A stretch of DNA of 64,000 nucleotides from Vandammella animalimorsus (lineage in GTDB: Bacteria > Pseudomonadota > Gammaproteobacteria > Burkholderiales > Burkholderiaceae_C), in the NCBI RefSeq assembly GCF_002285265.1, contig NZ_NSJB01000005.1, positions 62,001 through 126,000 of the forward strand, given 5' to 3'. The stretch's first letter is position 1; each line of letters opens with the position of its first letter. This document shows positions 1 through 64,000 of this stretch, piece by piece. Below the pieces are notes generated by a model that saw only the letters and a list, made by a program, of their open reading frames with translations, was not told the origin of the DNA and did no database searches. The translations under genes were made by a program, and so were the position numbers.

Positions 1-155
1 GGCGGTAGCACGGCGTGATACGCCCCGGGCCTGGCCGCGCCGCGCCGGGGCAGCTCTGCGATAAACCCCTCATTGACGCACAGGCGGCGCCCTGGGCACC
101 ATGCCCTGCGCCGCCTGCCTGCAAACTCAGCAAAACAGCCAAGAGGGCCAACGCC

Positions 156-2042
156 ATGCAGCACCAGCTACCGCAGCAACCACAACCGGACCTGCCCCAC
201 CTGCCCAGCGACCCGGCGCAACACGATGCCCGCCCGACGGCGCGGCCCGTGCAGGAGCGGCGCTTTACCACGCACGACGGGCTGTCGCTGTTCTACCGGC
301 ACTGGCCGGCCGTGCAGCCTGCCGCGCCCGTGGCACAGGGCGATGCGGCCTACGGCGTGCAGGCCGCGGCGCCCACGCCCACCATCGTGCTGCTGCACCG
401 CGGCCATGAGCATTCGGGGCGCATGGCGCACCTGGTCGAGGAGCTGGCGCTGCCGCAGTTCCAGTTCTTCGCCTGGGATGCGCGCGGCCATGGCCTGTCA
501 GGCGGCGAGCGCGGCGACAGCCCGGGCTTTGCCACCAATGTGCGCGACCTGCAGGACTTTGCCCAGCACCTGCAGCAGCAGCACGGCGTGGCCCCGCAGG
601 ACATGGCCCTGGTGGCGCAAAGCGTGGGCGCGGTGCTGGCCGCCACCTGGGTGCACGACTACGCGCCGCCGATCCGCGCCCAGGTGCTGGCCGCGCCGGC
701 CTTCGACATCAAGCTGTACGTGCCCTTTGCGCGCCCCGCGCTGAAGCTGCTGCACAGGCTGCGCGGCAAGTTCTTCGTCAACAGCTACGTCAAGCCGCGC
801 TTTCTGACGCATGACCGCGAGCGCGCTGCCAGCTACGCCAGCGATGCGCTGATCACCCGGCCCATTGCCGTGAACGTGCTGCTGGATTTGTACGACACGG
901 CCGAGCGCATCGTCGCCGACGCCCAGGCCATCCGCGCGCCCACGCAATTGCTCGTCTCGGGCAGCGACTTCGTGGTGCGCACCGGCGTGCAGCAGCGTTT
1001 TTTCGAGCGCCTGGGCGCCAGCCTCAAAGAGCACATCGTGCTGCCGGGCTTCTACCACGACACCCTGGGCGAGCGCGACCGCGCCCACGCTGTGGCCCAG
1101 GCGCGGCGCTTCATCCTCGCCGCCTGGGATGCGCCCGCGCCGCCCAGCCTGCGCCAGGCCGACCGCGCCGGCCCCGGCTGCGCCCAGGCCCAGGCGCTGG
1201 CCGCGCCGCTGCCGCCAGGCTCGCTGGCGCAGCGCTACTGGCAGCTGCAGCGCGCCGCGCTGCGCTGGGGCAGCCGCTTCTCCAACGGGCTGAAGCTGGG
1301 CTTCGAGACTGGCTTCGACTCCGGCAGCACGCTGGATTACGTGTACCGCAACCGGGCCGACAGCCCCAGCGCGCTGGGCCGCCTCATGGATCGCAACTAC
1401 CTGAACTCCATCGGCTGGCGCGGCATCCGCCAGCGCAAGCGCCACCTCGAAGAGCTGCTGCACCTGGCCATGCAGCGGCTGCACGAGGCCGGCCAGCCGC
1501 TGCGCATGGTGGACATCGCCGCAGGCCACGGCCGCTACATGCTCGAAGCCATTGCCCAGCGCCCGGCCGGGATCGCGCTGCCCGAGCAGGTGCTGCTGCG
1601 CGACTACAGCGACATCAACGTGCGCGACGGCCAGGCCCTGATCGCCGCCAAGGGCTTGGCGGACGTGGCGCGCTTTGCCAAGGGCGACGCCTTCGACGAG
1701 CAGGACCTGGCCCAGCTGCAGCCGCGCCCCACGCTGGCCGTGGTCTCCGGCCTGTACGAGCTGTTTGACGACAACGCGCTGGTGGCGCGCTCGCTGGCCG
1801 GGCTGGCCCAGGCCGTGCCCCCAGGCGGCTACCTGATCTACACCGGCCAGCCCTGGCACCCGCAGCAGGAGCTCATCGCCCGGGCCCTGAGCAGCCACCG
1901 CGGCGGCCAGCCCTGGGTGATGCGCCTGCGCAGCCAGGCCGAGATGGACGAGCTGGTGGCCGCCGCCGGCTTTCGCAAGCTGACCCAGCGCATCGACCGC
2001 TGGGGCATCTTCAGCGTCTCGCTGGCGCAGCGCCTGGGCTGA
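156..2042 (+). CDS. Bifunctional alpha/beta hydrolase / class I SAM methyltransferase
   Basis: This 628-residue protein fuses two enzymes. Residues about 25-335 are an alpha/beta hydrolase of the monoacylglycerol-lipase (Hydrolase_4) type. It has a WDARGHGLSGG segment, a nucleophile elbow AQSVG near residue 155 in place of the usual GHSMG, and a probable catalytic His in GFYHD near residue 300. Residues about 390-628 are a SAM-dependent methyltransferase with motif I VDIAAGHGRY near 452. The ATG at 156 is chosen because aagaggg lies about eight bases upstream and the hydrolase domain follows; the frame is open further upstream but shows no domain there. The next gene is a PAP2-phosphatase fusion, so a role in membrane lipid or lipid-linked head-group metabolism is inferred. 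The substrate is unknown. Confidence 0.85.
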   Translation: MQHQLPQQPQPDLPHLPSDPAQHDARPTARPVQERRFTTHDGLSLFYRHWPAVQPAAPVAQGDAAYGVQAAAPTPTIVLLHRGHEHSGRMAHLVEELALPQFQFFAWDARGHGLSGGERGDSPGFATNVRDLQDFAQHLQQQHGVAPQDMALVAQSVGAVLAATWVHDYAPPIRAQVLAAPAFDIKLYVPFARPALKLLHRLRGKFFVNSYVKPRFLTHDRERAASYASDALITRPIAVNVLLDLYDTAERIVADAQAIRAPTQLLVSGSDFVVRTGVQQRFFERLGASLKEHIVLPGFYHDTLGERDRAHAVAQARRFILAAWDAPAPPSLRQADRAGPGCAQAQALAAPLPPGSLAQRYWQLQRAALRWGSRFSNGLKLGFETGFDSGSTLDYVYRNRADSPSALGRLMDRNYLNSIGWRGIRQRKRHLEELLHLAMQRLHEAGQPLRMVDIAAGHGRYMLEAIAQRPAGIALPEQVLLRDYSDINVRDGQALIAAKGLADVARFAKGDAFDEQDLAQLQPRPTLAVVSGLYELFDDNALVARSLAGLAQAVPPGGYLIYTGQPWHPQQELIARALSSHRGGQPWVMRLRSQAEMDELVAAAGFRKLTQRIDRWGIFSVSLAQRLG

Positions 2043-2065
2043 GAGCCTGCTGCCAAGGACGCGCC

Positions 2066-3547
2066 ATGGGCCACGCCATCACCCACAACGCCATCCCCAA
2101 AGCCACCCCCGCCGCCCTGCCGCCGCGCCCGCCCGGCCTGTGGCGGCAGGCGCTGTGGCGCCTGCTGGCGCTGGCCGTGTTGTTCTATACCAGCTATGGC
2201 CTGGCCAACTACGCGGCCGAGCAGCGCGCCCTGGGCCACTGGGGCAGCCAGGGCGTGGGCAGCGTGGTGTTCGACTGGGAGCGCCACATCCCGCTGTGGC
2301 CCTGGACCATCGTGCCCTACTGGTCCATCAACCTGCTCTACGCGCTGTCGCTGTTCGTCTGCCGCTCGCGCCAAGAGCTGCTGACGCACTGGCGGCGGCT
2401 GCTGACGGTGCAGGCCGTGGCCATCGCCTGTTTCTTGCTGTGGCCGCTGCGTTTTGCCTGGCAGCGCCCGGCCATCGACGGCGCCTTCGGCCTGCTGTTC
2501 GATGCGCTGATGGGCTTTGACAAGCCCTTCAACCAGGCGCCCTCGCTGCACATCGCGCTGCTGGTGGTGCTCTGGCTGCTGTACGGGCGCCACCTGCAGG
2601 CGCGCTGGGCCCGCTGGCTGCTGCACGGCTGGTTTGCGCTGATCGGCCTGTCGGTGCTGACCACCTGGCAGCACCACTTCATCGACCTGCCCACCGGCGC
2701 GCTGCTGGGCCTGCTGGCCGCCTGGCTCTGGCCCATGCCGCCACTGGCGCACGTCGCCCCCGGCCCGGCCCCGGCCGACGCCGCCCGGCGCCGGCTGGCG
2801 CGGCGCTACCTGCTCGGGGCGCTGGCCTGCGCGGCGCTGGCCGCGCTGCTGGCCCGCCTGGGCCAGCCCGCCGCCCTGTGGCTGCTGTGGCCGGCCACGG
2901 CGCTGCTGCTGGTGGCCGGCCATTACGCCCGGTGGGGCAGCGCGGGCTTTCAAAAGCGCCCCGATGGCCGCCACAGCACGGCCAGCCGCTGGCTGCTGGC
3001 CCCGTACACGCTGGCGGCCTGGCTGAACCGCCGCTGGTGGACGCGACGCCACCCGCAGCCGAACGCCATCGCCCCGGGCCTGTGGCTGGGCCGCATGCCG
3101 GCGCGGCCCGGGCCCGAGCTGCCGCCGCAATGCGCCGCGCTGATCGACCTGTGCGCCGAGCTGCCCTGCCCGCGCGCCGTGCACCGCCAGCTGGCCCATT
3201 ACACCGCCCTGCCCTGGCTGGACTTGCTGACGCCCACGGCCGAGCAATGCCTGCAGGCGGCCGACGCCATCGAGGCAGCGCGCCGCCAGGCGCCCGGCCA
3301 GGCCGTGCTGGTGTGCTGCGCGCTGGGCTATTCGCGCAGCGCCATGGCCGTGGCCGCCTGGCTGCTGCGCTATGGCCACGCCGCCACCCCGGCCGAGGCC
3401 GTCGCCCGATTGCAGGCGGCCCGCACCCAGGCCGTGCTGCACGCCAGCCACCGCGCCGTGCTGGCGCAATTGACCATCAAGTTGGCCGGCAAGTTGGCCA
3501 ACGAACCGGCCATCCGCCCGCAACCCAGAGCCTGTGCACATGACTGA
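2066..3547 (+). CDS. PAP2 phosphatase / dual-specificity phosphatase fusion, membrane protein
   Basis: This 493-residue inner-membrane protein joins two phosphatase types. The N-terminal half has about six membrane segments and carries the PAP2 motifs PSLHI near residue 160 and HHFIDLPTG near 204, as expected for a lipid-phosphate phosphatase. Further hydrophobic segments cover about 245-290. The C-terminal part is a cytosolic dual-specificity (tyrosine-phosphatase-like) domain with the CX5R signature CALGYSR near residue 417. It starts 23 bases after the hydrolase-methyltransferase gene, so the two are probably co-transcribed. I infer dephosphorylation of a phospholipid precursor such as phosphatidylglycerophosphate or an isoprenoid phosphate; the substrate is not readable from the sequence. 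Confidence 0.85.
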   Translation: MGHAITHNAIPKATPAALPPRPPGLWRQALWRLLALAVLFYTSYGLANYAAEQRALGHWGSQGVGSVVFDWERHIPLWPWTIVPYWSINLLYALSLFVCRSRQELLTHWRRLLTVQAVAIACFLLWPLRFAWQRPAIDGAFGLLFDALMGFDKPFNQAPSLHIALLVVLWLLYGRHLQARWARWLLHGWFALIGLSVLTTWQHHFIDLPTGALLGLLAAWLWPMPPLAHVAPGPAPADAARRRLARRYLLGALACAALAALLARLGQPAALWLLWPATALLLVAGHYARWGSAGFQKRPDGRHSTASRWLLAPYTLAAWLNRRWWTRRHPQPNAIAPGLWLGRMPARPGPELPPQCAALIDLCAELPCPRAVHRQLAHYTALPWLDLLTPTAEQCLQAADAIEAARRQAPGQAVLVCCALGYSRSAMAVAAWLLRYGHAATPAEAVARLQAARTQAVLHASHRAVLAQLTIKLAGKLANEPAIRPQPRACAHD

Positions 3548-4079
3548 AGAAAAGCCCGCCATGCCATGCCCGCCGTCATGCCCGCCATCGGCCCCCAGCG
3601 CTGCGGCCGAGGCCAGCGCGCAACGCTACCAATGGGCCGTGCTGGCGGCCGTGCTGCGCCAGGGCCGGCTGATCGATGGCTGCAGCAACGCCCTGGCCGC
3701 GCTGGCGCTGCTGCTGCTGGCGGCGCAGGCGACCACCGCCTGGCCCTGGCCCAGCCAGCCTGGCCTGTGGGCCGCGCTGGGCCTGGCCGTCAGCCTGTTG
3801 GCCGCATGGGCGCAAAAGCTCAGCGCCGCGCGCACGGCCATCGACGCGCAGCTGCTGCACTGGCTGGCCTGCCACGCCAGCGATGCGCAGCAAGCGGCCA
3901 GCCAGCTCGATGCCGCCCTGCAGGCCCTGGGCCTGCACCCCGGCCATGCCGCTGCGCCGCCGCGCCCCTGGCCGCAACGCCAGCGCGCCTGCCTGCAGCT
4001 GCTGCGCCGGCAGGCCGGCTGGCTGCTGCTGCAGGGCGCAGCCCTGGCGCTGGCGCTGCTGGCAGCGCGCATCACTTGA
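3540..4079 (+). CDS. Small hypothetical inner-membrane protein
   Basis: I do not recognise a named family for this 179-residue protein. It has a Pro/Ala/Ser-rich N-terminus of about 30 residues. A conserved-looking RQGRLIDGCSN stretch precedes a first hydrophobic segment, a second lies near residues 70-90, and a third is at the extreme C-terminus. The ATG at 3540 overlaps the stop of the upstream phosphatase gene (3545-3547), and a GTG at 3534 is the alternative start. The overlap implies translational coupling, so it likely works in the same lipid-related pathway. Confidence 0.65.
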   Translation: MTEEKPAMPCPPSCPPSAPSAAAEASAQRYQWAVLAAVLRQGRLIDGCSNALAALALLLLAAQATTAWPWPSQPGLWAALGLAVSLLAAWAQKLSAARTAIDAQLLHWLACHASDAQQAASQLDAALQALGLHPGHAAAPPRPWPQRQRACLQLLRRQAGWLLLQGAALALALLAARIT

Positions 4080-4124
4080 TGGCTGCGCGGGGCCGGTGGC
4101 CGCCCGCCGATACAATCGCGCCCC

Positions 4125-4559
4125 ATGCAAGCGACACTGAAACTGCTGCTGTGGCTGATCGCCGCAGTGGCTTTGCTCATGGCCGGGTTTGCCTTTCGCG
4201 GCTGGCCCGGCTTCATGCTGGCGCTGGGCGCGGTGGTGTTTTTCGTGCTGCTGCACCTGAGCCGGGTACTGCGCGTGCTGCGCGCGGCGGCCAGCTCGCC
4301 CAAGGGCTTTGTCTCCAGCGCCGTGATGCTCAACAGCCGCTTGCAGGCCGGCATGACGCTGCTGCAGGTCGTGCAGCACACCCGCGCGCTGGGCGAGCCG
4401 CAAGGCCCGCTGGGCCAGGCCGAGGAGGTCTACCGCTGGCAAGACCCGGGCGGGGCCTGGCTGGATTGCCGCTTTCGCGCCGGCCGCCTGCAAAGCTGGC
4501 AACTGGGCCGCGCGACCGACGTTGATGCCGGTGCGGCCACCGCAAGCGCAGCGCCATGA
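4125..4559 (+). CDS. Hypothetical inner-membrane protein, 144 aa
   Basis: The protein has two hydrophobic N-terminal segments (about residues 4-22 and 28-48), followed by a cytosolic part of about 95 residues with no motif I can name. The sequence tacaatcgcgccccATG just before it suggests a nearby -10 element (tacaat at 4111-4116), so it may have its own promoter. It lies 45 bases after the preceding membrane-protein gene. Its length and layout are typical of small conserved Burkholderiales membrane proteins. No function is assigned. Confidence 0.65.
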   Translation: MQATLKLLLWLIAAVALLMAGFAFRGWPGFMLALGAVVFFVLLHLSRVLRVLRAAASSPKGFVSSAVMLNSRLQAGMTLLQVVQHTRALGEPQGPLGQAEEVYRWQDPGGAWLDCRFRAGRLQSWQLGRATDVDAGAATASAAP

Positions 4560-4595
4560 GAGCCTGCTCACGCGCTGGGCGCGCGCCGAAAAATT

Positions 4596-4614
4596 GCGGC
4601 CCGGCACGGGCCGC
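4596..4614. terminator. GC-rich hairpin after the lipid-related block
   Basis: GCGGCCCG at 4596-4603 and CGGGCCGC at 4607-4614 form a perfect 8-bp stem with a three-base loop. A second overlapping GCCGCC/GGCGGC stem follows, and a T5 run lies about 30 bases further on. This could terminate the 0.2-4.6 kb operon, but there is no T-tract directly after the stem. Confidence 0.3.
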
Positions 4615-4752
4615 CGCTTGGCGGCGCGCCGATAATGGCGGGTTTTTGACGATGGTCGCGCCTGCGCTGCCGCCCCGCTGGCGGTTTGTGCCCTGCGCGC
4701 CCAGCCTTGCCACCGCCACTGTCCGCTAGCCCCTCGCCTTGCCTGCCCCACC

Positions 4753-5604
4753 ATGGACCGCGAGCTGCCACATCCCCACGCCGCCCCCCTGGCCCCTGGC
4801 CGGGCACCTGCAGGTGCCCAGCGGCCCCGGCTGACCATCGCGGTACTGGCCTGCAATGAAGAGCGGCACATCGGCCAATGCCTGCAAAGCGCCGCCTTTG
4901 CCGACGAGGTGGTGGTGGTGGACGCCGGCAGCACCGACAGGACGGTGGAGATCGCCCGCAGCATGGGCGCGGCCGTGCATGTGCACGCGGACTGGCACGG
5001 CTTTGCCGTGCAGCGCAACCGCCTGCTGGAGCACGCCAGCGGCGATTTCGTCTTCTTCCTCGATGCCGACGAGGTGATCTCGCCGGCCTTCCAGCAAGAG
5101 CTGCTGGCCATCGTCGCGCAGGACGACCGGCAGGCCGTCTGGTGCATCCGCTGGCAGCTGGTGGCATTCGGCCGCGTGCTGCCGCGCAGCATGTCGCGCA
5201 CCCGGGTCGTGCGCCTGTTCCCGCGGCAATTGATCGAACGCTTCGAGGGCGTGGTGCACGAGCAGGCCCTGCTGCGCGCGCCCGCACCGCGCAAGGACAT
5301 CCAGGCCCTGCTGGTGCACTACACCAACCCCGACGTCAGCACCTCCATGGCCAAGGTGATGCAGTACGCCATGCTGGGCGCGACCAAGCGCAAGGCGCAG
5401 GGCAAGCGAGGCGGCGTGCTGCGCGGCCTGGCCGCGGCGCTGGTGGCCTTTGTGCGCTATTACCTGCTGCGCCTGGGCCTGCTGGGCGGCGGCGCGGGTT
5501 TTCTCTACTGCTTCTTCAAGGCGCTGGAGAGCTTTTTGCGCTATGCGGCGCTGCGCTACGACTACGAGCGCCTCAGTGACGATGTCCAGCGCCGCCGCCA
5601 CTGA
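4753..5604 (+). CDS. Family 2 glycosyltransferase, WaaE-like
   Basis: This 283-residue GT2-family glycosyltransferase resembles the LPS core beta-1,4-glucosyltransferase WaaE/KdtX group. It has the nucleotide-binding segment LACNEERHIGQC near residue 36, VVVDAGSTDRT near 55 and the metal-binding DAD in FFLDADEV near 102. The C-terminal 60 residues are hydrophobic and basic, consistent with peripheral inner-membrane association. The next gene, an O-antigen ligase, starts inside its 3' end, so the pair probably builds and caps lipopolysaccharide. The true acceptor sugar is unknown. Confidence 0.85.
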   Translation: MDRELPHPHAAPLAPGRAPAGAQRPRLTIAVLACNEERHIGQCLQSAAFADEVVVVDAGSTDRTVEIARSMGAAVHVHADWHGFAVQRNRLLEHASGDFVFFLDADEVISPAFQQELLAIVAQDDRQAVWCIRWQLVAFGRVLPRSMSRTRVVRLFPRQLIERFEGVVHEQALLRAPAPRKDIQALLVHYTNPDVSTSMAKVMQYAMLGATKRKAQGKRGGVLRGLAAALVAFVRYYLLRLGLLGGGAGFLYCFFKALESFLRYAALRYDYERLSDDVQRRRH

Positions 5605-6886
5605 GCCCAGGCCACGCGCGCCGGCCGGGCGCTGGGAGCGCGCCAGCAGCGCAGCGGCCTTCCTGGTGCCGGCGCTGGCGCTGGCGCTGCCCTCGGGCTA
5701 CTCCTGGGGGGCGCTGCTGCTGCTGCTGCTGGCGCTGGGCAATCTCTACCACTGGCCCAGAACCCTGCCGCGGCTGGATGCCGGCAGCTGGCTGCTGGCG
5801 GCCACCATCCTGGCCATGGGGCTGATGTGGGCCATCCAGGGCGATGCCCAGGCCGGCGCGGCGCGCTGGGACCGGTTCAGCAAATACGCCCTGGCCCTGC
5901 CCTGCCTGGGCTATGCGCTGGCCCACCCGCCCAGCGCCCAGGCGCTGGAAAAAGGCCTGCTGGCCGGCTGCCTGGGGGCCGGCGGCATCGCGCTGTGGCA
6001 GGTCTATGGCCTGGGCATGGCCAGGGCCGCGGGCCACACCAATGCCATCCAGTTCGGCAACCTGGCGCTGCTGCTGGCGGTGCTGGCGGGCATCGTGCTG
6101 GCCTGCCATTACCAGCGGCTGCGGCCGGGCATGCGGCTGGGGCTGGTGCTGGCCATTGGCGCGGCGTTCGGCGCCTCGGTGCTCTCGCTCACGCGCGGCG
6201 GCTGGCTGGCCTTGCTGCTGTTGCCGCTGCTGGCCTGGCCGCTGCTGCGCCGGCCCGGGCGGCCCGCCAGGCCCGCTTGGCCGGCTTGGCAATGGGCGGC
6301 CCTGCTGCTGGCCTTGCTGGCGCCGCTGGCCGTCAGCCTGCCGCAGGTCGTGCAGCGCCTGCAGCTGATGGGCACGGAGGTGGCCGCCTACCAGACCCAG
6401 GGCGATGCCAGCACCTCCATCGGCCACCGCCTGGAGCACTGGCGCCTGGCCTGGCACATGGGCCAGCAAAAGCCCTGGCTGGGCTGGGGCGACGCGGGCT
6501 ACAAGCAGGAAAAGCTGCGCCTGGCGCAGGCTGGCCAGTTCGACATCAACACCACCTACTTCGACCACGCCCACAACGAGGTGCTGGATCTGTTCTCCAA
6601 GCGCGGGCTGCTGGGCGTGGCGCTGCTGCTGGCGTTCTACGGCGTGCCGCTGGCCTTGTTCTGGCCCAGCCGCGCGCGCCAGGCAGCGCTGCTGGCCGCA
6701 GCGCCGCCGCCATGGCAGCAGGCACAATGGTGGTCGCTGCGCCTGATGGGCTCGGCCATCGCCCTGATGTACATCGGCTTTGGCTGGACGCAGGTGTTCT
6801 TCGCGCACAACAGCGGCACCATGTTCTATCTGTTCATGCTCATGCTGTGCTGGGCCGCGCTGCGCCGCCTGGAGCAGCGCGCATGA
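5582..6886 (+). CDS. O-antigen ligase family protein (WaaL/Wzy_C type)
   Basis: This is a 434-residue polytopic membrane protein with about 10-12 hydrophobic segments. Before its last membrane helices it has a long periplasmic loop with the Wzy_C/WaaL signature HAHNEVLDLFSKRG near residue 328; this His lies in the loop thought to be catalytic in ligases. The ATG at 5582 overlaps the glycosyltransferase stop (5602-5604) by 23 bases, which suggests translational coupling. Its role is transfer of undecaprenyl-linked O-antigen or another glycan to the lipid A core in the periplasm. Some family members are polymerases or protein O-oligosaccharyltransferases, so the exact reaction is inferred. Confidence 0.85.
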   Translation: MSSAAATEPRPRAPAGRWERASSAAAFLVPALALALPSGYSWGALLLLLLALGNLYHWPRTLPRLDAGSWLLAATILAMGLMWAIQGDAQAGAARWDRFSKYALALPCLGYALAHPPSAQALEKGLLAGCLGAGGIALWQVYGLGMARAAGHTNAIQFGNLALLLAVLAGIVLACHYQRLRPGMRLGLVLAIGAAFGASVLSLTRGGWLALLLLPLLAWPLLRRPGRPARPAWPAWQWAALLLALLAPLAVSLPQVVQRLQLMGTEVAAYQTQGDASTSIGHRLEHWRLAWHMGQQKPWLGWGDAGYKQEKLRLAQAGQFDINTTYFDHAHNEVLDLFSKRGLLGVALLLAFYGVPLALFWPSRARQAALLAAAPPPWQQAQWWSLRLMGSAIALMYIGFGWTQVFFAHNSGTMFYLFMLMLCWAALRRLEQRA

Positions 6887-6941
6887 CCCTGCACATGCAC
6901 TGGCCGGCCCGTTTTTCTTTTCGCTGCACTGCATCCCTGCC

Positions 6942-7313
6942 ATGCACCACACCAAAGGCGCCCAGACCCTGACCCTGACCGGCCTGCGCTTTGATGCCAA
7001 CCTGGGCATCCTGGCGCATGAGCGCAATGCCCCGCAGCCCATCCAGGTTGATGCAGAGCTGCACCAGGGCACGCAGCCGCTGCTGCCCGCCGACGACGAC
7101 ATCCACAGTGTGCTGGACTACCGCAAGGTGCGCCAGATCATCATCGACGAGTGCACGGCCGAGCACGTCAACCTGCTGGAGACCCTGATCGGCAAGGTCT
7201 CGCACCGGCTGATGCAGCTGCCCGGCGTCATCGGCGTGCGCGTGCGCATTGCCAAGCTGGCCATCTTCGACGACTGCGAGGTGGCCATCCGCATGGAAAC
7301 CGGCCAGTGGTAA
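6942..7313 (+). CDS. folB: Dihydroneopterin aldolase
   Basis: This 123-residue protein is a FolB-type tunnelling-fold enzyme of folate biosynthesis, cleaving 7,8-dihydroneopterin to 6-hydroxymethyl-dihydropterin and glycolaldehyde. Seen in the sequence are the substrate-anchoring region HVNLLETLIGKV, the Tyr in VLDYRKV and the Lys in VRIAKLAIFDDCEVAI that correspond to the family's catalytic Tyr and Lys. Length matches the family (about 120). The ATG at 6942 is the first start that gives the normal N-terminus. It follows the O-antigen ligase by 55 bases and may be transcribed with it, although it is functionally unrelated. A FolX epimerase cannot be fully excluded. Confidence 0.88.
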   Translation: MHHTKGAQTLTLTGLRFDANLGILAHERNAPQPIQVDAELHQGTQPLLPADDDIHSVLDYRKVRQIIIDECTAEHVNLLETLIGKVSHRLMQLPGVIGVRVRIAKLAIFDDCEVAIRMETGQW

Positions 7314-7522
7314 CGCCGCCGCCCGGGCGCTGATCGCCGGGCGCCGATTGCAACCAATTGCAACATGGCGCCCAAAAGCCGTGGCACCCCATGGCGCGGC
7401 AGGGCACATGCGGCGCGGCTTGGGCCTGCCGGGGCCTTGCCAGCACAGGCCCCGCGCCCCGATGTGGCCGCGCAGGCCGCGCCCAGCCAGCATCTTGCAA
7501 AAAATCAACAAAGCGGCCAAAA
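7314..7522. other. Gene-free stretch upstream of the nrd operon
   Basis: With the leader that follows, this stretch forms a 474-base gap (7314-7787) between folB and nrdH. I see no coding region here. It contains a short direct repeat (attgcaac at about 7347 and 7358) and turns A-rich at about 7494-7525. The nrd promoter is expected around or just after the NrdR boxes at 7523-7569, but I cannot place a convincing -35/-10 pair. The 7570-7787 leader holds a GGCCCC/GGGGCC hairpin near 7612-7626. Confidence 0.5.
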
Positions 7523-7569
7523 ACACTAGATGTAGTGTTTTGCTTGCAGAATGCCACTACATCTAGTGG
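7523..7569. promoter_or_regulatory. Pair of NrdR boxes
   Basis: Two 16-bp near-palindromes, ACACTAGATGTAGTGT (7523-7538) and CCACTACATCTAGTGG (7554-7569), match the NrdR-box form ACACWATATATWGTGT in their outer arms. Their centres are 31 bp apart, the three-helical-turn spacing known for NrdR boxes. They sit about 220 bp before nrdH. NrdR is the ATP/dATP-sensing repressor of ribonucleotide reductase genes, so this operon is predicted to belong to its regulon. Confidence 0.85.
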
Positions 7570-7787
7570 CTGGGCCGCCGGGCTATGGTAGCATCGCCCG
7601 GTTTGCATCGGCGGCCCCAACGGGGCCACGCCACAGGCCCTGGCAAGGACCGCTGGATGGCCGCCCGCCATGCAATTTCGAGGGAGGAGACCCGCCGCAC
7701 GGCCCGGCATGGGCAAACCGCTGCCGCGACCTGAGGGACGCCCCCTTGCGCACGCCACCCCATCGTCTGAAAGAAGGAGAGCCACCC

Positions 7788-8018
7788 ATGCAGGTCACGG
7801 TCTACAGCACGCCCTCATGCGTCCAGTGCACCGCCACCTACCGCGCCCTCGATCGCCAGGGCATTGCCTATGAGGTCGTCGACCTGTCCCAGGACAGCGC
7901 CGCCATGGCGATGGTGAAAAACCTGGGCTATACCCAGGCGCCGGTGGTCGTTGCCAACGACATGCACTGGAGCGGCTTTCGCCCCGACAAGATCGCCAGC
8001 CTGACGGCCACGGCCTGA
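7788..8018 (+). CDS. nrdH: Glutaredoxin-like electron donor NrdH
   Basis: This 76-residue redoxin of the NrdH family reduces class Ib ribonucleotide reductase. The redox motif CVQC lies at residues 11-14, with the preceding VYSTPS strand typical of the family. The central APVVV with its cis-proline and the C-terminal WSGFRPDKI helix match NrdH, which is recharged by thioredoxin reductase. The ATG at 7788 follows a strong aagaagga ribosome site. It is the first gene of nrdH-nrdI-nrdE. Confidence 0.92.
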
Positions 8019-8115
8019 AGCGCCCATTCACGCTCTGCGCGCCGCTGCGCCGCCTCTTGCGCGCCGCCCCCCGGCTGCTTGCCCGGGGCTGCCACGACCG
8101 CATTGCCGTTGCCGC

Positions 8116-8568
8116 ATGATCGTTTACTTCTCCAGCGTTTCAGAGAACACGCACCGCTTCGTCGAGAAGCTGGCCCTGCCCGCGCAGCGCATCCCGCTGA
8201 AGGCGGCGCAGGCCGAGCAGTGCCAGGCCAGCGGGCCCTATGTGCTGATCGTGCCCACTTACGGCGGCGGCAGCCTCAAGGGCGCCGTGCCCAAGCCGGT
8301 CATCGCGTTTCTGAACCAGCCTGAGAACCGCCGCCTGCTGCGCGGCGTGATCGCTGCGGGCAATACCAACTTCGGCACAGCCTACGGGCTGGCCGGGGCG
8401 GTGGTGGCGCAAAAATGCCAGGTGCCGCTGCTCTACAAGTTCGAGCTGCTGGGCACCAGCGACGATGTGCAGCGCGTGCGCCAGGGCATCAGCGCCTTCT
8501 TGCAGCAGGCCGCCCAGCAGCCCGCGCCTTTGCCGGAACCTGCGCCCGAACCTGCGCCACACCCGTAG
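8116..8568 (+). CDS. nrdI: Class Ib RNR flavodoxin NrdI
   Basis: This 150-residue flavodoxin-like protein begins [16 protein letters not shown], the FMN phosphate-binding loop of NrdI. Further family motifs are the TYGGG loop near residue 49 and GNTNFG near 79. NrdI supplies the oxidant for assembling the dimanganese-tyrosyl radical of NrdF. The C-terminal tail of about 20 residues is a Pro/Ala/Glu repeat ([11 protein letters not shown]) not needed by the fold. Its NrdF partner is not encoded in this window. Confidence 0.92.
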
Positions 8569-8583
8569 CGCAACGGCCACGCG

Positions 8584-8611
8584 CCGCGGCCGCGGCCGCG
8601 GCTGCGGCTGC
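8584..8611. repeat. Short GC hexamer repeat between nrdI and nrdE
   Basis: CCGCGG is repeated three times and followed by two CTGCGG/CTGCGC-type units. The tract lies in the 125-base nrdI-nrdE gap. It is a simple-sequence tract that can fold on itself, with no protein-coding sense. Confidence 0.5.
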
Positions 8612-8693
8612 GCTGGGGCATGCGCCGCCCGCCTGCCTGCCTTTGCTCTTTTTGTTGACCCCTTTTTGACCCCTCTTTCCCGCCGAGCCCGCC

Positions 8694-10940
8694 ATGCCAG
8701 CCACCTCTACCGAGACCGCCTACGCCCCTGCCCCCAAGACACAGGCCCCCGCCGCCCAGCCGCCCCAGCCCAGAGCGCCGCTGCAGGCCACGCCGGTGCA
8801 CAAGGCGCCGGCGGCCACCAAGGAGGAGCTGGAGCTGGACTACCACGCGCTCAACGCCATGCTCAACCTGTTCGGGCCGAGGGGGGAAATTCAGCTCGAC
8901 AAAGACCGGCTGGCCGCGCGGCAGTACTTTTTGCAGCACGTGAACCAGAACACGGTGTTTTTCCACAACCTGAAGGAAAAGCTCGATTACCTGGTGGAGA
9001 AAGGCTATTACGAGGGCCAGGTGCTGGCGCAGTACGACTTTGCCTTTCTGCAAAAGCTCTGGGATGCGGCCTATGCGCACAAATTCCGCTTCCCAACCTT
9101 CCTGGGCGCCTTCAAGTACTACACCAGCTACACGCTGAAAACCTTTGACGGCAAGCGCTATCTGGAGCGCTACGAAGACCGCGTGTGCATGGTGGCGCTG
9201 ACGCTGGCGCGCGGCGACGAGGCCATGGCCATGGACTTGATGCACGAGATCATCAGCGGGCGCTTCCAGCCGGCCACGCCGACCTTTCTCAACTGCGGCA
9301 AGCAGCAGCGCGGCGAGCTGGTCTCGTGCTTTTTGCTGCGCATCGAGGACAACATGGAGTCCATCGGCCGCTCCATCAACTCGGCGCTGCAACTGTCCAA
9401 GCGCGGCGGCGGCGTGGCCTTTTGCCTGAGCAACATCCGCGAGGCGGGCGCGCCCATCAAGCACATCGAGAACCAGTCCTCGGGCGTGATCCCGATCATG
9501 AAGCTGCTCGAAGACGCCTTCTCCTACGCCAACCAACTGGGCGCGCGCCAGGGCGCGGGGGCGGTGTACCTCAACGCCCACCACCCCGACATCCTGCGCT
9601 TTCTGGACACCAAGCGCGAGAATGCCGACGAGAAAATCCGCATCAAGACCTTGTCGCTGGGCGTGGTCATCCCCGACATCACCTTCGAGCTGGCCAAGAA
9701 CAACGAGGACATGTATTTGTTCTCGCCCTACGACATCGAGCGCGTCTATGGCCAGCCCATGGCCGACATCTCCATCACCGAGAAATACCGCGAGATGGTG
9801 GACGACCCGCGCATCCGCAAGAAGAAGATCAACGCGCGCGAGTTCTTCCAGACCCTGGCCGAGATCCAGTTCGAATCGGGCTACCCCTACATCATGTTCG
9901 AGGACACGGTCAACCGCGCCAACCCCATCAAGGGGCGCATCAACATGAGCAACCTGTGCTCGGAGATCCTGCAGGTCAACGAGCCTTCGCACTACGTGGA
10001 CGATCTGGGCTACGAGAGCATCGGCAAGGACATCTCCTGCAATCTGGGCAGCCTGAACATCGCCAAGACCATGGACTCGCCCGACTTCGCCAAGACGGTG
10101 GAGATGGCCATCCGCGCGCTGACGGCCGTCTCCGACATGAGCGACATCCGCTGCGTGCCCTCCATCGCCAAGGGCAATGACGACTCGCACGCCATCGGCC
10201 TGGGGCAGATGAACCTGCACGGCTACCTGGCGCGCGAGAAAATCTTCTACGGCAGCGAAGAAGGCATCGACTTCACCGACATCTACTTCTACACCATCAC
10301 CTACCACGCGCTGCGCGCCTCCAACCAACTGGCCATCGAGACCGGCAAGACCTTCAAGGGCTTCAAGGACTCCAAATACGCCAGCGGCGAGTATTTCGAC
10401 AAATACATCTTCCAGAAGTGGGAGCCCAAGACCGCCCGCGTGCGCCAGCTGTTCGAGCAGGCCGGCATCGCCATCCCCACGCAGGAGGACTGGAAGGCCC
10501 TCAAGGCCAGCATCCAGCAGCACGGCATCTACAACCAGAACCTGCAGGCCATCCCGCCCACCGGCTCGATCTCCTACATCAACAACTCCACCAGCAGCAT
10601 CCACCCCATCGTCGCCAAGATCGAGATCCGCAAGGAAGGCAAGGTCGGCCGCGTGTACTACCCCGCACCCTATCTGGCGCAGGACAACCTGCAGTACTAC
10701 CAGGACGCCTACGAGATCGGCCCGGAGAAAATCATCGACACCTACGCCGCCGCCACGCGCCACGTGGACCAGGGCCTGTCGCTGACGCTGTTCTTCCGCG
10801 ACACCGCCACCACGCGCGACGTGAACAAGGCGCAGATCTACGCCTGGCGCAAGGGCATCAAGACCATTTACTACATCCGCCTGCGCCAGATGGCGCTGGA
10901 GGGCACGGAGGTCGAGGGCTGCGTCTCCTGCACGCTGTAA
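8694..10940 (+). CDS. nrdE: Class Ib ribonucleoside-diphosphate reductase, catalytic subunit
   Basis: This 748-residue NrdE reduces ribonucleoside diphosphates to deoxy forms. The redox Cys in [10 protein letters not shown] (about residue 212), the thiyl-radical segment SNLCSEI (about 422), the partner Cys in ISCNLGSLN and the C-terminal shuttle pair CVSC at 744-747 are all visible. As expected for class Ib, it lacks the N-terminal ATP-cone of NrdA. About 40 Ala/Pro-rich residues precede the conserved domain. The operon order nrdH-nrdI-nrdE is standard, but the usual next gene, nrdF, is missing; a strong terminator and the convergent ahpF follow instead. NrdF must be supplied from outside the window. 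Confidence 0.95.
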
Positions 10941-10979
10941 GCGCCTGCTCCAAGAGCATTCGCTCTGACCATGCGAGAA

Positions 10980-11013
10980 AGCGCCAGCGGCATGTGCACC
11001 GCTGGCGCTTTTT
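10980..11013 (+). terminator. Intrinsic terminator of nrdHIE
   Basis: AGCGCCAGCGG (10980-10990) and CCGCTGGCGCT (10999-11009) form an 11-bp stem closed by an 8-base loop and followed by T5. It closes the nrd transcript 40 bases after nrdE. A short T-run on the other strand may also help end ahpF. Confidence 0.9.
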
Positions 11014-11056
11014 GCATGGCGCCACAGGCCCGCGCCGGGCCCGTGGCGCAGGCCGA

Positions 11057-12610
11057 TCACGAGCGGATCAGGTGGTCAAAAGCGCTCAATGCGGCCTTGG
11101 CGCCATCGCCAGCGGCAATGACGATTTGCTTGTAGGGCACGGTGGTGCAGTCGCCCGCGGCAAACACCCCGGGGATGCTGGTGCGGCCATGGGCATCGAC
11201 GACGATCTCGCCCATGGGCGAGAGCTCCAGCGTGCCCTTGAGCCAATCGGTATTGGGCAGCAGGCCGATCTGCACGAAGATGCCCTCCAGCGCCAGCGTG
11301 CTTTCGGCACCAGTCTCGCGATTTTTGTACACCAGGGCGTTGACCTTGCCGCCCTGGCCCTGCACCTGCGTGGTCTGGGCGTTGAGCAGCACGTCAACGT
11401 TGGGCAGCGAGCGCAGCTTCTTCTGCAGCACGTCGTCGGCGCGCAGCTGCGGGGCGAACTCCAGCAGGCTGACGTGCTCGACGATGCCGGCCAGGTCGAT
11501 GGCGGCCTCAACGCCAGAGTTGCCGCCGCCGATGACGGCAATGCGCTTGCCCTTGAACAGCGGGCCGTCGCAGTGCGGGCAGAAAGTCACGCCCTTGGTG
11601 CGGTACTCCTCCTCGCCGGGCACGCCCATGGCGCGCCAGCGCGCGCCGGTGGAGAGGATGACGGTCTTGGCCTGCAGGCGCGCGCCGCTTTCGAACTGCA
11701 CCTCGATCAATCCGCCCGGCGCGCTGGGCGGCACCAGCTTGCTGGCCGTTTGCAGGTTCATGATGTCCACGTCGTAGTCCTTGACGTGCGCCTCCAGCGC
11801 GGCGGCGAACTGCGGGCCTTCGGTCTTGCGCACGGAGATGTAGTTCTCGATGTCCATGGTGTCGAGCACCTGGCCGCCAAAGCGCTGGGCCGCAATGCCG
11901 GTGCGAATGCCCTTGCGCGCGGCATACACGCCGGCGGCCGCGCCAGCGGGGCCGCCGCCGACGATGAGCACGTCGAACGGCGCCTTGCCGCTGATCTCCT
12001 GCGCAGCCTTCTCGGCGGCGCTGTCGTCGATGCGCGCCACGATCTCGGCCAGCGCCATGCGCCCCTGGCCGAAGTGCTGGCCGTTGAGGAACACCGTGGG
12101 CACGCCCATGATTTGCTTGTCCTCGATCTCCTGCTGGTAGAGCGCCCCGTCGATGGCCGTGTGCGTGATGTTGGGGTTGAGCACGGCCATCAGGTTCAGC
12201 GCCTGGATCACGTCCGGGCAGTTGTGGCAGGTGATCGAGTAATAGGTCTCGAAGTGAAAGCGGCCGCTGATGTCGCGGATTTGCTGCTGCAACTGCTCGG
12301 GCTCTTTCGAGGGGTGGCCGCCCACTTGCAGCAACGCCAGCACCAGCGAAGTGAATTCATGCCCCAGCGGCACGCCAGCAAAGCGCAGGCCGCTGTCCAC
12401 GCCGGGGTTGGTGATCAGGAACGAGGGCGCGCGCGCATCGCTGCCATCGGTGCGCAGGCTGATCTTGTCGCTTTGCTCGGCGATCTGCTCCAGCAGCGCG
12501 CGCATGTCGCGCCCGCCCTGGCTGTCGTCGAGCGTGGCCACCAGCTCCACAGGCCGGGTCAGGCGCTCCAGATAGGCTTTCAACTGGGTTTTGAGTGCGT
12601 CGTCCAACAT
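11057..12610 (-). CDS. ahpF: Alkyl hydroperoxide reductase subunit F
   Basis: This 517-residue NADH-dependent flavoprotein disulfide reductase recharges AhpC. The N-terminal double thioredoxin-fold domain carries CHNC near residues 129-132. The FAD-binding [10 protein letters not shown] is near 217, the second redox pair CPHC near 345-348, the NAD(P)-binding GGGNSG near 360 and the closing FAD motif GVFAAGDC near 480. Length equals that of enterobacterial AhpF. It lies 137 bases downstream of ahpC on the same strand, with a hairpin terminator between, so it is probably reached by read-through or has its own promoter. Confidence 0.96.
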
Positions 12611-12655
12611 GGTTCATGTCCTCCTGGTCAGCGGTTCTTGTATGAGAAATTAGGC

Positions 12656-12693
12656 AAAAAAAAGCCCGAGCACCCGCGCGAGGTCTCGGGGCT
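12656..12693 (-). terminator. Terminator between ahpC and ahpF
   Basis: Read on the minus strand, AGCCCCGAG pairs with CTCGGGCT across a GC-rich inner part and is followed by T8. Its place right after ahpC suggests that part of the ahpC transcript stops here, giving more AhpC than AhpF. Confidence 0.8.
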
Positions 12694-12747
12694 GGATGGC
12701 AACCGCGCCTGGCCGATGGGCCAGGGCTTGCGGCTCTCAGGATACGT

Positions 12748-13311
12748 TCAGATCTTGCCGACCAGATCCAGCGAAGGAGCCAGAGTCTTGTCGCCTTCCT
12801 TCCACTTGGCCGGGCAGACTTCGCCCGGGTGCGCGGCCACGTACTGGGCGGCCTTGATCTTGCGCAGCAGGTCTTCGGCGTCGCGGCCAATGCCCTCGGC
12901 GGTGATTTCCACCGCCTGGATCACGCCCTGCGGATCGACGATGAAGGTGGCGCGGTCGGCCAAGCCCTGGCCTTCGCGCAGCACGTCGAAGTTGTTGGCC
13001 AACTGGAAGGTCTGGTCGCCCACCATGTAGTACTTGATCTTGCCGATGGTGTCGGAGGTGTCGTGCCAGGCCTTGTGCGTGAAATGCGTGTCGGTCGAGA
13101 CGGAGAACACCTCAACGCCGAGCTTTTGCAGCTCTTCGTACTTGTCGGCCACGTCGCCCAGCTCGGTGGGGCAGACGAAGGTGAAATCAGCAGGGTAGAA
13201 GAAAAACACGGCCCACTTGCCCAGCACGTCCTTCTCGGTGATGTCGACGAACTGGCCGTTGCGGTAGGCGGTGGCCTTGAAAGGCTTGATGGGGGTGTTG
13301 ACCTTTGCCAT
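12748..13311 (-). CDS. ahpC: Alkyl hydroperoxide reductase subunit C (peroxiredoxin)
   Basis: This 187-residue typical 2-Cys peroxiredoxin reduces H2O2 and organic hydroperoxides. The peroxidatic Cys47 lies in FTFVCPTE and the resolving Cys166 in GEVCPAKW; the conserved Arg119 lies in LADRATF. Length is exactly that of AhpC proteins. The ATG at 13311 starts the conserved [16 protein letters not shown] sequence, so longer upstream openings of this frame are not coding. It is divergent from the YjfI gene across a 174-base AT-rich region where OxyR control would be expected. Confidence 0.97.
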
Positions 13312-13485
13312 GGAAATACCTCTTACGTTTGCAGGGGAACAATGATGGGCCGCAGTGTACGGCCTGCAAGGCAATAGATCAAATTGAGTAAATTCATTTA
13401 TAGGATAGAAAAAATAAATCAAACACCCTCCCAATACGGCGCAAACTCGATTGACGTCACATGTAAATTCAATAAAATCCATCAC
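13312..13485. promoter_or_regulatory. AT-rich divergent promoter region, ahpC / yjfI-like
   Basis: This is the most AT-rich spot for several kilobases, and it serves two divergent genes. GTAAATTCA occurs twice (about 13396 and 13463), followed each time by an A/T-rich block (tttataggat and ataaaatcc). An imperfect CAAT-N7-ATTG unit sits at about 13372-13386. An OxyR site (ATAG-N7-CTAT pattern) is plausible for ahpC but only partly matched, so I do not claim it. Confidence 0.4.
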
Positions 13486-14118
13486 ATGGAAAGAAAGTCG
13501 TCGGCCTACTACCAGCGCTTGCACCGCCAGCGCCTGCGCGAGAAGGGCCTGGTCAAGAAGGAGCTGTGGGTTCTGCCCGAATACGCGCAAGACCTGCTGG
13601 CATTGGAAAAACAGATGCGCCAGCCACGCGGCGCGCAGACATTCATCAAGGAGGGCATCATGAACACGGCAACACCCTGGACCATCCATGCCTTGCACCA
13701 GGCGCTGCTGGACAGCGACTGGGCCCGCAGCGGCAACGCGGCGCTGGAGCTGCTCGAAGGCGCAGAGGCCAGCATGCTGATCACCATGCACGACTACGGC
13801 CAGCTGCCGCTGTTCCTGGCCGTTGCCGGCGGGCAGATCGTGATCGAGGCCTACCTGTGGCCGGTCGAGCAGATCGCCGATCGCGCCGCCTTCAACGAGC
13901 AGGTGCTGCGCGCGCAAAAGGTGTTCCCGCTGGCCACGGTGGCCATCGAGCGCTTTGCCGACGGCCAGGATGGCTACATCGTCTTCGGCGCGCTCAGCGC
14001 CGCCGCCTCGCTGGCCAACGTGCTGTACGAAATCGAGACCCTGGCCGACAACGTCATCCAGATGACCGAGGCCTTCGAGCCGCTGCTGCGCCCGGCCGCG
14101 CAGCAGGCGGCGGGTTGA
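13486..14118 (+). CDS. YjfI-like DUF2170 family protein
   Basis: This 210-residue protein belongs to the YjfI/DUF2170 family. The DUF2170 domain begins at about residue 63 ([16 protein letters not shown]) and runs to the end; it includes [13 protein letters not shown] and the [11 protein letters not shown] helix. The N-terminal 55 residues are basic and helical ([19 protein letters not shown]), a DNA-binding-like extension that shorter family members lack. I chose the ATG at 13486 because it starts this charged segment; the frame is open upstream to 13384. It is followed at 61 bases by a PspA-family gene, the same pairing as E. coli yjfI-yjfJ. A role in envelope-stress regulation or PspA control is inferred. 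Confidence 0.8.
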
Positions 14119-14179
14119 TGGCCTTTTTGAACAGGTTCTTAACAACCGCCTTTTCACACTGAGCAAGGAGGAGACCGCC

Positions 14180-14908
14180 ATGTCGGTATGGAACAAACTC
14201 ATCACGGCGCTGCGCGGCGGCGCCCATGAAGCCGGCCAGGCCCTGGTCGATGGCCAGGCGCTGCGCATTCTGGATCAGGAGATCCGCGACGCCGATGCCG
14301 ATCTGCGCAAGAGCAAGGAGGCGCTGGCCGAAATCATCGCCAAGGAAAAGCTCGCGCGCGGCAAGCTGGAGCAAAGCGCCAAGAAGATCGCCGAATACGA
14401 GGGCTATGCCGTCAAGGCGCTCGATGGCAGCGACGAGGCCCTGGCCCTGGAGGTGGCGGGCAAGATCGCCTCGCTGGAGACCGTGCGCGACGAGGAGCGG
14501 GCCCAGGCCGAGCAGTTCGCCCACAGCGCAGGCCAGCTGCGCCAGGCCATCGCCCAGGCCGAGGCGCACATCCGACGCCTGAAGCAACAGGCCGACACCG
14601 TCAAGGCCACGGAAAACGTGCAGCGCGCCCAGGCCACCGTGGCCGAGCGCTACAGCGGCGGGCAGTCGCGCGTGCAAACGGCGCTGGACTCGCTGGAGCG
14701 CATCAAACAAAAACAGGCCGAGCGCGGCGCGCGGCTGCAGGCAGCCGCAGAGCTGGCCCAGGAAAACGCCGAAGACGCCCTGGATGCCCGCCTGCGCCAG
14801 GCCGGCATCAGCCCCGACGCGCACAGCGCCAGCGCGGTGCTGGCGCGGCTCAAGGCCCAGCGCAGCGGGCAGCCCGCAGCCAGCCCTGCCAGCAGCCAAA
14901 ACGATTGA
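14180..14908 (+). CDS. PspA/IM30 family protein (YjfJ-like)
   Basis: The 242-residue protein is almost wholly alpha-helical coiled coil, from about residue 20 to 205, with the family start [19 protein letters not shown]. PspA/IM30 proteins assemble into ESCRT-III-like rings and rods that bind and stabilise stressed inner membrane. The amphipathic first helix and the [20 protein letters not shown] segment fit YjfJ rather than the classical PspA of the pspABC operon. The C-terminal 30 residues are Ala/Ser/Gln-rich. The ribosome site aaggaggag is strong. It is flanked by YjfI-like and YqiJ-like genes, so it probably forms one membrane-maintenance unit with the flotillin. Confidence 0.88.
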
Positions 14909-15045
14909 GCCAGGCCACTGCCGGGGGTCTTGCCCCCCGGCCCCGCGAGCCCAAAGCGCGCGAGAATGCCTGCCCTGCGTCCGCGCCAACGGCATAGCCG
15001 CGCGGTGCGCCCGCCACCCACAAAAGCCCCGCTCAAGAGGTTCGC

Positions 15046-15696
15046 ATGCACAGCTTTTTGCAGATCGTCACCAGCTTCCCCACCGTGGTCTTCAGCATCC
15101 TGCTGGCCGTGGTCGTGCTGTATTGGCTGGTCGTGGCCCTGGGCCTGCTGGAGACCGAGGTGCTCGACAGCCTGTTTTTTGACGCCGACGGGCTGGACGG
15201 CGCCGATGCCGGCGCGCTGGCGGGCCTGCTCTCGCGCCTGGGGCTGGGCGGGGTGCCGCTGACCGTCATCCTCAGCCTCATCGTGCTCTTTGGCTGGCTG
15301 GCGAGCTACTTTTCCGTGCTGATTGCGCTGCCGCTGCTGGGCCATCCGGCCGTGCATTTCGCGCTGGGCGCAGCGGTGTTTGCCGGCGCGGGCCTGGTTG
15401 CCATCGTGCTGACCAGCCTGGCGCTCAAGCCCGTGCGCGCGCTGCTGCGCAAAGTGCCGCAGGAAGAGCCCAAAACCGTGCTGGGCCGCGTGGGCGTGGT
15501 GCGCAGCGCCAGCGTCAACGCCCAGAGCGGCTATGCCGCCGTGGACGACGGCGGCGCGGGCCTGGTGCTGCAAATCCGCACCCACGGCGATGAGCTGCCG
15601 CGCGGCAGCCGCGTGGTACTGATCGAGCCGCTGCCCGAGCAGCGCGCCTGGCGCGTCGTTTCCGAAGAAGAATTCCACACCGGCGCGCCGCAATAA
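15046..15696 (+). CDS. YqiJ-like OB-fold membrane protein (NfeD-related)
   Basis: This 216-residue protein has three membrane segments (about residues 8-32, 65-90 and 98-125). A cytosolic OB-fold of about 65 residues follows, beginning TVLGRVGVVRSASVN and ending in the typical RVVLIEPLPEQRAWRVV strand pair. The layout matches E. coli YqiJ, the NfeD-type partner always found with the flotillin YqiK. It lies 51 bases before the flotillin gene, and the two products probably interact in the membrane. I see no catalytic serine protease domain of the long NfeD type. Confidence 0.85.
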   Translation: MHSFLQIVTSFPTVVFSILLAVVVLYWLVVALGLLETEVLDSLFFDADGLDGADAGALAGLLSRLGLGGVPLTVILSLIVLFGWLASYFSVLIALPLLGHPAVHFALGAAVFAGAGLVAIVLTSLALKPVRALLRKVPQEEPKTVLGRVGVVRSASVNAQSGYAAVDDGGAGLVLQIRTHGDELPRGSRVVLIEPLPEQRAWRVVSEEEFHTGAPQ

Positions 15697-15747
15697 CCCG
15701 CCCTGCGCCGCCCCCCTTTCCTTTCACACACCCTTGGGAGAACACCG

Positions 15748-17775
15748 ATGAACTTGGCCTGGATCATGCCCCTGCTGCTGGGCATTGGCGTCGTCGTCGT
15801 CATCGTCGTCGCCTTGCTGGCGATGTTCAAAGCCTTCTACGTCAAAGTGCCGCAAGGCACGGCGCTCATCATCAACGACATGAGCTCCACGCCCAAGGTC
15901 AAGTTCACCGGCGGCCTGGTCTATCCGGTGATCCACAAAAAGGAGTTCATGAAGATCTCCCTCATCACGCTGGAGGTGGACCGCCGCGGCAAGGAAGGGC
16001 TGATCTGCAAGGACAACATGCGCGCCGACATCACCGTGGCCTTTTACCTGCGCGTCAATGAAACGCCCGAGGACGTGCTCAAGGTCGCCAAGTCCATCGG
16101 CGTCGATCGCGCCTCGGACAAGGCCGCCGTCAACGAGCTGTTCAACGCCAAGTTCTCCGAGGCCCTCAAGACCGTGGGCAAGCAAATCGAGTTCGTCAAA
16201 CTGTTCGAGAACCGCCAGGAATTTCGCGACCGCATCGTGCAAGTCATCGGCGAAGACCTCAACGGCTACGCGCTCGAAGACGTGGCCATCGACTACCTGG
16301 AGCAAACCCCCAAGGCCGCGCTGGACCCCAACAACATCCTGGACGCCGAAGGCATCCGCAAAATCACCGAGCTGACCGCGGCGCAAAACGTGGTGACCAA
16401 CGAACTCGAGCGCAACGAGGAAATGGCCATCACCAAGAAGAACGTCGAAACCAAGGAGGCCCTGCTGGCGCTGGAGCGCCAACAGGCCGACGCCGAGGCG
16501 CGCCAAAAGCGCGAAATCGCCACCATCCAGGCGCGCGAGGAGGCCGAAACCCGCAAGGTGCAGGAAGAAGAGCGCCTCAAGGCCGAGCAGGCCCGCATCG
16601 CCACGCAGGAGCAGGTGGACATCCGCGAGGAAAACCGCCTGCGCGAAGTGGAAGTGGCCCAGCAAAACCGCCAGCGGGCCGTGGTCATCGAGGCGGAAAA
16701 AGTCACCCGCGCGCGCGATCTGGAAATCGTCTCGCGCGAGCGCGAAGTCGAGCTGCAACGCATCGAGAAGGAAAAAGCCCTGGAAGTGGAAAAAACCCAC
16801 ATCGCCAACGTCGTGCGCGAGCGCGTGGCGGTGGAGAAAACCGTCGCCCAGGAAGAAGAGCGCATCAAGGAAGTGCGCCAGGTCTCCGAGGCCGACCGCC
16901 TCAAGCAAGTGGCCGTGCTGCAAGCCCAGGCCGAAGCCGAAGAGGCCCTGGTCAAACAGGTGAAAAAGGCCGAGGCCGACGAAGCCGCCTCACGCCACAA
17001 GGCGGTGGAAATCACCGTCGTCGCCCAGGCCGAGCTGGAAGCGGCCACCCAGCAGGCCGAGGCCAAGAAGCGCCTGGCCGAAGGCGTGCAGGCCGAGCGC
17101 GCCGCCCCCGGCCTGGCCGATGCCCGCGTGCGCGAAGTGGCCGCCGCCGCGCTGGAAAAAGAAGGCCTGGCGCAGGCCAAAGTCACCGCCGAGCAGCTCA
17201 TGGCCGAGGCCAAGGGCCTGGAGGAAAAAGGCCTGGCCGAGGCGCGCGTGATCGACGCCAGGGCCGATGCCGTCGAAAAGCAAGGCCTGGCCGAAGCCAA
17301 GGTGGAAGCCGAAAAGCTCATTGCCATCGCCAAGGGCGAGCAGGAGCAAGGCCTGGCGCGCGCCAAGGTCACCAGCGAAGTGGGCAATGCCGAAGCCGCC
17401 GTGCTGCTGGAAAAACTCATGGCCGAAGCCCGTGGCCTGGCCGAGAAATTCGCCACCCTGGGCCAGTTGGGCGACACCGCCCGCGCGCACGAGGAATTTC
17501 GCATGCAGCTGGAAAAGAGCTTCGAGCAAGCCATTGCCGGCATCGAGGCCAGCAAGCACATCGCGCGCGAGCAGGCCGAGGTGCTGTCCTCGGCGCTGTC
17601 CAAGGCCAACATCGACATCGTCGGCGGCGAAGGCGCGTTCTTCGACAAATTCGCCAGCGGCCTGTCCATGGGCAAATTCCTCGAAGGCGCGGCGGGCAAA
17701 AGCCCCATCATCCACGACTTGCTGCAGAAATTCACCGGCGGCAGCAATAAAAATAATGCGACGCCCGAAGAGTAA
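15748..17775 (+). CDS. Flotillin family protein (YqiK-like)
   Basis: This 675-residue SPFH-domain scaffold protein has an N-terminal membrane segment at about residues 6-28 and an SPFH/band-7 domain to about 190 (starting AFYVKVPQGTALII). A very long Glu/Arg/Lys-rich coiled coil runs from about 220 to 440. A flotillin repeat zone then contains four GLA(Q/E/R)A(K/R)V-type units at about 472-545. The tail is Gly/Asn-rich. Flotillins oligomerise into membrane microdomain platforms. The ribosome site (ttgggagaa) is good. With the preceding YqiJ-like and PspA-like genes it makes up the conserved core of this island. Confidence 0.92.
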   Translation: MNLAWIMPLLLGIGVVVVIVVALLAMFKAFYVKVPQGTALIINDMSSTPKVKFTGGLVYPVIHKKEFMKISLITLEVDRRGKEGLICKDNMRADITVAFYLRVNETPEDVLKVAKSIGVDRASDKAAVNELFNAKFSEALKTVGKQIEFVKLFENRQEFRDRIVQVIGEDLNGYALEDVAIDYLEQTPKAALDPNNILDAEGIRKITELTAAQNVVTNELERNEEMAITKKNVETKEALLALERQQADAEARQKREIATIQAREEAETRKVQEEERLKAEQARIATQEQVDIREENRLREVEVAQQNRQRAVVIEAEKVTRARDLEIVSREREVELQRIEKEKALEVEKTHIANVVRERVAVEKTVAQEEERIKEVRQVSEADRLKQVAVLQAQAEAEEALVKQVKKAEADEAASRHKAVEITVVAQAELEAATQQAEAKKRLAEGVQAERAAPGLADARVREVAAAALEKEGLAQAKVTAEQLMAEAKGLEEKGLAEARVIDARADAVEKQGLAEAKVEAEKLIAIAKGEQEQGLARAKVTSEVGNAEAAVLLEKLMAEARGLAEKFATLGQLGDTARAHEEFRMQLEKSFEQAIAGIEASKHIAREQAEVLSSALSKANIDIVGGEGAFFDKFASGLSMGKFLEGAAGKSPIIHDLLQKFTGGSNKNNATPEE

Positions 17776-17810
17776 AATGAAATCCGATTTCTTATATCAA
17801 GGATAAAATC

Positions 17811-18311
17811 ATGACAACAAAACCAAGCGGCAAATTATCGAAAATAGTACGCATTCTTGGAATTTTTTTCAAAACCGAAGATACTGTTCGATGGGCGATA
17901 TATGCTTTTCTTTCCATAATTTTTTACCAATTCGGAAATTTAAAGGAATTTATACAGACCGCCCGTCCAGGGATAGACACCGTAATATATATAGCCATTT
18001 TTTCTATTGTCGGCGCCTTAGCTATCTCACAGATAGAGAAATATTTAGGCAAAGACCATAAAGTATCCAGTGCGATTCTGGATGATGCCTCGGGCATCGC
18101 AAATATATTAATTGGAAATTATATTGGATTATTTGCAATAGCAATGTTTTCGAACACCGCCATCATTCTCGATACTTTGATCTTAGTTTCTATCTCTTTC
18201 ATGATTTTTGCTATTCTGAAGGTTTGCAAAATTATTTTCTTTAATTGCTGCAATAGGAGTAGCCCGCCGCCCACGCCATGCCCCCGCACACACCCAGCCA
18301 AAAAGCGGTGA
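17811..18311 (+). CDS. Small low-GC inner-membrane protein, unknown
   Basis: I do not recognise this 166-residue protein. It has four hydrophobic segments (about residues 28-42, 58-78, 100-120 and 124-146), separated by short charged loops, and no enzymatic motif. The gene is strikingly AT-rich (codons such as ATA, TTA and AAA dominate), unlike both neighbours. The last 20 residues (Pro/Arg/Cys-rich) come from flanking GC-rich DNA, as if the original 3' end had been replaced. A good ribosome site (caagga) precedes the ATG. Its stop overlaps the start of the next gene. It looks like a recently inserted passenger in the flotillin operon. Confidence 0.65.
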   Translation: MTTKPSGKLSKIVRILGIFFKTEDTVRWAIYAFLSIIFYQFGNLKEFIQTARPGIDTVIYIAIFSIVGALAISQIEKYLGKDHKVSSAILDDASGIANILIGNYIGLFAIAMFSNTAIILDTLILVSISFMIFAILKVCKIIFFNCCNRSSPPPTPCPRTHPAKKR

Positions 18312-18964
18312 TGGACATCACTGCGCAACTGCGCGCTGGCGCGGCCTGCGTGCAGTTGCCACTAGAACTCCAACACAACAGCCTTTGGCCGCGCTGGGGC
18401 CTGGAAATCCTGCTGCCCGTCCTGGCAGTTTTTGCGCTGGATCGCTGGGGCATCGCCTGGACTTTGGCCATTGCCGTCGCTGCGACCGTGCCGTTGGCGC
18501 TGTTGACGCGCCGCTTGCGTCGCCGCCAGCTTGCCAACGCCTCCATCCGCCGCCCCAACGCCCGCCATCCGGGCTGGCGCATGGAGTTCGCCCCTGCTCG
18601 CCTTTATCCCATCGGGCAGCCCCAAACGGCAACCCTCCAGGGACTGGATGCCGCCTGGAGCCTTGGCTGCTACCAGGTAGGCATGGACTTTCGCATCGAA
18701 CTGCGCCACCAAGACCGCGGCCCCGTTGCCCTGCTGTGCACCGTGCTGCAAGATGCAGCAGACCCGCAAGCGGCTGCGGCATTGCCGCCTTTGACCGATA
18801 CGCTGGTCGATCAACTGGCCGCCCGCCTGGGCGTGCGCCGCTCGGGCGGGCGACTTGCGTCTGCTGCAAATCCGAAGCTTGGGCGCTGCACCCAGACCCC
18901 TCTCCCGCCATCACCGACACCACCGCGCCATGTCCATGCCATCTCGCCCATCTCAATCGCCTAA
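18311..18964 (+). CDS. Hypothetical membrane protein in the flotillin island
   Basis: This 217-residue protein of unknown function has one long hydrophobic hairpin (about residues 33-68) and then a globular part of about 120 residues with no motif I can name. The ATG at 18311 shares a base with the upstream stop (TGATG), which suggests coupling; an ATG at 18278 would add 11 residues. The last 40 residues are Pro/His/Ser-rich and overlap the next gene, so the true domain probably ends near residue 180. The operon position suggests an accessory role. Confidence 0.55.
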   Translation: MDITAQLRAGAACVQLPLELQHNSLWPRWGLEILLPVLAVFALDRWGIAWTLAIAVAATVPLALLTRRLRRRQLANASIRRPNARHPGWRMEFAPARLYPIGQPQTATLQGLDAAWSLGCYQVGMDFRIELRHQDRGPVALLCTVLQDAADPQAAAALPPLTDTLVDQLAARLGVRRSGGRLASAANPKLGRCTQTPLPPSPTPPRHVHAISPISIA

Positions 18965-19478
18965 TCTTTCGCCCTGGACCACAGGAGCCATTGCCCTGGC
19001 AGTGGCCATCGCCGCCATTGGGGCTTACCACTTTCTGCTGCGCCAGTCCGAACGCGAAGCGGCAATGGAGACGGTGCGCGAAGCCGCCGCCGCCATGCAG
19101 GCGCAAAAAGAGCAGGAGCAAACCCAAGCCGTTGCCCAGGCCCTGCGCGAAGAGCGCTTGCGGCAAGGCTTTCTCATTGCCGCCGCCCTGCGCACCTGGA
19201 TTGCCGAATACCTCGCCACCCAGGGCAGGCTGCCCCAAAGCCTGGACGAACTGCGCTTTGATCTGCCCTACGACCACGTTTTGCAATCGCTGGAAATCGG
19301 CCCCGGCGGCGCCATCGTCATGCGCTTTTTGCCCCAATTGGGCCTGGATGGCGCCGTCACCCTCACGCCCAATGCCAACTTGGCCAGCGGCATGATCCGC
19401 AACTGGGATTGCGTCAGCGCCGATTTCGACTTCATCTCCCGCGCCATGCCTGGTTGCATCCATATCGGCAGCCGCTGA
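18930..19478 (+). CDS. Membrane-anchored protein with pilin-like C-terminal domain
   Basis: This 182-residue protein has a single membrane helix near residues 14-36, then a Glu/Gln-rich coiled coil (about 37-72) and a C-terminal domain of about 105 residues. That domain reads like the end of a type IV pilin: an ALRTWIAEYLATQGRLP helix, beta-strand residues IGPGGAIVMRF, LTPNA, then NWDC with Cys161 and PGC with Cys176. This matches the C-terminal disulfide loop of pilins. However, there is no class III prepilin cleavage site, and the coiled coil replaces the usual pilin alpha-1 helix. It overlaps the preceding gene by 35 bases. I infer an exported, membrane-tethered protein; function unknown. 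Confidence 0.6.
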   Translation: MSMPSRPSQSPNLSPWTTGAIALAVAIAAIGAYHFLLRQSEREAAMETVREAAAAMQAQKEQEQTQAVAQALREERLRQGFLIAAALRTWIAEYLATQGRLPQSLDELRFDLPYDHVLQSLEIGPGGAIVMRFLPQLGLDGAVTLTPNANLASGMIRNWDCVSADFDFISRAMPGCIHIGSR

Positions 19479-19604
19479 CAAAATACATATCAAAAGAAAA
19501 TTCATTCCATATCCATCATGCCAAAATAATGAAATTGTTTTTCCTTTGATTTAGAAAACCATTCACCCCCTTGCCCGAGCATCTCGGAAGAAAACCCATC
19601 TGCC

Positions 19605-19727
19605 ATGCCGCCCATCCCGTTTTTCAGCACGCTGAAAGAAAAGCTGTTTCCCAGCCCGCTCACATTCCAGACGGAAACCATTACCAACGAATGGTTCCGG
19701 GCACATTTTTTTACGCCGCCGATCTGA
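19605..19727 (+). other. Out-of-frame 5' segment of the methyltransferase gene
   Basis: An ATG at 19605, preceded by ggaagaaaa, opens 40 codons (MPPIPFFSTLKEKLF...NEWFRAHFF) ending at TGA 19725-19727. The peptide looks like the natural N-terminus of the following methyltransferase but lies in another frame. The two frames meet at a T7 run (19706-19712), read as CAT-TTT-TTT in this frame. A -1 slip there would join the two parts as NEWFRAHFFYAADLIHDWL. Confidence 0.6.
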
Positions 19728-20482
19728 TTCACGACTGGCTCAAACAGGATATTGATTTACCCGCAGCCAAAATGCTCAATTTCGGCTGCGGCGATGGCAT
19801 CAGCGATTTGGCGCTGATGCTGCGCCACGGCGCCACCCAAATCCACGGCATCGATATTCGCCGCGAATATGAAAAACTCCCCGGCATTGCGCGCGAGCAA
19901 ATCCAGCTCAAACGGCTGCCGCCGGGGCTGAGCTTTGAAACCATCCAGCCCGCCGCCCCCCTGGCGCCCCGGCACCAGGCCGTGGACGTCATCATGAGCT
20001 GGTCCACCTTCGAACACGTGCAGCGCGACCAGCTCACCCCCATTGCGAAAGACCTGTTCGAATGCCTGCGCCCCGGCGGGCTGTTTTTCCTGCAAATCGA
20101 GCCGCTGTACTACTCCGCCTGGGGTTCACACTTGCGCCGCTACATCCAGGAGCCCTGGGCACATCTGCTGCTGCCGGAGGACGAACTATGGCAACGCATC
20201 CAGGCCTACGACGGTGAACTGATTGCCGAAGAAGTCGATTTCGGCTTTGCCGATTTCGGGGTGGATGGCTACAAGCGCTTTGTTTTCAATGAATATCTGA
20301 ACCTCAATCGCCTTGGCGCCGACGAACTCGTCCAGTTAATGCAAAGCGTGGGCTTTGTAGCCGAGCGCGTGCAGAAAAATCTCATGCAAGACATCGCCCC
20401 TCCCGCCCCGTTATTGGAGCAATACCCAAAAGAACTGTTGCTGAATAATGAAGTGATATTGCTGCTGCGCAAGCCCGGTTAA
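19691..20482 (+). CDS. Class I SAM-dependent methyltransferase, probably frameshifted at its start
   Basis: This 263-residue methyltransferase has motif I LNFGCGDGISDLAL near residue 30. The post-I acidic residue lies in IHGIDIRREYEK, motif IV-like VDVIMSWSTFEHV near 100, and ECLRPGGLFFLQIEP is typical of Methyltransf_11. The ATG at 19691 is the first in-frame start but lacks a ribosome site and trims the N-terminus. A better start at 19605 is out of frame across a T7 tract. The presence of SAM and partner-like segments suggests the core is intact. The substrate is unknown; the C-terminal half (about 130 residues) has no motif I recognise. Restoring the frame would give about 292 residues. 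Confidence 0.7.
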   Translation: MVPGTFFYAADLIHDWLKQDIDLPAAKMLNFGCGDGISDLALMLRHGATQIHGIDIRREYEKLPGIAREQIQLKRLPPGLSFETIQPAAPLAPRHQAVDVIMSWSTFEHVQRDQLTPIAKDLFECLRPGGLFFLQIEPLYYSAWGSHLRRYIQEPWAHLLLPEDELWQRIQAYDGELIAEEVDFGFADFGVDGYKRFVFNEYLNLNRLGADELVQLMQSVGFVAERVQKNLMQDIAPPAPLLEQYPKELLLNNEVILLLRKPG

Positions 20483-20544
20483 CTGCCGATTGGAAACCGC
20501 GCCTGAAACCTGCAATTTCAGGCCATGATTCGCGAAACCCCTCC

Positions 20545-21126
20545 ATGCACCACCCACCTGCTACCCGCAAGCCCTGGCCCCAAGCCCTGCTCTGCGCCAG
20601 CCTGGCCGCCTGCGCCTTGTTTGCCGCCCCCGCGTCGGCACATTTCAAATGCGTGAACGCGGCTGGCAAAACCATGTACCAGGACACGCCCTGCCCTGCG
20701 GGCACCCAACCCGTCACCCGCGCGTCCAAAGCCCCCGCTCCTGCGCCAGAAGCCGCCAAGGCCGCAGCCCCCCAAAAAACCCAACCCATGCGTGGCGGAC
20801 CCAATGCTGGCGACAGCAGCGCAGACACAGCCATCTTGCCACTGGTGGCCCAGCAAGCCCTGTTCGACATTTGCTCCAGCGCCCATCCCGATCGCTATCT
20901 GGAAGCGCACAAGCTCTGGCGCGCCCAGCGCCAGGAAGCACTGGAGCAATACGAAAAAAGCGGCCGCTTCCAAGAGCTGCGCCGCAAAGCCGGCCAGCAG
21001 GCCCAGGAGCAATGGAGCCTCGCTGGCGCCGAGGCCAAAGCCGATTACTGCAAGGGCCAGGCGTTGCAGATGCTGGAGCAAGGGCTGAATAGTAAGCAAC
21101 GTATCAAGGCCGGAACCCGATCATGA
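20545..21126 (+). CDS. Exported DUF4124-domain protein
   Basis: This 193-residue protein has a cleavable signal peptide (hydrophobic about residues 14-30, cleavage after APASA). The short DUF4124 motif FKCVNAAGKTMYQDTPCP, with two Cys, follows directly. DUF4124 is a periplasmic beta-structure common in Burkholderiales and Pseudomonas, function unknown. The rest is an Ala/Pro linker, then a charged helical segment with two further Cys (DICSSAHP and DYCKGQ). The stop overlaps the ATG of the NYN gene by four bases (ATGA), an unusual link between an exported protein and a cytosolic nuclease-like one. Confidence 0.75.
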   Translation: MHHPPATRKPWPQALLCASLAACALFAAPASAHFKCVNAAGKTMYQDTPCPAGTQPVTRASKAPAPAPEAAKAAAPQKTQPMRGGPNAGDSSADTAILPLVAQQALFDICSSAHPDRYLEAHKLWRAQRQEALEQYEKSGRFQELRRKAGQQAQEQWSLAGAEAKADYCKGQALQMLEQGLNSKQRIKAGTRS

Positions 21127-22439
21127 GCTCCGCTCCCCCTCAACTGGCGTTATTCATTGATGCTGACAATTTCCGTGATTGCGATGCACTCAAGCAGGCC
21201 ATACGGAAAGTCTTCGCAGAAGGCGAGCCGGTACTCAAGCACGCTTATGGCGATGCAGTCAGCCTGAAAAGCCTTGAAGCACTGCTGGCTGAGTACGGCA
21301 TTCGTCCTGTCTGCAATGTGTCGGTCAGTAAAAACACAACCGATGTGGCCCTTGCCATCGCGGCGATGGAGGCCGTTTGTCGCAATCCAGCCATCAAAAC
21401 CGTCGTGATTTGTTCGGGTGATGCCGACTTCGCGCCACTGGCCATGCGCTTGCGGGAGCTTGGCTGCAAGATGATGTGCTACGGCATGGAGGGCATTGTG
21501 TTCAAGGCCGCCAGCCGGTTTTTTGATGAGGTGGAAGGCTTTAAATCGTCCAACGGAGATACCGCAGGATTGCCCAGCGCCCTTCAAGCATCGTCCCACA
21601 CGCCAGCGCAGCCCCCCTTGCCCAAGCCTGTTACCGGTGCGTCCGCCGCCGATTTGCCATCGCATCCTTCCGTCCAGCAAGTGCTGCAAGCTTGGCCCGA
21701 CTTGCGCAGCGGTCAGTGGCAACCCCTTTCGCAAGTTGTTGGGCACATGCGCAGGCTGGGGGTTCTGGGAGCTAACACCAAATTGACGCGATGGCTTACC
21801 CCCTTGCAACAGAGCTTCGAGGTGCAAACTGGAAGCCAAAAACCAAATCAGATTCGCTATCTGAAAGCTGGTGCACGGAGCGTGGCAAACGCTCCAGCGT
21901 TGACGAGAGCGCAGCTCTTGCAAGCCTGGCCTGATTTACACGACGGGCGCTGGCATCCTCTGCCTCCGGTGGTCTGCGCTCTGCGTCAGCGTGGCGATCT
22001 GGGCAAAAACAGCAAGATCGGGCGCTGGATCGGCCCAGAGTTCGAGTTGCACCCTGGCTACAAGCCAACACTGATTCGTTACCGAGTAGCCAATGCAGAG
22101 TTTGCAACCGCACAGAATGCTACAGACAAGAGTGGCAAACGCTCCCCCTTGCCCGTGCTGCCGGAAAAATTGCACCAGTTGCGACAAATACTGCTGCAAT
22201 TGGCGGTCCAACGCACCAGTGACACGCTGGTATTGATTGCCGCGCCCTGCTTGATGGCTGGCAATTGGTGTACTTACACCACTGTCGCCAGCGATTTGCG
22301 TGCGCAAGGAGTCTTGCACCCAAGCGTCTCCTTGCTACGCGTTTTGCGCAACCGACCCGAGCGCTGGGAGCTAGCCCCTGTCGAGCAGCCCCAGCAATTG
22401 CGTTACCTGGGCCATGTGAGGATGCACAAAACGCCGTGA
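21123..22439 (+). CDS. NYN-domain protein with three winged-helix-like repeats
   Basis: This is a 438-residue protein. Residues 8-140 are a NYN (PIN-like, LabA/DUF88) domain with the acidic cluster FIDADN near 12, the Asp in KNTTDVALAI near 73 and SGDADFAPL near 99. These residues are expected to bind a metal for RNA or DNA cleavage. Two clear tandem copies follow, starting QVLQAWPDLRSGQW (about 184) and QLLQAWPDLHDGRW (about 263) and ending in IRYLKA and IRYRVA. A third, more diverged copy lies at about 350-430. They resemble the OST-HTH/LOTUS-type modules often attached to NYN domains. Base composition is lower in GC than the neighbours. A nuclease role is inferred. Confidence 0.8.
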   Translation: MSSAPPQLALFIDADNFRDCDALKQAIRKVFAEGEPVLKHAYGDAVSLKSLEALLAEYGIRPVCNVSVSKNTTDVALAIAAMEAVCRNPAIKTVVICSGDADFAPLAMRLRELGCKMMCYGMEGIVFKAASRFFDEVEGFKSSNGDTAGLPSALQASSHTPAQPPLPKPVTGASAADLPSHPSVQQVLQAWPDLRSGQWQPLSQVVGHMRRLGVLGANTKLTRWLTPLQQSFEVQTGSQKPNQIRYLKAGARSVANAPALTRAQLLQAWPDLHDGRWHPLPPVVCALRQRGDLGKNSKIGRWIGPEFELHPGYKPTLIRYRVANAEFATAQNATDKSGKRSPLPVLPEKLHQLRQILLQLAVQRTSDTLVLIAAPCLMAGNWCTYTTVASDLRAQGVLHPSVSLLRVLRNRPERWELAPVEQPQQLRYLGHVRMHKTP

Positions 22440-22531
22440 AGCACAGCCGCGCCACGCCCGCCCGCAACAACTTTCACACACGATCGTCACCGGCACCATT
22501 TGCGCCATTGACGCCAAGGACAAGCCCCCTC

Positions 22532-25500
22532 ATGACTACCGACCAACACCACTCCGATCACGCCGTGGACCAGGCCGTCGCCAGCGGCGGCGCGTATGAG
22601 GTTTTGCGCAAGCGCCTGGCCGAGCAGGGCGCGGCCTTGCAGGCGCTGGCGGCGGATTTGAACGCGCAGCGCCTGGCCGAGTTCGGCGCCAGCCAGATGG
22701 GGCTGCTGGGGCGCGTGCGGGTGCGCACCGAGCACAACTGCGTGGGGCGCGACATCGTGCAGCTGGGCGAGCTGATGGTGTTTGGCTACAACGTGTTCCT
22801 GGGCATCAAGCAGGAGACACGCGTTGAGGATGTATTCGCCGTCTATCGCCTGCACGAAGGCGCGGCGGGCTCTGCGAGTTCTGCGGGCGATGGCAACGAA
22901 GGCGGCGCAGGCGGCGCGGGCTATGACGTGGTACCGGTCGATGCGGCGCAGACCTTTCTGGGCCAGCAGAGCTTTGTGCAGGATTTCCGCGAGCTCTACA
23001 CCTACTACAAGGGCGCGCGGCTGCTGCAATTGCGCGTCAAGGACGGCAAGCTGCTGGCGGCGTTTCAGATTGGCGAGCGGCTCTCGGACGTGCGGGTGTT
23101 TCGCTGGTCGGTCTCGCCCGATGGCCGCCAGGTGCAGTACATCGACAACCGCGGCGAGCGCGACATCGCCCTGCCCGCACCCTACGATTTCGAATGGACA
23201 GCGGCGGGCCGCGCCGACGTGGTGCAGGGCCGCCACCCGCACATCAATGTGCTGGATACGGTGTTCATCGACACGCTGGGCGGCGAGCTGACCGTCAAGA
23301 TCGAGAACAACACCAACGATGGCCTGGGCATCTGGCGCGAGGCCGTGCAGGACGCCACCCAGTCGCTGGACGACGCCAAGCTGGAATACGCCCGCGTGGG
23401 CAGCCTGATCCTGCTGAAGGTGCTGCCCTACCGCGAGGAGCAGTGGCGTTATCTGGTCTACAACACGCTGACACAGAAGGTGCAGCGCATTGATGCCATC
23501 GGCCTGGCCTGCATCCAGTTGCCCGAGGACCACGGCATCATCTTCCCCGGCGGCTACTACCTGCAAAACGGCGAGAGCCGCAGCTTCGGCCAGGACATGG
23601 GCGGCATGCGCTTCAAGCGCAGCTACCGCTCGCCCAACGGCGAGGACGTGCTCTACGTGTTCTACGAGCCCGAAAGCGGGCGCGTGGCGCTGTTCACCTA
23701 CAACCTGATTGCGCGCGAGCTGCAAGCGCCGCTGATCGGCCACGGCTACGCGCTGCTGGAGGACGGGCGCATGGTGCTGTTCAGCTCCGAGTCCGACGAG
23801 CCCACGCGCATCCACCCGATGCAGATCTGGCGCACGCCATTCGCCACCGAAGAATACGCCGCGCGCCAGCCCGCGCGCCACACGCCGCTGGGGCGCATCG
23901 GCAATGCCGAGCTGGTGCGCGGCATCTCCGAGCTGTACAGCCTCACGCGCGAGATCGAGGCCCAGGACATCTCCAGCGGCCGCTACGGGCGGCTGATCGA
24001 CACCACGCGCCGCCTGTTCGAGCGCTACCACTGGATGGAGCAGGGGCTGGGCGGCGCGCTGCCGACTCTGCCGCGCGTGCTGCACGAGATCGTCGCCAGC
24101 GGCGAGGCGGTGCTGGACGAATACGAAAAGGTCCAGAGCATCCGCAGCGACACGCAGCGCCAGATGAACGAGGCCGCCACGCGCCAGCGCAGCCTGCTGG
24201 GCGAGATCCGCCGCGGCGATTTGCGCCACACGCGCGATTACGTGCAGGCGCTGGCCAGCCTGGGCGCGCAGCGCGGGCGGCTGATGAGCGTGCGCGAACT
24301 GCGCTACGTCGATGCCGCCGCCGTGGATGCCCTGCAGGCCGAGCTGGACGCCGCCCATGCCGAGACGGCCCAGCGCACGGCCGAATTCCTCGCCAGCGAC
24401 GAGGCCCTGGCCCCCTACACCGAGGGGCTCAAGCAACTGGATGAGCAGGTTGCCAAGGCCCAGACCACGCCCCAGTTGCAAGAGCCGCTGGCGGCCATGC
24501 AGGCCATGTCGGCCGAGCTGGACACGCTCTCCGAGCTGATGGCCGTGCTGCGCGTGGACGACCCCACGCAGCGCACCCGCATCGTGCAGGGCATCTCCGA
24601 GATTTATGCCGCGCTCAACCAAAGCCGCGCCCGCGCCGAGCAGAAAAAGCGCGGCATGGGCGCGGCCGAGCAGGTGGCGCAGTTCGGCGCGCAGTTCGCG
24701 CTGTTTGGCCAAAGCATCGCCAGCGCCCAGGCCCTGGCCACCGACCCGGAAAAATGCGATGAGCAACTGGCCCGGCTGCTGGTGCAGCTCGAAGAGCTGG
24801 AGAGCCAGTACGGCGAGCACGAGCAGTTCCTGACCGACATCATCGCCAAGCGCGAGGAGCTGCTGGAGACCTTCGAAACCCACAAACAGGCCCTGCTGGA
24901 CGATCGCCAGCGCCGCGCCCAGGGCGTGTTCGACGCTGCGCTGCGCATTCTGGAAGGGCTGCCGCGCCGCACCGAGCGCATGGACGGGCAGGACGCGCTC
25001 AACGCCTTCTTCGCCGGCGATGCGCTGATCCTCAAGCTGCGCGAGCTGGCCGAGCGCCTGCGCGCGCTGCACGACCACGTCAAGGCCGACGACATCGAGG
25101 CGCGCCTCAAAGGCATCCGCGACCAGGCCCTGCGCGCGCTGCGCGACAAGAGCGATTTGTTCGAAGGCGACGGCAGCGTCATCCGCCTGGGCCGGCACCG
25201 CTTTTCCGTCAACACCCAGGCGCTGGATTTGACGCTGATGCCGCGCGGCGACACGCTGCATCTGCACCTGACGGGCACGGACTTCATGGAGCCGCTGCAC
25301 GCGCCCGAGCTGGCCGCGCTGCGCCCGTTCTGGGACGTCTCGCTCGAATCCGAATCGCCCCAATTGAGCCGCGCTGAATACCTGGCCCTGCAAATGCTGC
25401 AAGCAGCGCGCCCAACAGGGGTGGGAGCAGTGGGCACCACAGGCACCACCAGCCAGGGCGGCGAGCCAGGCGAAGAAGCCAGCGCCGCCGCCCCCAGCCG

Positions 25501-28162
25501 AGACCAGCTCATGGCCTTGCTGCCCAAGCCCGAGGAGCTGGTGCGCGCCGTGCGCGAATTTGCCGCGCCGCGCTACCGCGAAGGCTATGAGCGCGGCATC
25601 CACGATCACGATGCCGCCCTCATCCTGCAAGCGCTGCTGCCGCTGCAGGAGCAGGCCGGCGTGCTGGCCCACGACGCCCGCGCCCGCGCCCTGGCCGTGC
25701 TGCTGTGGAGCAGCCTGAGTGCGGGCCTGGATGGCGGCGCGGAGCCGGGCTTCAAACTGGCCGCCCAAGCGCGCCATTGGCCCAGCCGCGCCCAGGGCGC
25801 CGCCGCCATGCAGCAACTGCTGGGCAGCGCCCAGGCGCGCACCGCGCTGGAGCAGGAGATGGCCCAGGCCCTGCTGGCCTTTGCGCGCAGCCAGCAGCTC
25901 GAAGCCGTGTTTGCGCCGGCCGACGACCTTGACCATCCGGTGCAGCCCGGCCCAGCCGAGCACCCGCCGGGCCATGCCGCATCGAATGCCACACCGACTG
26001 CCGCGCCGACTACCGCCCTGCAATCCCTGGCCGCCCAGGCCGCGGCCTATCTGGCCGAGGAGCTGGCCGGCCCCGCCAGCGGCGGCGCGGCGCGGCTGCA
26101 CTTCTCCAGCCAGGCCGCGGCCCTGCTGCACAGCCTGCAAGAGCGCCTGCAATCCCAGGGCCGCTGGGCCGAGCTGCACGCCACCTTGCACGATGCCGAG
26201 CAGCCACTGGCCGTGCGCTTTGCCCTGGCCGCCCAGTGGCTGAGCGCCATCGCCCATGCCGAGGCCAGCACATCCGCCAAAAACGCCCAGGCCGCGCTGG
26301 ACTACGTGCCCGAAGCCGCCGCCCTGGCCCTGCTGCACGAGGGCACGGCGCACGAGGTGCTGCACGTGCCGCTGCGCACCACCGTCACCGGCCTGCTGGG
26401 CCAGCACCCGCGCATCCACGATGGCGCGCTGGAGCTGGGCGTGGACGACTTCGCGCGCCGCGCCCACTGGCACACCAACCACTTCGTGCCCGGCCTGCGC
26501 CGCTACCAGCAGTTGCGCCAGGACATCCTCACCGAGCAGCGCGCGGCCATGCGGCTGGACGAGTTCAAGCCCCGGCCGCTGGCCAGCTTCGTGCGCAACC
26601 AGCTCATCAACGACGTGTACCTGAGCGTCATCGGCGACAACCTGGCCAAGCAAATGGGCACCGTGGGCGAGCACAAGCGCACCGATCTGATGGGCCTGCT
26701 GATGATGATCTCCCCGCCCGGCTACGGCAAAACCACGCTGATGGAATACGTCGCCAGCCGGCTGGGGCTGATCTTCATGAAGATCAACGGCCCGGCGCTG
26801 GGCCACGAAGTGCGCAGCATCGACCCCGCCCAGGCACCCGACGCCACCAGCCGCCAAGAGCTGGAAAAACTCAACCTCGCGCTGGAGATGGGCAACAACG
26901 TCATGCTCTACATCGACGACATCCAGCACACCCACCCGGAGTTTTTACAGCGCTTTATCTCGCTGTCGGACGGCACGCGCCGCATCGAGGGCGTCTGGCG
27001 CGGGCGCACCAAGACCTACGACATGCGCGGCAAGAAGTTCTGCATCGTCATGGCCGGCAACCCCTACACCGAATCGGGCGAGGTCTTCAAGATCCCCGAC
27101 ATGCTGGCCAACCGCGCCGACGTCTACAACCTGGGCGACGTGCTCGGCGGCATGGAGGAGACCTTCAAGCTCAGCTACATCGAAAACAGCCTGACCAGCA
27201 ACCCCACCCTGGCCCCGCTGGCCACGCGCGATCTCAAGGACCTGTACCTGCTCATCGGCAAGGCGCAGGGCCGGGAATTCTCCGCCGGCGATCTCAGCCA
27301 CGACTACAGCGCCGCCGAGCTGCGCGAGATCGACGCCGTGCTCCAGCGCATGCTGGCTGTGCGCGAAATCGTCTACCGCGTCAACCAGCAATACATCGCC
27401 AGCGCCGCCCAGGCCGACGCCAACCGCACCGAGCCGCCCTTCAAGCTGCAAGGCTCCTACCGCAACATGAACAAGCTGGCCGAGAAAATCACCAGCGTCA
27501 TGAACGAAGCCGAAATGCAGCAACTGCTGGACGACCACTACCTGGGCGAAGCGCAGCTGCTGACCACCGGCGCAGAGGAAAACCTGCTCAAGCTCGCCGA
27601 GCTGCGCGGCCACATGAGCCAAGCGCAGCAGGCGCGCTGGCGCGAAATCCAGCTCAACTACCAGCGCACGCAAGCCATGGGCGGCGCCGATGCCGACACC
27701 GGCGGCCAAATCGTCGCCCAACTCATCGACCTGGTGCGCGCCACCCGCGCCCAGGCCGAAGCCAGCGCCAACCAGCCCGCCGCCCCCTGGGCCGAACTGC
27801 TGGCCAGCCTGCAACAACTGGCCGCCGCGCAGCCGCCTGCCGCACAGGCTGACGCCGCCAGCCCAAGCCAGGCAGAAAAAGACCTGGCCGAACAAACCAG
27901 CCGCCTGCTGGCCGCGCGCGAGCTGGGCCACCTGGTGGCCAGCGCCCTGCAACCCGTGCAAGACCACCTGGCCAACAGCCGCCGCCAGCAGCTGGGCCTG
28001 CACCGCGTCATGCTGCAAATCGCCGCCGCCATCCAGGAGCAGCTCGATCTGCTCAACGCCCAAGCCACCCCAGGCCACAAGGAGCGCGTGCGCCACACCG
28101 AAGTGGTGGACAAGGCCTTCGACAAAATGACGCGCACCGAGCCCCACAGCCCTGCGCCATAG
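22532..28162 (+). CDS. Giant AAA-family ATPase ('DNA repair ATPase' type)
   Basis: This 1876-residue cytosolic protein has an N-terminal beta-rich region (residues about 1-480) that I associate with the DUF3686 family. A coiled-coil section covers about 490-900, and an Ala-rich helical middle follows. An AAA ATPase domain has Walker A PPGYGKTT (Lys1400), Walker B MLYIDDIQ (Asp1462-Asp1463) and a sensor-like Asn in VMAGNPYTES near 1510. A helical tail follows. The ATG at 22532 is chosen because caaggac precedes it and MTTDQHHSDHAVDQAV starts the recognisable protein. Family members are annotated as DNA repair ATPases, but the evidence for repair is thin. Its place beyond the PspA/flotillin genes suggests an energy-using partner for membrane or nucleic-acid surveillance. 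Confidence 0.85.
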   Translation: MTTDQHHSDHAVDQAVASGGAYEVLRKRLAEQGAALQALAADLNAQRLAEFGASQMGLLGRVRVRTEHNCVGRDIVQLGELMVFGYNVFLGIKQETRVEDVFAVYRLHEGAAGSASSAGDGNEGGAGGAGYDVVPVDAAQTFLGQQSFVQDFRELYTYYKGARLLQLRVKDGKLLAAFQIGERLSDVRVFRWSVSPDGRQVQYIDNRGERDIALPAPYDFEWTAAGRADVVQGRHPHINVLDTVFIDTLGGELTVKIENNTNDGLGIWREAVQDATQSLDDAKLEYARVGSLILLKVLPYREEQWRYLVYNTLTQKVQRIDAIGLACIQLPEDHGIIFPGGYYLQNGESRSFGQDMGGMRFKRSYRSPNGEDVLYVFYEPESGRVALFTYNLIARELQAPLIGHGYALLEDGRMVLFSSESDEPTRIHPMQIWRTPFATEEYAARQPARHTPLGRIGNAELVRGISELYSLTREIEAQDISSGRYGRLIDTTRRLFERYHWMEQGLGGALPTLPRVLHEIVASGEAVLDEYEKVQSIRSDTQRQMNEAATRQRSLLGEIRRGDLRHTRDYVQALASLGAQRGRLMSVRELRYVDAAAVDALQAELDAAHAETAQRTAEFLASDEALAPYTEGLKQLDEQVAKAQTTPQLQEPLAAMQAMSAELDTLSELMAVLRVDDPTQRTRIVQGISEIYAALNQSRARAEQKKRGMGAAEQVAQFGAQFALFGQSIASAQALATDPEKCDEQLARLLVQLEELESQYGEHEQFLTDIIAKREELLETFETHKQALLDDRQRRAQGVFDAALRILEGLPRRTERMDGQDALNAFFAGDALILKLRELAERLRALHDHVKADDIEARLKGIRDQALRALRDKSDLFEGDGSVIRLGRHRFSVNTQALDLTLMPRGDTLHLHLTGTDFMEPLHAPELAALRPFWDVSLESESPQLSRAEYLALQMLQAARPTGVGAVGTTGTTSQGGEPGEEASAAAPSRDQLMALLPKPEELVRAVREFAAPRYREGYERGIHDHDAALILQALLPLQEQAGVLAHDARARALAVLLWSSLSAGLDGGAEPGFKLAAQARHWPSRAQGAAAMQQLLGSAQARTALEQEMAQALLAFARSQQLEAVFAPADDLDHPVQPGPAEHPPGHAASNATPTAAPTTALQSLAAQAAAYLAEELAGPASGGAARLHFSSQAAALLHSLQERLQSQGRWAELHATLHDAEQPLAVRFALAAQWLSAIAHAEASTSAKNAQAALDYVPEAAALALLHEGTAHEVLHVPLRTTVTGLLGQHPRIHDGALELGVDDFARRAHWHTNHFVPGLRRYQQLRQDILTEQRAAMRLDEFKPRPLASFVRNQLINDVYLSVIGDNLAKQMGTVGEHKRTDLMGLLMMISPPGYGKTTLMEYVASRLGLIFMKINGPALGHEVRSIDPAQAPDATSRQELEKLNLALEMGNNVMLYIDDIQHTHPEFLQRFISLSDGTRRIEGVWRGRTKTYDMRGKKFCIVMAGNPYTESGEVFKIPDMLANRADVYNLGDVLGGMEETFKLSYIENSLTSNPTLAPLATRDLKDLYLLIGKAQGREFSAGDLSHDYSAAELREIDAVLQRMLAVREIVYRVNQQYIASAAQADANRTEPPFKLQGSYRNMNKLAEKITSVMNEAEMQQLLDDHYLGEAQLLTTGAEENLLKLAELRGHMSQAQQARWREIQLNYQRTQAMGGADADTGGQIVAQLIDLVRATRAQAEASANQPAAPWAELLASLQQLAAAQPPAAQADAASPSQAEKDLAEQTSRLLAARELGHLVASALQPVQDHLANSRRQQLGLHRVMLQIAAAIQEQLDLLNAQATPGHKERVRHTEVVDKAFDKMTRTEPHSPAP

Positions 28163-28223
28163 CGAAGCAAAACCATCTGGAGGCCACGCTCATTCCCAAG
28201 ATCAAGTGATCTGCGGTGCAAGC

Positions 28224-28261
28224 AAAACATGGCCAATGGCATGGGTTATTGGCCGTGTTTT
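28224..28261. terminator. Bidirectional hairpin after the giant ATPase gene
   Basis: AAAACA-T-GGCCAAT pairs with ATTGGCC-G-TGTTTT across a ten-base loop, giving a 13-bp stem with one mismatch, flanked by A4 and T4. It sits 62 bases after the ATPase stop and can terminate in both directions. Confidence 0.75.
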
Positions 28262-28399
28262 GCGCCTTGCTGCCCACGTCACGCCCATAGCCAAGGCTGG
28301 CGCTGGCGAGCTTGTTCAAAATCTCTGCGCAGTAAAAAGTGGGCGCACCAGCGCCCACCCAAGGGCCGAGCGCAGCGATGGCCCGAACAAAGCCCCTTT

Positions 28400-28501
28400 C
28401 TGCCTGCGGCACAGGTCGCCCCGGCGCGCAGCGCCGGGGTCGCAGGCAGCAGGGTCGTTTTTCTTTGGTCACTTTCTTTTTTCGACAAAAAAGAAAGTGA
28501 C
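28400..28501. repeat. Structured intergenic repeat with nested palindromes
   Basis: The 446-base gap 28163-28608 has no gene but is full of palindromes. An outer CTGCCTGCG/CGCAGGCAG pair (28400-28408, 28441-28449) encloses CCCCGGCGC/GCGCCGGGG (28419-28427, 28431-28439). Next comes a perfect 15-bp stem GTCACTTTCTTTTTT/AAAAAAGAAAGTGAC (28468-28501). The last element, with its T/A runs, looks like a bidirectional terminator and resembles dispersed extragenic repeats common in Comamonadaceae genomes. It separates the convergent ATPase gene and ABC operon. Confidence 0.7.
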
Positions 28502-28608
28502 TGCGCCGCCGGGCGCACATCCCGGCCTCGGCCCTCAAAGCCGGCACAGCCGGCAACTACCGGGCGCAATCCTCCAAAGAGGCAGAGGACGCTCAAGCAC
28601 CAAACGCC

Positions 28609-29385
28609 TCAAGCCCCCTCGAAGCGAAAGCGCAAATGCGCCCGCAACTGCTGCGGGCTGACGCGGTACAGCGCCGCCAGACGCTCGGCCGTGGCCACCT
28701 CGCGCGGCAGGCCAGGGCCGACCAGGCCGCCCTGATGCAACAGCATGATGCGGTCGGCCACGGCCATGGCGTGCTCGGGCTGGTGGGTGCACAGCAAAAT
28801 GCCCATGCCCTGCTGGCGCAGCTGCTGCAAATGCTCCAGCACGCGCAGCTGATTGCCGAAATCCAGACTGGCCGTGGGCTCATCCAGGATCAGCAAGGCC
28901 GCCTGCTGCGCCAGCGCGCGCGCCATCAGCGCCAGCTGGCGCTCGCCGCCGCTGATGGCTTGCATGCTGTGCCCGGCCAGGTGGGCAATGCCCAGCCGCT
29001 GCAGGCAGGCCGTGGCGATGCGCCGATCGGCCGCGCCGGGCTGGGCCAGCAGCGGCAGATGGGCCGCGCGGCCCATCAGCACAGTGTCGTGCACGCTGTA
29101 GCCAAAGTGGCTGGCGTAGGCCTGCGGCACATAGCCAATGCGCCGCGCCAGCGCCGCGCGCGGCATGTGCGCCAGGGGCCGGCCATCGAGCAGCACCTGC
29201 CCGGCCCGCGGCGCATGCAGGCCCAGCAGGGTGCGCAGCAGCGTGCTCTTGCCGCTGCCGTTGGGGCCCAGCAGCGCCAGGATTTCGCCGGCCTGCAAGC
29301 CAAACTGCAGGCCGCTGGCCAGCTGCCGCGCGCCATGGCCTATGGCCAGGCCGCAGGCCTGCAGCGTGGCCGGCGGCTGGCTCAT
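28609..29385 (-). CDS. FecE-type ABC transporter ATP-binding protein
   Basis: This 258-residue ATPase subunit belongs to a FecCD/BtuCD-type importer. Walker A GPNGSGKST is near residue 40, the Q-loop lies in GYVPQAY, the signature ISGGERQLALMARAL near 140 and Walker B LLILDEPT near 160, with the H-loop in CTHQP. This type serves siderophores, haem, vitamin B12 and, in MolBC, molybdate. Its ATG overlaps the permease stop by four bases, and it is the last gene of the operon that begins with the TonB receptor. The dedicated substrate is discussed with the receptor and DUF2478 genes. Confidence 0.93.
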   Translation of the reverse strand: MSQPPATLQACGLAIGHGARQLASGLQFGLQAGEILALLGPNGSGKSTLLRTLLGLHAPRAGQVLLDGRPLAHMPRAALARRIGYVPQAYASHFGYSVHDTVLMGRAAHLPLLAQPGAADRRIATACLQRLGIAHLAGHSMQAISGGERQLALMARALAQQAALLILDEPTASLDFGNQLRVLEHLQQLRQQGMGILLCTHQPEHAMAVADRIMLLHQGGLVGPGLPREVATAERLAALYRVSPQQLRAHLRFRFEGA

Positions 29386-30431
29386 GGCTGGCCCCCGCGC
29401 CGCGCCAGCAGCCAGAGGAACACGGGCGCGCCAATGCAGGCGGTGACCACGCCCAGCGGCAGCTCGATGCCCACCGTGCTGCGCGCCAGGGTGTCGGCCA
29501 GCACCATCAGCCCGGCGCCCAGCAGCAGGCACACGGGCAGCAGGCGGCCGAACTCCGGCCCGGCCAGCAGCCGCGCCGCATGGGGCACGACCAGGCCGAC
29601 CCAGCCGATGACGCCGGTGATGGACACGGCCGCCGCCGTCATCAGCGTGGCCGCCACGATCAGCCACAGGCGCAGCCGCGCGGCGGGCACGCCCAGGGCC
29701 TGGGCCTCCTCATCGCCCAGGCTCAGCAGGTTGATGCGCCAGCGCAGCAGCGCCATGCACAGCAGGCCCAGCGCCATGGCCGGGGCGGCACCCAGCAAGT
29801 CCTGCAAGGTGACGCCGTTGAGGCCGCCCAGCAGCCAGAAAGTGATGGAGGACAGCTGCGTGTACGGATCGGCCAGCACCTTGATCAGCGCAATGCCCGC
29901 GCCCGTCAGCGTGCCCATGGCCATGCCGCTGAGCACCAGCACCAGCACGCTGTCGTGGTGGCGCACCCAGCGCGCCGTGAGCACGACCAGGGCCACGGTC
30001 AGCAGGCCTCCAGCGAAGGCCATGGCCTGCACGACGGCCATGGCGCCGCCGAGAAAAATGCCCAGCGTGGCGCCCAGGCCCGCGCCGGCTGAGACGCCCA
30101 GGATGTCGGGCGAGACCAGCGGGTTGCGAAAGATGTTCTGGTAGCAGGCGCCGGCCGCAGCCAGGGCCGCGCCCACCAGGCAAGCGGCCAGCACGCGCGG
30201 CAGGCGCACTTCCCAGAGCACGATGCGCGCCGTGTCATCGACGGCCGCGCCGCCAGTCATCCCCCACAGCGCCGCCCAGAGCTGGGCCAGCGACAAGGGG
30301 TATTTGCCCAGGGCCAGGCCTGCGGCCAGCGCCAGTGCGCAAAACAGCGCCGCAGCCAGCAGGGCGCCGGCGCCGCGCGCGCCGCTGTGGGCAGGGGCAG
30401 GGGCGGAGGTGGGGGCGGCCGGCGGGCTCAA
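29382..30431 (-). CDS. FecCD-type ABC transporter permease
   Basis: This is a 349-residue permease with about ten membrane helices and the FecCD motifs RLPRVLAACLVGAALAAAG and the coupling-loop GVIGWVGLVVPHAARLL near residue 270. The only reasonable start is a TTG at 30431 overlapping the stop of the binding-protein gene (TTGA); no ATG or GTG exists in this frame before the first conserved helix. Translation is thus coupled to the upstream gene. The first 25 residues are Pro/Ala-rich. It probably works as a homodimer with the ATPase encoded next. Confidence 0.9.
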   Translation of the reverse strand: MSPPAAPTSAPAPAHSGARGAGALLAAALFCALALAAGLALGKYPLSLAQLWAALWGMTGGAAVDDTARIVLWEVRLPRVLAACLVGAALAAAGACYQNIFRNPLVSPDILGVSAGAGLGATLGIFLGGAMAVVQAMAFAGGLLTVALVVLTARWVRHHDSVLVLVLSGMAMGTLTGAGIALIKVLADPYTQLSSITFWLLGGLNGVTLQDLLGAAPAMALGLLCMALLRWRINLLSLGDEEAQALGVPAARLRLWLIVAATLMTAAAVSITGVIGWVGLVVPHAARLLAGPEFGRLLPVCLLLGAGLMVLADTLARSTVGIELPLGVVTACIGAPVFLWLLARRGGQP

Positions 30432-31576
30432 GGCAAGGCCCCTGGCGGCAGGGCGACGCCTGCGGCGCAGCCGTAGAACAGCTGGTAGAACGCGCGCGCC
30501 TGCGGCTCGATGCGCCCGCGCAGCGCAGCGGCATCCAGGGCGGTGGCGCCGTCCCAGTGCTGCAGCAGCAGGCTCAGCCAGCGCAACCCGATCAGGCGGT
30601 TGATGCCCGGCGGGCCATCCACCCAGCCAAAGGGCAGGTGCGGGATTTGCAGCACCAGGCCCTGGCGCACGGCCTGCACGCTGCGCCACTGCGACTGTTG
30701 CCGCAGCTGCTCGGCCAGCCCGGGCTGCTGCGTGACGATGAGCTGCGGATTCCACTGCAGCAGCTGCTCCAGCGGCACGCGCGGCGTGCCGCCGCCCTGG
30801 CGGCCCGGCCGGCCCGGCTGGCTGGCCGGCGGCGCGGCCACGTTGTGCGCGCCCAGGTATTCGAGCAATTGGCTGTTGATGGAGCCGCGCCAGCCCGTCT
30901 CCAGGCCATCGGCGCCGCGCGCCAGGTAAAAGCGCGGCGGCTGCGCCTGCAGGCGCTGGCGCAATTGCTGGGCCTGGGCCAGGGCCTGATCGGCGTACTG
31001 GGCCAGCTGCGCTGCGCGCTGGGCCACGCCCAGCAGCTGGCCCACTTCGCGCAGCTGCTGGGCGCTGTGCGGCAGGCTGCCATCGACCAGCACGTAGGGG
31101 ATGCCCGTTTGCTGCGCCAGGCGCTGGGCCTGCGAGCGGTAGTAGTCGTCGGTGCTGCCCACATCCACGATGAGCTCGGGGCGCAGGGCCAGCAGGCCTT
31201 CGGTGCCCAGCGTGCTGCCGCGCCCGGCCAGGCGCCCGATCGTGGGCAGCCGCGCCAGGCCGGACGCGAGCAGGGCGCGCGCGGCATCGGGCAAGGGCAT
31301 GGGCCAGCCCAGCAATTGCGCCGGGGCCAGGGCCGCCACCAGCACGGCCGCTGGCGGGCCGGCAGCCACGACGCGGCGCGGCGCGGCGGCCAGGGGCGGG
31401 CCGAAGTGCTGCAGCAGCGAGGCGGGCGGTGATTCGGCCTGGATTGGCTGGGCCGGCTGTGCGGCAGGCTGGGCGGCGGGCTGACCCTCGCCCCGGGCCG
31501 GGCGGGCCCAGGGCGCCAGCAGCCCGGCGCCAGCGCCGCCGGCCAGCGCCTGCAACAGGGCGCGGCGGCGCAGCAT
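30428..31576 (-). CDS. Periplasmic metal-chelate binding protein (BtuF/FecB type)
   Basis: This 382-residue substrate-binding protein has the long-helix backbone of class III (BtuF-like) binders. After an N-terminal signal with a twin-arginine-like start (MLRRRALLQAL), a Gln/Ala/Pro linker leads into RRVVAAGPPAAVLVAAL. Then come ELIVDVGSTDDYYRSQAQ near residue 145 and a second lobe with QLIVTQQPG. An inserted Gly/Arg-rich loop (PGRPGRQGGG) is unusual. It overlaps DUF2478 upstream and the permease downstream by four bases each. Family members bind siderophores, corrinoids or, in MolA, molybdate and tungstate. Confidence 0.85.
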   Translation of the reverse strand: MLRRRALLQALAGGAGAGLLAPWARPARGEGQPAAQPAAQPAQPIQAESPPASLLQHFGPPLAAAPRRVVAAGPPAAVLVAALAPAQLLGWPMPLPDAARALLASGLARLPTIGRLAGRGSTLGTEGLLALRPELIVDVGSTDDYYRSQAQRLAQQTGIPYVLVDGSLPHSAQQLREVGQLLGVAQRAAQLAQYADQALAQAQQLRQRLQAQPPRFYLARGADGLETGWRGSINSQLLEYLGAHNVAAPPASQPGRPGRQGGGTPRVPLEQLLQWNPQLIVTQQPGLAEQLRQQSQWRSVQAVRQGLVLQIPHLPFGWVDGPPGINRLIGLRWLSLLLQHWDGATALDAAALRGRIEPQARAFYQLFYGCAAGVALPPGALP

Positions 31577-32175
31577 CACGCGGCCTCCGGCCCGCAGGCC
31601 TGGGCCTGAACATCCGGGCGCGCCTGCTGTTGCCACCACTGCTCCAGCGCCTGCACCTCGGGCGGCAGTTGCACGGCCAGGCCGCCGCAAAAGGCCTGCC
31701 ATTCGGGCAGAAAGCGCTGATCGACGGCCGTGAGCAGCGGGATGCCGGCAGCGGCTGCGGCGGCGATTTCCTGCCGCAGGCCCGAGCCTTCGATCTCGAT
31801 CTTGCCGAAGCGGTTGGCCACGATCAGCTCGGGCTGCTCGTGCAGGGCGCGGCGCAGCACCACGCTGGCGGCGGCCACGCCCGCCGCGTCCAGGCAGCAG
31901 GCCTGCGAGCCCTTGCCCAGCGCTTGCGAGATCAGGTAGCGCTGGCCGTTTTGCACGTCCACCAGCTCCATGTGGCGCTGGCAGGCGCTGCCGGCCTCGG
32001 CGCCTGGCAGGGTGTCGACGGCGCTGTCTTGCAGCAGGCCGCGCACGCGCACGCCGCGGGCCTGCAGGCGCTCGACGAAGGCCTTGAGCACGGGCTCGGC
32101 AATGCCGTGCCCGTCGTGCAGCACCGCCGCCAGGGGCGCGCTCGGGCCGGGGGATGGGGTTTGGGCTGTCGTCAT
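31576..32175 (-). CDS. DUF2478 family protein
   Basis: This 199-residue cytosolic protein of the DUF2478 family begins with a P-loop-like strand AAVLHDGHGIAE. It contains the conserved CQRHMELVDVQNG and NRFGKIEIEGSGLRQEI segments and ends in LTAVDQRFLPEW. As I recall, this family occurs in molybdenum transport and nitrogenase loci and is thought to handle nucleotides or Mo-cofactor supply. That association is family knowledge, not proof here. The stop overlaps the ATG of the binding-protein gene (ATGA), and the gene sits 71 bases after the TonB receptor. Confidence 0.78.
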   Translation of the reverse strand: MTTAQTPSPGPSAPLAAVLHDGHGIAEPVLKAFVERLQARGVRVRGLLQDSAVDTLPGAEAGSACQRHMELVDVQNGQRYLISQALGKGSQACCLDAAGVAAASVVLRRALHEQPELIVANRFGKIEIEGSGLRQEIAAAAAAGIPLLTAVDQRFLPEWQAFCGGLAVQLPPEVQALEQWWQQQARPDVQAQACGPEAA

Positions 32176-32246
32176 GGCGAGATCCTTGTGTGCCAGGCCT
32201 GCGGCGCTGCGGGCCTGGCCCGCGCCCCAGAGCTGGCGCTGCGCTC

Positions 32247-34295
32247 TCAGAACGGGTAGCGCACTTGCACGAAGTAGTTGCGGCCGGGCATGGGGTAGCC
32301 CTCGCTGTAGGCGTAGAGTCTATCGCCCAGGTTGCGCACGCCCAGCTCCAGCTCGGCGCCGTTGCCCAGGCGGTAGCCGCCCTTGAGGTTGTAGACGGCA
32401 AAGCCGGCGGCGATTTGCTGGCCATTGGAGGCCGAGTGGCGCTGCGAGGCCGCCTCCACGCTGGCCGTCACCGTCCACGGGCCCTGCGCCCAGCTGCCTG
32501 CGGCAAAGAGTTTGTGGCGCGGCGTGTCGGTGGCAAACACGCCCGGGGCGCTGAGGTTTTTGCGGCGCAGCAAGGTGTAGTTGGCCTGCAGCGACCAGGG
32601 CCCCTGGCCGCCGTGCAGGCTCAGCTCCAGGCCGCTGTGGCGGGCGCGGGCCACGTTCTGCGGCTGCTCGCAGCTGGTGCTGCTGCACTGGGCCGCGGGC
32701 ACGGTGACGTTCTGGATCGAGTCGCGCACGTCGCTGCGAAACACGGCGGCATCAAAAGCCCACTGGCCCGGCAGTTGCAGGCCATAGCCCAGCTCGTAAT
32801 GGCGCGCGCGTTCGGATTTCAGATCGGGGTTGGGGATGACGCGGCCAAAGCGGGTTGAGTAGCGCTCCATCATCGTGGCAAAGCGGCTCTTGCTGGCCAC
32901 GCTGGCGCGCAGCTGGCCCCAGCGGGCCTGCTGGCCCAGATCCTGGTACAGGCCCAGCTGGGCGTCCACGGCATCGTCCTGGCCGCGGGGCTCCTCGTAC
33001 AGGCCGGGCACCTCGGGCGAGCCGGCATGGGTGCCGTGGTTGCGCGCCGAGAGGCTTTTGCGCTGGTGGTAGGCCAGGCCGGCCACCGCGGTCAGGCCGG
33101 GGCCGAGCGTGGCGCTGTGCTCCAGCGCCAGCGATTGGGTGCGGTCCTTGAACAAGGTCCACGGCATGCCGTCGTCGCTGGAGCGGTGCACGTCCTGCTT
33201 GAGGTGGTAGGCCAGGCGCGTGCGCTGGCGCGCCAAGAAGTGCATGTCCGCCTCCAGCGACAGGCCGTTGCTGTGGTCGTCGTAGCGGCTGGGAAAGCCC
33301 GCCTGCACGCCGCCGACCACGCCATTGCGGTAGTCGTAGCCCACCAGCGTGTTGGCAAAACGGTCATGAAACAGCCGCGCCTTGAGGCTGTGCCCGCCCA
33401 GCTGGGTGCGGCTGCTGAAGTAGTAGCTGGTCTTGTCCCACTGCGGCCACTGCCAGTAGCGCGTGCGCGATCGCGCGCCCTGGCCGCGCAGCGGCAGGCT
33501 GCCGGCGTAGGTGGGCTGGCCTTTCTCGCCATCCTGGCGCACCAGGCCCAGCACGTATTCGTCACTGGCGTTGGGGGTCAGGCCGATCTTGGCGCTGAGC
33601 TTGCTGTCCTGGCGCAGGCTGTTCACGCGCCGCCCTGCGGGCTGCTGCGCGTGCGGCGCAAAGTCGCCGGGCAGCTCAAAGCTGCTGGTCTTCAGGTGCG
33701 AGGCCCCGATCTGGTACCACCATTGCGCCTGCCGGCCGCCCAGGTTGGCGTAGGCGCGGCGGCTGTCGAGGCGACCGCGCGCGCTCAGCCCCAGGCCGCC
33801 GCCGACCTCGCCCTCGAAGGCGCGCGTGGGCTGGCGCGTGATGAGGTTGATGGCGCCGCCCAGCGCGTTGGGGCCGTAAGTCAGCGGGGAAAAGCCCTTG
33901 GTCACCTCGACGCGGGCCAGGTCGTAGCTGGTGAAGTGGCCCAGGTCGATGCGCCCGTCGTAGGGCACGTAGGTGGGCACGCCGTCGATGTAGATGGGCA
34001 CCTGCAGGCGGTCGAAGCCGCGCACGTAAAACAGCTGCTCGCCGCGCGCGCCGGAATAGGCCGTATGCACGCCGGGCAGCAGGTTCAGCGCCTGGCCCAG
34101 GCGCTCCTGGTCGTGCTGGCGCAAGTCCTGCTGCGTCAGGCTGTCGCCGCTGGGCAGCAGCGTTTGCGCCATGGGCGCCAACACGGTGACTTCACCCAGC
34201 GTGAAGGCATCGTCGCCAGCGGCGGGCGGGGGCTGGTCGGCCGCGCTCGCTCCCAAAGGGGCAAGCAGGGCCAGGGCAAGGTAGCGGTAATTCAT
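32247..34295 (-). CDS. TonB-dependent outer-membrane receptor, metal or oxyanion uptake
   Basis: This 682-residue receptor has a signal peptide (cleavage after GASA), a plug domain and a 22-strand barrel. The plug has FTLGEVTVLAPM, a TonB-box-like stretch, near residue 32, VRGFDRLQVPIYIDGVP near 90 and GPNALGGAINLITRQP near 135. The barrel ends YFVQVRYPF with the C-terminal Phe needed for BAM insertion. Length fits small receptors such as those for catecholates, cobalamin or metal chelates. It heads an operon with DUF2478 and a full FecCD-type ABC system. A ModE-like palindrome lies 90-110 bases upstream, so molybdate or tungstate chelate import is my preferred inference over iron. Confidence 0.88.
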   Translation of the reverse strand: MNYRYLALALLAPLGASAADQPPPAAGDDAFTLGEVTVLAPMAQTLLPSGDSLTQQDLRQHDQERLGQALNLLPGVHTAYSGARGEQLFYVRGFDRLQVPIYIDGVPTYVPYDGRIDLGHFTSYDLARVEVTKGFSPLTYGPNALGGAINLITRQPTRAFEGEVGGGLGLSARGRLDSRRAYANLGGRQAQWWYQIGASHLKTSSFELPGDFAPHAQQPAGRRVNSLRQDSKLSAKIGLTPNASDEYVLGLVRQDGEKGQPTYAGSLPLRGQGARSRTRYWQWPQWDKTSYYFSSRTQLGGHSLKARLFHDRFANTLVGYDYRNGVVGGVQAGFPSRYDDHSNGLSLEADMHFLARQRTRLAYHLKQDVHRSSDDGMPWTLFKDRTQSLALEHSATLGPGLTAVAGLAYHQRKSLSARNHGTHAGSPEVPGLYEEPRGQDDAVDAQLGLYQDLGQQARWGQLRASVASKSRFATMMERYSTRFGRVIPNPDLKSERARHYELGYGLQLPGQWAFDAAVFRSDVRDSIQNVTVPAAQCSSTSCEQPQNVARARHSGLELSLHGGQGPWSLQANYTLLRRKNLSAPGVFATDTPRHKLFAAGSWAQGPWTVTASVEAASQRHSASNGQQIAAGFAVYNLKGGYRLGNGAELELGVRNLGDRLYAYSEGYPMPGRNYFVQVRYPF

Positions 34296-34383
34296 GGTGA
34301 GGGCCTTTCGTCTCGGGCCCCTGCAGCACGCGCAAAGAAAGAGGTGCAAAGAAAGAAGTGCAAAGGCCCTGTGGTGGTTCCAG

Positions 34384-34407
34384 CGCTGTATTTTTACAGA
34401 TACAACG
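34384..34407. promoter_or_regulatory. ModE-box-like palindrome before the TonB receptor operon
   Basis: CGCTGTAT (34384-34391) and ATACAACG (34400-34407) form an inverted repeat with an 8-base spacer. Total length (24 bp) and ends (CG-N-T-N-TAT / ATA-N-A-N-CG) match the ModE operator form known from E. coli modA (CGTTATAT-N8-ACATAACG). It lies 89 bases upstream of the receptor start. A nested CTGTA/TACAG stem is also present. ModE with molybdate would repress here. No Fur-type box is seen in this gap. Confidence 0.6.
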
Positions 34408-34513
34408 AGTGGCAAAAGTTGGATGGGGCCTTTTTTCGCAGCGCGGCTGCGCCATCGGGGCTGCGGCGCTGCCCTAGCCGCAGACTCGAAAAGGGCTCGA
34501 AAAGGGGGCGCGC

Positions 34514-35137
34514 TCAGGCGCGCGGCTCGGCCACGATCAGCATGACGCGCGCCACGCTGCGCCCGATGTTGCGAAAGCGGTGCGCCACGTCCGCGCGCAG
34601 CGTGGCGGTGTCGCCCGGGCCCAGGCGCACGGCCTGGCCTTCGAGCTCAATTTCCACCGTGCCCGAGACGACGTGGAAGGTCTCGCGCGTGCCCGGCCCA
34701 TGGGGCGCAAAGGCGCTGGTCTGCGCGCCCACGGGCAGCGTGTAGGCCACCCATTCCACTCCCGGGGCCGGGCGCGCCAGCGCCTGGCGCTGCACGCCCG
34801 TGGCCGGATCGACGTAGCGCACCCCATCGGCCGCGCGGCTGATGTGCTGATCGGCCGGCCCGCCCTGGCCCAGCAGCTCGGGCAGCTCGCGCCCCAGCGC
34901 CTGGGCGATGGCCAGGCCGTAGTTCAGGCTGGTGGCCAGGGCGCCGCGCTCGATGCGCGAGAGCGCGCTGCGCGAGATGCCGGTGGCCTCGGCCAGTTGC
35001 TCCAGGGTGATGCCGATCTCCGCGCGGCGCGCGCGCACGGCCGCGCCAAAGGCCGCGTCGTGGCGGCCAGGCCCAGGCTGGGGCTCCTGGGGTTCATGGG
35101 GCTCGCCCGGCGGGGGGCTCATCAGGGTATTTGCCAT
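34514..35137 (-). CDS. XRE-family regulator with C-terminal cupin domain
   Basis: This is a 207-residue two-domain regulator. Residues about 27-85 form an HTH_3 domain (GITLEQLAEATG, then SRSALSRIERG), and residues about 125-200 a cupin sensor with ETFHVVSGTVEIELEG and GDTATLRADVAHRFRN. Such proteins bind small molecules in the cupin and control adjacent transport or degradation genes. The ATG at 35137 is preferred over a TTG at 35161. It is divergent from a lactate-permease-family gene; a 28-bp inverted repeat sits between the two starts and probably serves both autoregulation and control of the permease. Confidence 0.88.
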   Translation of the reverse strand: MANTLMSPPPGEPHEPQEPQPGPGRHDAAFGAAVRARRAEIGITLEQLAEATGISRSALSRIERGALATSLNYGLAIAQALGRELPELLGQGGPADQHISRAADGVRYVDPATGVQRQALARPAPGVEWVAYTLPVGAQTSAFAPHGPGTRETFHVVSGTVEIELEGQAVRLGPGDTATLRADVAHRFRNIGRSVARVMLIVAEPRA

Positions 35138-35150
35138 GTTCTTTGAGTTT

Positions 35151-35178
35151 CTTATCAGCAACTAAAATTGCAGATAAG
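35151..35178. promoter_or_regulatory. Operator shared by the XRE-cupin and permease genes
   Basis: CTTATCAGCAA (35151-35161) and TTGCAGATAAG (35168-35178) form an 11-bp inverted repeat with one mismatch and a 6-base A/T centre. It fills most of the 62-base gap, 13 bases from one start and 21 from the other. The site is well placed to overlap both promoters and be bound by the XRE-cupin protein. Confidence 0.75.
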
Positions 35179-35199
35179 GAATTTCAGGAGGTGCGTGTC

Positions 35200-36645
35200 A
35201 TGTGGTCCCTGGCGGCATTGTTACCCGTTCTGGCGGTGCTGGGCGCCTTGCTGCGCGGCTGGCCTTCATTGCACGCGGCGCTGCTGGGCTTGGCCGTGGC
35301 GCTGGCCCTGGCAGCGGCCCAGCCCCTGACGGGCGGCGGCCTGCCGGATGCGCCAACGCTGGTCGCAGCCGCCCGGCATTGGCTGCCGGTGGTGCTGGAG
35401 GTGGCGGGCATCATCGGCGGCGGCCTGGCGCTGAGCCAGCTGCTGCAGGCCAGCGGCGCGCAGGCGGCGCTGGCAGGCTGGCTGCACCAGCGCGCTGGCC
35501 AGGGCGTGGGCGCGGCGCTGCTGGTGGTGCATGGAGTGACGCCATTTGCCGAATCGGTCACCGGCTTTGGCATCGGCGTGACGGTGGGCATTCCGCTGCT
35601 GCTGCACCTGGGCCTGGCGCCAGCGCGTGCGGCGCTGCTGGGCCTGCTGGGGCTGTGCGCCGTGCCCTGGGGGTCGATGGGGCCGGGCACGCTGATTGCC
35701 GCGCGCATGGCCGGTCTGCCGTTTCAGGCGCTGGGCGAGGCCTCGGCCTGGCTGAGCCTGCCACCCTTTCTGGTGGCGGGCTGGGGCGCGGCCTGGCTGG
35801 CCGGGCAACCGGGGCAGCGTGGCCGCGCGCTGGGGCTGGCCACGGCCTCGGCGCTGGCGCTGTGGCTAGCCGTGTGGGCCTGCAACCGGCTGGCGGGCAC
35901 GGCGCCGGCCGGGGCTTTGGGGGCCTTGCTGGTGATGCTGCTGCATCTGCTGCGCCAGCGCGGCGCCTGGCCGCCGCTGTCGCAGGCGGCGCGCCTGGCG
36001 CTGCTCGCCTATGCGGTGCTGCTGGGGGGCCTGCTGCTGGCCGCGCAGGGCCTGCGTGCCGCAGGGCTGGCGGGCAGCGCCTGGATGGCGCTGGCATCGC
36101 CCGCGCTGTGGCTGTGGCTGGCCACGGCGCTGGTGGCCTGGCGCGTGCAGCGCGGCAGCGCGCCTCTGCCCGCGCCGCAGTGGCGCAGCCTGCGCGCCGG
36201 TGTGCTGCGCAGTTGGGGCCTGGTGGCGGCGGTGGCGGTGTGCTACATCCTGCTGGGGCTGGTGATGGCGCTCTCGGGCATGGCCGCCCGCCTGGCCCAG
36301 GCGCTGGCCGGGCTGGGCAGCGGCTATGCGCTGGCCGCGCCGTTCGTGGGCGCGCTGGGCGGCTTCATCACCGGCTCCAACACCGGCGCCAATGCCATGC
36401 TGGCCGATACGCAGGCGCGCATCGCGCTGCAAATGGGCCTGCCGCTGCTGCCCTTCATGGCGGCGCACAACGTCAGCGCGGCGCTGCTGCTCATGGCATC
36501 CCCGGCGAAGGTGGAAATGGCCGTGCAGCTGTGCCCGCCCCAGGCCGCCGGCCAGCGCGCCTGGGTGCAGCGCAGGGTGCTGCTGGCGGCGCTGCCCTCG
36601 GTGCTGGCCCTGGCGCTGTTTTGCGTGGCGCTGCTGTGGTGGTGA
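35200..36645 (+). CDS. L-lactate permease family transporter (LctP-like)
   Basis: This 481-residue carrier has about 12-14 membrane helices. The family motifs VTPFAESVTGFGIGVTVGIP (about residues 110-129) and FITGSNTGANAMLADTQ near 390, and the LPLLPFMAAHNVSAALLL segment, are characteristic of LctP/GlcA lactate-glycolate permeases. It is about 60-70 residues shorter than E. coli LctP. The start at 35200 follows a strong caggaggtg ribosome site. Control by the divergent XRE-cupin regulator is likely. The true substrate, lactate or another 2-hydroxy acid, is inferred. Confidence 0.85.
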   Translation: MWSLAALLPVLAVLGALLRGWPSLHAALLGLAVALALAAAQPLTGGGLPDAPTLVAAARHWLPVVLEVAGIIGGGLALSQLLQASGAQAALAGWLHQRAGQGVGAALLVVHGVTPFAESVTGFGIGVTVGIPLLLHLGLAPARAALLGLLGLCAVPWGSMGPGTLIAARMAGLPFQALGEASAWLSLPPFLVAGWGAAWLAGQPGQRGRALGLATASALALWLAVWACNRLAGTAPAGALGALLVMLLHLLRQRGAWPPLSQAARLALLAYAVLLGGLLLAAQGLRAAGLAGSAWMALASPALWLWLATALVAWRVQRGSAPLPAPQWRSLRAGVLRSWGLVAAVAVCYILLGLVMALSGMAARLAQALAGLGSGYALAAPFVGALGGFITGSNTGANAMLADTQARIALQMGLPLLPFMAAHNVSAALLLMASPAKVEMAVQLCPPQAAGQRAWVQRRVLLAALPSVLALALFCVALLWW

Positions 36646-36665
36646 GCGCTCGGGCCGAGGCCATG

Positions 36666-36690
36666 AAAAAGCCACGGCAGGGCCGTGGCT
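36666..36690 (-). terminator. Terminator of the FrpB-like receptor gene
   Basis: On the minus strand, AGCCACGG and CCGTGGCT pair across a five-base loop and are followed by T5. It sits 87 bases after the receptor stop and may also close the permease transcript from the other side. Confidence 0.75.
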
Positions 36691-36776
36691 GTGGCTGTGG
36701 GGGCGAAGGAGCACGCGGGGCGCGGCAGGCGATCACACCTGGCCGCGCACTCGCGCGCTGAACGCAGCGAACGTGC

Positions 36777-38744
36777 TCAGTAGCGGTAGTTGACGCTCAG
36801 GCGGAACTCGCGGCCTGGCTCGGGCAGGGCGTTGTTGCCCGAGCGCTGGCTGTGGCTGCGGTAGAGCTTGTCGGCCACGTTGTGCACGGCGAAGTTCACG
36901 TGCAGCGTGTCCTTGCCCAGCGGCAACCAGGTGGCGTGCAGGTCGTGCACGCCATAGCCGCTGCGCGAGACGGGCGTGCCGCTGCCGCGGGTGGCGTTGA
37001 TGTAGCTGCCCTTTTGCGCATAGCGGCCGCGCCAGCCCAGCTCCAGGTTGAAGGGGCGGTAGTGGTAGCTCAGGCCGGTGGTCCACTGGCGGCCCATCGG
37101 GATGGCCGTGGCCACCGAGTCGTAGGTCGCGCCGTTGAGCTTGGGCTTGCTGTGCGCCACGCCCAGGCGGGCCGTCAGATCGCGCCAGCGGTAGCTGCTG
37201 TTGAGCTCGTAGCCGCGGTTGGTCAGCTCGCCGTCGTTGCGCACCAGCCGATACTCACAGACCCGCTCCACACAGTTCATGCCGGTGAAGTTCTGCAGAT
37301 CGCGGATTTTTTGCTGGAAGTAGCTGCCCGAGACGGCCAGGCCGCCATCGACCCAGTCAAAGCCCACTTCCGAGTTCTGCGAGCGCTCGGCCTTCAGATT
37401 GCTGTCGTAGCGCAAAGGCGTGCTGGCCAGCAGCACTTCGTAAAAGCGCGGGCTGCGGCTGGCGCGGTTGTGGCTGATGTTGAAGGACAGGCTGTCGGTG
37501 GCGTCCCAGATCAGGCCGACGCTGGGGTTGACGTTGCCGTCCGAATGCTTGGCGCCCTCGTTGGACTTGAGGCTGAAGCGGTCATAGCGCAGGCCGGTGG
37601 TCAGCGTGATGGGGTGCCAGCTCCAGATGCCTTCGACGTACAGGCCGGTGTCGGTTTTCTCCTGCTTGCCCAGCCCGGCGGCCTGGGCGCGCGTGGAGCC
37701 GGCCTGTTGCTGGCGCAGGTTCACGCCGTACTTGATGCGGTGCGCGCCCAGGCGGCTGCTCAGGCGCAGGTTGCCGGCATTGGTGTCGATGTTCACCGTC
37801 GAGGCCTGCAGGCGCCGGCCAGCGCCGCTTTCCTGCTCGGAGCGGATCATCGAGGCATTCAAGTCCAGGGTATCGATGAAGCCCAACTGGCTGCCGCGCA
37901 GCGCCGCTGTGGTGCTGTCCACCGTGCGGCGGCGGTGCGAGGGGTCGTCGTTGGCGGTGTCGAAGAAGAACTCCTCGCGCAGATTGCGCAGGCCCGACTC
38001 CTGCTCGCGGCGGTGGCTCAGCGTCAGGCGCAGGTCTTCGCTGAAATTCACCCCGGCCTTGGCCATGAAGCTGCGGCCATCGAGCGCGCTGTTGCCGATC
38101 TCGCGGCCGCTGCCGTCCTTGTAGTTCTGGTCATCGACCCGGTTGCCCACGAACAGGCCATCGAAATTGCCGCTGCGGCCATAAACGGACAGGCCGCCGT
38201 TGCGGCCCTTGTTGGTGTTGATGCCGCCATTGACGCGAAAGCCCACGTCCTGGCCCTCGCGCAGCAAGTCCAGCGCATCGACCGTGGTGGCCTCGATCTT
38301 GCCGCTGGTGGCGCCAATGCCCGAGCTGGCCGAGCCCGTGCCCTTCTCGATGCCGATGATCTTCACCAGCGCCGGATCCATCATGAAGCGGCCCTGGTGG
38401 TGGAAGATCTGCGCATCGCTGGAGGCGTCATCGACCACGTAGTCGATCTGGTCCTGCCCCATGCCGCGGATCGTGACCCACTGCGAGGCGCCATTGCCGC
38501 CGCCGAACTGCACCGCCGCCTGGTCGGCCAGGATCTCCTTCAGATCGGTGTCAGTGCTGCGCTCCTGCGCGCGCCAATCCTCCACGGGCTCGGCCGTGGG
38601 CGCCTGGCCTTGCACCTGCACGGCGGGCAGCTCGGCGTCTTTTTTGGGCGTATCGGCAGCCTGCTGGGCATGGGCCAGGCCAGCGAGCAAAGCCATTTGC
38701 AAAATGCTCAGGCGAAACAAGGGGGTGCTTTTCAGCGTGGACAT
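36777..38744 (-). CDS. TonB-dependent receptor, FrpB/FetA-like
   Basis: This 655-residue outer-membrane receptor has a signal peptide (cleavage after LAHA), then a plug with LPAVQVQGQAP and the FrpB/FetA hallmark stretches VTIRGMGQDQIDYVVDDA and EKGTGSASSGIGATSGKIEA. The barrel ends EFRLSVNYRY with an aromatic C-terminus. FrpB/FetA-type receptors take up ferric siderophores and are usually repressed by Fur. The ATG at 38744 follows gaggag, an ideal ribosome site. There is no cognate ABC importer beside it; the importer at 28.6-32.2 kb already has its own receptor. The 300-base leader holds a hairpin terminator, and a Fur-like palindrome lies beyond it. Confidence 0.9.
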   Translation of the reverse strand: MSTLKSTPLFRLSILQMALLAGLAHAQQAADTPKKDAELPAVQVQGQAPTAEPVEDWRAQERSTDTDLKEILADQAAVQFGGGNGASQWVTIRGMGQDQIDYVVDDASSDAQIFHHQGRFMMDPALVKIIGIEKGTGSASSGIGATSGKIEATTVDALDLLREGQDVGFRVNGGINTNKGRNGGLSVYGRSGNFDGLFVGNRVDDQNYKDGSGREIGNSALDGRSFMAKAGVNFSEDLRLTLSHRREQESGLRNLREEFFFDTANDDPSHRRRTVDSTTAALRGSQLGFIDTLDLNASMIRSEQESGAGRRLQASTVNIDTNAGNLRLSSRLGAHRIKYGVNLRQQQAGSTRAQAAGLGKQEKTDTGLYVEGIWSWHPITLTTGLRYDRFSLKSNEGAKHSDGNVNPSVGLIWDATDSLSFNISHNRASRSPRFYEVLLASTPLRYDSNLKAERSQNSEVGFDWVDGGLAVSGSYFQQKIRDLQNFTGMNCVERVCEYRLVRNDGELTNRGYELNSSYRWRDLTARLGVAHSKPKLNGATYDSVATAIPMGRQWTTGLSYHYRPFNLELGWRGRYAQKGSYINATRGSGTPVSRSGYGVHDLHATWLPLGKDTLHVNFAVHNVADKLYRSHSQRSGNNALPEPGREFRLSVNYRY

Positions 38745-38904
38745 GAAAACTCCTCGATGAGAAAAAAATTTCTGCAAATCTGCACTTGCCCCGCATGGCA
38801 GCGAAGGGGCATGTGCGGGCTGCAAAAGACGAAACGGTGCGCAACGGCGTCTCCATCCCCCTGCGTGCACGGCCTGCGCGGCCCGGCCACCGCGGCCAGG
38901 CCAC

Positions 38905-38932
38905 AAAAACGGCGCAGTCGAAAACCGCGCCG
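38905..38932 (-). terminator. Terminator-like hairpin in the FrpB-like gene leader
   Basis: On the minus strand CGGCGC and GCGCCG pair across an 11-base loop and are followed by T5. It lies between the Fur-like palindrome (39053-39067) and the receptor start (38744). Either a promoter exists nearer the gene, or a transcript from the palindrome region is attenuated here. Confidence 0.5.
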
Positions 38933-39052
38933 AACACACCGTGAACCACAGCCCCAACGGGGCATTGCTGCAGGCCTGCCTGCCAGATGGGGCGGCCTGC
39001 TGCACAGGCCAGGGCCCCTGCGGCTGGACGCCATCAAACCCAAATAAGAATG

Positions 39053-39075
39053 GAAACGATTCGTTTCATTATAAT
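39053..39075. promoter_or_regulatory. Fur-like 7-1-7 palindrome and TATAAT element
   Basis: GAAACGA-T-TCGTTTC (39053-39067) is a perfect 7-1-7 palindrome within an A/T-rich AATG...CATT frame, the format of Fur-family operators. A consensus TATAAT lies at 39070-39075 on the plus strand. The 812-base gene-free stretch 38745-39556 contains this site, the hairpin at 38905, a terminator at 39169 and the hns-like promoter. The rest shows nothing I can name. Confidence 0.55.
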
Positions 39076-39168
39076 GGCGCCCAGCATATCCCGATCCTGC
39101 ATACGCCATATCCATGGCCGATGTAAGGACTCCACGCCGCCTGGCTTCATGCTCCAGGCACCGGGCAG

Positions 39169-39191
39169 AAGGCGCTTGTCGGCGCCTTTTT
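39169..39191 (+). terminator. Orphan intrinsic terminator
   Basis: AAGGCGC (39169-39175) and GCGCCTT (39182-39188) form a 7-bp stem with T5 after it. No gene precedes it on the plus strand. A second stem, GCCTGG/CCAGGC (39139-39159), lies just upstream. Together with the TATAAT at 39070 it could end a small RNA of about 110 nucleotides. Confidence 0.6.
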
Positions 39192-39476
39192 CCGTTGCGC
39201 CAGCAGGGTTTTGACGCCCCATGAAAAGCGTGGTTTTTGCGTTGAAAGCACAGGCGCACCCAAACCGCCATTGCCGCACTGCGCTTGATTTATGACAGAT
39301 CAATGACAATGGCGCGAAAAAATCCAGCGCCATGCCCGGCACTGAAAGCGCCAATCTTTACCGAACAGCCCCACAAATTTGAAGTTGTTTTACGCCCATG
39401 GCCTCTGGCACGGGGCAAACCCCAACCCAGTAACAACACCACGCGCACAGTGCAGTGCTGCCAGGCCGATAAATCG

Positions 39477-39506
39477 TTTAAACAGCCACTGCTTTTGCGA
39501 TACAAT
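39477..39506 (+). promoter_or_regulatory. Predicted promoter of the H-NS-like gene
   Basis: TTTAAA (39477-39482) and TACAAT (39501-39506) are spaced 18 bp, and the start codon is 51 bases on. The -35 element lies in the 8-bp palindrome GTTTAAAC. This is a reasonable sigma-70 match. Confidence 0.45.
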
Positions 39507-39556
39507 CGCCGAAAAATTGATTAACCCCTCATTCATAAACCTAGTGGAGATTCCTG

Positions 39557-39847
39557 ATGTCTGAATTAACCGCACTTCTTCAACAGCGCGAAGAGCTGGA
39601 GCAACGCATTCAAAAAATCCGTGAGCAAGAACGCGCACAGGCCATTGAACAAGTGCGTGCCATCGTGCAGAAAAACGATTTGAGCATGACGGACGTGTTC
39701 GGCAACAGCAAGGTTGCGCGCCAGCCCGGAGCCACCAAGAAAGTGGCCATCAAATACATGAACAAGGCCACGGGCGAAACCTGGACTGGGCGCGGCAAAC
39801 CCCCCCGCTGGATTCAAGGCCTGGACCGCGAACAATTCAAGGTTTGA
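39557..39847 (+). CDS. H-NS family nucleoid protein
   Basis: This 96-residue H-NS/StpA-type histone-like protein is of the short Burkholderiales kind. An N-terminal coiled-coil dimerisation region covers residues 3-45 (LLQQREELEQRIQKIREQE). A basic linker follows, then the C-terminal DNA-binding domain with the signature KYMNKATGETWTGRGKPPRWI. It binds AT-rich DNA and silences foreign genes. The ribosome site is gtggaga. It stands as a single-gene transcript between its own promoter and a very strong terminator. The low-GC islands in this window are natural targets. Confidence 0.92.
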   Translation: MSELTALLQQREELEQRIQKIREQERAQAIEQVRAIVQKNDLSMTDVFGNSKVARQPGATKKVAIKYMNKATGETWTGRGKPPRWIQGLDREQFKV

Positions 39848-39882
39848 CGCTGCGCGGGGCCAGCCCCGCAAAGCCGCGATGC

Positions 39883-39924
39883 CAGCACGGCCACCTTTGC
39901 ACAAGGTGGCCGTGCTGTTTTTTT
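39883..39924 (+). terminator. Strong terminator after the H-NS-like gene
   Basis: CAGCACGGCCACCTT and AAGGTGGCCGTGCTG form a perfect 15-bp stem with a five-base loop and T7. It ends the single-gene transcript 36 bases after the stop. The remaining 39925-40145 stretch holds no gene. Confidence 0.95.
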
Positions 39925-40145
39925 GAGCCCCTGCGCAGCACCGCCCGCAGGCGAGGCGCTTTTGCGCCAATGCCCGCCGCGGCCTGCTGCGCCTGCCCGC
40001 CGCCCGCTGTCGCATGGGCTGCAAACCCCGCTTCGGCAGGCGCGGGCAGGCGCAAAGGGCATAACACGCTCTAGAATCAGAGCCCGCCCTGGCCCATGCC
40101 TGGCCGCCCCTTTGCCGAAGGCTTTTTGTCGATTCAAGGATTTTT

Positions 40146-41120
40146 ATGTCACGCATTCCCGCTGTGTTGCAGAACCTGCGTCTGCCCGTCATTGGCTCGC
40201 CTTTGTTCATTATCAGCAACCCCAAACTGGTACTGGCCCAGTGCAAGGCTGGCATCGTGGGCTCCATGCCGGCGCTCAATGCCCGGCCTGCTTCTGTGCT
40301 GGAAGATTGGCTCCAGGAAATCACCGAAGGGATTGCCGAGCACAACGCCAAAAACCCGCAGCGGCCAGCCGCGCCCTTTGCCATCAATCAAATCGTCCAC
40401 AAAAGCAACAACCGGCTTGAGCAGGATATGGAGCTGCTGGTCAAGTACCGCGTGCCCATCGTGATTACCTCGCTGGGTGCGCGCCCTGAAATCAATGAGG
40501 CCGCGCACAGCTATGGTGGCATCGTGCTGCACGATGTGATCAACAACGCCTTTGCCAAAAAGGCCATTGAAAAAGGCGCCGATGGCCTGATTGCCGTGGC
40601 CGCTGGCGCTGGTGGCCATGCCGGCGTGAAAAGCCCGTTTGCCCTGGTGCAGGAAATCCGCGAATGGTTTGACGGGCCTTTGGCGCTGTCGGGCTCCATG
40701 GCCACGGGCGATGCGATTTTGTCGGCCCAGGCCATGGGGGCGGACTTTGCCTATATCGGCTCGGCATTCATCGCCACCGACGAGGCCAATGCCTCGCAAG
40801 AATATAAACAAGCCATCGTCGATCACACTTCGGACGACATCGTGTATTCCAGCCTGTTTACCGGCGTGCACGGCAATTACCTGGCGCCCAGCATCCGCAA
40901 TGCCGGGCTGGATCCGGACAATCTGCCCGAAGGCAATCTGAAGGACATGAGCTTTGCCACCACCAGCGATGGCCAGGCGCAGAAAACCAAGGCCTGGCGC
41001 GACATCTGGGGCTGCGGCCAAGGCATTGGCGCCATCAAGGCCGTGACCTCCACCGCCGCCCTGGTCGATCGGCTGGAGCGCGAGTACCAGGCGGCGCGCC
41101 AACGGCTGCAGCTGGGCTGA
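40146..41120 (+). CDS. Nitronate monooxygenase family flavoprotein
   Basis: This 324-residue TIM-barrel flavoprotein of the nitronate monooxygenase (2-nitropropane dioxygenase) family oxidises alkyl nitronates with FMN. Visible are the N-terminal LPVIGSPLFIISNPKLVLA, the phosphate-binding GADGLIAVAAGAGGHAG near residue 142 with the catalytic-type His, and ALSGSMATGDAILSAQAMGADFAYIGSAF near 180-208. Length fits the bacterial class. It has its own ribosome site (aaggattttt) and lies between two terminators, so it is probably a single-gene unit. Some relatives are enoyl-ACP reductases (FabK) or act on other compounds. Confidence 0.88.
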   Translation: MSRIPAVLQNLRLPVIGSPLFIISNPKLVLAQCKAGIVGSMPALNARPASVLEDWLQEITEGIAEHNAKNPQRPAAPFAINQIVHKSNNRLEQDMELLVKYRVPIVITSLGARPEINEAAHSYGGIVLHDVINNAFAKKAIEKGADGLIAVAAGAGGHAGVKSPFALVQEIREWFDGPLALSGSMATGDAILSAQAMGADFAYIGSAFIATDEANASQEYKQAIVDHTSDDIVYSSLFTGVHGNYLAPSIRNAGLDPDNLPEGNLKDMSFATTSDGQAQKTKAWRDIWGCGQGIGAIKAVTSTAALVDRLEREYQAARQRLQLG

Positions 41121-41168
41121 GATCTTGAAAAGACCTGCGGCCGGTACAATCCGCGCCCGAGCCAGACC

Positions 41169-41243
41169 CTCCCCGTAGTTCAATGGATAGAACGAGCGCC
41201 TCCTAAGCGCTAGATACAGGTTCGATTCCTGTCGGGGGGACCA
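41169..41243 (+). tRNA. tRNA-Arg (anticodon CCT)
   Basis: All four arms fold. The acceptor stem is CTCCCCG/CGGGGGG with one G-T pair, and a D arm with AATGGATA is present. The anticodon stem AGCGC/GCGCT frames the loop CTCCTAA (anticodon CCT, reading AGG). The T arm is ACAGG-TTCGATT-CCTGT. The discriminator is A and CCA is encoded. A terminator follows at 41277. Confidence 0.97.
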
Positions 41244-41276
41244 GCCCACGGCGCAAACACAGGCACACGCAAAAAA

Positions 41277-41312
41277 CCGCCTCGCCCTTTCAGCGGCCAG
41301 GCGGATTTTTTT
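41277..41312 (+). terminator. Terminator after tRNA-Arg
   Basis: CCGCCT (41277-41282) and AGGCGG (41299-41304) pair over a 16-base loop, flanked by A6 and T7. It ends the tRNA transcript and may work in both directions. Confidence 0.8.
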
Positions 41313-41363
41313 GCCCCGCATTGGCCCCGGCATGGCGGCCAACTTCAAGCACAATCGGGGCCT

Positions 41364-42086
41364 ATGGCAATACAGTCCCCACTTTCTTTTCTGAGCAACA
41401 TCGCCAGCAGCATTGGCAAAAGCATCACGCTGCCGGCCTGGCTGATCGAAGAAATGCAGCGCCGCATGGTGCTGCTGCTCAACCACATGCTGCAGCAAGA
41501 GCCCCAGGCCCAGCAGCGCCTTGCCAAGCAACAGGGCAAGACCATCTACCTGAGCTGGCGCCAGTTCAACGGTCAGGTGCGCATCACCCCGGCGGGCCTG
41601 CTGGATCTGGACAGCACCCAGCAAAGCAGCGATCTGCTGGTCGAGGTGGCCGAGCCCTCCATCAGCCAGCTGGCCCGCCATGCCGCCCAAGGCGAGCGCC
41701 CGCCGATCCGCATCGCCGGCGACGTGGCCCTGGCCAGTGAGCTGAACTGGGTCATCGACAACGTGCGCTGGGACGTGGAAGACGATCTGGCGCGCCTGAT
41801 CGGCGACGTGCCGGCGCACAAGCTGGCACAACTGGGCCGCATCGTGGCCGATGCGCTGCGCAAATTCGCCCAAGGCGCACTGGCCACCTGGGACGGCCTG
41901 AGCGGGAGCGGCCGCGCGGGCACCGGCGCAGCCCCCGCACCGACCGCCGCCCAGGGCCGCCATGCCGCCGACTACCCGGTCGCCGTCGTGCGCACCGCGC
42001 CCGCCAGCGATGCGCCAGCGCCTGCAGCGGCCGCGCCCAATTCACCCGATTCACCCGACACGCCCACCCAGGCCCCGCAAGCCTGA
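41364..42086 (+). CDS. ubiJ: Ubiquinone biosynthesis accessory factor UbiJ
   Basis: This is a 240-residue protein with an N-terminal SCP2-type sterol-carrier-like domain (about residues 12-115). It has the family's [20 protein letters not shown] and [18 protein letters not shown], then a helical part ([20 protein letters not shown]) as in UbiJ. UbiJ binds ubiquinone intermediates and helps assemble the soluble Ubi complex with UbiK. The last 70 residues are Ala/Pro-rich and not conserved. It lies 19 bases before ubiB, the usual order ubiJ-ubiB, though ubiE, which often precedes them, is not adjacent here. Confidence 0.88.
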
Positions 42087-42105
42087 GCGCCGGGGCAGCA
42101 TCACC

Positions 42106-43674
42106 ATGAGCAAATTGCTGCGCGGCTGGGCCATCGTCTGGGTGGTATTGCGCTATGGCCTGGATGAAATGGTGCTCACCCAACTGCGCAGCCGCTGGGC
42201 GCAGGCGCTGGTGCGCCTGCTCTCGCGCGGGCGCAACCTGCAAGCGCCGCGCGGCCAGCGGCTGCGCCTGGCGCTGGAGCAGCTCGGGCCGATCTTCGTC
42301 AAGTTCGGCCAGGTGCTCTCCACGCGGCGCGACCTGATGCCGCCGGACATCGCCGACGAGCTGGCGCGGCTGCAGGACCGCGTGCCGCCATTTGACAGCG
42401 CCCTGGCCGTGGCCATCATCGAAAAAGCCTTTGGCCGCCCCATCGACGCCGTCTTCACCAGCTTCGAGCGCCAGCCTGTGGCCAGCGCCTCCATCGCGCA
42501 AGTGCACTTCGCCACCTTGGTGGACAAGCACGGCCAAAGCCATGACGTGGCCGTCAAGGTGCTGCGCCCGGGCATGCTCAAGATCATCGAGAAAGACCTG
42601 GCGCTGATGCACATGCTCGCTGGCTGGCTGGAAAAACTCTCCGCCGATGGCAAGCGCCTCAAGCCGCGCGAAGTCGTGGCCGAGTTCGACACCTACCTGC
42701 ACGACGAGCTCGACCTGATGCGCGAAGCGGCCAACGCCGCCCAGCTGCGGCGCAACATGCAGGGGCTGGACCTGGTGCTGATCCCCGAAGTCTTCTGGGA
42801 CTTCTGCCACACCGACGTCATGGTCATGCAGCGCATGACGGGCGTGCCCATCAGCCAGACCGAAACCCTCAGGCAGCACGGCGTCAACCTGCCGCAACTG
42901 GCGCGCGACGGCGTGACCATCTTCTTCACCCAGGTGTTTCGCGACGGCTTCTTCCACGGCGATATGCACCCGGGCAACATCCAGGTCAGCCTGGACGCGC
43001 GCAGCTTCGGGCGCTACATCTCGCTGGACTTTGGCATCGTCGGCACCCTCACCGACTTCGACAAGGAATACCTGGCGCAGAACTTCACCGCCTTCTTCCG
43101 CCGCGACTACAAGCGCATCGCCGAGCTGCACGTCGAAAGCGGCTGGGTGCCGGCCAACACCCGCGTGGCCGAGCTCGAAGCGGCCATCCGCACCGTCTGC
43201 GAGCCCTACTTCGACCGCCCGCTCAAGGAAATCTCACTGGGCGTGGTGCTGATGCGCCTGTTCCAGACCTCGCGGCGCTTTCACGTCGAAATCCAGCCGC
43301 AGCTGGTGCTGCTGCAAAAAACCCTGCTCAACATCGAAGGCCTGGGCCGCCAGCTCGACCCCGACCTCGACCTGTGGAGCACCGCCAAACCCTTTCTGGA
43401 AAAGTGGATGGTCGAGCAAGTCGGCCCCAAGCGCCTGTGGCAAGAGCTGCGCAACGAAGCGCCGCGCTACGCGCAAATCCTCCCGGCCCTGCCGCGCCTG
43501 GTGCAGGACTTCCTGCAACACAGCGTGCAGCAACGCGACCAGGAACTGCGCCGCCTGATCGAAGAGCAAAAACGCACCAACCGCCTGCTGCAATCGCTGC
43601 TCTACGGCAGCCTGGGCTTCGCGCTGGGCCTGTTGCTGCTGCAGGTCTACCTGCGCATCCGGCTTTGGGGGTGA
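42106..43674 (+). CDS. ubiB: Ubiquinone biosynthesis regulatory protein kinase UbiB
   Basis: This is a 522-residue atypical kinase/ATPase of the UbiB/ADCK family. The N-terminal KxGQ motif lies in [17 protein letters not shown] near residue 65, the Ala-rich loop in [11 protein letters not shown] near 127 and the ATP-lysine in VAVKVLRPG near 149. Catalytic GDMHPGN is near 285 and the metal-binding DFG in SLDFGIVG near 308. One or two C-terminal membrane helices (about 487-520) anchor it in the inner membrane. It supports ubiquinone synthesis by extracting lipid precursors. The start at 42106 matches the family N-terminus; the frame is open upstream inside ubiJ but is not coding there. Confidence 0.95.
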
Positions 43675-43791
43675 CTGGCTCAAAGCCAGTTCAAAGCCTC
43701 GATACGAGAGAAGCTCTACAAGGCACTTCTCCTGGCACATGCAGCGCACAGCCGGCGCTGCCCCGGCCGGCGTTGCAAGCCAAGCCACAGG

Positions 43792-44640
43792 CTATACCCG
43801 CCCCAACTTGGAGTTCGCTTGGGCCAGGCTGTGCGCAGGACTTCCCAGACGCTTTGAAACCTCCTGGGCGCAGGCCCGCACGGCAGTGGCCTGTGGGCCA
43901 TTCCAATGGGCGTCAAAGGAGCGCGTGCGCCCCATCAAGGTCATACCGAGCACGATGTTGCCGGAGTAGTCAAACACTGGCGCGGCAAACGAGCACACGC
44001 CAGGGGTGGGGTTGTTCACGGCACGCGAGACGCCGTGCCTGCGCACCTGTTTGAGCATCTCCTGCAGCTCATCGGCATCGATGGGTTTGGCAATGTCCGG
44101 CCCAAGGCGACGCTCATCTTCGAGCAGTGATTCCTCAATCAGCTTGGCCGGCAGATAGGCAGCAAACAAACGCCCTGTGGCCGTGCCCGCCAAAGACATG
44201 ACGGTGCCGGTGCGGATATTGGTGTGCAGTGGATAGATCGCATCGAAGAGAAACACCATGGTCGGGCCTTGATTGCCCCAAACGGACAGCCCGACGCTGT
44301 GACCGGTCTCCCGTGCCAGGGCTTGTGCGTAGGGCGTGGCCTCACGCACGGGATTGAGCATGCGCAAAGTCACCAGGCCAAGCTGCATGGCCGTCGGACC
44401 GAGCCAGTAATAGCCGGTGGATGGCTCCTGCGTGACCAGGCCCAGCTTGGCAAAACTCACGAGATAGGGGTGGGCCTTGCCCGGGGCCATGTCCGCCGCC
44501 TTGGCCAACTCCCTCAATGGCATCGGCCGGCCCTGGGCACCAAGGGCCAGCAACAGCTGCCCACCGACCTCGATCGACTGAATGCCACGGCGCCCCTTTT
44601 CGGGCGCGAGCCCACTGCTTGCTGCATCGGCTGCAGGCAT
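43792..44640 (-). CDS. IclR family transcriptional regulator
   Basis: This 282-residue regulator has an N-terminal winged helix (about residues 18-85: GIQSIEVGGQLLLALG, LRELAKAADMAPGKAHPYLVS). A C-terminal IclR effector domain follows (YAQALARETGHSVGLSVWG, TGRLFAAYLP, VSRAVNNPTPGVCSFAAPVFDYSG). It is divergent from the dehydrogenase gene at 44934 across a 293-base AT-rich gap. I infer it controls the catabolic and transport genes to 55.6 kb in response to a substrate or intermediate. Base composition matches those genes and not the ubiB side, so it belongs to the same transferred block. Confidence 0.92.
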   Translation of the reverse strand: MPAADAASSGLAPEKGRRGIQSIEVGGQLLLALGAQGRPMPLRELAKAADMAPGKAHPYLVSFAKLGLVTQEPSTGYYWLGPTAMQLGLVTLRMLNPVREATPYAQALARETGHSVGLSVWGNQGPTMVFLFDAIYPLHTNIRTGTVMSLAGTATGRLFAAYLPAKLIEESLLEDERRLGPDIAKPIDADELQEMLKQVRRHGVSRAVNNPTPGVCSFAAPVFDYSGNIVLGMTLMGRTRSFDAHWNGPQATAVRACAQEVSKRLGSPAHSLAQANSKLGRV

Positions 44641-44933
44641 GCCTTTCTCCTAACGGTTGGGTTGAATCCATCGCGCTTACATGACGCCGCTGGCGCACGG
44701 CACTACTGCCGCGCCAATATACAGCCCCCAGCCACGTTTTCTGTAGCCACCAACCTCCCGGCCTCAATGCTGCTGTGCGCCGCTTTGACACCCAGCCTGA
44801 GCCCTCTGACTTCATCAAACAATATCAAGTACATACATCAAGGGTAAACCATTAGTAAATAAAACATGGATTAGTATTAAGCTAATTTACACGACCAAGC
44901 CCGGGCTGACCGGTGATGGCAAGGGGTGAAGCA
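44641..44933. promoter_or_regulatory. Divergent control region of the catabolic island
   Basis: No gene is seen. The half near the dehydrogenase is very AT-rich (44800-44890). ATTAG-N7-CTAAT (44870-44886) is a short inverted repeat, and CATTAGTAAA lies just upstream. One of these may be the IclR-type operator. A clear -35/-10 pair could not be placed with confidence. Confidence 0.4.
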
Positions 44934-46649
44934 ATGAGCGAACAGGAATCCATGTACGACGTTCTGGTGATTGGCACCGGCGCTTCCGGTATGTCAGCGG
45001 CCATCACGGCCGCGCACCAAGGCTTGAAAGTATTGGTCGTGGAGAAAGCCTCCGTCTATGGCGGCACAACGGCACGCTCGGGCGGCTGGCTATGGATTCC
45101 TGGCACCGAGCTGGCCAAGCAGCAAGGCATTCATGAGCCTGCGGATGCGGCACGCAGCTATTTGCAGCATGAGGCAACGACGCATTTTGATGCCGACCGC
45201 GTGGCCGCCTTCATCGAGAACGGGCCCCAAGCCATTGATTTTTTTACGAACAAGACCTGCGTCCAGTTCGACATGCCTGCAGTGTTTCCGGACTATCACG
45301 CCGAAGCACCTGGCGGTCAGCCCGGTGGACGCTCCATGGTGACGCGCCCTTTCGATGCCAGAGAACTTGGGCAACACGTCGCGCAACTGGCACCGCCCGT
45401 GCCTGAGTTGACGGTGTTCGGCATGATGCTGGGCTCCGGCAAGGAGCTCTGGCACTTCCTGCGCGCCTTCAAATCTTTGGAGTCTTTCTGGTATGTCGCC
45501 AAGCGTTTTGGCAGGCACTTCGCCGACGTGCTGCAGCACGGCAGAGGCATGACGCTGACCAATGGCAATGCGCTGGCTGGCAGACTCTTCAAGGCCGGTC
45601 TGGATCTGGACATTCCCGTTTGGCTGAACGCCCCGGCGCAAAAGCTCATCACCGATCAGGGCCGGGTCGTGGGCGCGACGGTGGTGCGCGAGGGCCAGCC
45701 GATAGACCTGCGCGTGCGCCGTGGGGTCGTACTTGCCTGCGGCGGTTTTCCCCATGACATCGAGCGCCGCAAGCAATTGTTCCCACATGCGCCCACCGGC
45801 CATGAGCATTTCACTCCGTCACCGACGCCCAATACCGGCGATGGCTTGCGCCTTGGCGAATCCGTCGGCGGCTGGGTAGACCCGACCATCCCCAATGCCG
45901 CCGCCTGGTGCCCTACATCGATCGTCAAGCGCAAGGATGGCACCGATGGGGTCATGCCGCACTTCATCGATCGCGCCAAACCGGGGGTGATTGCCGTCAC
46001 GCCCCAGGGCAGGCGCTTCACCAACGAGGCCCTGTCCTACCACGACTTCATCCAGGACTTGGTCAAAGCCTGCGCCGGCAGCCCTGCCGTGCGCTGCTGG
46101 CTGGTGTGCGACCACGCGCATTTGCGTGAATACGGCATGGGCGCAGTGGCCCCATTTCCGCTGCCCATTGGCAAGCATTTGAAAAGCGGCTACCTCAAGC
46201 GCGGGCGCAGCCTGCAGGAGCTGGCGCAGGCCATCGGCGTCCCTCCAGATGCCTTGCAAGAGGAGGTCGAGGCATTCAACCGCGATGCCATATCCGGCAC
46301 CGATACCCGATTCGCCAAGGGCAGCACTGCCTACAACCGTTACCAGGGCGATGCACTGGTCAAGCCCAACCCTTGCATGGCGCCAATCCAGCATGGCCCG
46401 TTCTATGCCATCCAGGTCGTTGTCGGGGACATTGGCACTTTCGCCGGTCTGGCCACGGACCGGCATTGCCGAGTCTTGCAAAAAGACGGGCAACCTGTGC
46501 GGGGGCTGTTCGCGGTCGGCAACGACGCCGCCAGCATCATGGGTGGAAATTACCCCGGCGCGGGCATCACGCTCGGCCCGGCCCTCACCTTTGGCTACAT
46601 CGCCGGGCGGGCATTGGCCGACCAGGCCGAACTGCCCACGGGCGCTTGA
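44934..46649 (+). CDS. FAD-dependent dehydrogenase, 3-ketosteroid-delta1-dehydrogenase-like
   Basis: This is a 571-residue flavoprotein of the fumarate-reductase/KstD superfamily. The N-terminal FAD motif is VIGTGASGMSAAITAA (residues about 10-25), with VVEKASVYGGTTARSGGWLW next, as in KstD. The C-terminal GNYPGAGITLGPALTFGYIAGRAL (near 535-560) carries the Tyr-Gly pair that in KstD helps activate the 3-keto group. KstD introduces a double bond next to a ring ketone. Whether this enzyme uses steroids or another cyclic enone is not readable. It is the first gene after the IclR control region, with a good ribosome site (aaggggtga). Confidence 0.82.
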   Translation: MSEQESMYDVLVIGTGASGMSAAITAAHQGLKVLVVEKASVYGGTTARSGGWLWIPGTELAKQQGIHEPADAARSYLQHEATTHFDADRVAAFIENGPQAIDFFTNKTCVQFDMPAVFPDYHAEAPGGQPGGRSMVTRPFDARELGQHVAQLAPPVPELTVFGMMLGSGKELWHFLRAFKSLESFWYVAKRFGRHFADVLQHGRGMTLTNGNALAGRLFKAGLDLDIPVWLNAPAQKLITDQGRVVGATVVREGQPIDLRVRRGVVLACGGFPHDIERRKQLFPHAPTGHEHFTPSPTPNTGDGLRLGESVGGWVDPTIPNAAAWCPTSIVKRKDGTDGVMPHFIDRAKPGVIAVTPQGRRFTNEALSYHDFIQDLVKACAGSPAVRCWLVCDHAHLREYGMGAVAPFPLPIGKHLKSGYLKRGRSLQELAQAIGVPPDALQEEVEAFNRDAISGTDTRFAKGSTAYNRYQGDALVKPNPCMAPIQHGPFYAIQVVVGDIGTFAGLATDRHCRVLQKDGQPVRGLFAVGNDAASIMGGNYPGAGITLGPALTFGYIAGRALADQAELPTGA

Positions 46650-46673
46650 GCAGAGCATCCAAGGAGCGGCCCA

Positions 46674-47438
46674 ATGGAAATCACCGCATGCATGGCGCCC
46701 AGAATCCTCGAAGGGCGCATTGCCCTAGTCACCGGAGCAGGCCAGGGCAATGGCCAAGCCATTGCGCAGGGCTTGGCAAAAGCCGGCGCCCTCGTCATCG
46801 TGACGGACTTGAATGCCCACAACGCGCAGACTGTTGCAGCGCAAATTCATGCTGCAGGCTCTCAGGCAGTGGCCCATCGGCTGGACGTGACTTCTCAGGG
46901 CGAATGCCAGGCGCTGGCAGCGCAAGTGGGCGGCATTGACATCCTGGTCAACAACGCCGGCATGCTCATTCGCGAAGGTATGGACAGCCAGCAGGCTGCA
47001 GCAAACCTGCAACGCACACTGGATGTCAACGTGATGGGAAGTTTTTTCCCGACCCAGGCCTGGCTGGACGCGCTCAAGCGCAGGCGAGGCGTGGTCATCA
47101 ACGTGGCATCCATCGCCTCTTGCGTCGGTATTCCCAATGTGGTGGGCTATTCGCCATCCAAGGGCGCCATCAGGCTGATGACCCAGGCCCTGGCAGTGGA
47201 GCTGGCCCAGCATGGCGTGCGGGTCAACGCGATTGCGCCCGGGGTGATCGACACCCCGATGACGGCCTACACGCGCGGCGCTCCCGAGCGCCTGGCCCCA
47301 TTCATGCAGCGCACACCCATGGCCCGCGTCGGGCAACCACAGGAACTGGTGGGCCCAGTGGTATTTCTTGCCTCGGACATGGCCAGCTATGTCACAGGCG
47401 TCACCTTGCCCGTGGACGGCGGATTCCTTGCCGCTTAG
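46674..47438 (+). CDS. SDR family oxidoreductase
   Basis: This 254-residue classical short-chain dehydrogenase has the NAD(P)-binding TGAGQGNGQAIA near residue 20, NNAG near 93, the catalytic Ser in NVASIAS near 143 and YSPSK near 159. The C-terminal GVTLPVDGGF closes the family pattern. An acidic residue (VTDLNAHN) after strand 2 favours NAD over NADP. Strong ribosome site aaggagcg; an ATG at 46692 is a shorter alternative start. It follows the KstD-like gene by 24 bases, and I infer it oxidises or reduces a hydroxyl/keto group in the same pathway. Confidence 0.9.
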   Translation: MEITACMAPRILEGRIALVTGAGQGNGQAIAQGLAKAGALVIVTDLNAHNAQTVAAQIHAAGSQAVAHRLDVTSQGECQALAAQVGGIDILVNNAGMLIREGMDSQQAAANLQRTLDVNVMGSFFPTQAWLDALKRRRGVVINVASIASCVGIPNVVGYSPSKGAIRLMTQALAVELAQHGVRVNAIAPGVIDTPMTAYTRGAPERLAPFMQRTPMARVGQPQELVGPVVFLASDMASYVTGVTLPVDGGFLAA

Positions 47439-47489
47439 CGCATGGGCCTGTTCACTTCTGAATCACAACATCCAACAAGGAGACAAGCA

Positions 47490-48686
47490 ATGCGCATTTC
47501 TCAAATTTTCAAGCGAACCGTGCTCGCAGCCGGCCTGGTGGCCACGGCCATGGCCAGCGCGCAAAACATCAAGCTGGGCTACAACGGGGATTTGTCGGCC
47601 TCCCCCTCTGCCCAAAGCGGGCAAGCTGCGGTGCTGGGCATGGAAGCGGCCATCGCGGACCTCAACGCCAAAGGCGGCGTATTGGGAAGAAAGCTGGTGT
47701 TGGTCACCCGTGACGATGCCTCGGCGCCACCGAAGTCGATCCAGAACATGAGCGAATTGATCGACAGCGAGAAGGTTGCCGCCGTGTTCGGCCCAACCAA
47801 CTCCGGCAACGCCATGGCCTGGAAGCACATTGCCAATCAGAAGAAGATCCCTGTCATCGGCAATGTGGCGTCCGGCACCGACATCACCAAGCCCATGAGC
47901 GCCAATGCCGAAAACTACATGTTCCGCATCTCCATGGTGGACCGGGAACAGGTGGCAGCCCTGATGGCCTATGTGAAGAAGAATGCGCAGCAATCCAAGC
48001 GCATCGGCTTGATGGCAGAGACAACGGGCTATGGGCAAGGCGGCCTCAAGGATCTGGAGGAGATTGCCAAGCTGCAAGGCATCACCGTTGCCGCGACTGA
48101 GCGTTTTGGCGTGGGCGATACGGATATGACTTCCCAGCTGAACAAAATGAAGTCCGCCGGCGTGGACACGGTGGTGGTCTGGGCACAGGGCACACCAATC
48201 GCACAATTGGTGCGCAGCATGGAAAAGATCGATTACTTCCCGTTGGTGCTCACCTCCTGGGCAGCGGACAACATCACTTTCTATGACGCCGCAGGCAAGA
48301 GCCTGGCAGAAAAACCCATCTTCATGCGCACGGTGGCCGATGCCTACACCCCTGCGCAGCAGGCCCTCTTCGAGCGTATCTCGGCCAAGCTCAAGGCGCC
48401 CGGCTCCTTCTCCTTCGCCCTGCATGGTTACGACTCCGTGATGCTGTATGCCGCCGCAGTCCGGCAGGCTGACAGCACCGATGGCAAGGCCGTGCGCCAA
48501 GCGCTGGAGGATTTGCAAGCGCCCGTGCAAGGCCTGCTCAAGACCTACGAAAAGCCTTTCAGCGCCACCAATCACGAAGCCTTGAAGGCCCAGGACTTCG
48601 TCTGGATTCGCTGGAAGGACGGCAAGCTCGCGCCCTACTCGGATTCGGTCATTGAAGCGCTGAGCAGCGCTGACTTCAAGAAATAA
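47490..48686 (+). CDS. Liv-type ABC transporter substrate-binding protein
   Basis: This is a 398-residue periplasmic binding protein of the branched-chain amino acid (LivJ/Peripla_BP_6) class. It has a signal peptide (cleavage after AMASA), then NIKLGYNGDLSASPSAQSG and VLGRKLVLVTRDDASAPPKS typical of the family. In this context such proteins usually bind aromatic or other organic acids rather than leucine. Ribosome site aaggagac. It is followed by the matching permeases and ATPases, so the island has its own complete importer. Confidence 0.92.
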   Translation: MRISQIFKRTVLAAGLVATAMASAQNIKLGYNGDLSASPSAQSGQAAVLGMEAAIADLNAKGGVLGRKLVLVTRDDASAPPKSIQNMSELIDSEKVAAVFGPTNSGNAMAWKHIANQKKIPVIGNVASGTDITKPMSANAENYMFRISMVDREQVAALMAYVKKNAQQSKRIGLMAETTGYGQGGLKDLEEIAKLQGITVAATERFGVGDTDMTSQLNKMKSAGVDTVVVWAQGTPIAQLVRSMEKIDYFPLVLTSWAADNITFYDAAGKSLAEKPIFMRTVADAYTPAQQALFERISAKLKAPGSFSFALHGYDSVMLYAAAVRQADSTDGKAVRQALEDLQAPVQGLLKTYEKPFSATNHEALKAQDFVWIRWKDGKLAPYSDSVIEALSSADFKK

Positions 48687-48757
48687 GCGCCCACCAAGAT
48701 GCCCTACGCCACCAGGTTGCAACGTGCCACCCGGGGGCCCTCGCTCTGGAGTCCACC

Positions 48758-49681
48758 ATGACAGAAGCGATCTTGCAGTCCATTCTCAGCGGCCTGGCCG
48801 TGGGCGGTGCCTACGCCCTGGTCGCCCTGGGTTTCAGCATCACGTTCACGACCACCAAGACCTTGAACTTCGCGCATGGGGAGTTCGTCTCGGCAGGGGC
48901 ATTCATCAGCATGAGCGCCTTGTTCCTGCTGCTGGGCATGCCCGTGACCTCAACCACCTTCGGCCAGACGCAGCCTGGCACAGGGGCTCAGCTATTGGCC
49001 TTGGCAGCCGCACTGGGTGTCATGGGTGCTCTTGGCTGGCTGCTGTACATCGTGGGCGTGCGCCCCTTTGCGGGCCGCCCCGGCATGGCCTGGGTCATGA
49101 GCACCCTGGGCTTTGGCGTCATTTTGCAAAGCATCGGCCTGGCCATCTGGGGCCCCAAGCCTGTGGTCGTGCCCAGCCCCTTGGGTGATTCGGTCATCCG
49201 CGTGCTGGGAATTGGCGTGCGCCCGCAAGAGCTGCTGACGCTGGGTGTGGCCGTAGTCATCACGCTGGGGTTGGACTGGGTGATGAACCACACCATGGCC
49301 GGCAAGGCCATGCGCGCAGTGGCCGCCAATGGCCAAGTGGCCAGCCTCATGGGCATCAACACCAACGCGATGATGGCCGGCGCGTTCGTGATGAGCTCTG
49401 CACTGGCGGGCCTGTCGGGCTTTCTGCTGGCGCCGATCGCCCAGGCATCGCTGTTCCTGGGCCTGGCCGTAGGGCTCAAAGGCTTTTCAGGCGCGATCAT
49501 CGGAGGGCTGAACAACCCCCGCGGCTGCGTCATCGGCGGCTTTGCGTTGGGCGTGCTGGAGTCGCTCGTGAACCTCTGGTCTGCACAGTGGCGAGAAGTG
49601 GCCGTGTTCGCTCTCGTGATCCTGGTGCTCGCGCTGCGTCCAACCGGGCTGTTTGGCAAAGCGATGGTGGAGAAAGTATGA
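48758..49681 (+). CDS. Liv-type ABC permease (LivH-like)
   Basis: This 307-residue inner-membrane permease has about eight helices and the LivH motifs GLAVGGAYALVALGFSITF near the start, LNFAHGEFV near residue 37 and KGFSGAIIGGLNNPRGCVIGG near 245. It pairs with the LivM-like half of the next protein. The stop overlaps the next ATG by four bases. Confidence 0.93.
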   Translation: MTEAILQSILSGLAVGGAYALVALGFSITFTTTKTLNFAHGEFVSAGAFISMSALFLLLGMPVTSTTFGQTQPGTGAQLLALAAALGVMGALGWLLYIVGVRPFAGRPGMAWVMSTLGFGVILQSIGLAIWGPKPVVVPSPLGDSVIRVLGIGVRPQELLTLGVAVVITLGLDWVMNHTMAGKAMRAVAANGQVASLMGINTNAMMAGAFVMSSALAGLSGFLLAPIAQASLFLGLAVGLKGFSGAIIGGLNNPRGCVIGGFALGVLESLVNLWSAQWREVAVFALVILVLALRPTGLFGKAMVEKV

Positions 49682-51459
49682 AGCGCTATCGACACTTGGT
49701 GGGCACGGCCCTGGTGGCTGCCACGCTGGCCGGCCTCATTGCTTTGCTGCAAAACGACTATTACCTGCGCATCATCTTCATGATGTGCGTCTATTACCTC
49801 TGCGCTGCCGGCATGAATGTGCTGGTGGGGTATGCAGGGCAGAAATCCCTGGGGCAGGCTGGGCTGTTTGCTGCAGGCGCATACACGGCGGCGCTGCTCA
49901 CCACGCGCACGGACATCAACCCATGGCTTGCATTGGTTCTTGCCGCAGGCATATCCGCCGCTTGCGGCGTGCTCATTGCCCTGCCTTCGCTGCGCGTGAA
50001 AGGCCCATACCTTGCCATGGTGACGCTGGCATTTGGCATCGTGGTGGAAAAGCTGGTGAGCGAGTGGACCGAAGTGTTTGGCGGCGCACAAGGGATTTAT
50101 GGCATCAAGCCCTTGACCTGGAATGCACAGCCTCTGACCTCACAGCAATGGGTTTGGCTGGGCATTGGCCTGTGCGCACTGACGCATTGGCTGCTGCGCA
50201 ATGTGCTGCAGGGGCGCTTTGGTCGGGCCCTGCAATCGCTGCAGGCCGATGAGATCGCCGCTGCGTCGGTCGGTGTGCGGGTCTATCGCGCCAAGGTCAT
50301 GGCCTTTGTCATTGCGGCCGTGACCTGTGGCATCGCAGGGGCTCTGGTGGCCCAGCAAAACCAGTACATCAACTCGGACTTCATCACATTCCATCTGTCG
50401 ATCTTCATTTTGCTGCTGGTGCTCTTTGGTGGCCCCGGGTCGCAATATGGCCCATTGATCGGTGCCGTTGTGCTGACATTGGTCGATGCCATGCTGGCGC
50501 GCTGGCCATCGGTGCAGCACTTGCTCTACGGCGTTTTGCTGCTGTTTGCGCTCTACGTGATGCCAGGCGGCGTGGCGGGCCTGTTCTCCAGGTGGCTTGC
50601 CCCCAAGCCCGACGCACCCGCTGCCAACCAAGAAGGCAGCGCCTCGCCCTTGCAATCTGACACGGACCTCGGCAGCGCATTGCTGGTTGCGCAGGGCGTG
50701 ACCAAGAATTTTGGCGGCGTCAAGCCTGCGCAGGACGTGTCCTTTGAGCTGCAGCGCGGGCACATCCATGCCTTGATCGGCCCCAATGGCGCTGGCAAGA
50801 GCACCATGATCAACATGCTCACCGGCCTGCTCAAGCCCTGTGCAGGTTCGATCCGCTTTCTCGGGCAGGAAATCTCCGAGCACCCGGTACATGCCATTTG
50901 CCGCATGGGCATGGGCCGCACCTTCCAGAACCTGCGGCTGTTTGGCGACTTGTCGGTTCTGGACAATGTGATGTTGGGGCACCACTGCCGCATGGGCAAC
51001 GGTTTTTTTGCCTCGCTGCTGGCCTTGCCCAGCGCCATGCGGCAGGAGGCTGCCACGCAAGCCTTGGCCCTGCAGCTGCTGGATCTGGTGGGCCTGCGGC
51101 ATTGGGCCCACCATCGGGCGGCCAGCCTGCCCTACGGCCTGCAGCGCCGCGTTGAATTGGCCAGAGCCCTGGCCACGCAGCCGCAGCTTCTCCTGCTCGA
51201 TGAGCCCGCTGCCGGATTGAACCCTCAGGAGACGGCGGAGTTGGGCGAGCTGCTGGTGCGCATTGGCCAGCATGGCGTGACCATTCTGATGGTCGAGCAC
51301 CACATGGACTTGGTCATGTCGATCTCCGACCATGTGATCGTGCTGGACTACGGCGTCAAGATCGCGCAAGGTCAGCCTGCACAAGTACAGGCCGACCCCC
51401 GTGTCATTGAGGCCTATCTCGGCATCGATGAGCCAGGGCCCCGCCCCGCCGTGGCATGA
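49678..51459 (+). CDS. Fused Liv-type permease-ATPase (LivM-LivG)
   Basis: This 593-residue protein joins two normally separate subunits. Residues 1-about 325 are a LivM permease (GYAGQKSLGQAGLFAAGAY near 55, GPLIGAVVLTLVDA near 260). After a 30-residue Ala/Ser/Gln linker, residues about 340-590 are a LivG ATPase. It has Walker A GPNGAGKST, a signature written LPYGLQRRVELARAL as in LivG, Walker B LLLLDEPA and the LivG C-terminal VMSISDHVIVLDYG. The start at 49678 overlaps the LivH stop (ATGA). Fusion of LivM and LivG is known in Betaproteobacteria and fixes the stoichiometry. Confidence 0.93.
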   Translation: MKRYRHLVGTALVAATLAGLIALLQNDYYLRIIFMMCVYYLCAAGMNVLVGYAGQKSLGQAGLFAAGAYTAALLTTRTDINPWLALVLAAGISAACGVLIALPSLRVKGPYLAMVTLAFGIVVEKLVSEWTEVFGGAQGIYGIKPLTWNAQPLTSQQWVWLGIGLCALTHWLLRNVLQGRFGRALQSLQADEIAAASVGVRVYRAKVMAFVIAAVTCGIAGALVAQQNQYINSDFITFHLSIFILLLVLFGGPGSQYGPLIGAVVLTLVDAMLARWPSVQHLLYGVLLLFALYVMPGGVAGLFSRWLAPKPDAPAANQEGSASPLQSDTDLGSALLVAQGVTKNFGGVKPAQDVSFELQRGHIHALIGPNGAGKSTMINMLTGLLKPCAGSIRFLGQEISEHPVHAICRMGMGRTFQNLRLFGDLSVLDNVMLGHHCRMGNGFFASLLALPSAMRQEAATQALALQLLDLVGLRHWAHHRAASLPYGLQRRVELARALATQPQLLLLDEPAAGLNPQETAELGELLVRIGQHGVTILMVEHHMDLVMSISDHVIVLDYGVKIAQGQPAQVQADPRVIEAYLGIDEPGPRPAVA

Positions 51460-51475
51460 GCAACAGGGGGGCAAT

Positions 51476-52186
51476 ATGCTGAAACTCGAAGCAGTCCAAG
51501 TGGCCTACGGCGCGATCCAGGCCATCAAAGGCGTCAACCTGCAGGTCCATGCCGGCGAGGTGGTCACGATCATCGGCGCCAACGGCGCAGGCAAGAGCAC
51601 GCTGCTGAAATGCATTTGCGGCCTGGAGCCCGCCGCCGCAGGCCGCATCCGCTTCAATGGCAGCGACATCACCAAAGTCAAGGCGCATGAGCGCGTCGGG
51701 CTGGGCATCGCCATGTCACCTGAAGGGCGTGGCGTTTTTGCAGACCAGACGGTGCGGGAAAACCTGCTGCTGGGTGGCTACACGCGCCGCAGAAACACGG
51801 CACAGATTGAAGCCGACCTGGAGCGCGAATTCCAGCGCTTTCCCCGCTTGCGCGAACGCCAACACCAGCTGTCCGGGACTCTGTCTGGTGGAGAGCAGCA
51901 AATGCTGGCCATTTCGCGCGCACTGATGAGTGCACCCCGACTGCTGCTGCTCGACGAACCATCGCTTGGGCTGGCGCCGCTGGTCATCCAGGACATCTTC
52001 CGCGCCATCGAGCAGCTGCGTGCATCGGGCCTGACCATTTTGCTGGTGGAGCAAATGGCCAAGCAGGCCCTGGGCGTGGCCGACCGCGCCTACGTGCTTG
52101 AAACCGGCCGCATCACGCTAGAGGGCACAGGGCCTGAACTGCTGAACAACCCCAAGGTCAAGGCAGCCTACCTGGGCACGCACTGA
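51476..52186 (+). CDS. Liv-type ABC ATPase (LivF-like)
   Basis: This 236-residue LivF-class ATPase has Walker A GANGAGKST near residue 37, SPEGRGVFADQTVRENLLLG, signature LSGGEQQMLAISRAL near 137 and Walker B LLLLDEPS. It completes the importer with the LivH-like and LivM-LivG proteins. Ribosome site aacagggggg. The longer reading from upstream overlaps the LivMG gene and is not used. Confidence 0.94.
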   Translation: MLKLEAVQVAYGAIQAIKGVNLQVHAGEVVTIIGANGAGKSTLLKCICGLEPAAAGRIRFNGSDITKVKAHERVGLGIAMSPEGRGVFADQTVRENLLLGGYTRRRNTAQIEADLEREFQRFPRLRERQHQLSGTLSGGEQQMLAISRALMSAPRLLLLDEPSLGLAPLVIQDIFRAIEQLRASGLTILLVEQMAKQALGVADRAYVLETGRITLEGTGPELLNNPKVKAAYLGTH

Positions 52187-52216
52187 AACCATCAACGCAC
52201 TGTACAAGGAACACCC

Positions 52217-53176
52217 ATGAGCCAGACTAAGCAATTTGCTTCACAAGCCGACCTGGATGCAAAGCAGGTCAGCTTCAGTCAGATCTCAGAGCACGCCTGG
52301 GCCTACACGGCCGAGGGCGACCCCAATACCGGGGTCATCATTGGCGATGACGCCGTGCTGGTGGCAGACACACAGGCCACGCCAGCCATGGCGCAGGATG
52401 TGATCCGCCGTATCCGGCAAGTCACCGACAAGCCCATTCGATACGTGGTGCTCACGCACTACCACGCCGTTCGCGTGCTGGGTGCCAGCGCCTACGGCGC
52501 AGACCATGTCCTGGCCAGCCAAGACACCTACGACCTGATCGTTGAGCGTGGCGAGCAGGACAAGGCCAGCGAGATCGCCCGTTTTCCACGCCTGTTCGCC
52601 GGGGTAGAAACTGTGCCCCCCGGGATGACTTGGCCCACCATCACCTTCACGGGCAAGATGACTCTCTGGCTTGGCAATCTTGAGGTGCAATTACTGCAGT
52701 TGGGGCGCGGCCACACCAAGGGCGATACCGTCGTGTGGCTGCCGCAGGAGCGGGCCTTGCTGTCTGGGGATTTGGTCGAATTCGGTGCGACGCCCTACGC
52801 TGGCGACGCCTACTTCAAGGATTGGCCGCAAACGCTCGATCGCCTGGCCGCACTGCAGCCCCAGGCGTTGGTGCCGGGCCGGGGCGCGGCGCTGACGACG
52901 CCAGAGACGATTGCCCAAGGCATCGGGCAAACGCGCAGCTTCATTACCGACGTGCGCGCCTGTGTGCAGCAAGGTGTACAAGCCGGCAAGGATCTCAAAA
53001 CGATTTACCAGGACACCATGGCCGCGCTGCGGCCGAAATATGGGCACTGGGTCATCTTCGAGCACTGCATGCCATTCGATGTCACGCGCTGCTACGACGA
53101 ACTCACCCAATATCCCGACCCGCGCATCTGGACAGCGCAGCGCGATCTGGAAATGTGGCGGGCATTAGAGGGGTGA
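52217..53176 (+). CDS. MBL-fold hydrolase with incomplete metal site
   Basis: This 319-residue metallo-beta-lactamase-fold protein follows livF by 30 bases. The first metal motif reads THYHAVR (about residues 80-86) where active enzymes have HXHXDH, so the DH pair is replaced by VR. The later His in GRGHTKGDTVVWLP and the bridging Asp in LLSGDLVEFG are present, but the final His motif reads VPGRGAA instead of VPGHG. The sequence therefore keeps site-1 ligands (His, His, His, Asp) and lacks site-2 residues. It may be a mono-metal enzyme or a non-hydrolytic binding protein. The pathway role is unknown. Confidence 0.82.
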   Translation: MSQTKQFASQADLDAKQVSFSQISEHAWAYTAEGDPNTGVIIGDDAVLVADTQATPAMAQDVIRRIRQVTDKPIRYVVLTHYHAVRVLGASAYGADHVLASQDTYDLIVERGEQDKASEIARFPRLFAGVETVPPGMTWPTITFTGKMTLWLGNLEVQLLQLGRGHTKGDTVVWLPQERALLSGDLVEFGATPYAGDAYFKDWPQTLDRLAALQPQALVPGRGAALTTPETIAQGIGQTRSFITDVRACVQQGVQAGKDLKTIYQDTMAALRPKYGHWVIFEHCMPFDVTRCYDELTQYPDPRIWTAQRDLEMWRALEG

Positions 53177-53203
53177 CACACCAGCCGGCACTGCAGCGGC
53201 GCC

Positions 53204-54424
53204 ATGGCAGTTTGGGCAAACCAGGCCACAGCCCCTGATCGGTGGTCGCCCAGCATGTTCTGGCTGCTGGGCCTGTGCGCGTTCACCAGCATGGCGGCCA
53301 TGCGGCTGTGCGACGCCATGCTACCCGCACTGGCCGAGGATTTTGAAGTCACCACAGGGCAGGCCAGCCATGCCATCTCTGGCTTTGCGCTGGCCTATGG
53401 CGTGCTGCAACTTTTCTACGGTCTGATGGGGCAGCGCTACGGCCCGGCGCGCGTGATGGGCTATGCCTGCTGCGCCAGCACCATCGGCAGTGTGGCGGCA
53501 GCGCTGGCGCCATCGCTGCCTTGGCTGGTCGCTGGCCGCATCCTCACGGGCGCAACCGCAGCGGGCATTGTGCCCATGGCCATGGCATGGGTGGGGAGCC
53601 ACATCCCTTACTCGGCGCGATCCATGGCGCTGGCCAAACTGTCGGGTGCGGTAGTGTGCGGCATGATGTTCGGCCAGCTGTTTGGCGCTCTGGCAGCCGC
53701 ACTGTTCGACTGGCGTCTGGCTTTTGCCGCCGTGGGCTTGGCATTCCTGCTCAACGGCATGGCCTTGTGCCAAAGAATCCGGGTCAGCTCCAGCCCCAGC
53801 CCATCCGTGGCCAGCATCGGCACCTGTTGTGCCCAACGCCCAATTCGGCACGTCCTGTCCCGGCCCTGGGCCAGAGTGGTTTTGATCGTGACAGGCCTGG
53901 AAGGGGCGCTGGCTTTGGGTGCCGTGTCCTTCATCCCCGCGCACATGCAAGCGAACTTCCACATGACGCCGCTGGCAGCAGGTGCCATCGTGGTTTTTTA
54001 CGGGCTGGGCGGGCTGTTCTACAGCTGCTGCGCCTGCCGCCTGCTGCAGCGCCGTGGAGAGGCCGCGCAAGCCTGCCTGGCCGGCGCCTGCCTTGGCCTG
54101 GCATGGGCCGCCATGGCCTGGGCCACGCACTGGGCCTGGTTCATGCCTGCCTGCTGGCTTGCCGGGCTGGGCTTTTATGCGCTGCACAACACGCTGCAAA
54201 CCCAGGCCACGCAAATGGCCCCGGCCATGCGCAGCATGGCGGTATCGCTGTTCGTCTGCACGCTGTTTGTGGGCCAAGCCGCAGGCGTCATGGCCGCTGC
54301 CTGGGTCGTGGACCACCTCGGCCCATCCATGGTGTTTTGCATATCTTCCGCTGGTCTTGTGGTTCTGACAGGCATGTTCGCCTGGCGCCTCCATCGGCGC
54401 TCCAGGCCATTGGCGGACGCCTGA
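53204..54424 (+). CDS. MFS transporter
   Basis: This 406-residue major facilitator has 12 predicted helices and the conserved loop 2-3 GLMGQRYGPARVMG near residue 73. The second-half counterpart loop (RLLQRRGEAAQA) is also visible. It resembles drug/proton or organic-acid transporters of the 12-helix DHA type. Unusually, Cys pairs occur in helix ends (GYACCAS, SCCACR). It sits 27 bases after the MBL gene within the island. It may export a product or import a second substrate; the direction is unknown. Confidence 0.85.
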   Translation: MAVWANQATAPDRWSPSMFWLLGLCAFTSMAAMRLCDAMLPALAEDFEVTTGQASHAISGFALAYGVLQLFYGLMGQRYGPARVMGYACCASTIGSVAAALAPSLPWLVAGRILTGATAAGIVPMAMAWVGSHIPYSARSMALAKLSGAVVCGMMFGQLFGALAAALFDWRLAFAAVGLAFLLNGMALCQRIRVSSSPSPSVASIGTCCAQRPIRHVLSRPWARVVLIVTGLEGALALGAVSFIPAHMQANFHMTPLAAGAIVVFYGLGGLFYSCCACRLLQRRGEAAQACLAGACLGLAWAAMAWATHWAWFMPACWLAGLGFYALHNTLQTQATQMAPAMRSMAVSLFVCTLFVGQAAGVMAAAWVVDHLGPSMVFCISSAGLVVLTGMFAWRLHRRSRPLADA

Positions 54425-54456
54425 AGGACTGCGCTTGAACACAGAAAGTGATTGCC

Positions 54457-55635
54457 ATGCATCCAACCCAACCCCTTCTGTTCCAGCCCATTCGCTTGCG
54501 CGATCTGGAGCTGAAAAACCGCATCGTCATCTCGCCCATGTGCCAGCACGCCGCCCAATCGGGCCATGCCACTGCTTGGCATCTGGTGCATCTGGGCAAG
54601 TTTGCCCTGGGCGGCGCCGGGCTGATCCTCACCGAGAGCACGGCTGTGGATCCACGGGGCCGAATCGGCACCGCCGATCTGGGCCTATGGCAAGACAGCC
54701 AGATCGCTCCATTGAAAACACTGGTCGACTTCGTACACAGCAATGGCGCCGCGATTGGGGTACAGTTGGCACACGCTGGTCGAAAGGCAGGCAGCCAGCC
54801 ACTGTGGGAAGGCGGGGCAGCACTATCAGATGCACAACTGGCCGCCGACGCCCATCCGTGGGAGCGTCTTGGCCCCAGCGCGCTGCCGGCAGGCCCTGGA
54901 TGGTCGGCCCCAAAGGCCTTGTCTGCGCAAGACATTGCCGCCATCGTGCGCAGCTTTGCCGATGCCGCCCAGCGCGCCAACGCCGCAGGCTTCGATGCCG
55001 TGGAACTGCACTTTGGCCATGGCTATCTGGTCGCCAGCTTTCTCTCGCCGCTGTCCAACCTTCGCAGCGATGAATGGGGCGGCGATCTGGCTGGGCGCAT
55101 GAAGCTGGCGTTGGACATTGCACGGGCCGTGCGTGCCATATGGCCAGCGGGCAAGCCTTTGTTTTGCCGCATTTCCGCCGTCGATGGCAGCGTGGGCGGC
55201 TGGGGCCTGGAGGACTCGATCGCGCTGGCCAAAGCACTTGCTGCCTGCGGCGTCGATGTCATCGATTGTTCGTCCGGGGGATTGACGGAAGAGACCCGCG
55301 CCCTGCCAGTGCCCAGAGGATTGGGATTTCAAGTGCCATTTTCCGAACGGATTCGCCAAGAAGCCCATGTCAAGACCCAGGCCGTGGGCATGATCGTCGA
55401 TGCCCATCAGGCAGAAGCCATCCTCACGCAGGGCAAGGCCGATTTGATCGCCATTGGGCGCGAGGCCTTGTTCGACCCGTACTGGGCCCACCATGCCGCA
55501 CAGACCTTGAATGCCGACCCAGGCTATGCGCAATGGCCCCTCAGGCATGGGATCTGGCTTGCGCGCCGCGCGCCCATCTTGGCAAGCGCCCTGGCAAACC
55601 AGTGTCCAGCCACGGCGCATCAGGCCACACCGTAG
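54457..55635 (+). CDS. Old-yellow-enzyme family oxidoreductase (YqjM-like)
   Basis: This 392-residue FMN-dependent TIM-barrel protein has the class III OYE start LELKNRIVISPMCQH, QLAHAGRKA near residue 108, substrate-site ELHFGHGYLVASFLSPLSN near 188 and GREALFDPYW near the end. OYEs reduce activated double bonds, the opposite of the KstD-like reaction, so the pair could act on the two sides of a cyclic enone. The ATG at 54457 is used; a GTG at 54448 is possible. Its stop overlaps the convergent regulator gene by 16 bases. It ends the island. Confidence 0.9.
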   Translation: MHPTQPLLFQPIRLRDLELKNRIVISPMCQHAAQSGHATAWHLVHLGKFALGGAGLILTESTAVDPRGRIGTADLGLWQDSQIAPLKTLVDFVHSNGAAIGVQLAHAGRKAGSQPLWEGGAALSDAQLAADAHPWERLGPSALPAGPGWSAPKALSAQDIAAIVRSFADAAQRANAAGFDAVELHFGHGYLVASFLSPLSNLRSDEWGGDLAGRMKLALDIARAVRAIWPAGKPLFCRISAVDGSVGGWGLEDSIALAKALAACGVDVIDCSSGGLTEETRALPVPRGLGFQVPFSERIRQEAHVKTQAVGMIVDAHQAEAILTQGKADLIAIGREALFDPYWAHHAAQTLNADPGYAQWPLRHGIWLARRAPILASALANQCPATAHQATP

Positions 55636-57068
55636 GGCGAGAAGCGGCTTTGGTTTTCGTCGATGCGCAAGGCCTCGCCCACGTAGGGGAAGGCGCGCTG
55701 CGGGCAGTGCGGGCGCTCGCAGACCTTGCAACCCATGCCGATGGGGATGGCGGCGCTGGGATCTTTCAGGTCCAGCCCCTTGGCGTACACCAGCCTGGGG
55801 GCATGGCGGATGTCGCAGCCCAGGCCGATGGAGAAGGTCTTGCGCGGCGAGCCCCAGCCGTGGCGGCCGCGCGAGACGGTGCGCGCCACCCACAGATAGG
55901 TGCGCCCGTCGGGCATTTGCGCCAGCTGCGGCACGATGCGCCCGGGCTGGGCGAATGCTTCGTACACGTTCCACAGCGGGCAGGTGCCGCCGGTGCGGCT
56001 GAAGTGAAAGTGCGTGGCCGATTGGCGCTTGCTGATGTTGCCGGCGCGGTCCACGCGCACGAAGAAGAAGGGCACGCCCGGCGCGCCCGGCCGTTGCAGG
56101 GTGCTGAGGCGGTGGCAGACGGTCTCGAAGCCGACGCCAAAGCGCTGGCCCAGCAGGTCGATGTCGTAGCGCAGGCTTTCGGCCGCCTGCAGAAATGGCG
56201 CATAGGGCAGCAGCAGCGCGCCGGCGAAGTAGTTGGCCAGGCCGATGCGCGCCAGGCGGTGTGCCGCGCCATCGTGCTGCAGGGCGGCCGGGTGGGCCAG
56301 GGCGTCGAGCGCCTCGCTCATTTCCAGCAGCGCCAGTTGGGTGCCCAGCTGGAAGGCCTGCTGGCCGGGCTCCAGCGCCGCCGAGAGGTGCAGGATGCGC
56401 TGCGCGGGCTCGTAGCTGCGCTGGCGCTCTTGCGCCGCATCGCTGCGCAGCACGCGCACGCCGTGGCGCTGCAGCAGGCGCCGCTCCAGCCACGGGGCCA
56501 GGGGGCCGCCGGCATCGCGCGCCTGCGCGGCCAGGGCCTCGGCGGCGCGGTCCAGCGTGTCGAAGTGGTTTTGGTGGGCGAAGAAGAAATCGCGCACCAC
56601 TTCAAAGGGCATGGCGCGCGGCGTGGCGGCGGCGGGCTGGGCGGGCGGCTCGGCAGTGGGCTCGGCCTGGGCGCGCTCGTCCCCGCCCAGGCGCAGGGCC
56701 AGCGCGTCGCAGCGCGCTTGCGCATCCACGCTGCGGCGGTGCAAGGCCAGCAGGGCATGGGCCAGGGCGGGCATTTGCGCGGCGAGTTCGCGCAGCTCGG
56801 GCAGGGTCACGGGCTGTGGCGCATCGGCCAGCGCATCCTGCAGCGCGGCCACCAGGCGCATTTCCTCGTCTTCGGAGAAATGCTGCACGTCCACGCCCAG
56901 GGCCTGGCTGATTTTGAGCAGCACGGAGACGGTCAGGGGCCGCTGGTTTTGTTCGAGCTGGTTCAGGTAGCTGGGCGACAGGCCCAGGGTCTGGGCCAGC
57001 GCGACTTGCGACAGACCGCGCTCGGCGCGCAGGCGGCGCAGCTTCACGCCCATGAAGGTTTTTTTCAT
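55620..57068 (-). CDS. RamB/PrpR-type XRE regulator of propionate metabolism
   Basis: This is a 482-residue regulator of the short-chain fatty acyl class (RamB, PrpR, MccR). An N-terminal HTH (residues about 5-65: LRRLRAERGLSQVALAQ, SPSYLNQLEQNQRPLT) is followed by an IrrE-like peptidase-fold domain (about 150-290). A C-terminal domain with four conserved Cys-type motifs (GGTCPLWNVYEAF, GLGCDIRHAPRLVYAKGLD, MGCKVCERPHCPQRAFP) probably holds an Fe-S or Zn centre. Mycobacterial PrpR has a [4Fe-4S] cluster there. It is divergent from the prp genes, with TTTGCAAA operators between. ATG 57053 is an alternative start. Confidence 0.9.
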   Translation of the reverse strand: MKKTFMGVKLRRLRAERGLSQVALAQTLGLSPSYLNQLEQNQRPLTVSVLLKISQALGVDVQHFSEDEEMRLVAALQDALADAPQPVTLPELRELAAQMPALAHALLALHRRSVDAQARCDALALRLGGDERAQAEPTAEPPAQPAAATPRAMPFEVVRDFFFAHQNHFDTLDRAAEALAAQARDAGGPLAPWLERRLLQRHGVRVLRSDAAQERQRSYEPAQRILHLSAALEPGQQAFQLGTQLALLEMSEALDALAHPAALQHDGAAHRLARIGLANYFAGALLLPYAPFLQAAESLRYDIDLLGQRFGVGFETVCHRLSTLQRPGAPGVPFFFVRVDRAGNISKRQSATHFHFSRTGGTCPLWNVYEAFAQPGRIVPQLAQMPDGRTYLWVARTVSRGRHGWGSPRKTFSIGLGCDIRHAPRLVYAKGLDLKDPSAAIPIGMGCKVCERPHCPQRAFPYVGEALRIDENQSRFSPYGVA

Positions 57069-57109
57069 CGCGGATGGGGGCGGGTGTTTGCACTGGCCGC
57101 GGCAGACAA

Positions 57110-57200
57110 TTCGCAAAATTTGCAAATTGGCCGGTTTTCATTCGCAATCATTCGCCATTTCAGTCGTTGAGCCGCGCAGGATTCTTGCGTAAATTGCGAA
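57110..57200. promoter_or_regulatory. RamB-type operators of the prp divergon
   Basis: The palindrome TTTGCAAA (57119-57126) follows the half-match TTCGCAAA (57110-57117). Further TTCGCAA units lie at 57141, and TTGCG-TAAA-TTGCGAA at 57185-57200 reaches the first gene. This matches the TTTGCAAA-type sites of RamB/MccR-family proteins. The sites are well placed to control both the regulator and the prp operon. Confidence 0.75.
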
Positions 57201-57202
57201 GC

Positions 57203-57601
57203 ATGACAACACCCCGAGGAACTTCCGAATTGCACGAGCTGGTGCTGCCGGCCATGGCCAACCACCACGGCACGCTGTTTGCCGGCCAGGGCCTGCAGCT
57301 GATGGCCAAGGCCGCTTTTCTGGCTGCGCGCTCGCTGGCGCAGCGCGAAGTGGTGATGGCCGGCGTGAGTGGCATCGACTTCATGCAGCCCATTGCCGTG
57401 GGCCATGCGCTGGCGCTGCGCGCCTGGGTCAGCCGCGTGGGGCGCAGCTCCATGACCGTGTGCGTCAGCGGCGTGGCCACGGCGCCTGGCCTGCCGCAGG
57501 AGGAGGTGTTCAAAGGGGTGTTCGAGATGGTGGCGGTGGACGGCCATGGCCGCCCGCGCGCCATCGATCACGCCTACATCCACCCGGAGACCGCCACATG
57601 A
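57203..57601 (+). CDS. Hotdog-fold acyl-CoA thioesterase (YciA/BFIT-like)
   Basis: This 132-residue single-hotdog thioesterase has [23 protein letters not shown], the YciA-like N-terminal helix region with Asn-His, and [20 protein letters not shown] as the central strand pair. It hydrolyses acyl-CoA, possibly propionyl-CoA or methylcitrate-related thioesters, a useful safety valve in propionate metabolism. The ATG at 57203 lies three bases beyond the operator region. Its stop overlaps the prpC start (ATGA). It occupies the first place where prpB is commonly found. Confidence 0.85.
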
Positions 57602-58803
57602 ACACCGCGATGAACACCGCCGCCGCCCCCAGCCACGATCAGCCCGCCGCCGCGCAGGCCGCCCCGGCCACCGCAAAGCCCAAGAAATCCGTCGCCCTCT
57701 CGGGCGTGGCCGCGGGCAATACCGCGCTGTGCACCGTGGGGCGCAGCGGCAACGACTTGCACTACCGTGGCTACGACATTCTGGACGTGGCCGAGCACTG
57801 CACTTTTGAAGAAGTGGCGCATTTGCTGGTGCACGGCAAGCTGCCCAACCCGGCCGAGCTGGCGGCCTATCTGGGCAAGCTGCGCGGCTTGCGCGGCCTG
57901 CCCGCGCAGGCGCGCGCGGTGCTCGAAGCCCTGCCCGCCAGCGCCCACCCGATGGATGTGCTGCGCACCTATGTCTCCATGCTGGGCACGGTGCAGCCGG
58001 AAAAAGAGGAGCAAAGCCTGGCCGGCGCGCGCGACATTGCCGACAAGCTGCTGGCCTCGCTGAGCTCGGCGCTGCTGTACTGGTACCACTTCGCCCACAA
58101 CGGGCGGCGCATCGAGGTGCTGAGCGACGACGACTCCATCGGCGGCCATTACCTGCACCTGCTGCACGGCCAGCGCCCCAGCGACTCTTGGGTGCGCGCC
58201 ATGCACACCAGCCTGATCCTGTACGCCGAGCACGAATTCAATGCCAGCACCTTCACCAGCCGCGTCATTACCGGCACGGGCAGCGACATGTATTCGGCCA
58301 TCGCCGGGGCCATTGGCGCGCTGCGCGGGCCCAAGCACGGCGGCGCCAATGAGGTGGCCTTCGACATCCAAAGCCGCTACTCCGACCCGGACGCGGCCGA
58401 GGCCGACATCCGCCGCCGCGTTGAGGCCAAGGAGGTGGTGATCGGCTTTGGCCACCCGGTCTACACCATTGCCGATCCGCGCAACCAGGTCATCAAGAAG
58501 GTGGCGCGCCAGCTCTCGCAGGAGGCCGGCTCCACACGCCTGTTCGATGTGGCCGAGCGCGTCGAGGCGGTGATGTGGCAGGCCAAGCGCATGTTCCCCA
58601 ACCTGGACTGGTTCAGCGCCGTGAGCTACCACATGATGGGCGTGCCCACGGCGCAGTTCACGCCGCTGTTCGTGCTGGCGCGCACCGCCGGCTGGAGCGC
58701 GCACGTGATCGAGCAGCGCCAGGACGGCAAGATCATCCGCCCCAGCGCCCACTACACCGGGCCGGAGAACCTGGCCTTCGTGCCCATCGAGGCGCGCGCC
58801 TGA
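57598..58803 (+). CDS. prpC: 2-methylcitrate synthase
   Basis: This 401-residue enzyme of the citrate synthase fold condenses propionyl-CoA with oxaloacetate. It has [24 protein letters not shown] typical of PrpC, the catalytic His region AHNGRRIE, and [12 protein letters not shown] with its conserved His. [17 protein letters not shown] near 283 carries the active-site Asp and His, and [14 protein letters not shown] is at the end. About 28 Ala/Pro-rich residues precede the usual N-terminus. Context (divergent RamB/PrpR regulator, acnD next) fixes it as PrpC rather than citrate synthase GltA. Confidence 0.95.
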
Positions 58804-58833
58804 CTCCACCAACATTCCATTTCAAGGGAAACT

Positions 58834-58870
58834 GCGCGGCATGCCCACCATGCCCAAATGCCGCGCTTTT
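58834..58870 (+). terminator. Attenuator-like hairpin between prpC and acnD
   Basis: GCGCGGCAT (58834-58842) and ATGCCGCGC (58858-58866) form a 9-bp stem with a 15-base loop and T4, CTT after it. It lies in the 237-base prpC-acnD gap and could reduce transcription of acnD relative to prpC. A second A/T-rich run (58913-58985) follows. Confidence 0.6.
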
Positions 58871-59040
58871 CTTGCCGATGGATCTGCCATTTCTCGCCAC
58901 CACAATACCCATCAAAAAGAAAACCATGTGCTTGCCCATCATGCCGAAACAAGGCTGTTTTCTTTCTTTTTGATTTGGAATAAAACCCGCGCAAGCCCCG
59001 CCTGGGCTTGCCGCCACCGCCCACACCCCACGCCCCGCCC

Positions 59041-61689
<2,649 letters not shown>

Positions 61690-61723
61690 CACGCGCTTTG
61701 CCACCACCATCTCATCTGGAGTC

Positions 61724-62722
61724 ATGAACATGCGACGCTTTTCCTTGCGCCTGGCCGCGCTGTGCACCTGGGCCCTGGCCGGGGCGACGGCTTTTTCCGC
61801 CGCCGCCCAGGCAGAGCCGGCCTGGCCTGCCAAGCCCATCACCTTCATCGTGCCCTATTCGGCAGGCGGCTTTGCCGACACGCGCATGCGCCTGATCGCC
61901 AGCAAGCTGGAGAAGGAGCTGGGCGCAACCATCGTCATCGAGAACAAGGCCGGCGCAGGCGGCGTCATCGGCACGGCGCACATCGCCAAGGCCAAGCCCG
62001 ATGGCTACACCATTGGCAGCGGCCACCTGGCGCCACTGGCGGTCAACCCCACGCTGACGCCCAAGACCGTGCCTTATCAGGTCAAGAGCGATCTGGCGCC
62101 CATCGTGCTGATCGAGCAGGCGCCGCTGGTTCTCAACGTCCACCAGGGCGTGCCCGCCCAGACGGTGCAGGAGCTGATTGCGCTGGCCAAGAAAGACCCG
62201 GGCGGCATCAGCTTCGGCTCCTCCGGCATGGGCGGGGCGCACCACCTCTCGGGCGAGCTGTTTGCCCACCAGGCGGGCATCAAGCTCTCGCACGTGCCCT
62301 ACAAGGGTGGCGCACCGGCTGCGGCCGATTTGATGGCCGGGCACATCCCGATGATGTTCGAGATGGGCTATGCGGCCATGCCAGCGATCAAGTCGGGCAA
62401 GGTGCGCCCGTTGGCCGTCACCAGCGCCCAGCGCCTGCCGCTGCTGCCCGATGTGCCCACGCTGGCCGAATCGGGCCTGGCGGGTTTTGAGTCCACCAAC
62501 TGGCAGGGCATCATCGCCCCGGCAGGCGTGCCGCGCGACATCGTGGACAAGATCAATGCCGCGGCCAACCGCGTGCTCCAGCAGCCCGATGTGATCGCCG
62601 CGTTCGAGGAGACGGCCGGCCAGGTCGGCGGCGGCTCGCCCGAGGACTTCGCCCGCCTCATCCAGAGCGAAACCGCCAAATGGGCCCAAACCATCTCGGC
62701 CGCCAAGCTGGAGGCGAAATGA
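61724..62722 (+). CDS. Tripartite tricarboxylate transporter receptor (Bug family)
   Basis: This is a 332-residue periplasmic binding protein of the Bug/TctC family. It has a signal peptide (cleavage after AAAQA), then AWPAKPITFIVPYSAGGFADTRMRLIASKLEKELG. GISFGSSGMGGAHHLSGELFA near residue 165 and GVPRDIVDKINAAANRVL near 270 follow. Family members bind carboxylates such as citrate or nicotinate. There are no TctA/TctB membrane partners in the window. Its place between acnD and the lipoprotein and prpF genes suggests uptake of a propionate-cycle acid. Confidence 0.9.
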   Translation: MNMRRFSLRLAALCTWALAGATAFSAAAQAEPAWPAKPITFIVPYSAGGFADTRMRLIASKLEKELGATIVIENKAGAGGVIGTAHIAKAKPDGYTIGSGHLAPLAVNPTLTPKTVPYQVKSDLAPIVLIEQAPLVLNVHQGVPAQTVQELIALAKKDPGGISFGSSGMGGAHHLSGELFAHQAGIKLSHVPYKGGAPAAADLMAGHIPMMFEMGYAAMPAIKSGKVRPLAVTSAQRLPLLPDVPTLAESGLAGFESTNWQGIIAPAGVPRDIVDKINAAANRVLQQPDVIAAFEETAGQVGGGSPEDFARLIQSETAKWAQTISAAKLEAK

Positions 62723-63756
62723 CGCGCTGCCAGCGCGCTGCACTACTGCGCAGCCTGGCAGGCCTGCTGGCCTGCCTACCGCTGGCAGCCTGCCACAACC
62801 CGCGCGCGCTGGATGAGGCCACGCAGCAAACGCTGGCCCTGGCCGAGGCTACCTGGCCGGGCCAGTTCCGGCTGTACAAGGCCGGCCGGCGCGGGGATTT
62901 GCAGGGCTATGAAATCATCCTGGCCGCGCGCGATGACGCCAACTTCCGCGTCAAGCTGAGCCACCGCGACCTGAGCATCTGCGAGCCGCAGCGCTGCCGC
63001 CAGATCCTGCAGCACGCCTACGACAGCGGCCATTACAAGGCGGCCATCTTCAACACCAGCGTGGCCGCCTTGCGCGGCTGCGGGCTGCCGATGCTGGGCA
63101 TGGTCTCAGGCGGCAGCGGCCCTGCGCCGCTGGTAGAGCTGGACATCCAAGGCGATACCCGCGCCGCGCTGGCCCGTGTGGGCGCTTGCGCCCAGGCGTA
63201 CTGGCAGGCCTGGGCCCAGGCGGCTGCGGGCACGGACTGGGGGCGGCCGCATTGGGAGCTGTACCTGCGCCAGTCGGGGGCCAGCCCGGCCGCGACGCCC
63301 GGGCACCTGGATTGGGAAACCCAGGCGCCCAACCGCCCGGATGCGCCGCTGTATGCCCTCTCGCTCAGGCCCGATACCCCACTGCCGCCCGAGCCGGCCC
63401 GGCTGCGCGTGATCCCCTACACGGATTACTACAAGCAGCTGCAGGCCGCGATCCTGGCGCACACCCGGCGCTATCTGGATATGCATCTGCAGGGCGCGGC
63501 CCTGAACGCCATCACCCCGGTGGTCTGGCGAATGGCGCCCGAGCCTGCGGACATCCGTCGCTTGCACGCCCAGGTCTTGCTCTGCTCGCCCCAGGCTGTG
63601 GCCCAGCGCCATGGCAATTGCCGCGAGGACATGGCCCTGGCGCTGCAATACGACAGCCACAGCGGCCAGGCCAGCGATGAGCGCCTGCTGCACAACATCC
63701 GCAACGCCGATGGCAGCGTGACCCTGCCGCCGCTGCGCCCTGGCGTGGATGACTGA
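62719..63756 (+). CDS. Hypothetical lipoprotein in the prp locus
   Basis: This 345-residue protein has a signal sequence ending in the lipobox LAAC (LPLAACHN), so it is probably a lipid-anchored exported protein. No known domain is recognised. The body contains several Cys (SICEPQRCRQI, LRGCGLPM, GACAQAY) and a C-terminal helix-rich segment (YTDYYKQLQAAILAHTRRYLDMH). The ATG overlaps the Bug receptor stop by four bases, so the two are translated together. I cannot assign a function; a partner for the Bug receptor or a coincidental neighbour are both possible. Confidence 0.75.
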   Translation: MTRCQRAALLRSLAGLLACLPLAACHNPRALDEATQQTLALAEATWPGQFRLYKAGRRGDLQGYEIILAARDDANFRVKLSHRDLSICEPQRCRQILQHAYDSGHYKAAIFNTSVAALRGCGLPMLGMVSGGSGPAPLVELDIQGDTRAALARVGACAQAYWQAWAQAAAGTDWGRPHWELYLRQSGASPAATPGHLDWETQAPNRPDAPLYALSLRPDTPLPPEPARLRVIPYTDYYKQLQAAILAHTRRYLDMHLQGAALNAITPVVWRMAPEPADIRRLHAQVLLCSPQAVAQRHGNCREDMALALQYDSHSGQASDERLLHNIRNADGSVTLPPLRPGVDD

Positions 63757-63812
63757 CTGTCATTGCCCCCATTCGTTGTTCGCTCTGCCCTCTTGCCCAC
63801 AAGGATTTGCCC

Positions 63813-64000
63813 ATGCACCCAAGGCCCGCACTCCGCATCCCCGCCACCTACATGCGCGGCGGCACCAGCAAGGGCGTGTTCTTCCGTCTTGCGGATTTGC
63901 CGCCCCAGGCGCAGCAGCCCGGCGCGGCGCGCGATGCGCTGCTGATGCGCGTGATCGGCTCGCCCGACCCCTACGCCCAGCACATCGACGGCATGGGCGG
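63813..64000 (+). CDS. prpF: PrpF (AcnD accessory protein), start only
   Basis: The first 62 codons are present and the gene runs off the end of the window. The start MHPRPALRIPATYMRGGTSK, then GVFFRLADLPPQAQ and VIGSPDPYAQHIDGMGG, are the PrpF signature (a DAP-epimerase-fold isomerase). PrpF helps AcnD by isomerising or protecting the aconitate intermediate. The ribosome site is aaggat. Presence of both acnD and prpF identifies the AcnD branch of the methylcitrate cycle. Confidence 0.9.
   Translation, partial: MHPRPALRIPATYMRGGTSKGVFFRLADLPPQAQQPGAARDALLMRVIGSPDPYAQHIDGMG

Follow-up and report, generated by a model that had tools for sequence, protein, structure and literature searches.

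The eleven genes at 13486-28162 of the DNA stretch of Vandammella animalimorsus analysed here (64,000 nucleotides, called the window) form a same-strand run built in two layers, a conserved core and a variable slot, and the run is probably an envelope-stress operon of the bac type into which a recombinational cargo cassette is set (Table 1). That all eleven genes share one strand had been claimed in an earlier note on this DNA; the run was found as described, and its families were confirmed by Pfam, with a weak assignment for YqiJ and with YqiK recognised by its match to the E. coli protein.

Table 1. Features of the gene run, with positions in the window
Feature	Position	Strand	Remarks
YjfI/BacA-type protein, core gene 1	13486..14118	+	DUF2170
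PspA/IM30 family protein (YjfJ-like), core gene 2	14180..14908	+	Pfam PspA_IM30 2.8e-51
YqiJ-like membrane protein, core gene 3	15046..15696	+	five TM-like stretches (hydropathy), position conserved
YqiK-like flotillin (SPFH), core gene 4	15748..17775	+	E. coli YqiK match
Variable cargo slot, between yqiK and ATPase gene	17776..22531	+	
Small protein, three TM-like stretches	17811..18311	+	A+T-rich, GC 0.39; no match in L011
Small protein, one TM-like stretch	18278..18964	+	83% to L011
Small protein, one TM-like stretch	18930..19478	+	43% to L010, 81% to L011
Class I methyltransferase	19571..20482	+	Pfam Methyltransf_23 1.1e-11
DUF4124 protein	20545..21126	+	Pfam DUF4124 1.5e-07; N-terminal hydrophobic stretch
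NYN-domain (MARF1/LabA-type) predicted ribonuclease	21123..22439	+	Pfam NYN 1.7e-21; overlaps DUF4124 gene by 4 bases
1876-aa ATPase, core gene 5	22532..28162	+	beta-propeller (within DUF3686), coiled coil, AAA module

The YjfI protein of the window matches Pfam DUF2170 at 1.5e-47, a family described as CesT/Tir-like in the accessible text of PMC11237479. It was identified as BacA by the NCBIfam model NF050185, 'biofilm formation regulator BacA' (342.6 bits, cut-off 300), and it also matches PDB entry 8q8o, a 'DUF2170 family protein' (2.4e-36), and E. coli YjfI (38% over 107 aa). The PspA protein aligns with E. coli YjfJ at 36% over 231 columns (1e-30). For the YqiJ-like protein the Pfam YqiJ_N match stayed below the cut-off (E 0.006), and BLASTP against E. 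coli YqiJ gave no meaningful match. The YqiK-like protein matches no Pfam family at 0.01 and shows a single N-terminal TM-like stretch in a hydropathy scan; it aligns with E. coli YqiK at 29% over 470 aa (8e-43). The large protein matches DUF3686 (5.8e-195), DUF7902 (2.3e-26) and AAA (2.6e-05), and has the N-terminal beta-propeller, coiled coil and AAA module of its family. A scan of the eleven genes and of two ORFs upstream of them turned up none of the families PspF, PspB and PspC of the classical Psp system (pspFABC).

The core recurs as a unit. Of 81 distinct loci that carry the ATPase, 66 have the five genes in the order YjfI/DUF2170-PspA-YqiJ-YqiK-ATPase and 79 have YqiK upstream of the ATPase. 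Both counts are silent on PspA/flotillin loci without the ATPase, since the loci were selected for having it, and both are weighted to Burkholderiales and Pseudomonas, with P. aeruginosa genomes absent. The window proteins served as tblastn queries (1e-3) for calling the core genes, which can miss distant copies, and loci on the same contigs (L062 and L064, shared with L034 and L043) or from the same genomes (L045-L051, shared with L010-L016) were dropped before counting. These counts, together with the co-transcription of the P. aeruginosa bac operon given in the accessible text of PMC10948618, bear out the earlier linkage of the ATPase to PspA and flotillin, and an ATPase-PspA-flotillin system is supported. 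The neighbourhood survey that the earlier note had proposed gave a divided answer, as the ATPase is regularly found near PspA/flotillin and the NYN gene is rare in the slot.

The core neighbourhood DUF2170-PspA-flotillin-YqiJ-AAA is already published and is not novel as stated in that note. The accessible text of Ravi et al. 2024 (PMC11237479) lists a neighbourhood of CesT/Tir (YjfI)-PspA with band-7/flotillin, AAA-beta-propeller and YqiJ genes, and the window has the corresponding genes on one strand in the same order as the bac-type arrangement, the YqiJ assignment being the weak one. That text also places a phospholipase D (HKD) gene in some such operons; in the present set 33 of 81 loci have a PLD gene downstream of the ATPase (family tested in two), and no PLD relative was found within 7.8 kb downstream of the ATPase gene in the window. 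The same text, as far as accessible, mentions no variable slot, and the term NYN is absent from its main text.

In P. aeruginosa, the available parts of the sources describe bacABCDEF as one operon by RT-PCR (PMC10948618), with DUF2170, PspA, short-NfeD and SPFH genes in order as in the window (NfeD and SPFH from PMC13086221), and list PA3728 as an ATPase (PMC8190622), which, judged from its gene number, would follow the SPFH gene PA3729. In the bacA mutant five partner proteins rise 6.1- to 13.5-fold according to the accessible text of PMC10948618, which mentions no nuclease cassette, and deletion of paFlo3, the flotillin of this operon, is described in the accessible part of PMC13086221 as lowering biofilm by about 20%, with no strong phenotype. 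E. coli has homologues of the YjfI, PspA and YqiK proteins in two loci, yjfIJKLMC and yqiJK, where the window has one; as claimed earlier, K-12 keeps yjfIJ (4.41 Mb) apart from yqiJK (3.19 Mb). No such ATPase is annotated in the two 11-kb stretches around these E. coli loci, and DUF3686 rings were found in 0 of 14 control genomes. A literature search, from which subscription journals were largely absent, found neither a paper that deals with such a slot or with DUF3686 nor an assigned job for the ATPase of the operon.

One variable slot holds the genes for the small proteins, the methyltransferase, DUF4124 and NYN, which form a replaceable block. Between the window and another V. animalimorsus locus, L010, the flanks are 95-97% identical, and 17743-22553 has no DNA match except one stretch of 53 bases; the two slots are not wholly unrelated, as one small protein is common to them at 43%. 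Comparison with the Allofranklinella locus L011 gave a different picture: the aligned stretches from YqiJ to the ATPase average 94-98% (400-base pieces 80-100%), against 79% for yjfI and 86% for pspA. In a 7.2-kb control region the only long match to L011 (about 1.55 kb) is at 81%, and the genome of L010 (G007) matches the window at 92-93% throughout. Because the YqiJ-to-ATPase part is far closer to L011 than are yjfI, pspA and the control region, horizontal spread of the block is indicated. GC3 is 0.85-0.89 in the core genes and 0.40-0.74 in the cargo. The cargo genes of the window all lie on the operon strand and are mostly close-packed, with gaps of 35 bp to yqiK and 92 bp to the ATPase gene and an overlap of the DUF4124 and NYN genes. 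The 'three small membrane proteins' noted earlier held for the first, with several TM-like stretches, and less for the other two, with one stretch each in a simple hydropathy scan; the DUF4124 protein is putatively exported.

A fixed single system that includes the NYN and methyltransferase genes, as proposed earlier, was rejected. A slot homologue of the NYN gene occurs in 3 of 81 loci (the window, L011 and L014) and one of the methyltransferase gene in 2 of 81, and the methyltransferase gene is frameshifted, with a frame change near 19706-19712 that places N-terminus and body in different frames relative to the L011 homologue. When 48 genomes were searched for NYN, 30 had some match and three had it in the slot, and the four off-slot relatives that were read all adjoin one and the same amidohydrolase-family gene. 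On the ATPase contig of genome G957, an NYN-like match (8.4e-6) lies outside the slot, about 3.6 kb past the ATPase end.

The NYN protein itself has the NYN domain with conserved acidic residues of its family, and its ribonuclease activity is predicted from sequence. Residues D13, D15, D74, D100 and D102 are invariant in all three slot homologues and are taken by us to be the catalytic aspartates. A low-confidence structure model (mean pLDDT 61.6, built from three sequences) shows three C-terminal winged-helix-like repeats and matched the MARF1 NYN domain in Foldseek at 5.3e-04. The domain, the aspartates and the winged-helix-like repeats behind NYN are thus common to this protein and the MARF1/LabA-type ribonucleases; the repeats are candidates for OST-HTH/LOTUS-like domains, and no Pfam model covers them.

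Unrelated nucleases recur in this one slot, which lends the idea of an effector arm some support, though in a different form. Nucleases or nuclease-type toxins were found in 8 of the 19 slots of at least 700 bp, in five family types and always on the operon strand, while none of the same nuclease families (judged on 50 of the 61 family rows) occurred among 60 flank ORFs from 23 loci. In Lampropedia, the slot of L. cohaerens carries PIN7 and that of L. hyalina both NYN and MNT-HepT. The contrast is moderate: the 60 flank ORFs were picked by hand from 198 listed and represent mostly housekeeping flanks rather than other insertion sites. Slot ORFs were picked mechanically, and nucleases were seen in a minority of the 79 slots, of which the short ones were only partly covered by the Pfam scan. 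A PDDEXK_5 match in L084 (E 3.1e-04, below the cut-off; slot 669 bp) was excluded from the eight. As an observation, the exchangeable nuclease slot is new and can be tested.

The same slot may well be a neutral insertion site, a reading that we rate as quite possible: the gap between yqiK and the ATPase gene would tolerate insertions, and mobile toxin-antitoxin or nuclease genes would land there with no functional tie between core and cargo. Across 79 loci the slot measures between 10 bp and 8.8 kb, and in 40 of them less than 450 bp; the cargo includes an amidase fragment (L012), a DUF4156 gene (L038), an abhydrolase (L014), an nqr-like gene run judged by eye (L090) and a globin-GGDEF gene on the strand opposite to the operon (L016). 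The frameshift in the methyltransferase gene and the off-slot NYN relatives also fit neutrality, against which stands the recurrence of nucleases of five types on the operon strand relative to the flanks.

Going further, one may imagine the bac/PspA-flotillin-ATPase operon as a sensor of membrane damage into which effectors can be plugged at one position: lineages would swap the nucleases NYN, PIN7, RHH-PIN, MNT-HepT, Uma2 and YhcG there, many others carry at the end of the operon a single-HKD PLD akin to mitoPLD/Zucchini, and damage to the envelope would be coupled to cleavage of RNA/DNA or of cardiolipin; we regard this as unlikely. PLD and slot nuclease seemed to exclude one another, with PLD in 0 of 8 nuclease loci and 33 of 68 others (76 loci, Fisher 0.008; the eight here include the weak L084 and omit L011, whose flank was too short). 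This alternation was rejected, as it was non-significant once relatedness was reduced, to 51 representatives (0 of 8 and 13 of 43, 0.096) or 48 after three Pseudomonas representatives were dropped (0.18).

Returning to a bac-type operon with an exchangeable cargo, a mechanism can be proposed from its relatives. PspA polymers and a YqiJ/YqiK scaffold of the NfeD-flotillin type would keep the inner membrane stable and ordered. Through its propeller, the propeller-AAA ATPase most likely binds either the PspA or the YqiJ/YqiK assemblies, and it would remodel or disassemble the bound assembly with ATP, as Vps4 does for ESCRT-III; by this analogy, PspA or flotillin would be its substrate. YjfI/BacA may be a small regulator of chaperone-like type that holds down expression of the rest of the operon. 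The cargo would mostly be read through from the operon promoter, and a cargo nuclease such as NYN would be co-produced with the envelope-stress proteins and might cleave RNA upon envelope damage; it would ride on the operon, which would have no need of it.

A sigma-54 promoter has been proposed for the P. aeruginosa operon in the accessible text of PMC10948618. In the window, no + strand sigma-54 site within 2 mismatches was found in the 417 bases before YjfI; the best site had 4 mismatches, a score reached by 199 of 200 shuffles, and the best sites of other loci, with 2 mismatches, were equalled by at least 19 of 200. Nothing upstream of YjfI in the window corresponds to the sigma-54 control proposed for P. 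aeruginosa, a point of regulation that does not define the family. Two terminator-like sites fall within the slot on the + strand, at 18410 and 20064, in a scan that overall was no better than chance (23 sites, 18.4 expected, sd 4.9).

That the operon serves membrane repair in peroxide defence, together with a divergent ahpCF in this lineage, is doubtful. Genes that we read as ahpC and ahpF (AhpF-type domains were found) lie divergently upstream in the window and in L010, and both lie upstream in L013 with an intervening ORF; in the accessible parts of the sources, a Shewanella COG2268 knock-out is peroxide-sensitive (PMC1468410) and several detoxifying enzymes are less abundant in the bacA mutant (PMC10948618). 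However, ahpCF was found in only 3 of the 81 loci, although 75 of them include 3 kb or more of upstream sequence, and the accessible text of PMC13086221 reports slight effects at most on the oxidative stress resistance of P. aeruginosa SPFH mutants. A dedicated anti-phage defence, with PspA, flotillin and ATPase sensing phage membrane damage and switching on the slot nuclease to abort infection, is very improbable: unrelated nucleases do recur in one slot on the operon strand, the YhcG/DUF1016 protein of L087 matches the PADLOC candidate PDC-S02 (1.2e-126), and there is a weak match between the L014 NYN and the LabA-like NYN model of PADLOC (1.5e-04), but in the PADLOC 2023 scan of ten proteins, which from the window covered YjfI, YqiK, NYN, ATPase and methyltransferase, the first three had no match and the others gave LmuB (ATPase, 3.9e-04, residues 566-894) and mad2 (methyltransferase, 1.3e-04), discarded as too weak and partial, the flanks look like housekeeping, and most slots had no nuclease found.

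A slot that receives nucleases on the operon strand provides a concrete handle on the ATPase-bearing operon, which is otherwise known through neighbourhood surveys and biofilm work. If the slot genes are co-induced with PspA and depend on the core, the envelope-stress system would gain an effector arm, one that would hardly be visible in biofilm, motility or peroxide tests. If they are independent of the core, the slot would be a useful example of an insertion site within an operon.

The same-strand run in the window comprises eleven genes, and matches to DUF2170, PspA_IM30, a class I methyltransferase, DUF4124 and NYN were found by Pfam among its proteins, the 1876-residue protein carrying DUF3686, DUF7902 and AAA domains. 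YqiK of the window gave no Pfam model at 0.01 and aligned with E. coli YqiK over 470 residues at 29% identity. The assignment of YqiJ was made from size, membrane stretches and position, and sequence support for it is weak. The separation of yjfIJ from yqiJK in E. coli, as given in the earlier note, was confirmed, with 1.2 Mb between them in K-12. Divergent from the operon is a gene pair which we take to be ahpC and ahpF (a peroxiredoxin and its reductase); the same arrangement occurs in the V. animalimorsus locus L010, and the pair was found upstream of the operon in 3 of 81 loci (window, L010 and L013). The domains encoded downstream suggest an iron-siderophore uptake locus.

Coordinates and locations of features in the window and in compared loci
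Feature	Location	Strand	Remark
Same-strand gene run	window 13486-28162		
Slot between yqiK and ATPase gene	window 17776-22531		
ahpC- and ahpF-like genes	window 11057-13311	-	
FecCD-type permease and periplasmic-binding-protein domains	window 29382-32425	-	downstream of operon
PLD gene	L075:18340-19047		3' of ATPase gene
NYN	slot of window, L011, L014	operon strand	
PIN7	slot of L013	operon strand	
HepT-like and MNT-type nucleotidyltransferase	slot of L014	operon strand	alongside NYN
Uma2	slot of L052	operon strand	
PIN	slot of L089	operon strand	adjoining RHH-like match only 0.0034
YhcG/DUF1016	slot of L087, L090	operon strand	
Globin-coupled diguanylate cyclase	L016:8367-9929	reverse	slot of Corticibacter populi

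Relatives of the ATPase were collected in two ways: a pattern search of GTDB contigs gave 35 loci, and whole genomes were searched for DUF3686. The distribution of the DUF3686 ATPase is patchy: in genome samples that overlap one another, it was counted in 8 of 40 relatives, 31 of 397 genomes of the family, 8 of 300 of the order, 11 of 370 of the class and 10 of 397 of the phylum, the window's own genome being included in each, and elsewhere in 7 of 29 and 1 of 26 genomes of two other genera and 2 of 20 of another family. The 83 loci compared included two duplicates, leaving 81 distinct ones. The core is conserved among them, the order YjfI-PspA-YqiJ-YqiK-ATPase being present in 66 and YqiK lying upstream of the ATPase gene in 79. 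Loci that carry the ATPase therefore regularly have PspA and flotillin beside it, in support of the grouping of these genes in the earlier note. In the 15 loci outside the full order, tblastn at 1e-3 detected only YqiJ, YqiK and the ATPase in eight, and found one without PspA, one without YjfI and one without YqiJ; in L027 and L090 the stretch starts at or just before YqiK, and in L053 and L083 YqiK was not found within the stretch compared. At L058 (G161:C42) a single TGA lies within the DUF3686 open frame, and the ATPase frame could not be recovered in full.

In 33 of the 81 loci (L075 and 32 others) a gene 3' of the ATPase gene encodes a PLD protein about 235 residues long, its position varying from an overlap with the ATPase gene end to 2.1 kb beyond. 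Pfam PLDc_2 was present in both PLD proteins tested, and each of five inspected had a single HKD motif. The closest solved structures to the one sequence tested were those of mitochondrial cardiolipin hydrolase (mitoPLD/Zucchini, 1.4e-27), and the same sequence matched a bacterial endonuclease structure at 1.3e-08. The PLD gene and nuclease-bearing slots did not co-occur, a pattern not significant on representatives.

The slot ranges from 10 bp to 8.8 kb in 79 loci and is shorter than 450 bp in 40. In many Pseudomonas and in L054-L056 it contains a TerB-like protein some 80 residues long, Pfam TerB scoring only 0.0022, below cut-off, for the L041 protein and not being found for that of L055; many Burkholderiales have a zinc-ribbon protein there. 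Of the 19 slots that reach 700 bp, 8 carry a nuclease or nuclease-type toxin (E 1e-10 or better), always on the operon strand and of five family types (NYN, PIN/PIN7, HepT, Uma2 and YhcG). The independent cases number at most seven, because the window and the Allofranklinella locus L011 have one cassette in common. The remaining 11 long slots hold zinc-ribbon, TerB-like, sm3-like (resembling the third small protein of the window), DUF4156, amidase-fragment, reverse-strand globin-GGDEF or unassigned ORFs. The 8.8-kb slot of L090 (about 1.5-10.3 kb in operon orientation) contains, besides YhcG/DUF1016, ORFs resembling by eye part of an nqr run, possibly through a rearrangement or an assembly fault.

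For comparison, ORFs flanking the operon in 23 loci (60 out of 198 listed) were scanned with a threshold of 1e-10. None of the slot nuclease families occurred among 50 of the 61 resulting family rows; a DNA_pol_A_exo1 exonuclease and an ORF6N domain were each present once. Nuclease content sets the slot apart from its flanks, not from any other insertion site, and the contrast is limited because control ORFs were chosen by a mechanical rule, which may have put some in a wrong frame, and because housekeeping genes make up most of the flanks.

Cassettes have been exchanged at the slot. Identity between the window and L010 was 95-97% on either side, and window 17743-22553 had no DNA match in L010 except one 53-base stretch; the small protein sm3 is common to both slots (43%). 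Most cargo is common to the window and L011 (protein identity 95% for the methyltransferase and 96% for NYN), the first small slot gene of the window having no match there. DNA stretches aligned with L011 from YqiJ to the ATPase averaged 94-98% (400-base pieces 80-100%), compared with 79% for yjfI and 86% for pspA outside that block and with a 7.2-kb control region whose only long match in the L011 genome was about 1.55 kb at 81%, which is the pattern that a recently transferred block would leave. The control region was matched throughout in the L010 genome at 92-93%. With L010 and L011 alike, homology in yqiK breaks off a little ahead of the stop codon, and the YqiK C-terminal tails differ among the eight species compared. 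GC3 was 0.85-0.89 in core genes versus 0.40-0.74 in cargo. A methyltransferase frame change near 19706-19712 relative to L011 is a mutation or a sequencing error, the two origins being indistinguishable.

The NYN aspartates are invariant in all three slot copies. A low-confidence structure model (pLDDT 61.6) had a NYN fold followed by a threefold repeat built of helices and small strands, and with it Foldseek found the NYN domain of MARF1 (5.3e-04). NYN as a fixed part of the system suggested in the earlier note was not upheld: 30 of the 48 genomes searched with the protein gave some match, many weak, and the gene lies in the slot in three (G000, G009 and G003). In G957 a weak match (8.4e-6) is located some 3.6 kb past the ATPase gene. 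In all four genomes whose off-slot copies were read (L107-L110), the NYN gene adjoins the same amidohydrolase-family gene, presumably dihydroorotase (Pfam on two). From the off-slot and slot copies together, some relatives keep this NYN family as an ordinary gene of the chromosome, and two lineages have acquired it in the slot. The arm formed by NYN and the methyltransferase is a passenger block particular to its lineage.

The core operon is already known, and for its relative in P. aeruginosa published work describes co-transcription and repression by BacA. Near the operon, promoter-like patterns (4 versus 2.3 by chance, sd 1.8) and terminator-like patterns (23 versus 18.4, sd 4.9) showed little or no excess, and just 7 bases separate the end of one sigma-70-like match (13451-13478) from the start codon that follows. 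The ATPase may remodel PspA or SPFH assemblies, the slot would be read through from the operon, and the NYN protein might cut RNA during envelope stress. That nucleases recur in one slot is the part not found in print in the literature searches made, and it merits a direct test.
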